A stretch of DNA of 34,978 bases from the NCBI GenBank assembly GCA_013141385.1, contig JABFRB010000046.1, positions 1 to 34,978 on the forward strand, read 5' to 3'. Within the stretch, counting starts at the first letter, position 1; every line of letters starts with the position of its first letter. Below the pieces are notes generated by a model. That model saw only the letters and a list, made by a program, of their open reading frames with translations. It had not been told where the DNA came from and searched no databases. Both the position numbers and the translations under genes were made by a program. This DNA comes from Bacteroidales bacterium (GTDB taxonomy: Bacteria; Bacteroidota; Bacteroidia; Bacteroidales; Tenuifilaceae). This document shows, piece after piece, positions 1-34,978 of this stretch.

Positions 1-61
1 ACGAAAAGTCGTCTTTAAACCTGCCTGAAAATTCTATTATGTTTTCCCCTGTAAACTTCAT
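1..61 (-). CDS. 5' fragment of a gene running off the left edge, possibly an IS1595-type transposase
   Basis: On the minus strand an ATG at 61-59 opens a frame that stays open to the window edge (20 codons). It begins MKFTGENIIEFSGRF, followed by KDDFS. An N-terminus of the form N-[LI]-[IV]-E-F-x2-[RK]-F resembles, from memory, ISXO2/IS1595-type transposases, but 20 residues are too few to be sure. A good -7 box (TAGATTTG) lies about 20 bases upstream, which supports a real gene start. The gene is divergent from the LytS-type kinase. That a gene starts here is fairly likely; the family is a guess. Confidence 0.4.
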   Translation of the reverse strand, partial: MKFTGENIIEFSGRFKDDFS

Positions 62-80
62 GCGTTCTATGGTTAGAATG

Positions 81-88
81 CAAATCTA
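81..88 (-). promoter_or_regulatory. Bacteroidota -7 box for the left-edge gene
   Basis: Read on the minus strand the site is TAGATTTG, a full match to the phylum consensus TAnnTTTG. It lies about 20 bases before the ATG at 61. The nearest TTG that could act as a -33 element (115-113) is 24 bases away, slightly too far, so only the -7 box is supported. Confidence 0.45.
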
Positions 89-134
89 ATAATAGTATTT
101 AAATAAACACCTCAATTATTTAATTTGTATCCTA

Positions 135-1169
135 ATGGATGATTTAACAAAAAACGGTAATTTTATTTTTAAAGATAAATGGGTATTCATCATAGGTGTT
201 CTAACAATCACTTTTGGTGCACCCTTTATCTTTAATGAATATCATTCAGTATTTCTAAGCATAAAATCACTCCTAAGTATTGCAGGTTCACTTGTCACAA
301 CCCTAATAATGTGGTTGGGAGTTAGAGCAATAGTAATTTATTTAGGCGAAAATTTCCCTTGGCAAAAGAATCCCTTAAAACACTTAATTATTGAGATTCT
401 TGCCATTCTACTTTACACCTCTATAGTGGGATTATTTTTCTTCATAATAAATGAGATACACCCGATTGAGTCTTTCGAAAAAAATCTCAGAATTTCAATT
501 TTTTTTACTCTGATGATCACCTTTTTCAATACATCAATTTATGAAGGTTGGTACTTTTTTATGCAATGGAAAGAAACTCTGACAAAAACGGAGAAACTTG
601 AAAAGGAAAATATTAAGAGTCAATACGAAACGCTAAAGAGTCAGATTAATCCCCATTTTCTATTCAATAATCTTAACACTTTAGCCAGTTTAATCGAAGA
701 AAATCCAAAAATGGCGGTTGATTACGTTCAAAAAACAGCCGATTATTATCGAAGCATTTTATTTTTAAAAGATAAAGAGATAATAACAATTGAAGAAGAA
801 CTAGAACTTATCAAAACTTTTTTCGACCTTCAATCGAACCGTTACGGCGATAATTTAAAGTATACAATAAATATTCCTTCAAATCAACTTTATAACTTTG
901 TTGCCCCATTAACGCTGCAGATGCTTGTGGAGAATGCTATTAAGCATAATATCATCTCAAAGGAAAAACCATTAACAATTAACATTTTTACTAATGATGA
1001 TAGTATTATCGTTAGCAACAATTTCCAAAAGCGCGATTTAGATCAAGCATCTAATAAATTTGGATTAAAGAATATCTCCGATAGGTACTCCTTCTTAACA
1101 AATAAAAAAGTCGAAATTATTGAAACCATTAGTAACTTTACTGTTTCAATCCCAATACTGACGATGTAG
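135..1169 (+). CDS. LytS/YehU-type sensor histidine kinase
   Basis: Integral membrane histidine kinase of the His_kinase (PF06580) class. It should autophosphorylate and pass the phosphate to the LytTR regulator that follows. Four hydrophobic segments (about residues 16-35, 48-70, 83-106, 120-142) precede a coiled linker rich in Lys/Glu (about 150-168). The phosphoacceptor His174 lies in INPHFLFNNL, and the ATP-binding N-box is MLVENAIKHN at about 264-273. There is no periplasmic sensor domain of any size, so the signal may be sensed in the membrane. The stop is one base before the next start, so the pair is almost certainly co-transcribed and translationally coupled. The ligand and target genes cannot be read from the sequence. 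Confidence 0.9.
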   Translation: MDDLTKNGNFIFKDKWVFIIGVLTITFGAPFIFNEYHSVFLSIKSLLSIAGSLVTTLIMWLGVRAIVIYLGENFPWQKNPLKHLIIEILAILLYTSIVGLFFFIINEIHPIESFEKNLRISIFFTLMITFFNTSIYEGWYFFMQWKETLTKTEKLEKENIKSQYETLKSQINPHFLFNNLNTLASLIEENPKMAVDYVQKTADYYRSILFLKDKEIITIEEELELIKTFFDLQSNRYGDNLKYTINIPSNQLYNFVAPLTLQMLVENAIKHNIISKEKPLTINIFTNDDSIIVSNNFQKRDLDQASNKFGLKNISDRYSFLTNKKVEIIETISNFTVSIPILTM

Positions 1170-1170
1170 T

Positions 1171-1926
1171 ATGAACGTGTTGATTGTAGAAGATGAGATT
1201 GCTGCGGCTCGCAGGTTAGCTAAGATGATGGTTGCTATTGAACCCACATCTCAAATATTATCTATTACAGATAGCATATCGTCTACTGTTGAATGGATAA
1301 AGAACAACAAAGAACCAGAGCTCATCTTAATGGATATTCATCTTGCAGATGGTTCTAGCTTTAAAATATTCGATCAGATTAAAATTAAATGTCCTATAAT
1401 TTTCACTACAGCCTATGACCAATATGCTATTCAAGCATTCAAAGTTAATAGCATCGATTACCTATTAAAACCAATAAAAGAGGATGAACTTGCAAATAGT
1501 TTAAAAAAGTATAAAGAACATCGGACTGAAAAATCTTCTATCGATTTTGAAAAATTTCTATCCACATTGCGAAAATCCGAACAAAACTATCAACTTCGAT
1601 TTGTAGTTCAGTTTGCCGATAAGCTAAAATCCGTTGAGGTAAACACTATTGCATATTTCTTTGCACTCGAAAAATCAGTATTTCTAGTAACTGAAGATGG
1701 TCATCGATATGCAATTGACTATACCCTCGAAAAACTTGATGAGGTTTTAAATCCAAAGATTTTTTATAGAATAAACAGAAAGTTTATAGTAAATTTCTCA
1801 GCAATAAAAGGAATGTTCACCTACTCCAAATCAAGAGTAAAAATTGAACTTTTGCCAAACCCTGAAACAGAAGTAATTGTAAGCTCCGAAAGAGCTTCGG
1901 GTTTTAAGGAATGGTTAAATCAATAG
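1171..1926 (+). CDS. LytTR-family response regulator
   Basis: Cytoplasmic DNA-binding regulator, partner of the upstream kinase. The receiver domain (about 1-120) has the acidic pair ED at residues 7-8, phosphoacceptor Asp55 in LILMDIHLAD, and the conserved Lys in YLLKPIKEDEL. The LytTR domain fills roughly 140-251, with the typical RINRKFIVNFSAI stretch. Length (251) is normal for the family. The ATG follows the kinase stop after one base. The target operon is unknown; kinase/LytTR pairs of this kind often regulate envelope or secreted functions, but nothing here identifies the target. Confidence 0.9.
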   Translation: MNVLIVEDEIAAARRLAKMMVAIEPTSQILSITDSISSTVEWIKNNKEPELILMDIHLADGSSFKIFDQIKIKCPIIFTTAYDQYAIQAFKVNSIDYLLKPIKEDELANSLKKYKEHRTEKSSIDFEKFLSTLRKSEQNYQLRFVVQFADKLKSVEVNTIAYFFALEKSVFLVTEDGHRYAIDYTLEKLDEVLNPKIFYRINRKFIVNFSAIKGMFTYSKSRVKIELLPNPETEVIVSSERASGFKEWLNQ

Positions 1927-1952
1927 TAATATAATATTTAAAAATACTTACC

Positions 1953-2615
1953 ATGAGAACTGCTGCCATATTCGGATCCACGGGATTAATAGGAAACCAT
2001 TTAATTCAACTACTATCGCAACATAAGGATTATAATAAGGGTTACTCCTATGCCCGCAAAAAACCAGAGTCGCTTCTTTATAAAATTGAACATATCGATT
2101 TTAATCCCGAATCATTTTCAATACCCAATGAGGTTGATGATGTGTTTGTTTGTCTTGGAACTACCATGAAAAAGGCTGGTTCAAAGGATGCATTCAGAAA
2201 AGTGGACTATGAAATGGTTATTGAAATTGCCAAACAATCAAAATTAGCACAGGTAAAACGCTTTGTTGTAGTAAGTTCAATTGGGGCAGATCCATCAACG
2301 GGAAATTTCTACCTCCGAACTAAAGGACAAATGGAGGAGGAGGTTAAAAAAATTGGCTTTGATTACTGCGGTATTGTTCGTCCCTCGCTACTCCTGGGCA
2401 ATAGAAAAGAATTTAGATTTGTAGAAAAAATTAGTATTGCACTGTTTAAAGTTTTAAATTTTATCTTTGTTGGCTCATTAAGAAAATATAAGGGCATAAA
2501 TGCTGAAGATGTGGCCAAAAGCATGATAATGCTTGCACAGAATGGCAATGGGATTGTAACAGTAGATTCAAATATTCTTAAAAAAATTGCGGAAGAGTAT
2601 GACAAACAATTATAG
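1953..2615 (+). CDS. NAD(P)H-binding Rossmann-fold protein (atypical SDR, TIP30-like)
   Basis: The protein opens with a dinucleotide-binding loop, AAIFGSTGLIGNHL (residues 4-17), typical of NAD(P)H-binding atypical short-chain dehydrogenases of the HTATIP2/TIP30 and NmrA-like group. Later strand ends VFVCLGTT and VVVSSIGAD fit the same fold. A tyrosine and lysine (YLRTKGQMEEE) sit where the SDR YxxxK would be, in the shortened form seen in this group. Length (220) is usual. It lies 26 bases after the response regulator and overlaps the next gene. Substrate unknown; it may act as a redox sensor rather than an enzyme. Confidence 0.8.
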   Translation: MRTAAIFGSTGLIGNHLIQLLSQHKDYNKGYSYARKKPESLLYKIEHIDFNPESFSIPNEVDDVFVCLGTTMKKAGSKDAFRKVDYEMVIEIAKQSKLAQVKRFVVVSSIGADPSTGNFYLRTKGQMEEEVKKIGFDYCGIVRPSLLLGNRKEFRFVEKISIALFKVLNFIFVGSLRKYKGINAEDVAKSMIMLAQNGNGIVTVDSNILKKIAEEYDKQL

Positions 2616-3159
2616 CGAAGTTTTTCAATGGTTAGTTAGCAATAGACAAAGCGTTCGGAATTACAAACCAGATGTAGTTGAAAAGGAAAAGATTAATAGA
2701 ATTATTGAGGTAGGTCGATTATCGCCTTCAGCATGTAATGCCCAACCATGGAAATTTATAGTTGTTGATAATCCTGAAATTAAGAATAAGATTGCTGATG
2801 CTACATCAAATAGCGTAATTGGAATTAACCATTTTACAAAACAGGCACCAGTTCATATTGTAATTGTTATGGAATCAGCAAATTTCAATTCTAATTTTGG
2901 AAGTTTTATGAAAAATAAAAACCTTCCTTTAATTGATATTGGAATAGCAGCATCACAAATATGCCTTCAAGCAACAGCAGAGGGATTAGGAACTTGTATT
3001 CTTGGATGGTTCAACGAAACTTCTGTTAAGAAATTATTAAACATTCCAAGAAGGAAAAGACCAATCCTTATCATCACCCTTGGATATCCTGCTGATAATG
3101 AGTTGAGAGAGAAAAAGAGAAAATCTTTTGATGAAGTTGTTAGTAACAATAAGTACTAG
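2599..3159 (+). CDS. Nitroreductase-family FMN oxidoreductase
   Basis: Probable FMN-dependent NAD(P)H oxidoreductase. Family marks are the N-terminal SNRQSVRNYKPD phosphate-binding segment, RLSPSACNAQPWKFIVV, the central GIAASQICLQATAEGLGTC helix and the closing LGYPADNE motif. Length (186 residues) is typical of the small nitroreductases. A longer reading from a TTG at 2587 is possible, but the ATG at 2599 has a GGAAG ribosome site just before it and the family's usual N-terminus, so it is preferred. The start lies inside the previous gene, suggesting coupling. The stop overlaps the convergent glycosyltransferase stop by four bases. Substrate not predictable. Confidence 0.85.
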   Translation: MTNNYSEVFQWLVSNRQSVRNYKPDVVEKEKINRIIEVGRLSPSACNAQPWKFIVVDNPEIKNKIADATSNSVIGINHFTKQAPVHIVIVMESANFNSNFGSFMKNKNLPLIDIGIAASQICLQATAEGLGTCILGWFNETSVKKLLNIPRRKRPILIITLGYPADNELREKKRKSFDEVVSNNKY

Positions 3160-4250
3160 CCGGCTAAAGCCTTTTCGTATAACTCTAAAAGTATTGATTT
3201 TTCATTTTCCCAAACTAAAATATTAAAGGCCTTATTTAAGTTTTTAATAGTTTCTTCCCTTTGAACCTTATTCTCAATAAAATTCAATACCAAATCGGCT
3301 AGTTCTTTTGGTTTTCTGGTTGAAGCAACCATGCCCACGCCATACTCGTTTACTACTTTCGACATCTCGGGCAGATCACTTACCATTACTGCAACCTGAG
3401 CTTGTATATAATCGAATAACTTATTGGGTAAAGCATACCGATAACTCAATCCTAAATCCTCTTCCAAAGATAGTCCAAGCCATGCTTTCGAGGTTAATTC
3501 ATGTAGTTTATCGTATGGAAGTCTTCCCCTGAATTCAATTCTATCGAATAAATTCAAGTCAATCACCTGCTTTCTGAATTTAATTTCTAAATCACCACCT
3601 CCAACAATAATTAAATAGTAACATGATAAGTATTTCATCATTTCAATGGCAAGTTCCACACCTCTTCCCTTATTTAATGCGCCCTGATATATTAAGGTAG
3701 GTCTAGTGCTCTTATGTCCAAAATTCTCATTCCTAAAAGGCAGATTTCTCACAACAGCCATTCTAATACCATACCTTTTATAATATTCATTTGCAATGCC
3801 CTCAGAAACTGTGCTTGAATATTTAATTCCTTTTAAACATAATTTCTCAAGCGTCAACCATATCCTTCTTGTAAATGGTCGATCTATGAGTTCAGGGGTT
3901 TCTGTGAAAAATTCATGGCTATCATAAACAATAGGCTTCTTTTTTATAAAGCAACCCAATCTGCATCCAAGAAGGGAATCAAGATCATTTGAACATACCA
4001 AATCAAATTTATGAAACAGTAAAAAGAAAAGTACTCTTAAATTAAAAAAGAAATAAAACAGAAATCCTGTTCTAAAAAACATATTAAAAAATTGCACCTG
4101 ATACTTTTTTTCAACTTTTTTCGGGGTTTTATCTAATCTTCGACCTATTGAAAGCACACTATGTCCAGCCTGATTTAATGTTAGAGCAGTACGATGAACG
4201 CGTTGATCCGAAATTAAATCGGTGGTAGCAAATATTATTATTCGAGCCAT
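3156..4250 (-). CDS. Glycosyltransferase family 4 protein
   Basis: GT-B fold glycosyltransferase, cytoplasmic or membrane-associated. The N-terminal half carries the acceptor-domain start RIIIFATTDLISDQRVHR and a hydrophobic patch at about 60-80 (FYFFFNLRVLFFLLF) that may bind the membrane surface. The C-terminal half has a nucleotide-sugar domain: TLIYQGALNKGRG, IIVGGGDLE, FRGRLPYDKL and a donor-binding region LPNKLFDYIQAQ...MVSDLPEM (the GT4 E-x7-E region is degenerate). Length 364 is normal. It is divergent from murB with an 82-base gap and is not in a polysaccharide cluster, so donor and acceptor are unknown. Confidence 0.85.
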   Translation of the reverse strand: MARIIIFATTDLISDQRVHRTALTLNQAGHSVLSIGRRLDKTPKKVEKKYQVQFFNMFFRTGFLFYFFFNLRVLFFLLFHKFDLVCSNDLDSLLGCRLGCFIKKKPIVYDSHEFFTETPELIDRPFTRRIWLTLEKLCLKGIKYSSTVSEGIANEYYKRYGIRMAVVRNLPFRNENFGHKSTRPTLIYQGALNKGRGVELAIEMMKYLSCYYLIIVGGGDLEIKFRKQVIDLNLFDRIEFRGRLPYDKLHELTSKAWLGLSLEEDLGLSYRYALPNKLFDYIQAQVAVMVSDLPEMSKVVNEYGVGMVASTRKPKELADLVLNFIENKVQREETIKNLNKAFNILVWENEKSILLELYEKALAG

Positions 4251-4314
4251 AAATTTAAAATATAAGCTAATATAGAAATAAAACCCGAAGCAAAGTGATT
4301 TGTTCAGCTTTGCT

Positions 4315-4322
4315 TATCTTTG
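4315..4322 (+). promoter_or_regulatory. -7 promoter box of murB
   Basis: TATCTTTG matches TAnnTTTG exactly and ends 10 bases before the ATG at 4333. Transcription would start about 4329, giving an almost leaderless mRNA. It also rules against the upstream in-frame TTG at 4300 as the start, because that codon lies before the promoter. No well-spaced -33 TTTG is visible. Confidence 0.5.
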
Positions 4323-4332
4323 CGTAAAAAAA

Positions 4333-5346
4333 ATGATAGATATTAAAAAGGATTATTCTTTAAAATCAAAAAACTCTTTTGGTTTAGATATTAATACTCA
4401 ATTCTTTGTCGAAGCAAGCACTTTAGACAGTATTTCTTTCGCCCTAAACTACGCCTCATACTCCAATCTACCCATTCTTATATTAGGAGGTGGCAGTAAT
4501 ATTCTATTTACTAAAGATTACAATGGACTTGTTATTCACCCTATAATTAAAGGAATTGAAGTTACGGAAGATGCAACCGATAGCATTATTGTTAAAGTTG
4601 GTGCGGGAGTAAACTGGGATTATCTTGTTGAATGGAGCGTTTTAAAGGGTCTAGGAGGATTGGAAAACCTTTCCTTCATTCCTGGGAATGTGGGTGCAAG
4701 TCCAATCCAAAACATTGGCGCCTACGGCGTTGAAGCGAAAGATACAATTGTGAAAGTTGAAGGTCTTAGTATCGTTTCAAAAAAACTTGTTGCTCTTAAT
4801 AATTCCGAATGCCAATTCGATTATAGAAACAGCATTTTTAAAAACGAGCTGAAAAATAAGGTTATAATCACATATGTTCACCTTAAACTCTCTAAAAAAC
4901 CAACATTAGTAACACATTATGGTAATATTGAAGAGGAAATTAGCAACCTTGGAGAAAAGTCTTTAAATACTATTAGGCAAGCGATTATCAACATACGTAA
5001 AAGGAAACTACCCGATCCAGCAGAATTAGGTAATGCAGGAAGTTTCTTCAAAAATCCTGTTGTTAATACTGAAATATTTGAGAAGATTAAAGGAAAATTT
5101 GAAAAAGCACCTTCATACCCTGTTTCAGACAGTGTTGTTAAAATTCCGGCTGGCTGGCTCATTGAACAATGTGGATGGAAAGGGAAAAGGGTTGGCAATT
5201 GTGGCGTTCATAAGGATCAAGCCCTTGTTATTGTAAATTACGGGAATGCAACAGGGAGCGAAATATTAAATCTCGCAGAACAAATCCAAAAGACTGTTCT
5301 TGATCAGTTTGGTGTTGAATTAGAAATGGAGGTGAATATCGTTTAA
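4333..5346 (+). CDS. murB: UDP-N-acetylenolpyruvoylglucosamine reductase
   Basis: FAD-dependent reductase that reduces UDP-GlcNAc-enolpyruvate to UDP-MurNAc with NADPH, the second committed step of peptidoglycan precursor synthesis in the cytoplasm. The FAD-binding domain shows PILILGGGSNILFT and LSFIPGNVGASPIQNIGAYG. The catalytic region has GSFFKNPVV with the proton-donating Ser, then GWLIEQCGWKGKRVG and CGVHKDQALVIVN. The C-terminus ELEMEVNIV corresponds to the family's closing Glu-containing stretch. Length 337 from the ATG at 4333; an upstream TTG (4300) would add 11 residues but lies before the promoter box. It stands alone, convergent with mltG. Confidence 0.95.
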   Translation: MIDIKKDYSLKSKNSFGLDINTQFFVEASTLDSISFALNYASYSNLPILILGGGSNILFTKDYNGLVIHPIIKGIEVTEDATDSIIVKVGAGVNWDYLVEWSVLKGLGGLENLSFIPGNVGASPIQNIGAYGVEAKDTIVKVEGLSIVSKKLVALNNSECQFDYRNSIFKNELKNKVIITYVHLKLSKKPTLVTHYGNIEEEISNLGEKSLNTIRQAIINIRKRKLPDPAELGNAGSFFKNPVVNTEIFEKIKGKFEKAPSYPVSDSVVKIPAGWLIEQCGWKGKRVGNCGVHKDQALVIVNYGNATGSEILNLAEQIQKTVLDQFGVELEMEVNIV

Positions 5347-5347
5347 T

Positions 5348-5428
5348 TTGAAAATTAAGAAATTTGAAAATTTAAAGAACATTTAATTGTTTCATTGTCA
5401 TATTGCTCCATTGTCAAATTTTCAAATT
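5348..5428. repeat. Octamer-periodic inverted-repeat element between murB and mltG
   Basis: Two 13-bp arms are exact reverse complements: AATTTGAAAATTT at 5361-5373 and AAATTTTCAAATT at 5416-5428. Both sides are built of degenerate 8-bp units. On the left, TTGAAAAT occurs at 5348 and 5364 with TAAGAAAT between. On the right, ATTG recurs exactly every 8 bases at 5386, 5394, 5402 and 5410. The right arm overlaps the mltG stop codon by two bases. It may serve as a bidirectional terminator for the convergent genes. Similar elements occur at 6473-7013 and 15685-15795. Confidence 0.7.
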
Positions 5429-6467
5429 ACTTGAAAATCCTCTCCTTATTCAACGCCCTTTGATAAGCCTCTGCATTCCGATTATGCTCAGCAAGTGTTT
5501 TTGCAAAAACATGATACCCTGAAAAATCATCCTTTGCACAAAAATAAAGGTATTGATGATTCTCGTAGTTTAAAACTGCATTAATAGATGAAATTGAAGG
5601 GCAATTAATTGGACCCGGCGGTAGTCCAATATTCTTATAGGTATTATATGGAGATTTCACCTCCAAATGCTTTGTCCAAATTCTTCGAAGAGTAAAATCA
5701 CCCAATGCAAACTTTATGGTTGGATCAGCCTGTAAAGGCATATATTTTTTCAGCCGATTTATATAAACCCCAGCAATTTTAGGTCGTTCATCCTGTTTTA
5801 TCGTCTCCTCTTCTACAATCGAGGCTAAAGTTGAAACCTCTATTGGGGTTAAATTAATCTCCTTGGCTTTAGATTTTCGCTCATCAGTCCAAAACTGGTT
5901 GTAGGATCTTTTCATCTTATCGAAAAAAGCCTCTGCGCTTGTATTCCAATAGAACTCATAGGTATTAGGAATAAACATAGAAATCAATGATTCCTTTTTA
6001 AAGTCATACTTCACAAACGTTTCCGGGTTTCTGAAAAGACCCAAAATTGAAAGGGAGTCAGCCTCTATTTGGTGCGATACTTTACCAGCCAGCTGCTCGG
6101 GGGTTCTAATATTATTAAAGGTCACCTTTGTTGGGGCTTGAGTTGCCGAAATAAGCATTCTTACTATATCCCTATTACTCATTCCTGATTTAATCCTATA
6201 TCGACCAGATTTAACTCTTTGAGTATAATTGTATCTTTCTGATGTTTTAATAAATGATTCAATATCGGCAATTATATTATTATCCTGCAGCAACTTTACC
6301 ACTACATTGAAATCAGACCCTGTTCTTATATAAAGATATTTATCCTCGGTTATGCGAACATTAGACCTATACATTCGATTATAAAAAACGTATCCAATAA
6401 CCATAAGAATCGCAAATACTATTGCAATACCGATCAATAAATATTTTCTTGATAACTCTTGAAGCAT
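5427..6467 (-). CDS. mltG: Endolytic murein transglycosylase (YceG family)
   Basis: Inner-membrane lytic transglycosylase that cleaves nascent glycan strands internally and so sets chain length near the elongation machinery. One membrane segment (about 10-29) follows a short cytoplasmic N-terminus; the rest is periplasmic. A LysM-like region (about 45-125) precedes the catalytic domain. The catalytic Glu is at about 219 in LASIVEEET, followed by the family signature IAGVYINRLKKYMPLQADPT and the LPPGPINCPS loop. Length 346 is typical. The start is ATG at 6467; the octamer repeats begin six bases upstream of it. Convergent with murB, a functional match but not an operon. Confidence 0.93.
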   Translation of the reverse strand: MLQELSRKYLLIGIAIVFAILMVIGYVFYNRMYRSNVRITEDKYLYIRTGSDFNVVVKLLQDNNIIADIESFIKTSERYNYTQRVKSGRYRIKSGMSNRDIVRMLISATQAPTKVTFNNIRTPEQLAGKVSHQIEADSLSILGLFRNPETFVKYDFKKESLISMFIPNTYEFYWNTSAEAFFDKMKRSYNQFWTDERKSKAKEINLTPIEVSTLASIVEEETIKQDERPKIAGVYINRLKKYMPLQADPTIKFALGDFTLRRIWTKHLEVKSPYNTYKNIGLPPGPINCPSISSINAVLNYENHQYLYFCAKDDFSGYHVFAKTLAEHNRNAEAYQRALNKERIFK

Positions 6468-6472
6468 TATTA

Positions 6473-6512
6473 GGTTGCTTGTTACTCTGGTTACTAGTTT
6501 TGCTGGTTGCTA
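6473..6512. repeat. Left octamer array flanking the four-helix-bundle gene
   Basis: Five consecutive 8-bp units fill the gap between mltG and the small gene: GGTTGCTT, GTTACTCT, GGTTACTA, GTTTTGCT, GGTTGCTA. The segment 6486-6499 (TCTGGTTACTAGTT) is the exact reverse complement of 7000-7013 on the other side of the gene, so gene plus arms can be read as one inverted-repeat-bounded cassette. Confidence 0.7.
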
Positions 6513-6516
6513 GAAA

Positions 6517-6885
6517 CTATTTCCAGTTAGATTCAACATATTGAATGTATTTATTTATCTGTTTTCCCAAAATTTCATATCGATTAATTAAATCATTTAA
6601 TGGTTTTTCGGAAAAATGTATATCGCTAATCATATTAAGTTGCGAGATTGTTTCATCACAAGAAGATTGTGAAAATATTAGAAACCTAATAAATTCATCC
6701 CTGTACCTTCTTCTACCAAAACCCTCAGCAATGTTATCTTTAATGCTTTTACTAGATCTTCTTATTTGGCTTCCTTGCTCAAATAATTCATACTTTGGTA
6801 AAGTTAAACTTAGACAATGAACTTCAATTGCAAGTTTGTAAGCTAACTGGTAAATTTCAAGATCCTTATAACTTTTGTAAATCAT
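6517..6885 (-). CDS. Four-helix-bundle protein (23S rRNA intervening-sequence protein family)
   Basis: A 122-residue all-helical protein of the S23/IVP family. Family marks are YKSYKDLEIYQLAYKLA at the start, LPKYELFEQGSQIRRSS, then SIKDNIAEGFGRR and the C-terminal helices. The family was first found encoded in intervening sequences of 23S rRNA; free-standing copies are frequent in Bacteroidota, and the DGR accessory protein Avd has the same fold. Function of the free-standing form is unknown; nucleic-acid binding is suggested by its basic face. The gene lies between inverted octamer arrays (6473-6512 and 6987-7013), separate from the neighbouring housekeeping genes, which suggests an inserted cassette. 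No reverse transcriptase or rRNA gene is near. Confidence 0.85.
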   Translation of the reverse strand: MIYKSYKDLEIYQLAYKLAIEVHCLSLTLPKYELFEQGSQIRRSSKSIKDNIAEGFGRRRYRDEFIRFLIFSQSSCDETISQLNMISDIHFSEKPLNDLINRYEILGKQINKYIQYVESNWK

Positions 6886-6986
6886 TACAATATAGCATAT
6901 TATAAGATTGTTTGAATTTGATTTTCCGCTTTTTTATTAATCCATAAAATTTGTTTTAATATAAAAAACTTTAACCAAACCGACAA

Positions 6987-7013
6987 CCCAGATACTAGTA
7001 ACTAGTAACCAGA
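6987..7013. repeat. Right octamer array flanking the four-helix-bundle gene
   Basis: The units CCCAGATA, CTAGTAAC, TAGTAACC lie end to end at 6987-7010. Read on the minus strand they give GGTTACTA then GTTACTAG, the same unit type as the left array. AACTAGTAACCAGA (7000-7013) is the exact complement of 6486-6499. Confidence 0.65.
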
Positions 7014-7054
7014 AAAGTATACCTTTATTAAAAAAATGTTGATTAAACAAACTT

Positions 7055-8248
7055 TTACTTCAACAACTCCACCGCCTTAGCTATCCTTTCACAAGCATCT
7101 TTCAGTTGTGCATCCGATGCAGCGTAAGAGAATCTAATATAATCAGGTGCTCCAAATGCGCTACCAGGAACAAGAGCTACATGCGCAGTGTTTAACAAAA
7201 ACATTGCAAAATCATCAGAATTCTTGATGGTAGTTTTCCCATCTGTTTTACCAAAGAAGTAAGATATTTCGGGGAAAATATAAAAAGCTCCTTGAGGTAC
7301 ATTCGTATTAAAACCTTTGATTTTTGAAAGAGCGTCAACCATGAAATTTCTGCGTTTTTCAAAACCTTTACGCATTTCGGCAGGGTAAGAACCATCGGAG
7401 TTAATAGCTGCCGTTGATGCTTTTTGAGCAATAGAACTGGCTCCTGATGTTGTTTGACCTTGTAACTTAATACTTGCTTTGGCAATCCATTTTGCCGATG
7501 CTGAATAGCCAATACGCCAGCCTGTCATTGCATAACCCTTCGAAACTCCATTAATTATTATTACCCTGTCACGAATACTTTCGAACTGAGCAAAACTTTC
7601 GTGTTTTCCAACAAAGTTTATATGCTCATAGATTTCATCGGAAATCACAAATATATCAGGATGTTTTTCAATTACTTTAGATATAGCAACAAGTTCATCG
7701 TGTGTGTAAATACTACCAGTTGGGTTTGAAGGTGAGCAAAGAATAAGCATCTTAGTTTTGGGCGTAATTGCTTCCTCTAATTGCTTAATTGTAATTTTAA
7801 AATTATCCTTGATATTGGTTTCAATTACAACGCTTTTTCCTTCGGCAAGTTTAACCAGTTCAACATAGCTAACCCAATATGGAGCAGGAACAATTACCTC
7901 ATCATCCTTATCTACTAAACATAACAGAATATTTGTGAGACTCTGCTTTGCACCATTAGAAACAACAATCTGTTCAGGCGCATAGTCAAGATTATTCTCC
8001 CTTTTAAGTTTTGCTGAAATGGCTTCGAGCAAATCGCGATAACCAGGGACAGGGGAGTAAAATGAAAAATTATCATCAATCGCCTTCTTTGCGGCGTTCT
8101 TCACAAAATCGGGGGTTTGGAAATCGGGTTCACCAACACTTAAGTCGATTACATTATGCCCTTGAGCCTTTAAATCCTTACTTTTTTGTGACATCGCCAA
8201 TGTTTGTGATTCAGCTAATGCTGCTAATCTTGCTGATACTTTTTCCAT
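7055..8248 (-). CDS. Aspartate aminotransferase, class I PLP-dependent
   Basis: Cytoplasmic pyridoxal-phosphate transaminase of the Iβ/Iγ AspAT type, interconverting aspartate and 2-oxoglutarate with oxaloacetate and glutamate. Visible features are the N-terminal LSVGEPDFQTP substrate loop, SNGAKQSL phosphate-binding turn (about 97-104), SPSNPTG (about 172-178), the SDEIYEHI strand (about 203-210) with the PLP-contacting Asp and Tyr, and Schiff-base Lys237 in GVSKGYAMTGWRIGY. The C-terminal FRFSYA-type arginine is present in IRFSYAASD. Length 397 is standard. It may also accept prephenate or aromatic acids, as related enzymes do. A single-gene unit with an ATG start. Confidence 0.92.
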   Translation of the reverse strand: MEKVSARLAALAESQTLAMSQKSKDLKAQGHNVIDLSVGEPDFQTPDFVKNAAKKAIDDNFSFYSPVPGYRDLLEAISAKLKRENNLDYAPEQIVVSNGAKQSLTNILLCLVDKDDEVIVPAPYWVSYVELVKLAEGKSVVIETNIKDNFKITIKQLEEAITPKTKMLILCSPSNPTGSIYTHDELVAISKVIEKHPDIFVISDEIYEHINFVGKHESFAQFESIRDRVIIINGVSKGYAMTGWRIGYSASAKWIAKASIKLQGQTTSGASSIAQKASTAAINSDGSYPAEMRKGFEKRRNFMVDALSKIKGFNTNVPQGAFYIFPEISYFFGKTDGKTTIKNSDDFAMFLLNTAHVALVPGSAFGAPDYIRFSYAASDAQLKDACERIAKAVELLK

Positions 8249-8356
8249 TTTATTAACTGTTTAATATGATTTTGAAATCAATTAATATCTTTTGTAACTT
8301 TAAAACGCTAAAATTACATTTTCTTCTGTTTCGAAAAACAATAGATAATAAAAAAT

Positions 8357-8875
8357 ATGCTACTAGTAGATCTTCTTAAAATTGTTCTTCCAGCCCTACT
8401 TGTATTTCTGGCAGGTTATTTAGCCATTGCAAGGCTACTTCGCGATGAGGCAGACCGTCGTAAAGCGGAAAGGACTTTTACCAATCAGCGGATATCAACC
8501 CCAATTAGGCTACAGGCCTATGAAAGGTTGGTGCTTTTTCTTGAACGCATATCGCCTGAATCGATGATAGTTCGGGTAAACCAACCTAGCATGAATGCTC
8601 AAAGGCTTCATACATCTCTTTTAAGTACTATCAGAGCTGAGTGGGAGCATAATCTTTCGCAACAATTATATGTGAGTAACGAGGCTTGGGAGTTAACCCG
8701 TAATGCTAAAGGGAATGTGATAAAACTGATAAATGTTTGCGCTGAAAAAGTTGATCCCGAAGCACCTTCAATTGTTTTCAGCCAGAAGATTCTTGAATTG
8801 TTGGTGGAATTTGAACAACATCCAACAGCACTGGCTATTGAACAGCTAAAGAAAGAGGTTGGGGAGTTTTTCTAG
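8357..8875 (+). CDS. Conserved Bacteroidota membrane-anchored protein of unknown function
   Basis: A 172-residue protein with one N-terminal membrane helix (about residues 5-26, LLKIVLPALLVFLAGYLAIA) followed by a charged, mostly helical domain on the presumed cytoplasmic side (RDEADRRKAERTF just after the helix). It resembles a Bacteroidota-specific uncharacterised family (I believe DUF7935, from memory). No catalytic motif is recognisable. It is divergent from the aminotransferase, stands alone, and ends 27 bases before a strong terminator. Coding is well supported by its length, start and terminator; function is not known. Confidence 0.75.
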   Translation: MLLVDLLKIVLPALLVFLAGYLAIARLLRDEADRRKAERTFTNQRISTPIRLQAYERLVLFLERISPESMIVRVNQPSMNAQRLHTSLLSTIRAEWEHNLSQQLYVSNEAWELTRNAKGNVIKLINVCAEKVDPEAPSIVFSQKILELLVEFEQHPTALAIEQLKKEVGEFF

Positions 8876-8902
8876 CTTTTCAAGATCCCTTCTAATAAAA
8901 AG

Positions 8903-8931
8903 AAAGCCTCGAACTAATTCGAGGCTTTTTT
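8903..8931 (+). terminator. Rho-independent terminator of the 172-residue membrane protein gene
   Basis: An 11-bp perfect stem AAAGCCTCGAA / TTCGAGGCTTT with a CTAA loop is followed by a T run. It is nearly duplicated at 9095-9120. Confidence 0.85.
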
Positions 8932-8944
8932 CTATTTTAACATC

Positions 8945-9070
8945 AGTTCGATGTAAGGTATCATCCTAGTATCTAATCATATAAAAACTAGATGCTTCAC
9001 TCCGTTCAGCATGACAAAACAACAATCTAACACTATGCTTGGGATCAATGTGTTATGCTTACGTCGAACT
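8945..9070. repeat. REP-like inverted repeat between two copies of a terminator
   Basis: AGTTCGATGTAAG (8945-8957) and CTTACGTCGAACT (9058-9070) are complementary at 12 of 13 positions. Between them a short hairpin, GATGCT / AGCATGAC around TCACTCCGTTC (8991-9015), resembles short palindromic repeats common between genes in this phylum. The arms are bracketed by the two related terminator copies (8889-8937 and 9084-9130). No gene is visible in the 264-base gap. Confidence 0.55.
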
Positions 9071-9094
9071 CGCGTTAAGATACCTTCTAAAAAG

Positions 9095-9120
9095 AAAGCC
9101 CCGAACTAATTCGAGGCTTT
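9095..9120 (-). terminator. Terminator of htpG, second copy of the 8903 hairpin
   Basis: Same hairpin as 8903-8928 with one substitution (C at 9101). On the plus-strand transcript this gives a C-A mismatch, but on the minus strand (the htpG mRNA) it gives a tolerated U-G pair, and a T-rich run follows. It therefore best fits termination of htpG. Confidence 0.65.
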
Positions 9121-9139
9121 TTTACTATTTTATTCAAGA

Positions 9140-11188
9140 TTATTTAATCAAATCCACACTTCGCTTAACAAATCGGCTTAGATCTTCTCCTTTCAGCATG
9201 TTGTTTGCTAGAAGTGCAAGATCAATCATCTGCTTTACTAATTTGTTGTCCTTACCAAACCCTTTAAGCATTACTTTCTTTTCATCCTTTAACTTATCCA
9301 ATTCCTTTTCGGCTTCGGAAAGTGAATCCTTGTCGACTTGAGCAATCTCCTCATCTTTTTTATCCTTGGTCTTCTTCTTCAGCTCATCAACATTAGCCTC
9401 TACAGGTTTAATCTGAGTATCCAACTCGCCTATCTTTGCTCCTAACTCTTTGCCTTTCGATTTTATTACCTTTTTAATTAGTGGATGCGAAACGTTAACC
9501 ACTAGGTTTAAACTATCTGGCATATTCCCGTAAAATCCTGCTGATGAATTCATTGCAGCCATATCCTTCATCCTGCGCATAAACTCAGAACGAGTGATAA
9601 CCACAGGGTTAGCAGTTTCCTCAAGTTCTTCAAACGACACCCAGTAGTGAGAATTCTCAGGTAAAGCTCCTTCAAAAACCGAACGGAGATCATTTTGCTC
9701 ATCAATTGCTAGGCTAACCTCTTTACGATCTTCCTTAACAATCAATTTTTCAACTACATCAGAATCGACCCTGACAAAACGAGAATCCTTTAGTTTACTT
9801 TCAAGGCTATTAATTAAATGTGGATCGAGTTGTCCGTCCATCATGAGAACATCATAACCTTTGTTTTGAACTGTTTCAATATAACTGTGCTGTTCCTCCT
9901 TATCATTAGTGTATAAGTAGACAAGGGTCTTATTTTTATCAGTTTGATTTTCTTTAATTAACTTTTCATACTCCTCAAAGGTGAAGTATTTGCCATCAAC
10001 ATTTTTGAACAGTGAAAATTTATCAGCCCTTTCGTAGAACTTCTCATCTGAAATCATACCATAGGTGATGAAAAGTTTAAGGTCATCCCACTTTTTCTCG
10101 AATTGTGGTCTATCGTTCTTAAAGATATCTTGAAGTCTATCTGCAACTTTTTTCATAATGTGACCCGAAATCTTTTTAACGTTGGAATCACTCTGTAAAT
10201 AGCTACGCGATACATTAAGAGGAATATCAGGAGAATCGATTACTCCATGAAGTAGAGTCAAAAACTCTGGAACAATACCTTCCACTGAATCAGTTACATA
10301 AACCTGATTGCAGTATAGTTGAATCTTATTCTTCTGGATATCAAAATTGGTTTTTATTTTAGGGAAATAAAGTATTCCTGTTAGATTGAAAGGATAATCA
10401 ACATTAAGATGAATATTGAATAAGGGTTCTTCTGCTACTGGGTATAAATCATGATAGAACTTCTGGTAATCCTCATCCTTTAGGTCAACAGGTTTGCGTG
10501 TCCAAAGAGGATTGATGTCATTAATAATCTTCACCTTTTTGGTATCTACCTCTTTACCGTCTTTCCACTCTTTTTCAGTTCCAAAAGAAATTGGAATTGG
10601 TAAATACCTACAGTATTTCTTCAAAAGGCCTTCGATTCTACTTTCCTCAAGAAATTCTTTTGAATCATCGTTAATATAGAGTATTATATCTGTACCTCTT
10701 TCAGTTCTGTCTATTTCTTCTATATCATAATCAGGTGTTCCATCGCATTTCCAATGAACAGCCTTGGACTCATCCTTATGAGATTTGGTAATTATCTCAA
10801 CCTTATCGCTAACCATGAAGGATGAATAAAAACCTAACCCAAAATGACCGATTATTGCGTTATTTTGATTTTTATATTTTTCCAGAAATTCCTCAGCCCC
10901 TGAGAAAGCAATCTGGTTAATATACTTCTCAATTTCATCGGCAGTCATCCCAATACCTTTGTCAGATATTTTAATTGTACCTGCATCTTTATCAACTTCC
11001 ACATTAATTGTAAGATCTCCAAGTTCTCCTTTATATTCACCTACCGAAGCTAATGTTTTTAACTTTTGAGTAGCATCAACTGCATTGGAGATAATCTCGC
11101 GAAGAAATATCTCATGATCAGAATAAAGAAACTTCTTAATGATTGGGAATATGTTCTCCGTTGTTACACCAATTTTTCCTTTTTGCAT
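9140..11188 (-). CDS. htpG: Molecular chaperone HtpG (Hsp90)
   Basis: Cytoplasmic ATP-dependent Hsp90 chaperone. The N-terminal GHKL ATPase shows EIISNAVDATQKL (Glu and Asn of the N-box, about 28-40), DKGIGMT (about 77-83), IGHFGLGFYSSFMV (about 112-125) and GTDIILY. The middle domain includes LNVSRSYLQSD with the catalytic-loop Arg. The C-terminal dimerisation domain ends LKGEDLSRFVKRSVDLI. Length 682 is typical for Bacteroidota. A Lys/Glu-rich stretch at about 585-640 (LKKKTKDKKDEE) is a lineage-type linker. It is a single-gene unit with its own terminator; its upstream region has a possible control dyad (11263-11275). Confidence 0.97.
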   Translation of the reverse strand: MQKGKIGVTTENIFPIIKKFLYSDHEIFLREIISNAVDATQKLKTLASVGEYKGELGDLTINVEVDKDAGTIKISDKGIGMTADEIEKYINQIAFSGAEEFLEKYKNQNNAIIGHFGLGFYSSFMVSDKVEIITKSHKDESKAVHWKCDGTPDYDIEEIDRTERGTDIILYINDDSKEFLEESRIEGLLKKYCRYLPIPISFGTEKEWKDGKEVDTKKVKIINDINPLWTRKPVDLKDEDYQKFYHDLYPVAEEPLFNIHLNVDYPFNLTGILYFPKIKTNFDIQKNKIQLYCNQVYVTDSVEGIVPEFLTLLHGVIDSPDIPLNVSRSYLQSDSNVKKISGHIMKKVADRLQDIFKNDRPQFEKKWDDLKLFITYGMISDEKFYERADKFSLFKNVDGKYFTFEEYEKLIKENQTDKNKTLVYLYTNDKEEQHSYIETVQNKGYDVLMMDGQLDPHLINSLESKLKDSRFVRVDSDVVEKLIVKEDRKEVSLAIDEQNDLRSVFEGALPENSHYWVSFEELEETANPVVITRSEFMRRMKDMAAMNSSAGFYGNMPDSLNLVVNVSHPLIKKVIKSKGKELGAKIGELDTQIKPVEANVDELKKKTKDKKDEEIAQVDKDSLSEAEKELDKLKDEKKVMLKGFGKDNKLVKQMIDLALLANNMLKGEDLSRFVKRSVDLIK

Positions 11189-11235
11189 ATCAATATCAAT
11201 TTTAAAGTTTTACAAAAAATCCAATTCTAGCAATT

Positions 11236-11275
11236 TCAAACCTAGTGCCACACTTTTAAGTCTGACATTTAGTCA
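11236..11275 (-). promoter_or_regulatory. Possible control region of htpG
   Basis: Read toward htpG, a short dyad TGAC-n5-GTCA (11275-11263) is followed by TGGCAC-n5-TTGA (11250-11236). The latter resembles a sigma-54 -24/-12 element but has GA instead of the essential GC at -12. No clean TAnnTTTG box is visible. This is a weak candidate only. Confidence 0.25.
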
Positions 11276-11302
11276 CAATTAAAGTAAAGTTGGCAAGTTT
11301 GA

Positions 11303-11845
11303 TTAAAGTTTATAGAAAAAAATCTTATAGATAACCCACATTACAACAAGGAGAAGTATATATCCGATAATAATTTTTAATGAAACAACAAATCGTCTAC
11401 GTTTTTGAGTCAGTCGTTTTTGACTTATAATACCCATTATTATATTATTAATGCGTAGATGTATATTTTCATTCTTTGGAATAAACGTGTATGCGCCACA
11501 TTTCATCACGTAGGATCCATATGAACCTTCATCTGGTCCGGTAAGCATAACTACTTCAATATCTTTATTTACAACTTTTGTTGCCTCAAGAATTTCAACA
11601 CCATTCATAAGGGTGTTACTCCCTTCATCAAAGTACTTATAGCCTAAGAAAACAATGTATATATCGTTAATTTTAAACTTCAACGCCTTTAAATGTGCAA
11701 TAAATTTCTCTCCTGAATTAAAAGTTCTGATATTATACTTTTCTGTATTATCAATACTCTTATTCACGGTTAAGATAAATGCTGGATCATGATCGACCAA
11801 ATAGATATTAGTATCAATTTTGGGTTTTAGCTTAATCTTTTTCAT
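11303..11845 (-). CDS. Membrane-anchored receiver-like protein lacking the phosphoacceptor Asp
   Basis: A 180-residue protein with a response-regulator receiver fold (about 12-140) and a C-terminal membrane helix (about 153-175, VSLKIIIGYILLLVVMWVIY). The acidic pair (Asp18, Asp20 in YLVDHDP), the Thr of strand 4 (Thr102 in VVMLTGPDEG) and the Lys of strand 5 (Lys124 in YTFIPKNEN) are present. The position that should be the phosphorylated Asp reads Gly68 in IVFLGYKYF. No output domain is present. The basic stretch KRLTQKRRR before the helix places the receiver in the cytoplasm. It is the last gene of a minus-strand run, 36 bases after a secreted protein. Probably a non-phosphorylated or docking receiver; partner unknown. 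Confidence 0.75.
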   Translation of the reverse strand: MKKIKLKPKIDTNIYLVDHDPAFILTVNKSIDNTEKYNIRTFNSGEKFIAHLKALKFKINDIYIVFLGYKYFDEGSNTLMNGVEILEATKVVNKDIEVVMLTGPDEGSYGSYVMKCGAYTFIPKNENIHLRINNIIMGIISQKRLTQKRRRFVVSLKIIIGYILLLVVMWVIYKIFFYKL

Positions 11846-11881
11846 GAATAGGTAATAATATACATATAAAAAAAACGCTTT

Positions 11882-12832
11882 CTATTCTTGCTTTTGCATG
11901 GGTAACCCACTTTTGGTTTTATACAAGAACCCTGGTTCTGGCAATTTTTCAGGACTTTCATAATGTTTACCTGGCCCTCTACTAGAATTTCGCATGTCTA
12001 AATTTCTTACATAAATCCAAAAACCCTTTTGGTATTTAAAACCATCAAAAGTAAAATCTGGACCATAAAATTGGTAGTTATCAGCATATTCAGGACTAGA
12101 AGGTGATAGATGGTCGAACACAATGGTTTGTGATTCTGGAACATAGCGAAGAGTCATTGTTACTCTAGCAGAGTATTCAAAAACTACTCTAGATAAAACA
12201 TTATCCCCCACCTTAAAGACATTTGATCCGAATACAGGTTTGTAGTCTTTCCCAAACGTTAAAACTTCAATTATTTTTTTTGAAGAGAAAATATTATTGA
12301 AATCGAACCCAAGTAATACATAATATGTTTTCCCCTTATAAATCTTTTCAATTAACGAATAGTATAAAGCCCCCATCCAATTTGAATCTCCTAATAATTC
12401 TTTTATCGGCGCATTTATTGTCTGCCGACTATCATTAAGTTCAAATATAAACATATTGCCCTTACTCTTCTTGTACATTATGAAACCAAAATATCTCTGA
12501 CACCCTCCTGTTAAAGGGAGATTCCATGTGAAAATTCTTAGTTTACCATCCTTTGATGTAATCCTTCCAATATTTTTTAACGAGTCAAAAGGGTAACTGA
12601 ATGCACCTTCCTTTATCAACGAATTTCGAAATAGTGAAAGTACATTATTATTAGCCTCCTCTTTTTTTGAAAAAGAATTATCCTTTATAATATGACCCAT
12701 TAATACCTTTATACTATCCTCAATCTGATTAAAAGAAACATCGTTAACAGTCTGACATTTAGTATTATAAACGATTAATGTAAGCAGTACTGAACTTAAG
12801 AATATTCGAATCAATGACATGTTTTTCAGCAA
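11882..12832 (-). CDS. Secreted Bacteroidota protein of unknown function
   Basis: A 316-residue protein with a signal peptide (about residues 6-25, LIRIFLSSVLLTLIVYNTKC, cleavage probably near CQ-TV). The Cys at about 26 comes just before the cleavage region but there is no clear lipobox. The mature part is rich in aromatic strands (FIMYKKSKGNMFIFELND, YYVLLGFDFNN, FWIYVRNLDM), suggesting a beta-rich periplasmic domain. I recognise no enzyme motif. A second ATG at residue 5 (12820) is an equally good start. It lies 49 bases after the class III aminotransferase and 36 before the receiver-like gene, so it probably belongs to the same transcript. Confidence 0.65.
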   Translation of the reverse strand: MLKNMSLIRIFLSSVLLTLIVYNTKCQTVNDVSFNQIEDSIKVLMGHIIKDNSFSKKEEANNNVLSLFRNSLIKEGAFSYPFDSLKNIGRITSKDGKLRIFTWNLPLTGGCQRYFGFIMYKKSKGNMFIFELNDSRQTINAPIKELLGDSNWMGALYYSLIEKIYKGKTYYVLLGFDFNNIFSSKKIIEVLTFGKDYKPVFGSNVFKVGDNVLSRVVFEYSARVTMTLRYVPESQTIVFDHLSPSSPEYADNYQFYGPDFTFDGFKYQKGFWIYVRNLDMRNSSRGPGKHYESPEKLPEPGFLYKTKSGLPMQKQE

Positions 12833-12881
12833 TTACAATTTTTAGGATTTACTATATATTAAGGTATTGGCAAATTTAAAA

Positions 12882-14069
12882 TCAGATTTCATCTAATGAC
12901 TTTAAAAGCAAATCAGCAGCATCATGACACTCCTTAATAGTAATACTTAATGGGGGTGCAACTCGAAAGGCAGTATTACAAAATAAAAACCAATCCAAAA
13001 CTACACCATTATTTAATGCAACTTTAATCAACTTCAAAATTTTTTCAAATGAACCAACTTCAATAGCCATAAATAGTCCATCAGACCTTATCTCCTTAAC
13101 ATTCGGGTGCTTACTTAACTTATCATAAAATATTTTAGCTTTTTCATCCACCCCCTCAATTAGCCTTTCGTCAATTAGCACATCCAAAGCAGCAATTGCT
13201 GATGCACAAGAAACAGGGTGTCCACCAAATGTCGTAATGTGCCCTAAGGGTGGATTTGTACTCAAACTGTCCATGATTGTTTTAGACGAAATAAAAGTTC
13301 CTAGTGGCATGCCACCACCCATTGCCTTGGCAAGTAATAGAATATCTGGGATAACTCCATACTTATTAAATGCAAACATCTTTCCTGTTCTTCCAAAGCC
13401 AGTCTGTATTTCATCGAAAATTAAAAGGGAGCCTGTATCATTGCACTTTTTCCGTAATTTATCTAGAAATCCATCAATAGGTGAAATTATACCCGCCTCA
13501 CCCTGAACAGGTTCAACTATAACGCAAGCAGTTTTTTTTGTTATTAAATCTAAATCGGGTAAAAAATTAAACTGAATTTGTTTAATCCCTGGGAGTAAAG
13601 GTCTAAAGGCTCTTTTAGGTTCCTCATTGCCCATTACGCTTAAAGCACCGTGTGTACTTCCGTGATACGCATTAACAAATGAAATTATCTCTGAACGACC
13701 CGTATAGCGTTTTGCTAGTTTTAATGCTCCTTCTACGGCTTCGCTACCCGAGTTAACAAAGTATACATTATTAAGTGCCTCTGGTAGAATAGAAGTTAAC
13801 CTTTGGGCAAATCTCACTTGTGGGTATTGAATATATTCACCATAAACCATAAGATGCATATACTTTGAGGTCTGAATATTTACGGCCTCAACCACCCTCG
13901 GGTGGCAATGGCCAACATTGCTAACCGAAACACCTGATATTAAATCAAAGTAACGTTTCCCATCAGATCCAAATAAATAAACCCCTTCAGCTCGTTCTAT
14001 CTCAAGCGAAAGAGGCGATTCAGATGTTTGGGCAACATGCTTAAGAAATAGTTGCCTAAGACTTAACAT
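12882..14069 (-). CDS. Class III aminotransferase (acetylornithine/4-aminobutyrate type)
   Basis: PLP-dependent transaminase acting on omega-amino groups. Motifs are FDLISGVSVSNVGHCHPRV (about 41-59), VNSGSEAVEGALKLAKR (about 105-121) for cofactor phosphate, the AYHGSTHGALS turn (about 134-144), IFDEIQTGFGRTGKMFA with Asp219, and Schiff-base Lys248 in LLLAKAMGGGMP. Length 395 is typical. Without arginine-biosynthesis neighbours the natural substrate is uncertain; acetylornithine, lysine or beta-alanine are all possible. The stop of the upstream LytTR gene is 10 bases away, so these two are co-transcribed. Confidence 0.9.
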   Translation of the reverse strand: MLSLRQLFLKHVAQTSESPLSLEIERAEGVYLFGSDGKRYFDLISGVSVSNVGHCHPRVVEAVNIQTSKYMHLMVYGEYIQYPQVRFAQRLTSILPEALNNVYFVNSGSEAVEGALKLAKRYTGRSEIISFVNAYHGSTHGALSVMGNEEPKRAFRPLLPGIKQIQFNFLPDLDLITKKTACVIVEPVQGEAGIISPIDGFLDKLRKKCNDTGSLLIFDEIQTGFGRTGKMFAFNKYGVIPDILLLAKAMGGGMPLGTFISSKTIMDSLSTNPPLGHITTFGGHPVSCASAIAALDVLIDERLIEGVDEKAKIFYDKLSKHPNVKEIRSDGLFMAIEVGSFEKILKLIKVALNNGVVLDWFLFCNTAFRVAPPLSITIKECHDAADLLLKSLDEI

Positions 14070-14079
14070 TTAAGTAAAA

Positions 14080-14793
14080 TTATTTATTCATTAAATTAAT
14101 CTCATTTAGGAGTTTCTCTTTATAGGACTTACCAATTGGTATAACTTTCTTAATTTCATTCAATTTAATGATAACAGAATTATCCTCAATACTTGTTATC
14201 CTGCTAATATTTACAATAAAAGATCTATGAACACGTTTGAATTTTATTGAAGGCAATTGGTTTTCAATCGACTTCATTGTAAAATGTATTGTAAATTTAT
14301 CATTTATAGTATTGATAACAACATAATTCTCCAACGCTTCAATCCAAAGTATATCATTATACTTAATCCTAACTAAAGAGCTGTTTTTTTTAATAAAGAT
14401 TTCCTTTTCAACATCTACATTAGCGCGGCCTTTATTGAAAATTTCATAAGCCTTACTTACTGCTTTAAAGTAACGTGCATAAGTAATTGGTTTAAGCAAA
14501 TAATCAGTAACGCTATAATCAAATGCTTGAATAGCATATTCCTCCTTTGAGGAAATAATAACTACTTGAGGTGGAGTCAATAAAGTATTCAAAAAATCAA
14601 TTCCACTCATCTCGGGCATTTCAATATCGAGAAAAATTAAATGTACATCCTCATCCTGCTTTACATAATTAATTGCTTCTACTGCATTTGAAAAGGAGTT
14701 TTTAAGATTTAAGAAGTCCGTACGGTTAATAAACTCTTCCACTACCCTTCTCGACATCTCATCATCATCTATTATAATACAGTTCATATGCAT
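14080..14793 (-). CDS. LytTR-family response regulator without an adjacent kinase
   Basis: Cytoplasmic DNA-binding regulator. The receiver shows IIIDDDE at the N-terminus, phosphoacceptor Asp in LIFLDIEMPEMSG (about residue 56) and DYLLKPITYARYF for the conserved Lys. The LytTR domain occupies about 130-236 (ILWIEALENYVVI, FKRVHRSFIVNISRI). Start choice is open between ATG at 14793 and ATG at 14787; a TTG at 14796 is less likely. No histidine kinase is adjacent, so it may be served by a remote LytS-type kinase, for example one like that at 135. It heads into the aminotransferase gene and may control this run. Confidence 0.88.
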   Translation of the reverse strand: MHMNCIIIDDDEMSRRVVEEFINRTDFLNLKNSFSNAVEAINYVKQDEDVHLIFLDIEMPEMSGIDFLNTLLTPPQVVIISSKEEYAIQAFDYSVTDYLLKPITYARYFKAVSKAYEIFNKGRANVDVEKEIFIKKNSSLVRIKYNDILWIEALENYVVINTINDKFTIHFTMKSIENQLPSIKFKRVHRSFIVNISRITSIEDNSVIIKLNEIKKVIPIGKSYKEKLLNEINLMNK

Positions 14794-14839
14794 CAATATT
14801 TTGACCGAATTTAATAAAAATTATGTGAATTCATCAAAT

Positions 14840-15571
14840 TCATAGGTCAGTATTTTTTAAAGATTCAACTTTCTTTTCAAATAAAAAACGTTTTTCCATC
14901 ATTTCCCACTTTTTAGTTGTTGCTTTTAGCCACAATAAAAGAAGATCTTCCCTTTCATCATCAGATAATTGATATTGAATATTAGAATCTCTTAGTGTTT
15001 TTGTAAGTGAGTATAAGACTATTGCAGCAGAGACCGATATATTAAAACTTTCCGTAAAACCATACATAGGTATTGATACGAATTCATCGGCATTGTTTAA
15101 AACCGTCTTTGATAATCCAGAAAGTTCAGTTCCAAAAAACAAAGCAACTTTCCCTTTTTGTAAATCAAAACGATCCAAAGGGACTTCTTCTGTGTGAGGT
15201 GTTGTAGCTAAGATTCTATATCCTTCATTTCTAAGCACCTCTATTGCCTTAATAGAATTATCAGGCTCATTTTTATATTTTTTGATTGTTAGCCATTTGT
15301 TGGAACCCAAAACTACCTGCGGGTTGATATTAAAACTATGTCTATTCTCAATAATATGAATATCTTGAAGACCCAAACAATCGCAAGTACGTAATACTGC
15401 ACTAGCGTTTTGTGATTGATAAATATCCTCAAGAACTACTGTAATATATCTAGTTCTAGACTCAAGCACCCTTTGGATTTGAGAAACTCTTCGCTCATAG
15501 ATACATTCCGATAAAAAAGCAATAAAGTCTTTTTTTAATGAAGGGTCTCTGGCAATAAGACTATTATCCAC
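14840..15571 (-). CDS. TrmH/SpoU-family RNA 2'-O-methyltransferase
   Basis: SPOUT-class methyltransferase that uses AdoMet to methylate a ribose 2'-OH, most likely in tRNA. Motif 1 is NASAVLRTCDCLGLQDIHIIE (split here by family convention), motif 2 is VALFFGTELSGLS, and motif 3 is IPMYGFTESFNISVSAAI; these form the trefoil knot. N- and C-terminal helical extensions match tRNA (Gm18) TrmH enzymes more than 23S enzymes, which carry an extra L30-like domain. Length 243. The start is GTG at 15571 (protein begins MDNSLIARD); no upstream ATG is in frame. G18 of tRNA is the likely target, but this is inferred from family. Confidence 0.85.
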   Translation of the reverse strand: MDNSLIARDPSLKKDFIAFLSECIYERRVSQIQRVLESRTRYITVVLEDIYQSQNASAVLRTCDCLGLQDIHIIENRHSFNINPQVVLGSNKWLTIKKYKNEPDNSIKAIEVLRNEGYRILATTPHTEEVPLDRFDLQKGKVALFFGTELSGLSKTVLNNADEFVSIPMYGFTESFNISVSAAIVLYSLTKTLRDSNIQYQLSDDEREDLLLLWLKATTKKWEMMEKRFLFEKKVESLKNTDL

Positions 15572-15684
15572 TTGAATAAAATTTAGTTAAACAATTATAT
15601 ATCTGAATATAATATAACGCAAGTTCGATTTTAAAAACATGACAATGTGTTTATTTGCAGTAGCATATGAATATTTAGCTTGGC

Positions 15685-15795
15685 GATGGAAGGTTGGAAT
15701 AATGAAATAATGAAATTTCTTGTAACTTTTTTCTTCCAAAATTGACTTCGCCGAGTTCCGCTTTGCTCCAGTTCCATTTTTCCATCATTCCAATT
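15685..15795. repeat. Octamer-periodic inverted-repeat element without a gene
   Basis: The left side has AATAATGA twice in tandem (15698-15713) after TTGG. The right side has TTCCATTT, TTCCATCA, TTCCAATT at 15772, 15780 and 15788, an exact 8-base period. Left TTGGAATAATGAAA and the complement of the right side, TTGGAATGATGGAA, agree at 12 of 14 positions. Same architecture as 5348-5428 and the arms at 6473-7013. Confidence 0.65.
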
Positions 15796-16007
15796 AAATT
15801 TTATGTGCATAATACTGATTAATATGCAATTAAACAACTCTTTATATCGAACTGACATTAATATACCAAATAATTTTAGCAATATAGATTCAAAACCTAT
15901 GATGATATTTTTTTATTGATTTTTTCAAATCTTTATACTCGAATCATCAACTTGTACATTATCCCTTAGGTATTTCATCTTCTTTTTTCATAGAAAAAAG
16001 ACAAAAC

Positions 16008-16041
16008 AAAAAAAGGAGAACCAATGGTCCTCCTTTTTTTT
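16008..16041 (-). terminator. Terminator of the HU gene
   Basis: AAAAAAAGGAG-a-ACC / GGT-c-CTCCTTTTTTT with an AAT loop, lying 14 bases after the HU stop. A and T runs on both sides make it work in either direction. Confidence 0.85.
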
Positions 16042-16054
16042 GTATGAAAAGCAA

Positions 16055-16327
16055 CTATTGTACGTGTCCGCTAAGATCACTACCTGGTTTGAATTTTACA
16101 ACCTTTTTAGCTTTAATAGTAATAGGTTTGCCAGTTTGAGGATTACGGCCAGTTCTTGCGCTTCTCTTATTAACTGAGAATGAACCAAAACCTACAAGAG
16201 CTACTCTATCGCCTTTTTTTAGAGCTGTACCAGTTGTTTTTACAAAAGCGTCAAGAGCTTTTTTAGCATCTGCTTTAGTTAAACCAGCTTCACCTGCAAT
16301 TGCATCGATAAGTTGTGCTTTGTTCAT
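16055..16327 (-). CDS. HU-family nucleoid DNA-binding protein
   Basis: A 90-residue histone-like protein that bends and compacts DNA as a dimer. It has the complete fold: helical N-terminus NKAQLIDAIAGEAGLTKADA, dimer strand VALVGFGSFSV, the DNA-binding arm ARTGRNPQTGKPI with the Pro that intercalates at bends, and the closing helix VKFKPGSDLSGHV. Length is the classical 90. It is a single gene with a strong -33/-7 promoter, a roughly 40-base leader and its own terminator, consistent with high expression. Whether it is the main HU or a paralogue cannot be decided here. Confidence 0.95.
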   Translation of the reverse strand: MNKAQLIDAIAGEAGLTKADAKKALDAFVKTTGTALKKGDRVALVGFGSFSVNKRSARTGRNPQTGKPITIKAKKVVKFKPGSDLSGHVQ

Positions 16328-16374
16328 AATTGTACTTTTTTAGGGTTAATAATAGTTAGTTGACCATCACATTA

Positions 16375-16405
16375 CAAAGATAGCGTATTTATTGGGTTCT
16401 CCAAA
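16375..16405 (-). promoter_or_regulatory. Promoter of the HU gene
   Basis: On the minus strand, -33 TTTG (16405-16402), a 19-base spacer and -7 TATCTTTG (16382-16375) match the Bacteroidota consensus in both boxes. Transcription should start near 16368. Confidence 0.75.
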
Positions 16406-16551
16406 TTTTTTATCAAATAAATTATGTAAAAGTGGCGTTTTTTTTGCCTTTCACAAGATCCGTTGATTTTGTTAACGCTAAATTATTGAAAAATTCTTTA
16501 ATAAAGCAAAGGTTTTGTCAATAAAAATAAAATATTTTTTAACAAAAGGAT

Positions 16552-16581
16552 TTTGAAAAAATAAAAAAGAAATTACCTTTG
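16552..16581 (+). promoter_or_regulatory. Promoter of the first tRNA-Ser gene
   Basis: -33 TTTG at 16552-16555, an 18-base spacer and -7 TACCTTTG at 16574-16581. The predicted start falls at or just before the first base of the mature tRNA (16588), so little or no 5' leader is expected. Confidence 0.75.
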
Positions 16582-16587
16582 CCCCCC

Positions 16588-16674
16588 GGAGAAATGGCAG
16601 AGCGGTCGAATGCGGCGGTCTTGAAAACCGTTGACCTCGCGAGGGGTCCGGGGGTTCGAATCCCTCTTTCTCCG
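16588..16674 (+). tRNA. tRNA-Ser (anticodon TGA)
   Basis: An 87-base class II tRNA. The acceptor arms GGAGAAA (16588-16594) and TTTCTCC (16667-16673) pair fully, with discriminator G. The anticodon stem-loop reads CGGTC-TTGAAAA-CCG with TGA as anticodon. A long variable arm (GACCTCGCGAGGGGTC) typical of serine tRNA precedes the T arm GGGGGTTCGAATCCCTC. CCA is not encoded. Confidence 0.95.
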
Positions 16675-16687
16675 CTTCAAATCATGG

Positions 16688-16717
16688 AAAAAACCCGTTT
16701 TTTAACGGGTTTTTTTT
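16688..16717 (+). terminator. Terminator after the first tRNA-Ser
   Basis: A 12-bp stem AAAAAACCCGTT / AACGGGTTTTTT with a TTTT loop and a T run, 13 bases after the tRNA. Confidence 0.85.
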
Positions 16718-16782
16718 GATTTTTCAGGCTTTGCATCTATTTTTTCATTTGAACTTCTCAGAAAAAACAAGAAAAATTGTTG

Positions 16783-16813
16783 TTGTTAAATCGACCGAAA
16801 GTATCTACTTTTG
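16783..16813 (+). promoter_or_regulatory. Promoter of the second tRNA-Ser gene
   Basis: TTG at 16783-16785, a 20-base spacer and -7 TACTTTTG at 16806-16813. The -7 box matches fully and the -33 is partial. The predicted start is about 15-20 bases before the tRNA. Confidence 0.65.
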
Positions 16814-16836
16814 CAATCCCTGTTCAAATAGTAATT

Positions 16837-16925
16837 GGAGAGATGCCGGAGCGGTCGAACGGGGCGGTCTCGAAAACCGTTGATCTAGGTAACTGGATCC
16901 GAGGGTTCGAATCCCTCTCTCTCCG
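16837..16925 (+). tRNA. tRNA-Ser (anticodon CGA)
   Basis: An 89-base class II tRNA with acceptor arms GGAGAGA (16837-16843) and TCTCTCC (16918-16924), discriminator G, anticodon loop CTCGAAA (anticodon CGA), long variable arm and T arm GAGGGTTCGAATCCCTC (16901-16917). CCA is not encoded. It is clearly a paralogue of the tRNA-Ser(TGA) 160 bases upstream. Confidence 0.95.
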
Positions 16926-16927
16926 CA

Positions 16928-16962
16928 AAAAAAACGAAAGTCCTTATGACTTTCGTTTTTTT
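16928..16962 (+). terminator. Terminator after the second tRNA-Ser
   Basis: AAAAAAACGAAAGTC / GACTTTCGTTTTTTT, a 15-bp stem with a CTTAT loop, starting two bases after the tRNA. The A/T runs allow action in both directions. Confidence 0.85.
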
Positions 16963-17036
16963 GTTATCAATACTCTCCAGTTTCTTTTAAGGTAATAATG
17001 CCAAAATTAGTTGGTGATTTTGTTTTTATCTCATAA

Positions 17037-17092
17037 AAATTTCTTTAGAAATCCTCTCTCACAAATGGGTGGAGAGGTTTATAAAGAAATTT
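17037..17092. repeat. Long imperfect hairpin in the 317-base gap before the ABC exporter
   Basis: Outer arms AAATTTCTTTA (17037-17047) and TAAAGAAATTT (17082-17092) pair perfectly over 11 bp, and inner arms CCTCTC (17053-17058) and GAGAGG (17072-17077) over 6 bp. A T run follows on the plus strand. It is not directly behind any gene end (the exporter stop is 151 bases away). Nothing else was found in 16963-17242. Confidence 0.5.
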
Positions 17093-17242
17093 TTTTCATC
17101 ATCTATTGAAACACCCTCCAATAGAGTATCAGTAAACTCAATAAGAACAAGAGGTGTATGAGTTTTTAACAACTATTTTTGGCATATATACCCTTTTAAT
17201 GAAGTAACGCTGGAATCATATAATATATAAATAGGTATAGCC

Positions 17243-19063
17243 TTATAAGGTTTGTAGGTTATATAGTTTTGTATAAATCCCATTCAGAACTATCAAATCC
17301 TCGTGTTTCCCTCTTTCAACAATCTCTCCTTCGTGGAGAACACAAATAAGATCTGCATTACGAACTGTTGAAAGCCTATGGGCAATTACCAATGAGGTAC
17401 GATGCTTCATTAGATTTTCGATTGCCTCTTGTACTAATTTTTCTGATTCAGTATCTAGTGCACTTGTAGCCTCATCGAGAATCATAATTGGGGGGTTTTT
17501 AAGAATAGCTCTAGCTATACTTACCCGTTGGCGCTGACCTCCAGAAAGTTTACTGCCTCTATCCCCAATATTTGAATAGTAACCATTGGGCGTGGCAACA
17601 ATAAAATCGTTTGCATTAGCTATTTTGGCAGCACTAGTAACAAATTCTTCCGAAGTATTCTCAACGCCAAATGCTATATTATTGAAAAATGTATCGTTAA
17701 AAAGTATTGGCTCTTGGTTAACATTTCCCATTAATCCACGAAGACTTTCAAGGGTATACTCCTTTATATTAATACCATCAATCAAAATTTCACCCTCCTC
17801 AAGATCATAGAATCTGGGAAGTAAGTCGACCATAGTGCTTTTACCCGATCCTGATTGTCCAACAAGTGCAACCGTTTTTCCTTTTTCAATTGTTAGGTTA
17901 ATATTTTTAAGAACATAATCATCCTCGTATTTAAAACTTACATTCTTATATTCAATAATCGATTCAAAACTTTTTATTGCTTTTGCGTCCACACTATTTT
18001 TAATACTGTTTTCAGCACTAAGAATAGTATCAATACGATCAGCCGAAGCCAATCCCTTAATAATATTAAAATATGCGCTAGAAAATGATTTTGCAGGGTT
18101 TATAATCATATAGAAACAGGCTACATAACCAATTAGAACCTCCCCAGAAAGATTACTATTCCCGCTAAGAATAAGTTTTCCGCCATACCATAGTACAAGT
18201 GCAATAACTACTGTTCCTAAAAATTCACTTAATGGTGAGGCTAGGTCTCGTCTCCGCCACATTTTGATCATAAGACGAGTGTAAAAACTATTGGTATTCT
18301 CAAAACGCTTCGTAACCTTTCCTTCAGCATTGAATGCTTTAATGATTCGAAGTCCTCCAAGCGTCTCCTCAATAATCGAGAGAAGAGTGCCCATCCTTTT
18401 TTGCCCCTTAAAGGATGTTTTCTTCAAGTTTTTACCAATTCGACCAATTATAAAACCAGCAATAGGTAATAAGATAAGTACAAACATTGTTAAGCTGGGA
18501 CTCATCTTAATTAGTATCAATAGATATACAATAATTGCAATAGGATCTCTAAAAAACATTTCCAGAGATCTAATTATTGAAACTTCTATCTCATTAACGT
18601 CATTGGTCATTTTACTAATAATGTCGCCTTTCTTCTCATCAGAAAAATAACTTAATGGCAATACCATAATCTTTTGAAATAGAGCATTCCTTATATCCTT
18701 AACTACGCCATTCCTAATTGGAGCCAAAAACCATAAAGCAAGATATGAGAAAAGATTTTTCAAAAAAGAGGTGACGATAACTAAAACAATTATAAATAAC
18801 AGCGCTTTGGCTTTGCCATGTTCCGTGATTATTTGGGATACCAAATAATTAAAGTATTGAGTTATTGAGTCGACATTAAACGTAAATTCTGGTTTTACAT
18901 CAACTAAAGGTTGTGTTCCAAAAAGCACTTTTAAGAAGGGGATTGCCATTAAAATTGAAAACAAGCCAAAAGCAGTTCCCAAAAGATTGGTGGTAATATT
19001 AGCTATTGCTTGCCATTTATAAGGATATATAAAGCGGAAAACCTTAAAAAATCTTTTCATCAA
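17243..19063 (-). CDS. MsbA-like ABC exporter (fused permease and ATPase)
   Basis: Half-transporter that dimerises to flip or export lipids, LPS core or drugs across the inner membrane. A six-helix transmembrane domain spans about 15-335 (segments near 17-45, 88-112, 168-185, 190-208, 283-300, 310-322). The nucleotide-binding domain follows: Walker A GQSGSGKST (about 402-410), Q-loop VNQEP, signature LSGGQRQR (about 508), Walker B IMILDEATSALD and switch IAHRLST. Length 606 suits MsbA-like proteins. The N-terminal coupling helix DEKKGDIISKMTNDV is typical. Substrate is not certain; lipid A export is the usual role in this phylum. Single gene with its own promoter. Confidence 0.9.
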   Translation of the reverse strand: MMKRFFKVFRFIYPYKWQAIANITTNLLGTAFGLFSILMAIPFLKVLFGTQPLVDVKPEFTFNVDSITQYFNYLVSQIITEHGKAKALLFIIVLVIVTSFLKNLFSYLALWFLAPIRNGVVKDIRNALFQKIMVLPLSYFSDEKKGDIISKMTNDVNEIEVSIIRSLEMFFRDPIAIIVYLLILIKMSPSLTMFVLILLPIAGFIIGRIGKNLKKTSFKGQKRMGTLLSIIEETLGGLRIIKAFNAEGKVTKRFENTNSFYTRLMIKMWRRRDLASPLSEFLGTVVIALVLWYGGKLILSGNSNLSGEVLIGYVACFYMIINPAKSFSSAYFNIIKGLASADRIDTILSAENSIKNSVDAKAIKSFESIIEYKNVSFKYEDDYVLKNINLTIEKGKTVALVGQSGSGKSTMVDLLPRFYDLEEGEILIDGINIKEYTLESLRGLMGNVNQEPILFNDTFFNNIAFGVENTSEEFVTSAAKIANANDFIVATPNGYYSNIGDRGSKLSGGQRQRVSIARAILKNPPIMILDEATSALDTESEKLVQEAIENLMKHRTSLVIAHRLSTVRNADLICVLHEGEIVERGKHEDLIVLNGIYTKLYNLQTL

Positions 19064-19101
19064 CGTTAATTATTGTAATGTTAGTAGCATTTGATTTCGG
19101 A

Positions 19102-19109
19102 CAAAGGTA
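19102..19109 (-). promoter_or_regulatory. -7 promoter box of the ABC exporter gene
   Basis: Minus strand TACCTTTG, a full match to TAnnTTTG, 39 bases before the ATG. No clear TTTG at the right distance upstream. Confidence 0.5.
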
Positions 19110-19168
19110 AAAAATATAATTTGTGGTAAACACCTTATAATATATTATTACAATCGAGATTAATGCCT

Positions 19169-20515
19169 TTAATAAAGACCCGTATAACTAAAAGGTGTAA
19201 TAAGTTTCAGTTGCTCTTTAATTTGGGGGCTAACCTCTAAATTATCAATAAACTGAACAACATCATTCTGTGATATGGGTTTATTAGTTCTAGTTAGGTT
19301 CTTTAGGACTTCGTATGGATTAGGATAACCCTCACGTCTAAGAATAGTTTGGATTGCTTCTGCCACTACAGTCCAATTTTTATTCAAATCGTTATTTATG
19401 GCTTCAGCATTAAGCAGTAGTTTATCAAAACCTTTTAAGGTAGACTTAAATGAAATAAGGGTATGTGCCATCGGCACACCTATATTCCTCAACACAGTGC
19501 TATCAGTTAAATCGCGCTGCAAGCGGGATATTGGTAATTTAGCCGAAAGATGTTCGAAAATTGCATTTGCCATACCAAAATTACCTTCAGCATTCTCAAA
19601 ATCTATTGGATTTACTTTATGCGGCATTGCAGATGATCCAATTTCGCCTTTTTTGATCTTTTGTTTGAAATAATCCATCGACACATATGTCCAAATATCC
19701 CTGCACAAATCGATGAGAATAGTGTTAATCCTCTTCATGCAATCAAACTGTGCTGCTAAATTATCGTAATGCTCAATTTGAGTTGTTGTTTGAGAACGAT
19801 TAAGTCCAAGGATTTGATTTACAAATCTATTTGCAAATGCAACCCAATCGATTTCAGGATATGCAATGTGGTGAGCATTAAGATTACCAGTAGCTCCGCC
19901 AAATTTAGCAGATAATGGTATGCTTTTAAGCTGCTTAACTTGTACTTCTAAGCGTTCAACAAATACTTTTATCTCCTTACCTAGGCATGTTGGAGAGGCC
20001 GGTTGTCCGTGTGTTCTTGCAAGCAAAGGAACATCCCTCCATTCATTGGAAAAATATTTTAATTTTTCAATAACCTGTTCAAGATAGGGAAAGTACACAT
20101 CATTTAACGAATCCCTTAACATTAAGGGGAATGCCGTATTATTAATATCCTGTGAGGTTAACCCAAAATGAATAAACTCCTTAAAATCACCCAAATTATT
20201 CAAATCAAATTTCTCCTTTAAAAAATACTCAACAGCCTTTACATCATGATTTGTAGTTTTCTCAATTTCCTTAATTTGCAGGGCATCTTCAAAGGAAAAA
20301 TTACTACAAATTTCTCTCACAACTCCGAATGATGATTTATCAACCTTAGTTAATTGAGGAAGGGGTAACTCACATAGAGCAATAAAATATTCAACCTCTA
20401 CAAAAACTCGATATTTGATTAGTGCAAACTCCGAAAAGAAGGATGAATACTCTTCAATTTTATCTCTATATCTACCGTCGATTGGCGAAATTGCAGTTAA
20501 TTGAGTAAAGTCCAT
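19169..20515 (-). CDS. purB: Adenylosuccinate lyase
   Basis: Fumarase/aspartase-superfamily enzyme that releases fumarate from SAICAR and from adenylosuccinate in purine synthesis. Recognisable segments are LTAISPIDGRYRDK at the N-terminus (typical of the E. coli-like branch), TTNHDVKAVEYFLKE, EFIHFGLTSQDINNTA, ARTHGQPASPTCLGKE and the signature GSSAMPHKVNPIDFENAEG containing the catalytic Ser loop. Length 448 from ATG 20515 is standard. A TTG at 20539 would add eight residues but overlaps the promoter -7 box, so it is rejected. It stands alone, divergent from mqnA. Confidence 0.95.
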   Translation of the reverse strand: MDFTQLTAISPIDGRYRDKIEEYSSFFSEFALIKYRVFVEVEYFIALCELPLPQLTKVDKSSFGVVREICSNFSFEDALQIKEIEKTTNHDVKAVEYFLKEKFDLNNLGDFKEFIHFGLTSQDINNTAFPLMLRDSLNDVYFPYLEQVIEKLKYFSNEWRDVPLLARTHGQPASPTCLGKEIKVFVERLEVQVKQLKSIPLSAKFGGATGNLNAHHIAYPEIDWVAFANRFVNQILGLNRSQTTTQIEHYDNLAAQFDCMKRINTILIDLCRDIWTYVSMDYFKQKIKKGEIGSSAMPHKVNPIDFENAEGNFGMANAIFEHLSAKLPISRLQRDLTDSTVLRNIGVPMAHTLISFKSTLKGFDKLLLNAEAINNDLNKNWTVVAEAIQTILRREGYPNPYEVLKNLTRTNKPISQNDVVQFIDNLEVSPQIKEQLKLITPFSYTGLY

Positions 20516-20536
20516 AGTCAACTTTTTATTAAGAGT

Positions 20537-20544
20537 CAAAGTTA
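20537..20544 (-). promoter_or_regulatory. -7 promoter box of purB
   Basis: Minus strand TAACTTTG, matching TAnnTTTG, 21 bases before the ATG at 20515. It decides the start codon, since the alternative TTG at 20539 lies within the box. Confidence 0.5.
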
Positions 20545-20706
20545 ATAAAGAACCCTTGAAATTCGCTAATCTATTAGAAGATAGATTTAAAACATCATTA
20601 TTTAATGGGTTATGGAACTCTTTTGTTCTGTTTTTACTAATTTCGTAGCAAGGTAAATAAACCTTTCTACTTATAAGTTGTTAAAGGACAATAAATAATT
20701 TAAAAG

Positions 20707-21462
20707 ATGATAGAAAAGATTAGGGTATCGGCAGTATCATATTTAAACTCTATTCCTTTTGTTTACGGGTTACAAAATTCAAGTATATTAGAAAAAATAA
20801 ACTTGTCGTTAGATTATCCGGCGGAATGCGCACGAAAACTTGCTGATGATGAAGTCGATATAGGATTAGTTCCTGTAGCTGTCATACCATCTCTACCTTA
20901 TTATAATATTATTTCTGATTTCTGCATAGGCGCTGAAGGGCCTGTAAGAACTGTTGTGCTACTTAGCAACTCACCAATTGAAACTCTCGATAGAATTTAC
21001 CTTGATTATCAATCAAGAACATCTGTTATGTTGATTAAAGTTTTATCGAATAATCTTTGGAAAATCAAACCCGAATGGATTCCCTATACCCCACAACATA
21101 CATTAAATGACATCGATCCTTATGATGGAATTGTAATAATTGGCGATAGGGTATTTGAACTTGAATCCAAATTTAAATATCGATACGATCTTGCTGAAGA
21201 ATGGATTAGGCTAACAGGTTTACCATTTGTATTTGCTGCCTGGACAGCAAATAAGCAAATTGACAAAACCTTCCTTTACTCATTTAACCAGTCCCTAAAA
21301 CTGGGAGTTGATAATATTGATGCATCTATTGATTCGCTCACTGCACTTAATATAAGTAGGCTTGATGCTCAGCTATATTTTAAGAATAATATCTCATTCG
21401 ACTTGAACAGTAAAAAAAGGGAAGCATTAAAACTATTTTGGAGTCTTAGTAAAGAGATTTAA
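20707..21462 (+). CDS. mqnA: Chorismate dehydratase of the futalosine menaquinone pathway
   Basis: MqnA converts chorismate to 3-[(1-carboxyvinyl)oxy]benzoate, the first step of the futalosine route to menaquinone. It has a periplasmic-binding-protein-like fold without a signal peptide. Family marks are RVSAVSYLNSIPFVYGL at the start, DYPAECARKLADDEVDIGLVPVA, IGAEGPVRTVVLLS, the LDYQSRTSV substrate turn, and IIGDRVFE followed by LTGLPFVFAAWTANK. Length 251 is usual. Other pathway genes (mqnB, C, D) are not in this window, so they must lie elsewhere. The acetyltransferase gene begins nine bases after it. Confidence 0.9.
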   Translation: MIEKIRVSAVSYLNSIPFVYGLQNSSILEKINLSLDYPAECARKLADDEVDIGLVPVAVIPSLPYYNIISDFCIGAEGPVRTVVLLSNSPIETLDRIYLDYQSRTSVMLIKVLSNNLWKIKPEWIPYTPQHTLNDIDPYDGIVIIGDRVFELESKFKYRYDLAEEWIRLTGLPFVFAAWTANKQIDKTFLYSFNQSLKLGVDNIDASIDSLTALNISRLDAQLYFKNNISFDLNSKKREALKLFWSLSKEI

Positions 21463-21471
21463 CTTAAAATT

Positions 21472-21909
21472 ATGGAAAAAATTACAATAAGAGATTTTAC
21501 AGCATCTGATTATCAAGGATTAATGAATGTTTGGCAATTTACAAATCTCGGCAGTGCTCAACGGGGAGATAACCTCGAAATCATTGAGCAAAGCATTAAT
21601 ATGGGCGGTAAGATGCTAGTTGTTGAATCATCAAATAATGAAATTATTGGCACATCATGGATGACCTTTGATGGGAGAAGAATTCATCTTCACCACTTCG
21701 GTATTCATCCTAAATATCAACGTAAAGGGATAGGATTAAAACTGGCAAAAGAATCACTCAAATTCGTTAAGCAAAAAGGTTATCAGGTAAAGTTAGAGGT
21801 TCATAAAAACAATATTGCGGCAATAGAACTTTATAAAAATTTAGGTTTCACCTATTTAGGTGATTATGATGTATACATCATACGAGATATTGGAATCATC
21901 GAAGGATAG
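21472..21909 (+). CDS. GNAT-family N-acetyltransferase
   Basis: A 145-residue acetyl-CoA-dependent acetyltransferase. The motif A strand and pyrophosphate loop are HLHHFGIHPKYQRKGIGLKL (Q-R-K-G-I-G), followed by motif B in VHKNNIAAIELYKNLGF. Nine bases separate it from mqnA, so the two are probably one transcript, although a link with menaquinone synthesis is not implied. Its stop overlaps the convergent HAD gene by 14 bases. Substrate unknown (a small amine or a protein N-terminus are both possible). Confidence 0.87.
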   Translation: MEKITIRDFTASDYQGLMNVWQFTNLGSAQRGDNLEIIEQSINMGGKMLVVESSNNEIIGTSWMTFDGRRIHLHHFGIHPKYQRKGIGLKLAKESLKFVKQKGYQVKLEVHKNNIAAIELYKNLGFTYLGDYDVYIIRDIGIIEG

Positions 21910-22723
21910 TCAGCGCATCCTTTACTGCAAAATTAAAACCATACTCATTGTTAGATGGTACAACCTTATAATGTTTTTTTAACTCATCAGGTGCATTCGA
22001 AACAACATAAGAAAGTTCTATAAAATCGAGCATATCCAAATCGTTAAAGTCGTTTCCAATTGCAATAACCTCATTTCTCTTACATTTCACCTCGTCACCA
22101 CAAAGCCAACTTATTCCATAGGCTTTTGAAACATCAAGTGGAAAAATTTCCATCCAAATTGAAACTCCATCCGAAGGGGATGTTGTTCTAATAACCTTTA
22201 ATTTTGGAAACTTATTACTTAATCGGGTAAATAACTCGGTATCATTAGGTAGAACAGCTATTATTTGGGTTGCTCCATTCGGAAAATCGATACCTGAAAT
22301 ATATGGTCTACAAAATGCTCTATATGTCTCTATTCTCCTGTCAAAATCGGAGTTTTCATTATTTGTTGAATGGTAAAGAAAACAATGATTGTGAGGTATT
22401 GGCTCATGAACCATAAAATCAATTCCATGTGTAATTAAATCATCAACAACAGATTGAACCTCGTGCTGATATAGAAGACGAGAATTCAATATCTGTTTAT
22501 CGCTCCATCGAATCACACCAGCACCAGAAGAAAAAATTATATAGTCAATTGGAAAATCATCCGATAAAACCTTATTAATTGAGTAAAGCGAACGACCTGT
22601 GGCAATTGTTCTTACTATCCCCATTTCACCTAAACTGAATAATGTTTCTAGGACAGGTTTCTCAGCAATAGCATCACTATTCAGCAGTGTACCATCAAGA
22701 TCAGTAACAACCATTTTCAGCAT
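21896..22723 (-). CDS. Cof-type HAD-superfamily phosphatase
   Basis: Cytoplasmic phosphatase of HAD subclass IIB. Motif I is VVTDLDGTLLNSD (nucleophile and acid/base Asp), motif II is TIATGRS, the conserved Lys is in the DVSKAYGISWL segment, and motif IV is IAIGNDFNDLDML. The insert between motifs II and III forms the C2B cap that selects substrate. Length 275 is typical. Sugar phosphates or pyridoxal phosphate are common substrates in the family, but the specificity cannot be read here. Single gene, convergent with the acetyltransferase; the 270-base upstream gap shows nothing clear beyond an imperfect TATCTTTA. Confidence 0.88.
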   Translation of the reverse strand: MLKMVVTDLDGTLLNSDAIAEKPVLETLFSLGEMGIVRTIATGRSLYSINKVLSDDFPIDYIIFSSGAGVIRWSDKQILNSRLLYQHEVQSVVDDLITHGIDFMVHEPIPHNHCFLYHSTNNENSDFDRRIETYRAFCRPYISGIDFPNGATQIIAVLPNDTELFTRLSNKFPKLKVIRTTSPSDGVSIWMEIFPLDVSKAYGISWLCGDEVKCKRNEVIAIGNDFNDLDMLDFIELSYVVSNAPDELKKHYKVVPSNNEYGFNFAVKDALTILR

Positions 22724-22993
22724 AAAAAAACATAAAAGGAATGCTCAAAGATAACTATTAAGTAAAAACCATTCTCATTCATCAAAATCTGAATTCTCAA
22801 CCAAACAAGTCATCATAAAAATCGTTTAATAACATATATCAACTTCCTGATTTTATTAATTATACTCAATAATGTTGTGGCTTCTAGGAATGGTTAATAA
22901 AATTAACGTTAAGTAACAGTTAAATAATTTTTAATTCCAATTAGCATTTCATATATTTAAGCCCCATTTGATATCTTTAAAATCTTAACAAAT

Positions 22994-23254
22994 ATGACCA
23001 AATTAATAACATTTAATGAGTTAAGGAGGATAAAAGACAATCTTCCTTCAGGGAGTATGCAACATATCGCAGACAGATTAAACGTGAATGTCGAAACTGT
23101 ACGTAATTATTTTGGCGGAACAAATTACGAAAAGGGAGGTGCAGTAGGCTTTCACGTTGAGCAGGGACCCGATGGCGGGATTGTTACATTAGATGATTCA
23201 ACGATACTAGATATGGCTAATGAGCTTATCACAAGGTCGGGGGAATTGGTGTAG
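22994..23254 (+). CDS. Small helix-turn-helix protein conserved in Bacteroidota
   Basis: An 86-residue protein whose N-terminal half contains a likely helix-turn-helix: SMQHIADRLNVNVETVRNYF (about 21-40), with 'xxIAxxLxVxxxTVRxY' spacing seen in DNA-binding regulators. The C-terminal part (GFHVEQGPDGGIVTLDD, then a helix) may be a dimerisation element. It is a single gene with a good terminator 25 bases downstream. A DNA-binding role is inferred from the motif only; I cannot name a family or a target. Confidence 0.7.
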   Translation: MTKLITFNELRRIKDNLPSGSMQHIADRLNVNVETVRNYFGGTNYEKGGAVGFHVEQGPDGGIVTLDDSTILDMANELITRSGELV

Positions 23255-23278
23255 AAAACATTATATCTTCAAACTAAA

Positions 23279-23316
23279 AAAGCAGGATAAAAAATTGTCC
23301 TGCTTTCTATTTTTTA
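23279..23316 (+). terminator. Terminator after the small HTH gene
   Basis: A 9-bp perfect stem AAAGCAGGA / TCCTGCTTT with a 10-base loop, followed by CTATTTTTT. Confidence 0.85.
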
Positions 23317-23351
23317 CGAAATTCGAGCAACGATTTAACTAACTAATTTTA

Positions 23352-24212
23352 ATGGAACTTCTACTCGAAAAAATAAATAGTTCTGAGCAAAAGTGGCTTA
23401 AACCGCTATATAAGCATAGTAAATCCCTATTTCAAAATACACATTTGCCTTCACACGATGCAGAGCATCATTTAAGAGTTTGGTTACATTGCAGAGGTTT
23501 GTTTATAGAACTTCATAAGGCAGGCATTAAAACCACTCACGATTCTATTGATAAGGCAATAGTTGCCTGTTTCTTTCACGATGCAGGGCTAACATTGAAT
23601 GTTGGAGAACAACATGGTTTTTTAGGTCGAAAGATTTGTGAAGATTTCTTCAAAAACAACCATAACTTTCAGGTTCCTGATTTATCAGAAGTACTTGATG
23701 TTATTGAAAAACACGACGATAAATCGAAAAAGGAAATCTCGGCTGTTACCCCCTATACAATGAAAACAATTCTGAGGCTTGTTTCAGCCGCTGATGATCT
23801 TGATGCTTTGGGTTATATAGGAGTTTTTAGATATATTGAGATTTATTTAAAGAGGGGAATTCCAGACTCTGAAATTCCTAAAAAGGTTACAACAAATTTA
23901 AAAAATAGGTTTTCTAATTTTTTAAGCACTTACTCGGGTCTTCCTAAATTCTCGGAAAGGCAAAAGATAAGGTATAAAGAAACCTTCGATTTCTTCACTG
24001 AACTTGACGGTTATTTCTCACAAAAGACTGAAATTCCAGATAGCCAACTCACTGTTTTTAAGATATTAAAAGAAAGTCTTGTTGAAAAAAGGTTAGGAAT
24101 AGATGAAACCATCGAAGAAACTCTAAGAATAAATACTAAAGGTTATCCTCTTTGGTATTTTAGTAAACTTAGAAATGAACTTGAGGTGACATCGGCATTA
24201 TTACTTGATTAA
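23352..24212 (+). CDS. HD-domain protein
   Basis: A 286-residue protein of the metal-dependent HD phosphohydrolase superfamily. The metal ligands are visible as H-D-x2-H-H around 35-40 (PSHDAEHHLRVWLH), the HD pair at His76-Asp77 (CFFHDAGLT), His120-Asp121 in VIEKHDDKS and Asp148/149 in SAADDLDALG. The remainder is helical without another domain. A nucleotide or cyclic-nucleotide phosphohydrolase is likely, but the substrate is unknown. It is followed after 22 bases by the flavoprotein gene, so the two probably form an operon. Confidence 0.8.
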   Translation: MELLLEKINSSEQKWLKPLYKHSKSLFQNTHLPSHDAEHHLRVWLHCRGLFIELHKAGIKTTHDSIDKAIVACFFHDAGLTLNVGEQHGFLGRKICEDFFKNNHNFQVPDLSEVLDVIEKHDDKSKKEISAVTPYTMKTILRLVSAADDLDALGYIGVFRYIEIYLKRGIPDSEIPKKVTTNLKNRFSNFLSTYSGLPKFSERQKIRYKETFDFFTELDGYFSQKTEIPDSQLTVFKILKESLVEKRLGIDETIEETLRINTKGYPLWYFSKLRNELEVTSALLLD

Positions 24213-24234
24213 TTACCCTTCTTAGCAAATTATT

Positions 24235-25512
24235 TTGAAAAACTCCTATGATATTGCCATCATTGGTGCTGGCTCAGCTGGTTTACTTGCGGCAGGAAGT
24301 GCAGCAATGCTTGGTGCAAAAGTTGTTCTCCTAGAAAAAATGGAAAAACCTGCCCGGAAACTAAGAATTACTGGAAAAGGGAGGTGTAATATCACCAATA
24401 TGAAATCTTTAGAAGAATATCTTAAAGAGATTTCACCTGAGCCTCGTTTCCTACGACAAGCATTTGGTTCTTTTTTCAACCAAGATATTTTGGATTTACT
24501 AAAAACAATGGGGGTTGATACAAAGATAGAGCGAGGTCAACGTGTGTTCCCCACTAGCGAAAAAGCATGGGATGTTGCCGAAGCACTTATTAAATGGGTA
24601 AAATCTTTGAACGTTGAAATCTACAATAACTCACAAATTGAAAATATTATAGTTGATGAACATATAATAAAAGGTGTAAAGGTTAAAAATACAAAATCGG
24701 GATTGGTTAATACTGTCAATAGCAAATGTGTAATTATAGCAACTGGAGGTAAATCATACCCTGCGACTGGTTCAACTGGGGATGGTTACCAATTCGCAAA
24801 ATTAGCTGGGCATAAAATTGAAAATTTACGTCCATCACTGGTTGGGATTGAAACTAAAACGGTTTACAATAAAGCCATAGCTCTAAATCTTAGAAATGTT
24901 AATGCAACACTTTGGATTGATGGAAAAAAAAGTATTAGTGAATTTGGGGAACTCTCTTTTACTGAATACGGATTAGATGGCCCTATAATATTGCGATTAA
25001 GCAGGTTAATTGTTGATTCATTAATTAATAAAAAAAAGGTTGAGATATCATTAGATCTTAAACCAGCATTGGATCATCAAAAAATCGAATCAAGAATACA
25101 AAGGGAAATAGCCAATTCAAGCAAAATGAATATTGCGACACTGCTTAAAGATCTTCTCCCCTCTCAGCTAATTGATCCTTTCATTGAAATTCTGTGCATC
25201 GATCCGTTAAAATCTGTAAATCAATTAAATATTAAGGATAAGAAAAATCTTATCAACTTACTAAAAGATTTTCGTATTGAAGCAACAAACTACAGAGGTT
25301 GGGATGAGGCAATTGTAACTGCTGGAGGTGTATCAATAAAAGAGATAAATCCAAAAACGATGGAATCAAAATTAGTAAGTAATCTCTATTTTGCAGGAGA
25401 AGTAATTGATGTTGATGGTAATACAGGAGGTTACAATCTCCAAATTGCATTTTCAACAGGATGGCTTGCCGGTAACTCCGCTGCAAAAAAAGTATTAGAG
25501 TCTACCTTATAA
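24235..25512 (+). CDS. HI0933/YhiN-family flavoprotein
   Basis: FAD-dependent protein of the HI0933 (BaiN-like) family. The ADP-binding fold DIAIIGAGSAGLLAAGSA is at residues 5-22, followed by the family signature KPARKLRITGKGRCNITN at about 38-55. Further marks are VIIATGGKSYPATGSTGDGY and the C-terminal FAD loop LYFAGEVIDVDGNTGGYNLQ. Length 425 is typical. Its physiological reaction is unclear; some members reduce dehydro-bile acids. The only available start is TTG at 24235, as no ATG lies between the HD gene stop and the Rossmann strand. The 3' end overlaps the convergent FAH gene by 11 bases. Confidence 0.9.
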   Translation: MKNSYDIAIIGAGSAGLLAAGSAAMLGAKVVLLEKMEKPARKLRITGKGRCNITNMKSLEEYLKEISPEPRFLRQAFGSFFNQDILDLLKTMGVDTKIERGQRVFPTSEKAWDVAEALIKWVKSLNVEIYNNSQIENIIVDEHIIKGVKVKNTKSGLVNTVNSKCVIIATGGKSYPATGSTGDGYQFAKLAGHKIENLRPSLVGIETKTVYNKAIALNLRNVNATLWIDGKKSISEFGELSFTEYGLDGPIILRLSRLIVDSLINKKKVEISLDLKPALDHQKIESRIQREIANSSKMNIATLLKDLLPSQLIDPFIEILCIDPLKSVNQLNIKDKKNLINLLKDFRIEATNYRGWDEAIVTAGGVSIKEINPKTMESKLVSNLYFAGEVIDVDGNTGGYNLQIAFSTGWLAGNSAAKKVLESTL

Positions 25513-26113
25513 AAAAATCAAGCATTAGCTCATCCTCCAAATAGGCCTTTAACCTATCCCCTACTTTAACTGGACCAACTCCTACAGGAGTTCCAGTAAA
25601 AATAAGATCTCCTGTTCTTAGGGTAATAAATTTAGTGACATAGGAGATAATATGATCGAATTTGAAGACCATGTCATTAGTGTTACCCTTTTGAACAATC
25701 AAATCATTCTTTTCGAGTTTGAAATTAATATTGTTGAGATTCTCAAACCGATCTTTTTGAACAAAACTACTGATAGGTGCTGATCCATCGAAAGCCTTTG
25801 CCATTTCCCAAGGCATACCCTTATCCTTGCAAAGTCGTTGTAAATCGCGAGCGGTAAAATCTATACCTAGGCCAATTTCATTATAGTAACGATGTGCAAA
25901 TTTTTCGCTAACATTTCTACCTAACTTATTGATTTTTAAAACAACCTCTAATTCGTACTGTAAGTCGTTAGTAAATTCAGGGTAAAAGAAAGGGTTATTG
26001 TTTCTAACTAAACTGGTATCAGGTTTTAGGAAAAAAACAGGAACCTGTGGAATAGGGTTATTCATTTCCCTAATGTGATCCATGTAATTTAGACCAATAC
26101 ATATAATTTTCAT
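25502..26113 (-). CDS. Fumarylacetoacetate hydrolase-family protein
   Basis: A 203-residue single-domain FAH-family enzyme. Divalent-metal ligands are Glu residues in QYELEVVLKIN and the Asp in GLGIDFTARDLQ, followed by MPWEMAKAFDGSAPIS and the C-terminal core GDLIFTGTPVGVGPVKVGD. Members include acylpyruvate hydrolases, oxaloacetate decarboxylases/tautomerases and isomerases of aromatic degradation. With no catabolic neighbours, acylpyruvate hydrolysis or oxaloacetate housekeeping is the more plausible role, but this is inference. ATG start; convergent with the flavoprotein gene. Confidence 0.88.
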   Translation of the reverse strand: MKIICIGLNYMDHIREMNNPIPQVPVFFLKPDTSLVRNNNPFFYPEFTNDLQYELEVVLKINKLGRNVSEKFAHRYYNEIGLGIDFTARDLQRLCKDKGMPWEMAKAFDGSAPISSFVQKDRFENLNNINFKLEKNDLIVQKGNTNDMVFKFDHIISYVTKFITLRTGDLIFTGTPVGVGPVKVGDRLKAYLEDELMLDFFIR

Positions 26114-26239
26114 AGGTATAGAATTAGGTTAATCGATTGTTATCTTAGAATTTGCCAATAGTCCCAATGAAAATTTTTAAAATATAACACATCCAACTCC
26201 CCCGCCTTTTATTTCACATTAACAAATAGAAGTTTATCC

Positions 26240-27142
26240 TCAATTTATTTTAGGAAACATCACCTTTAATCCATTGTGAACAATACTAATCTTCAATTTT
26301 TTTCCCATCACACAAGGTTCACCATCAAAATGGATAACACCCTCTTTTTTACGCTTTAAAACAATTTTTTCAGCCCGCATTGTATTCATTAAAGGGCTAC
26401 GATCCATTGTTTTAGCAAATAATCGAATACCAATGCTTACGCCTCTATACAATCTAAAAGGTGAAAGAATACAAATATCTAATTTTCCATCCTGAATATC
26501 CGCTTTAGGCGAAATGTATGCATCATTACCATATTGCGAGGCATTTGCAAATGTTATGAGAAAAGCACGTGACTTAAGTTTTAATGTTTTATCAATTTTT
26601 AGTTTGTATTTTTTTGCCTTATAGCTAAAAAATTCCCTTATAGTGGTTTTGAGGTATGTAATAAAGCCTCTCTCCGTAGCTTCAGCAAATTTATGCCCAA
26701 TATGTGCATCGAAACCAACCCCGCATGTACAGAAAAAAGGAACATCGTTAACTCTACCATAATCAATAGCCTCACATTTTCCTGTGTTAATAAGCTCTAT
26801 CGACTTCTTAAGATCAAGAGGAATTCTCAAATGTCTAGCAAGTCCATTTCCTGATCCTATAGGAACAATACCCAAAATTCCATTGGTATCAACCAATGCT
26901 TTGGCTATTTCATTAACGGTTCCATCGCCTCCAACTGCAATGAATCGTGAATAACCTTCTGCAATTTTTTGTGGAACAATTTCTGTTGCTTCTCCCTTAT
27001 ATTTCGTGATATAAACTTCAGCATCATACATCGATTTATCAATTAGCTGAAGTATTTTTTTAGGTAAATCCGCTTTCTTTTTGGTTCCTGAAATTGGGTT
27101 GATAAGAAAGATTATTTTCTCTTTATTATTTGTTTGCATCAT
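26240..27142 (-). CDS. Diacylglycerol/lipid kinase (DagK/YegS family)
   Basis: Cytoplasmic, membrane-associated lipid kinase that uses ATP to phosphorylate diacylglycerol or a related lipid. The nucleotide-binding motif GGDGTVNEIA is at about 71-80, and VPIGSGNGLARHL at about 93-105 completes the active-site region. The C-terminal beta-sandwich ends with VIHFDGEPCVMGKK, the typical D-G-E segment. Length 300 is normal. The start is ATG at 27142 or its neighbour at 27139. It is divergent from an LtaS-like transferase, whose reaction releases diacylglycerol; this suggests a recycling role (inference). Confidence 0.9.
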   Translation of the reverse strand: MMQTNNKEKIIFLINPISGTKKKADLPKKILQLIDKSMYDAEVYITKYKGEATEIVPQKIAEGYSRFIAVGGDGTVNEIAKALVDTNGILGIVPIGSGNGLARHLRIPLDLKKSIELINTGKCEAIDYGRVNDVPFFCTCGVGFDAHIGHKFAEATERGFITYLKTTIREFFSYKAKKYKLKIDKTLKLKSRAFLITFANASQYGNDAYISPKADIQDGKLDICILSPFRLYRGVSIGIRLFAKTMDRSPLMNTMRAEKIVLKRKKEGVIHFDGEPCVMGKKLKISIVHNGLKVMFPKIN

Positions 27143-27174
27143 ATCAATTCCTTATAAAATTTATTTATTTCCGC

Positions 27175-27182
27175 CAAAGGTA
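27175..27182 (-). promoter_or_regulatory. -7 promoter box of the lipid kinase gene
   Basis: Minus strand TACCTTTG, a full consensus match, 32 bases before the ATG. The -33 element is not clear. Confidence 0.5.
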
Positions 27183-27290
27183 ATTTACGATGCGATAATT
27201 AAAAAACTATTTTATAAAATACAAAGAAAAAATGAATCAAATCTTCTAAATCGATTCGATTGGAAGGAGAAAAGAAATGAATAAATATTA

Positions 27291-27298
27291 TATATTTG
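27291..27298 (+). promoter_or_regulatory. -7 promoter box of the LtaS-like gene
   Basis: TATATTTG, matching TAnnTTTG, 65 bases before the ATG at 27364. It lies about 110 bases from the divergent kinase box, so the two units could share control sequences. Confidence 0.45.
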
Positions 27299-27363
27299 CC
27301 GTTCAATTATTATCTGGTATACAACTACATAATTAAAAGTTTTACTACAAATCATAATTATAT

Positions 27364-29286
27364 ATGAAAAAACTTCTCGGCAATAGGTATGGAAGCATAC
27401 TGCTAATGTATGTACTTTTTATAATTACTTCATTTATCTCTCGTACTGTATTACTAAGTATGTCGTTCCACGAGGTGAATCTTGGCATTTTCAGTCTCCT
27501 TAGAGTATATGGAGTTGGGCTATTCTTTGACACAGTAGCTTTTTCATATTTTATGATACCTTTTGTACTATTCCTATTACTTATTCCAAGCAAACTGTAT
27601 AATTCTATTATAAATAGATGGCTAGGGCATTTTATCCTATTTATCACAATTTATATAATGCTTTTTAATGGAGTATCCGAATACTTTTTTTGGGAAGAGT
27701 TTGGTGTGCGTTATAATTTTATTGCTGTTGATTACCTTATTTATACAACAGAAGTAATCGGAAATATTCGTGAATCGTATCCCCTACCCCTACTTCTTAT
27801 TTCAATTTTTATTATTGATTCCGCCATAATGTATTTAGTGATAAAGAAGAACCTGCTTTCTCCTTCATTAAATAGCAAAGTTAAATTCAAAGGACGCCTA
27901 ACAACTGGAATAGTTCTATTAGTATTACCTATTCTATCATTTATAATTGTAGATAATACCTGGGCTGAAAAAACTGAAAATAGGTACAATAATGAATTAT
28001 CAAAAAATGGGGTGCATTCCATTTTTGCTGCTTTCATAAACAATGAACTCGACTACGAAACATTTTATATTAAGAAACCTACTGAGGAGAATTTCACCAA
28101 TTTACGTTCACTTATTAAAAGTGAAAATAGCCAATTCATTAGTGATAATGTGACTGATATTTCCCAGCAAGTTACAAATCAAGGAGAGGAAAAGAGGTAT
28201 AACGTAATCTTCATTACTGTTGAAAGTTTAAGTGGAGAATTTTTGGGATATATGGGCAGCAAGAAGGGAAAAATTACGCCATATCTTGATTCAATCGCAA
28301 ATAACTCAATACTATTTACAAATTTTTATGCAACGGGTACACGAACCATATGGGGGCTTGAAGCAGTAGCTCTTTCCGCACCGCCAAAGCCTGGGCAAAG
28401 TGTAATTAAGCGTCCAAATAATGGTAATATGTTCTCGCTTGGACATCTTTTCAAAGCTCGTGGGTATGAACTTAAATTCATATATGGTGGCAACGGTTAT
28501 TTCGATAATATGAACTCCTTTTATGAAAAGAATGGATATACATCAATAGATAAAGGTGATTTTGAAGATAATGAAATTAACTTCGAAAATGCTTGGGGAG
28601 TTTGCGATGAGGATTTACTATCAAAAACTATAAAGGAAGCAGATCTATCTTTTGCATCGGGAAAACCTTTCCTTAATCTTGTAATGACAACCTCAAATCA
28701 CCGACCATTTACCTATCCTAATGGGCGTATTGATATTATATCGCCTGCAAATCGTCAAGGTGCAGTTAAATATACCGATTATGCTATTGGCGATTTCATT
28801 CGTAAGGTACAAAAGAAACCATGGTTTAATAATACTTTAATAGTAATAATGGCTGATCATTGCGCGGGAAGTGCGGGACAAACCGAGTTACCTGTTCTTG
28901 AGTATCAAATACCTCTTATTATATATAATCCAACACTTTGTCCTCCTCAGAGGATCGATAAATTATCAAGTCAAATTGATGTTGCTCCTACTTTGCTTAG
29001 CATGCTAAATTGGACATATAAAAGCAAATTCTTTGGAAAAGATATTTTTAAAATGACACCAACTGAGGAAAGAGCTTTTATTGCAAATTACCAAAAGTTA
29101 GGATTTATAAAGAATGATAAAATAGTCATTCTAAGCCCACAGCAGAAGGTTCGTTATTATCAATTTAACAGATTAACTGGAGTTATGCTTGATATTCCTG
29201 CGGATAATGAGCTACTAAAAGATGCTGTAGGTTACTACCAATCTTCGAATTACGTTTATAAGAAAAAGTTGGATAGATGGGAATAA
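27364..29286 (+). CDS. LtaS-like phosphoglycerol transferase / sulfatase-family membrane protein
   Basis: A 640-residue inner-membrane protein. Five membrane helices (about 11-33, 50-74, 87-103, 139-160, 180-197) anchor a large periplasmic alkaline-phosphatase-fold domain (about 278-560). Metal and catalytic residues are Glu287 in FITVESLSGEF, the Thr cluster at about 324-328 in YATGTRTIWGLEA (nucleophile), and Asp-His in IMADHCAGSAG. This matches the LtaS/MdoB group, which transfers phosphoglycerol from phosphatidylglycerol to a glycan or protein and leaves diacylglycerol. Gram-negative members often decorate periplasmic glucans; phosphoethanolamine transfer is the main alternative. Overlaps the PAP2 gene by 10 bases. 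Confidence 0.87.
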   Translation: MKKLLGNRYGSILLMYVLFIITSFISRTVLLSMSFHEVNLGIFSLLRVYGVGLFFDTVAFSYFMIPFVLFLLLIPSKLYNSIINRWLGHFILFITIYIMLFNGVSEYFFWEEFGVRYNFIAVDYLIYTTEVIGNIRESYPLPLLLISIFIIDSAIMYLVIKKNLLSPSLNSKVKFKGRLTTGIVLLVLPILSFIIVDNTWAEKTENRYNNELSKNGVHSIFAAFINNELDYETFYIKKPTEENFTNLRSLIKSENSQFISDNVTDISQQVTNQGEEKRYNVIFITVESLSGEFLGYMGSKKGKITPYLDSIANNSILFTNFYATGTRTIWGLEAVALSAPPKPGQSVIKRPNNGNMFSLGHLFKARGYELKFIYGGNGYFDNMNSFYEKNGYTSIDKGDFEDNEINFENAWGVCDEDLLSKTIKEADLSFASGKPFLNLVMTTSNHRPFTYPNGRIDIISPANRQGAVKYTDYAIGDFIRKVQKKPWFNNTLIVIMADHCAGSAGQTELPVLEYQIPLIIYNPTLCPPQRIDKLSSQIDVAPTLLSMLNWTYKSKFFGKDIFKMTPTEERAFIANYQKLGFIKNDKIVILSPQQKVRYYQFNRLTGVMLDIPADNELLKDAVGYYQSSNYVYKKKLDRWE

Positions 29287-30320
29287 ATAACAGCAACTTC
29301 TTACAAAGAATTATTATTGGCTTTGTATTTATTTTCATTATTCAAATAACAAGCAATGCCTCTGAAAAGAGGGATACTTTGGTATATAAACCTAAAAGAG
29401 ATACCTCCGTATTAGTTAAAGCACAGGTTGTAGATATTGATTCGTCGAAATCACTATTATTCTACAAGCCAAGTTCATTTGGATTTATTGGATATGTTCC
29501 AAGAAATATTGCCGAATTTTGTAAGGTTAGTACTCGAAAAAAGAACCTGCCAAAATTAGGAATGCTAATAGGCGGTACCGCTATTCTTGTTGCGTTGGAT
29601 CAAAAAATTCTTGACGCATCTCAGCAATTTGGAAGGTTTATTCACCTTGATGCAGAAAGGAAATTCACTAATGCGATATCTTTAAAATTAGGTGGCTTTC
29701 GGGTACCTGTGCTTGATATTCCTCAAAACTTAAATTCTGGATTCTACTTTCTGGGTGAAGGCTGGCCAAGTATACTTATTGCAGGTAGTTTTTATAGCTA
29801 CGGTAGTTTTGCAAAAGATTATCGTGCGCTCCAAACCTCATCGGAACTAGCTGAAATGTTTCTAACTTTAGCTATCACTACTCAATTCATTAAAAGAGTT
29901 ACAGGGCGTGAAAGCCCTTTTGTTGCTTCTTCTCCAGGAGGAAAATGGAAACCATTCCCAAATCCTAGCTACTACCAAAAGCATGTTCCCTACTTTGATG
30001 CCTTCCCTTCTGGCCATCTGGCTACAGCAATGGCTACAATTACAATTATTTCGGGAAATTACCCCGAATCCCGTTATGTGAAACCCATTGGTTATACATT
30101 GATGGGTGTATTAGGATATTCTATGATGAATAATGGCGTTCATTGGGTCAGCGATTATCCATTAGCCATTGCAATTGGATATGTTTATGGTAAAATCGCA
30201 CTTTCGCATGGTCAGCAAGTTATTCATAAAAAACGTTCAAACTCCTTGGTAAGAACTTCAGTTACCCCAATACTAATTGGAGAGAATGGTTTTGGAATGA
30301 GCTATAGGGTTAGTTTTTAA
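29277..30320 (+). CDS. PAP2-family phosphatase
   Basis: A 347-residue protein with a signal peptide or anchor (about 11-25, RIIIGFVFIFIIQITS) and several later hydrophobic helices. The three PAP2 motifs are Lys206 with Arg211 in KRVTGRESPF, PSGH at 244-247 in DAFPSGHLATAMA, and His289 with Asp293 in GVHWVSDYP. The active site should face the periplasm. Typical substrates are undecaprenyl diphosphate, phosphatidate and phosphatidylglycerol phosphate. The ATG lies within the end of the LtaS-like gene, so the two are translationally coupled, which supports a joint role in phospholipid headgroup turnover (inference). Confidence 0.88.
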   Translation: MGINNSNFLQRIIIGFVFIFIIQITSNASEKRDTLVYKPKRDTSVLVKAQVVDIDSSKSLLFYKPSSFGFIGYVPRNIAEFCKVSTRKKNLPKLGMLIGGTAILVALDQKILDASQQFGRFIHLDAERKFTNAISLKLGGFRVPVLDIPQNLNSGFYFLGEGWPSILIAGSFYSYGSFAKDYRALQTSSELAEMFLTLAITTQFIKRVTGRESPFVASSPGGKWKPFPNPSYYQKHVPYFDAFPSGHLATAMATITIISGNYPESRYVKPIGYTLMGVLGYSMMNNGVHWVSDYPLAIAIGYVYGKIALSHGQQVIHKKRSNSLVRTSVTPILIGENGFGMSYRVSF

Positions 30321-30592
30321 TAAAATTCCCGCCCTATTGCCTATTAATCATTAACTTGAAACTCTGTTTCCGTAAATTTCAATCTACCTTCTTACTAATC
30401 TCTTCTTATAGTCTAAATAATATATATTTTTTATAACTATTATTTATATTTTTCATAACTTACATTGTTTAATTTTATATTAAATTCTTATTGCGCATTA
30501 ATGATATAATACAATATTTTAATCATAATAACAAATAGGCGATTACCGAAAAGCCTTAATAGAGTAGGTAAAAATTATGAAAAATTTTAACT
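30321..30592. other. AT-rich leader region before the first precursor gene
   Basis: 272 bases with no gene of normal size, much more AT-rich than the flanks and unlike the spacers between the precursors. A short dyad TTACC / GGTAA at about 30544-30571 and a duplicated start region (TATGAAAAATTT at 30576 and 30592) are visible. No TAnnTTTG box with good spacing was found, so the promoter of the peptide cluster remains unassigned. Confidence 0.5.
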
Positions 30593-30784
30593 ATGAAAAA
30601 TTTAAAATTAGACAGACTCACTTCAAACAGGTTTGATGTGAATGAATTAATTAAAATTAAAGGTGGAATATTAATTTGTGCTTGTCAACCCATGCATCCT
30701 TGCTATTGCAGAAGTTTTGACGATGCTTCTGATACAGCAGCAAATAACGAATTTTCGCGGTTTAACGTAAGGACTGCTGATTAA
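30593..30784 (+). CDS. RiPP precursor peptide 1, GG-Bacteroidales type
   Basis: A 63-residue peptide. The leader (1-25) contains LKLDRLTSNRFDVNEL and ends KIKGG, the double-glycine processing site. The core has Cys29, Cys31, Pro33, His35, Cys37 and Cys39, a CxCxPxHxCxC array, then an acidic linker and tail SRFNVRTAD. From memory this fits TIGR04149, precursors matched to a radical-SAM maturase and a pseudo-radical-SAM protein, both present 1.3 kb downstream. It is the most diverged of the three copies (Pro36 instead of Gln; FNVR instead of FDIK). Cys thiols are the likely modification sites. ATG at 30593; a near-identical decoy ATG lies 16 bases upstream in another frame. Confidence 0.88.
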   Translation: MKNLKLDRLTSNRFDVNELIKIKGGILICACQPMHPCYCRSFDDASDTAANNEFSRFNVRTAD

Positions 30785-31074
30785 TTGTGCCAACTGAATT
30801 ATCAACCCCAGCAGCATTAAACAATAAAAACTATTTAAGTGCTTTCTGGGGTTGATTGATAAAAATCTAATCATGAACTTATTTTTAAAAAAGTATTGAA
30901 CTATACCTTGTTTGAACAACAGCTCAGTCCAATTAATAGATTTTATATAGATTAGTCTTGAATACTTTATCTAAAGTAAAAGATTACACTAAAACTCTCC
31001 CATACCTCAAAGCAGGAAAACCCAATCAGTAATGGGCAATGCTTACTGAAATACATGTTTAAAATTAATTAATT
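30785..31074. repeat. Spacer repeat, copy 1 (between precursors 1 and 2)
   Basis: This 290-base spacer is nearly the same as 31267-31551. From about 30905 to 31074 only a handful of differences are seen. It holds a 3' hairpin (ATCAACCCCAG 30801-30811 / CTGGGGTTGAT 30846-30856) and a 5'-leader segment before precursor 2 with CCCA-n8-TGGG (31021-31036) overlapping CAGTAA-n10-TTACTG (31027-31048). No extra gene is visible. Confidence 0.85.
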
Positions 31075-31266
31075 ATGAAAAAGTTAAAATTAGACAGACT
31101 TACATCAACCCGGTTTGATGTGAATGAATTAATTAAAATCAAAGGTGGATTATTAATCTGTGCTTGTGGGCCTTTTCATCAGTGCTATTGCTTATCGGAA
31201 GACTCATTCTCTGATGCTACTGCACAGAACACACCTTCGCGATTTGACATAAAGACTGCTCAATAA
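31075..31266 (+). CDS. RiPP precursor peptide 2, GG-Bacteroidales type
   Basis: A 63-residue paralogue of precursor 1. Leader KKLKLDRLTSTRFDVNELI, then KIKGG at 21-25; core LLICACGPFHQCYC with Cys29, 31, 37, 39, Pro33 and His35; acidic, Ser-rich linker (SEDSFSDATAQN); tail TPSRFDIKTAQ. The leader differs from precursor 3 at one residue only (Ile20 versus Arg20) while the core differs widely. It sits in a tandem array of about 480-base units and has a conserved AT-rich leader sequence with two overlapping hairpins. Confidence 0.9.
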   Translation: MKKLKLDRLTSTRFDVNELIKIKGGLLICACGPFHQCYCLSEDSFSDATAQNTPSRFDIKTAQ

Positions 31267-31551
31267 TAGTCTAAATGGATCACCAACCCCAGTATTAAAT
31301 AATATAAACTATTTAAGTGCTTGCTGGGGTTGGTTGATAAAAATCTAATCATGAACGTATTTCAAAAAATATATTGAACTATACCTTATTTGAACAACAG
31401 CTCAGTCCAATTAATAGATTTTATATAGATTAGTCTTGAATATTTATCTAAAGTAAAAGATTACACTAAAACTCTCCCATACCTCAAAGCAGGAAAACCC
31501 AATCAGTAATGGGCAATGCTTACTGAAAAATATGTTTAAAATTAATTAATT
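31267..31551. repeat. Spacer repeat, copy 2 (between precursors 2 and 3)
   Basis: A 285-base near-copy of 30785-31074. Its 3' hairpin is ACCAACCCCAG (31282-31292) / CTGGGGTTGGT (31324-31334); the second base pair is C-G where copy 1 has T-A, a compensatory change. The leader hairpins recur at 31498-31513 and 31504-31525. Confidence 0.85.
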
Positions 31552-31743
31552 ATGAAAAAATTAAAATTAGACAGACTTACATCAACCCGATTTGATGTGA
31601 ATGAATTAAGGAAAATCAAAGGTGGATTTCTATTCTGCGGTTGTGGACCTCTTCATCAGTGCTTTTGCGGAGGGGATGACATGTTCTCTAATGAAGTTGC
31701 AGAGAACACACCTTCGCGATTTGACATAAAGACTGGGGAGTAA
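31552..31743 (+). CDS. RiPP precursor peptide 3, GG-Bacteroidales type
   Basis: A 63-residue paralogue of precursors 1 and 2. The leader is nearly identical (RKIKGG at 20-25), the core reads FLFCGCGPLHQCFCGG with the same Cys29/31/37/39, Pro33, His35 spacing, the linker is GDDMFSNEVAEN and the tail TPSRFDIKTGE. Against precursor 2 the leader codons show about 4 differences, the core and linker about 22 in 81 bases, and the next 30 tail bases none. The gene is followed by a spacer interrupted by a MITE-like insertion before the maturase gene. Confidence 0.9.
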   Translation: MKKLKLDRLTSTRFDVNELRKIKGGFLFCGCGPLHQCFCGGDDMFSNEVAENTPSRFDIKTGE

Positions 31744-31793
31744 TTGTTTAAATGGATCACCAACCTCGGTATTAAATAATAAAAACCATTTAA

Positions 31794-31947
31794 TTCTACT
31801 TTAACAGATTGCTTATAACACGAAAAATCAACCCAATTTTACCCCTACCCCTAAAGGAATTGGGTTGATTTTTTTGCTTTCTCCCTTTAGGGTTTGGGGT
31901 AAAAAAGCAAAGAAAATCAAGTTTATTTCAAATCTGTTAAAGAAGAA
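31794..31947. mobile_element. MITE-like 154-bp insertion with TTAA target duplication
   Basis: Terminal inverted repeats TTCTACTTTAACAGATT (31794-31810) and AATCTGTTAAAGAAGAA (31931-31947) pair at 16 of 17 positions. TTAA flanks both ends (31790-31793, 31948-31951). The homologous spacers of precursors 1 and 2 read CTATTTAAGTGCT with a single TTAA, which gives the empty site. The interior is a nest of palindromes without coding capacity. It splits the conserved 3' hairpin arms of this spacer. Confidence 0.85.
31823..31875 (+). terminator. Terminator-shaped hairpin carried by the MITE-like element
   Basis: A 16-bp perfect stem AAAAATCAACCCAATT (31823-31838) / AATTGGGTTGATTTTT (31858-31873) with a 19-base loop and a T run. 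It lies between precursor 3 and the maturase gene, where it could reduce read-through into the maturase (inference). Confidence 0.6.
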
Positions 31948-32067
31948 TTAAGTGCTAGCTGGGGTTGGTTGATAAAAATATCAACATAAACTTATTTCAA
32001 AATAATTATTCAACTATTCCTAATTTGAACCGCAATTCACAATTTAATATTATTAAAAAATTGTATT

Positions 32068-33459
32068 ATGATAAGTGAAGAATTTTTCTACGACAACGAA
32101 ACCAGATACTTTGTTCTGCAACCACAAAATGAGCTAAGTAGAAATAAAAAAGAGGAATATTTAAGGAGCGTAGGCTTTTATAAACAGCTAGACAAAAAGA
32201 AAAAACTCTCGGGGAGGTTTACCGAGGATCACATAAAAGACTCTCTGGCAAATGCACTACAAGTTGTATTTGAAGTAACTGAGAACTGCAACCTAGAGTG
32301 CAAGTATTGTGGTTATGGGGAGCTGTACAGTGGAAAGAATTCGAAAAGAGAAAAAACAAACTTACCTCTGGTTTATGCAATCAACTTTTTAAATTATATC
32401 AATGAATTTCTAAATAAAAACCTGAACAGATCACTCAATAAAACTATTGCAATAAGCTTTTACGGGGGTGAACCATTACTAAATATTGAGTTTATAAAAT
32501 CCGTTGTTGACTATGTAAATAAAATTAAAAACGATAATTTCAATCCAAGGTTTGCAATGACCACAAATGCGCTGCTCCTAAAAAAGCATATCGCATTCCT
32601 TGCCGAGAACAATTTCAGGTTACTTGTAAGCTTGGATGGTAATAAAGATAACAATTCATATAGGGTATACCCCAACGGAAAAGATGCATTCAATGAGATT
32701 ATCGAAAACATTGATTTTGTATACCATAATTATCCCGAATTTTTTAGAAGAAGTGTTGACTTTAATACGGTTATCCATAACCGAAACTCGGTAAGCGAAG
32801 CATTCAACTTTATTAATGATAGGTATAGCAAACACACAAAACTTTCGGAGTTGAATACATCTGGAATAAACGAGGATAAAAAGTATGAGTTCTGGGAGAA
32901 ATATAAAAATATCAACGAGGATTTAGACCAAAGCGAAGATTATCGTTTTATTCGCGATAAACTTTCTGTTGAAACACCAGTAATTGGGCAAGTATCAAAA
33001 TTTATTCATGTTTACACTAATAATGTTTACCAAAAGTATATCGATTTCTTTGAAGTCTCTGCCAACAGCACATATCTACCTACAGGAACTTGCATTCCTT
33101 TTTCAAGAAAGATATTTATTACCTCAAGAGGAAAAATACTACCCTGCGAAAGAATTTCCGATGAATTTTCAACAATGGGTTACATCTCCGAGACCGATGT
33201 TTTTATTGATTTTAAGGGAATAATTAGCCGCATGAATGGCATTTACGATAACCTTTGGGATAGCCAATGCAATCAGTGCTTTTATGCCGATAAATGTATG
33301 CAGTGTGTATTTAATCTGGACTTGGGTAAAGATAAACTTACCTGCCATGGTTATAAGCATGAAAGCAAATCAGCCCAAATAATTTCTACCCATTTGAGCG
33401 CATTAAAAAAAGAAAGAAAGTTTTATAAAAAAATATTAAAAGAGATATTCTATGCATAA
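32068..33459 (+). CDS. Radical-SAM/SPASM peptide maturase of the GG-Bacteroidales system
   Basis: A 463-residue iron-sulfur enzyme that should generate the 5'-deoxyadenosyl radical from AdoMet and modify the upstream precursor cores. The radical-SAM motif is Cys74-x3-Cys78-x2-Cys81 in TENCNLECKYCGYGEL, followed by SFYGGEPLLN (the GGEP AdoMet motif) and MTTNALLL. The C-terminal SPASM region carries about seven further Cys (GTCIPFSRK, KILPCERI, QCNQCFYADKCMQC, LTCHGY) for auxiliary Fe-S clusters. From memory this matches TIGR04148. The N-terminal 60 residues may contain a leader-binding element. Thioether or other Cys-linked crosslinks are the likely product, not proven. It overlaps the next gene by eight bases. 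Confidence 0.9.
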   Translation: MISEEFFYDNETRYFVLQPQNELSRNKKEEYLRSVGFYKQLDKKKKLSGRFTEDHIKDSLANALQVVFEVTENCNLECKYCGYGELYSGKNSKREKTNLPLVYAINFLNYINEFLNKNLNRSLNKTIAISFYGGEPLLNIEFIKSVVDYVNKIKNDNFNPRFAMTTNALLLKKHIAFLAENNFRLLVSLDGNKDNNSYRVYPNGKDAFNEIIENIDFVYHNYPEFFRRSVDFNTVIHNRNSVSEAFNFINDRYSKHTKLSELNTSGINEDKKYEFWEKYKNINEDLDQSEDYRFIRDKLSVETPVIGQVSKFIHVYTNNVYQKYIDFFEVSANSTYLPTGTCIPFSRKIFITSRGKILPCERISDEFSTMGYISETDVFIDFKGIISRMNGIYDNLWDSQCNQCFYADKCMQCVFNLDLGKDKLTCHGYKHESKSAQIISTHLSALKKERKFYKKILKEIFYA

Positions 33460-34588
33460 ATGGTTGTATTTAGATCCCTACGCTGAGATAACTTTTAATC
33501 ATTCGAAGAAAAGATGCCTCATTTTTAACACACTCGATTCAAAGAAATATTTATTTGAAGGCAAAGAGTATGAAATGATAAAAAGAATATCCCAAAATGA
33601 TTATTCAACAAAAATTACTGATAACGATGAAGAGGAGTATAAATCCCTTATCGGTAAATTTGAAGATAACTTTTTTGGAGGTATTTACACCTCTACTGAT
33701 AAGCCATTAATCCTTTACCCTATCATAAATATCCAAAGAAACCTTAGGAAATTTAAGCAAATACCCTACCGCGATCAGGGAACTGATATTCTTGAGAACT
33801 TGCTCGAAATATCTATCCATTTTAAGAATAACGACTTTATAAAGATTGATAAAATAATTCAGCTAATCCGTGATGCTGAAAATAGCTCTTTAAAGAAGAT
33901 AAATATTTTAATTGATTCGTATTCTACAAATAAAGATGCGGTTGAAATATTGATATCATTTCTAAAAACAGCCAAGATTAAGACCTATATCGATATTAAT
34001 ATCAAGGAGTACTACTCTTTTATAAACAATTTACCCGATGTTAAATCCAATCAGATATTCTCTTTGCATGTAATAATAGCAGATTTCGATTTCTCCGAAA
34101 AAATTATGGAGGAGAAAAACATCAAGCTAAAATTTAAAATATCAAATGAAGAAGAGTACAACTACTATTTCAATAAAATCTCAAACAATATTGAATACGA
34201 TTTCGAAATTGATTACTCAAAAGCTGATGCTAGCTTTTTAAGTGAAAATATATATTTAAACGAAGAGGATATTCAGGAGATTAAGCTAACCAAGCAGAAT
34301 TACGATGCAAACAAAATGCTGAACAGGAATTTATTCGGAAAACTAGTTATTAAAGATAATGCTATTTATAGCTGCGAGAATAGCACTAAAGCAATTGCAA
34401 ACTTAGATAATGAAATAAACCTGAAACAAATTATATTCGATGCATTATGCAAATCGAACTACTGGTTTTTTACTAGAAATAATGTAATGCCATGCAAAGC
34501 GTGTTTGTACAAAAACTTATGTCCCCCAATTACCGAGAATGAACTACAAATAAAGAAATTTAATCTTTGCAATGTGCTAACCATGTAA
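33452..34588 (+). CDS. Pseudo-radical-SAM partner protein of the GG-Bacteroidales system
   Basis: A 378-residue protein without any CxxxCxxC motif. It begins HKWLYLDPYAEITFN, then a segment (about 20-50) that resembles the winged-helix RiPP recognition element in pattern (KRCLIFNTLDSKKYLF). The middle is a helix/strand alternation compatible with a degenerate TIM barrel. The C-terminus retains a Cys-rich, SPASM-like tail (VMPCKACLYKNLCPP, then FNLC). From memory this is TIGR04150, always found with the maturase and GG precursors. It probably binds or positions the precursor for its catalytic partner (inference). Its start lies within the maturase gene, so the pair is translationally coupled. 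Confidence 0.85.
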   Translation: MHKWLYLDPYAEITFNHSKKRCLIFNTLDSKKYLFEGKEYEMIKRISQNDYSTKITDNDEEEYKSLIGKFEDNFFGGIYTSTDKPLILYPIINIQRNLRKFKQIPYRDQGTDILENLLEISIHFKNNDFIKIDKIIQLIRDAENSSLKKINILIDSYSTNKDAVEILISFLKTAKIKTYIDINIKEYYSFINNLPDVKSNQIFSLHVIIADFDFSEKIMEEKNIKLKFKISNEEEYNYYFNKISNNIEYDFEIDYSKADASFLSENIYLNEEDIQEIKLTKQNYDANKMLNRNLFGKLVIKDNAIYSCENSTKAIANLDNEINLKQIIFDALCKSNYWFFTRNNVMPCKACLYKNLCPPITENELQIKKFNLCNVLTM

Positions 34589-34658
34589 ACCTAGCTAGTA
34601 AACCCTTACATCAATATCGCAATTTGCGATATATTTTAACCTATCAATCAAAAAACAT

Positions 34659-34762
34659 TACTACAAACTCATAATAAAACCTCCCAACCCTCCTTAAGAA
34701 GGAGGGCTAATTGGGTATTACTTTAACAATGATTTTGAGAAATAAAGAGTAATGTTGTAGTA
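34659..34762. repeat. Palindromic element after the peptide cluster, type 1
   Basis: Outer arms TACTACAA (34659-34666) and TTGTAGTA (34755-34762) are perfect complements. Inside is a G/C-rich palindrome CCCTCCTT-AAGAAGGAGGG near 34689-34708 that could also end the transcript. No coding frame. Confidence 0.5.
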
Positions 34763-34763
34763 A

Positions 34764-34848
34764 CTGTTATAGCCTCTTTTCAAGGGGTTGGTGTTTGTTC
34801 TGCCACAAGAAAAACCCCCTTCCCCCTTAAAAAAAGGGGGTATAACAG
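34764..34848. repeat. Palindromic element after the peptide cluster, type 2
   Basis: Outer arms CTGTTATA (34764-34771) and TATAACAG (34841-34848) are perfect complements. The interior pairs G-rich (CAAGGGG) and C-rich (CCCCCTT) runs, including the hairpin CCCCCTT-AAAAAA-GGGGG. It directly adjoins the first palindrome and the IS3-like element. Confidence 0.5.
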
Positions 34849-34852
34849 CGCA

Positions 34853-34978
34853 TGTCTTGTCCTAAAATAGGTTGACAAAAAACCAAACAAAATGTCAACT
34901 TAAAACAGGATTAACATGAGAACAGTAAACCGCTACACGGACGAATTCAAGAAAAATGTGGTAAAAGAAGTTTTGGAG
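34853..34978 (+). mobile_element. Left end of an IS3-like insertion sequence (partial)
   Basis: The likely left terminus starts TGTCTTGTCCTAAAATAGG. Shortly inside, GTTGACA (34871-34877) and TGTCAAC (34893-34899) form a 7-bp dyad before the transposase start. The exact terminus cannot be fixed without the right end, which is outside the window. Confidence 0.55.
34916..34978 (+). CDS. Transposase OrfA start, IS3-like (partial)
   Basis: ATG at 34916 with AGGA five bases before it. The 21 codons visible encode MRTVNRYTDEFKKNVVKEVL, then E, closely like the N-terminal helix of IS3/IS911-type OrfA (transposase_8) DNA-binding subunits, where 'YTxEFKxxVV' is typical. It runs off the right edge, so integrity is unknown. 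Confidence 0.7.
   Translation, partial: MRTVNRYTDEFKKNVVKEVLE

Follow-up and report, generated by a model that had tools for sequence, protein, structure and literature searches.

A predicted radical-SAM RiPP locus with three tandem precursors, a pseudo-enzyme partner and upstream RNA pseudoknots in a Bacteroidales genome

Gene set and precursor peptides

Three small tandem genes followed by two larger ones occupy 30593-34588 of a 34,978-nucleotide stretch of Bacteroidales DNA (the window). The open reading frame list gives three GG-leader precursors of 63 aa each, then a radical-SAM/SPASM maturase and, overlapping it by 8 nt, a partner gene (Table 1). Three relatives share the precursor-maturase-partner order, and the enzymes are 463 and 378 aa long in all four genomes, so the locus is more than a chance arrangement; each relative carries one precursor compared with three in the window. 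The precursor trio, SPASM maturase and overlapping pseudo-radical-SAM partner described in the earlier note are thus borne out by the reading frames, the four-genome order and the conservation of the enzymes. Sulfatase-like and PAP2 genes lie upstream of the cluster. We predict that this gene set probably yields crosslinked secreted peptides.

The earlier note had also proposed three family models, which fared differently when searched. TIGR04148 matched the maturase far above its curated cut-off of 300 bits, aligning residues 50-460 with positions 3-411 of the 411-position model. TIGR04150 matched the partner clearly and over its full length (E 5.5e-50) but below its cut-off of 250 bits, and TIGR04149 stayed under its cut-off of 25 bits for all three precursors. 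With TIGR04149, scores of 28.5-37.3 bits were obtained for the five C1 precursors that this genome also encodes. On these scores, the window precursors and partner are divergent from the family models, and the assignment is right in kind.

Table 1. Positions of genes, RNA elements and the insertion in the window
Feature	Position	Strand	Evidence
DUF805b RNA (RF02914), H-type pseudoknot, 22 nt before ATG of precursor 1	30536..30570	+	45.3 bits, gathering score 35.6
Precursor 1, 63 aa, GG leader, core ICACQPMHPCYC	30593..30784	+	ORF; TIGR04149 14.4 bits, under cut-off
RNA hairpin after precursor 1	30798..30860	+	-23.0 kcal/mol, z -3.3
R2 RNA element, hairpin + H-type pseudoknot, before precursor 2	30991..31056	+	84.8 bits (in training set)
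Precursor 2, 63 aa, core ICACGPFHQCYC	31075..31266	+	ORF; TIGR04149 16.1 bits
RNA hairpin after precursor 2	31279..31338	+	-27.1 kcal/mol, z -5.3
R2 RNA element before precursor 3	31468..31533	+	86.3 bits (in training set)
Precursor 3, 63 aa, core FCGCGPLHQCFC	31552..31743	+	ORF; TIGR04149 21.1 bits
Third hairpin, arms 31760-31769 and 31959-31968, split by the MITE	31760..31968	+	arms and short flanks -22.4 kcal/mol
MITE-like insertion, 154 bp, flanking TTAA direct repeats	31794..31947	.	terminal inverted repeats 92% over 24 nt
Radical-SAM/SPASM peptide maturase, 463 aa, CNLECKYC at residue 74	32068..33459	+	TIGR04148 444.8 bits; CteB nearest solved structure
Pseudo-radical-SAM partner, 378 aa: RRE-like N-terminus, degenerate barrel, auxiliary Cys CX2CX5CP...C	33452..34588	+	TIGR04150 170.6 bits; model pLDDT 90.3

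The leaders of the three precursors show 1-3 differences over 25 aa. When six precursors were aligned, C29, C31, P33, H35, C37 and C39 were kept in every one, which agrees with the alternating four-Cys core (C-x-C-x5-C-x-C) noted before; the only invariant residues further along are S46, A50 and N52. A search of 148 genomes found the core CxCxPxHxC[YF]C in only four, all of the same genus, and the window's own genome holds a second cluster with the canonical CxCxCxC core. As the alignments stand, a four-Cys core with PxH is unusual within the family. A leader/follower repeat, TSTRFDV in the leader against TPSRFDI near the C-terminus, is strong only in precursors 2 and 3, and its six-sequence score was reached by 45 of 2000 column shuffles.

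The maturase and its partner

The maturase has both the CX3CX2C motif and the SPASM cysteines, and its C342, C360, C401, C404, C410, C413 and C426 are invariant in all 33 aligned sequences. (This alignment drew on 37 maturase frames and omits L063, L052 and L057 (cut short), as well as a weaker second frame in each of L038 and L041.) Identity to the three relatives is 83-90%, with dN of 0.046-0.090 against dS of 0.58-1.10 (dN/dS 0.08-0.09). Among solved relatives, the sequence profile places CteB first (E 4.2e-29), and CteB structures take ranks 1-3 by fold. Because this nearest solved enzyme is a thioether maturase, a new class of crosslinked peptide is plausible by analogy. The same core could instead supply the CxC...H...CxC ligands of a metal- or copper-binding product with a non-thioether modification, as in bufferin-like or other Cys-rich RiPPs: the Cys2-His-Cys2 spacing is invariant, and four thiols are set against only the three invariant residues above as possible thioether acceptors. 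We consider this rather improbable, as the closest solved enzymes make thioethers and no metal-related gene was recognised beside the cluster, the relatives' neighbours being judged by eye only. Thioether crosslinking is thus retained as the preferred reading.

Fewer than 45 residues precede the radical-SAM motif in 17 of the 33 maturases, which therefore have no room for an RRE. The N-terminus of the modeled maturase has low pLDDT, with blocks of 50-64 within residues 1-40.

The label "pseudo" given earlier to the partner was correct, as the window protein has no CX3CX2C motif and keeps CX2CX5C and the last Cys. It is 74-89% identical to the proteins of the three relatives. All 29 aligned partners (from 30 frames beside the relatives' maturases, with L063 and L039 omitted) match TIGR04150 and keep CX2CX5CP. 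The CX3CX2C motif is kept in 14 and absent from 15, the window's included, and so, as read from the alignment, evolution can do without radical chemistry in this partner.

Residues 2-81 of the confidently modeled partner run E E E E H E H H E, where an RRE would have three strands and then three helices, and the N-terminal profile resembles PqqD weakly (P 0.0005-0.0009, HHalign probability 13-23%). Long maturase N-termini also align to PqqD (P 0.004). No Pfam family of PqqD type is listed for the 29 partners, profile comparison of partner with maturase N-termini gave nothing (probability 0.3-1.1%), and Foldseek returned a single partner match below E 0.001, without aligned ranges. By eye, the aligned pairs showed no tendency for partners that have lost CX3CX2C to go with maturases whose N-terminus is short. 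The modeled fold and analogous systems suggest that the partner probably presents the leader.

RNA elements and an insertion around the precursors

RNA elements, hairpins, a MITE and a paralogous cluster, none of them mentioned in the earlier note, also belong to the description of this locus. Before precursor 1, DUF805b matched over its full length and above its gathering score, and its pseudoknot covaries on 49 sites of the family (49 of 50 aligned; L135 repeats the element of L119). No paper on the function of DUF805b (RF02914) was found in the literature searched. At its two sites before precursors 2 and 3, the other element, R2, overlaps none of the 12 Rfam 15 matches up to E 5, and four L223 copies of it gave no Rfam 15 match up to E 1. 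R2 also precedes the single precursors of the three relatives.

Covariation among 11 R2 sequences gave a score that none of 500 shuffles reached, with changes on both sides in 8 of 17 pairs. The elements might nevertheless be DNA operators, as the stem of the pseudoknot doubles as a DNA dyad (TCAGTAA-N10-TTACTGA), 4 of its 7 pairs never vary, and single-sequence folding without the pseudoknot is not unusual. We regard this as unlikely, given that two other stems, interleaving with the dyad, also carry compensatory changes, that the position is constant at 17-24 nt before the ATG, and that the corresponding place before precursor 1 is taken by DUF805b, itself a covarying pseudoknot.

Of the R2 model's 13 matches, 10 lie upstream of GG-leader genes, among them those of another radical-SAM system. 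Searched across the window together with 38 maturase loci and the paralogous locus L063, it scored well only at two window sites and in L025, L026 and L027, with a single further match at E 0.82. Over the same set, the DUF805b model (R1) matched well only in the window and at a remote L043 site, with six further matches at E 0.065-0.86, and the idea that DUF805b belongs to TIGR04148 systems in general was rejected. Inside the genus, GG-leader genes follow 14 of 23 DUF805b sites above cut-off (5/9 in the window's own genome, where the idea arose, and 9/14 in the other three), compared with 6 of 56 outside it (4/27 in other relatives, 2/29 class-wide; background 5-8%). A general RiPP switch was rejected on this basis, as the GG-leader bias is confined to the genus. 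We give even odds to R2 being a new structured RNA family for secreted GG-leader peptides that, with DUF805b, forms a genus-specific, interchangeable pair of 5' RNA switches in charge of several radical-SAM RiPP systems, with a common metabolite or the peptide machinery as the signal that they might sense.

A covarying hairpin also lies behind each of the three precursors, with U-A, C-G and G-C at one stem position among five sequences. The third is split by the MITE, for which this genome has 15 other matches longer than 100 nt among 19 rows, at 75-97% identity. The precursor-to-maturase spacer is 324 bp in the window versus 151-168 bp in the relatives, which have no such insertion, and the MITE may cut enzyme expression. 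Its place between precursor 3 and the maturase, together with a partner that falls below the TIGR04150 cut-off and has no radical-SAM loop, could mean that the locus is decaying and the partner is a dying duplicate. This is improbable in view of frames that stay open at conserved lengths across four genomes, the partner's identity to its relatives, their MITE-free spacers, and the low dN/dS, computed for the maturase alone.

Proposed pathway and comparison with known systems

As a whole, the locus is best explained, with a probability of about 0.62, as a TIGR04148/TIGR04150-type RiPP operon, of an already recognised and uncharacterised family, that combines a leader-presenting pseudo-enzyme, a thioether maturase and a remote C39 exporter. 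The three precursors would pair one conserved leader with diversified cores, each under the putative control of its own 5' RNA pseudoknot, and the hairpin after each would probably raise precursor over enzyme message. On the strength of its fold, the overlap of the two genes and the precedent of TrnC/TrnD, the partner would bind the leader with its RRE-like N-terminus and would also form a complex with the maturase. By similarity to CteB, the SPASM maturase would then make Cys thioether crosslinks in the CxCxPxHxCxC core. An exporter with a C39 peptidase, encoded elsewhere, would cut after GG and export the product, which we guess might serve, once secreted, in competition or signalling. Elsewhere in the genome there are three Peptidase_C39 frames of 718-733 codons, and no transporter was seen by eye among the ORFs at 7000-18000 of the relative loci L025-L027. 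Because the contig ends 390 bp after the partner, an exporter gene may also lie beyond the window edge.

TIGR04148/TIGR04150 systems recur in Bacteroidales, and in line with the earlier statement that none has a characterised product, no product was found in the literature searched, where the model names occur in 2 of 5.39 million papers, both of them in silico work. A motif-less partner and 17 of 33 maturases without leader-domain room mean that the role of the pseudo-enzyme can be put to a direct test, as leader presentation. Through the upstream pseudoknots, the control of secreted modified peptides in these bacteria becomes open to study, and an RNA search, instead of a peptide search, could find further precursor genes.

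The window resembles other GG-Bacteroidales RiPP loci (NCBIfam TIGR04149/TIGR04148/TIGR04150) in its GG-leader precursors, above-cut-off SPASM maturase and adjacent whole-length partner homologue. It differs in that its precursors and partner score under cut-off, its core is CxCx5CxC with PxH whereas relatives commonly have CxCxCYYAxxGGSSxxDNxxAN-like cores, and it has upstream RNA pseudoknots and no adjacent exporter seen. CteA/CteB and other radical-SAM thioether systems (ranthipeptides and sactipeptides) share the maturase fold, SPASM domain and Cys-rich core. CteB has its own leader-binding domain, whereas the window has a second protein and a short maturase N-terminus. At the RNA level, the element before precursor 1 matches Rfam DUF805b (RF02914), whereas R2, which precedes the other two precursors, has a different sequence. 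Thuricin CD likewise has two radical-SAM-fold proteins per system, TrnC and TrnD, of which only one radical activity is strictly needed and TrnD is still an active radical-SAM enzyme (PMC12093266), in contrast to the window partner without the radical-SAM motif.

A new variant of a known RiPP kind

The window, which is an entire 34,978-bp contig of a 5.55 Mb genome, carries at its right end three tandem 63-aa ORFs followed by a 463-aa and a 378-aa ORF that overlap by 8 nt, after which 390 bp of contig remain. These ORFs bear out the three precursors, maturase and overlapping partner claimed in the earlier note. Of the three NCBIfam models it named, TIGR04148 matched the maturase above its curated threshold (444.8 bits, cut-off 300), but the partner stayed below that of TIGR04150 (170.6 bits, E 5.5e-50, cut-off 250) and the precursors below that of TIGR04149 (14.4, 16.1 and 21.1 bits, cut-off 25). 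The locus is real and looks intact: a new variant of a RiPP kind that is already known but, in the literature searched, uncharacterised, with an unexpected RNA layer. In that literature, the model names occur in PMC4573289 and PMC8939145, and no mention of TIGR04150 was seen in PMC12710340.

Locations of features in the window and of two further clusters
Feature	Location	Remarks
DUF805b RNA (RF02914)	30536-30570	45.3 bits
MITE-like element	31794-31947	154 bp with a TTAA target duplication; the same genome has 15 more long matches
tRNA gene, long variable arm	16588-16674	
tRNA gene, long variable arm	16837-16925	
Frame resembling a transposase start (by eye)	34916-34978	runs off the contig end
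Paralogous cluster L063, same genome	G000:C1:32000-46000	five precursors, 499-aa maturase, 413-aa partner
Cluster in genome G002	L223:5851-13899	four GG precursors rich in Cys, of which two have CxGG repeats; C39-type exporter

A scan of a species-genome collection returned 38 loci. The close relatives L025, L026 and L027 (maturase identity 83, 90 and 88%, respectively) each hold one precursor, maturase and partner, and come from three of the four other genomes in the genus; G003, its fifth genome, had no match. By eye, metG lies downstream in L025 and L026, and L027 has the same sulfatase and PAP2 genes upstream as the window, where Pfam names both. No transporter was seen by eye among the ORFs at 7000-18000 of these three loci, and export may occur in trans.

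When six precursors were used as queries against 148 genomes, including the window's own, full-length matches occurred only in that genome and those of L025-L027, and weaker ones in paralogous clusters of the genus and in five other genomes, four of which have the usual GG-family core. The CxCxPxHxC[YF]C core, whose cysteines are predicted to form thioethers, is thus confined to one genus in this sample. The weaker match in the fifth of those other genomes (L077) is an implausible frame containing a stop. All five L063 precursors have C-x-C-x-C-x-C cores and exceed the TIGR04149 cut-off (28.5-37.3 bits). By eye, that cluster adjoins genes resembling an exporter of the MacA/MacB/TolC type and a two-component pair.

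The spacers 3' of precursors 1 and 2 are identical at 266 of 285 positions (93%, 5 gap columns). Between the leaders there are 6 differences in 75 nt for precursors 1 and 2 and 4 in 75 for 2 and 3, with a dN of 0.03, whereas the cores show 40 and 26 differences in 114 nt, with nearly equal dN and dS (0.47/0.50 and 0.26/0.31). Near-identical spacers and leaders with such divergent cores fit a recent tandem amplification, in which cores may have been diversified or exchanged behind a fixed leader. Hairpins 3' of the precursors are unusually stable in five sequences (z -3.3 to -6.5), one stem position reading U-A, C-G, U-A, C-G and G-C; both arms of the third hairpin remain, flanking the MITE. 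In precursors 2 and 3, the leader stretch TSTRFDVN (residues 10-17) resembles TPSRFDIK near the C-terminus (53-60), a repeat whose six-sequence score was reached by 45 of 2000 shuffles.

Two RNA elements before the precursors

DUF805b, an Rfam RNA, precedes precursor 1. Nine sites in the same genome exceed the gathering score, with nine more up to E 0.1, and 40 genomes, this one included, hold 50 sites above it. Taking the following gene as the first ATG frame of at least 28 codons within 60 nt downstream, we found one after 49 of the 50; 18 were followed by GG-leader genes (up to 160 aa, [ILVMF]xGG rule), against a background of 5.1%, or 8.0% for AT-rich starts, over every position of the 50 loci on both strands. 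This bias lies in the genus (14/23 sites, 5/9 in the window's genome) versus 4/27 outside (Fisher p 1.1e-5, sites inside one genus not being independent); with the sites grouped by eye into families, the count is 8/17 (p 2e-5 against 8%). Class-wide, 59 sites were listed outside the window's genome, and of these the 29 that were reported as loci (one for each genome) were read: GG-leader genes followed 2 of the 29, and one of the two, L158, resembles a lipoprotein by eye. The pseudoknot is supported by covariation, with 92.3% of cells paired, changes on both sides in 6 of 7 pairs, and four of five measures reached by 0/500 shuffles (the fifth by 7/500). Two further small GG-leader/radical-SAM loci of the same genome (L091, L095, L098; contigs C18 and C2) lie behind DUF805b; their cores are short, lack Cys and are rich in Y, P and I.

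A different 35-nt block lies before precursors 2 and 3, as well as before the one precursor in each of L025-L027. Between species it is identical at 31-33 of 35 positions, versus 16-25 of 55 directly upstream. Allowing up to three mismatches, its pattern occurs in the window's genome only before these two precursors, and twice more in the genus, both in G002, before other Cys-rich GG-leader genes next to radical-SAM genes. A covariance model built from these seven sequences, R2, gave 13 matches at E <= 0.01 in 197 genomes. These comprised the original seven, four further strong matches with E 3e-6 or better (L217, L220, L218 and L221) and, from other families, one weak match each in G327 and G114. 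Ten of the 13 sit 17-24 nt 5' of a GG-leader gene; the L218 match ends close to the edge of its contig, where there is no gene to judge, and no GG-leader gene follows the weak pair.

Apart from the five sites of this precursor family, independent evidence for the link comes from two loci, both in G002. One encodes four GG precursors together with two radical-SAM/SPASM proteins and an exporter of C39 type whose NCBIfam matches lie under their cut-offs; for each of the two L223 radical-SAM/SPASM proteins, none of the 25 matches shown reached an equivalog cut-off. In the other, a GG peptide scoring 22.4 bits with TIGR04149 is encoded next to a protein that weakly matches VKOR and C39, and no radical-SAM gene was seen there.

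Across 11 R2 sequences, 93.5% of cells are paired, 8 of 17 pairs change on both sides, and the covariation score is 0.295 versus 0.155 in shuffles (0/500 for all five measures); pairing drops to 27-45% when slid, and support was weak with the first seven sequences alone. Rfam 15 gave no match at these sites. Single-sequence folding was not unusual (z -0.02 to -0.9), as expected with the pseudoknot left out.

DUF805b and the R2 element swap places within the operon. Likewise, a system on contig C22 of the same genome carries DUF805b, and a related one on G002 contig C14, with alike leaders and a radical-SAM enzyme 71% identical, carries R2. Since G002 also holds a C22-like precursor with DUF805b (L138), this second swap involves paralogous systems rather than strict orthologues. 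Both pseudoknots may act in regulation.

The maturase and its partner

CX3CX2C and seven later cysteines are kept in 33/33 aligned maturases. The best solved relative by profile is CteB (5wgg, E 4.2e-29), and CteB entries held Foldseek ranks 1-3 for the maturase model (mean pLDDT 80.0). The partner model (pLDDT 90.3, pTM 0.85) matched TigE best (E 6.2e-8, the sole match below 0.001), then EpeE (1.8e-3) and a heterocyclase that we take to be LynD (2.0e-3). All 29 aligned partners keep CX2CX5CP, while CX3CX2C is kept in 14 and absent from 15, so that the family name 'pseudo-rSAM' fails for half of this sample; in the window's lineage the stretch around the motif is missing.

Counting the first ATG in each frame as the start, 17 of 33 maturases have the radical-SAM motif within their first 43 residues, which leaves no space for a leader-binding domain and suggests that the partner presents the leader. 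Its N-terminus aligned weakly to a PqqD profile (RRE; P 0.0005-0.0009, probability 13-23%), as did long maturase N-termini (P 0.004), and Pfam listed no PqqD-type family for the 29 partners.

Pseudo rSAMs are described in PMC10352776 as having no assigned function and as thought to act together with an rSAM. In the TrnC/TrnD pair of thuricin CD, according to PMC12093266, one radical activity is not an absolute requirement within the complex, and this pair would offer a working precedent for the two-protein complex proposed here.
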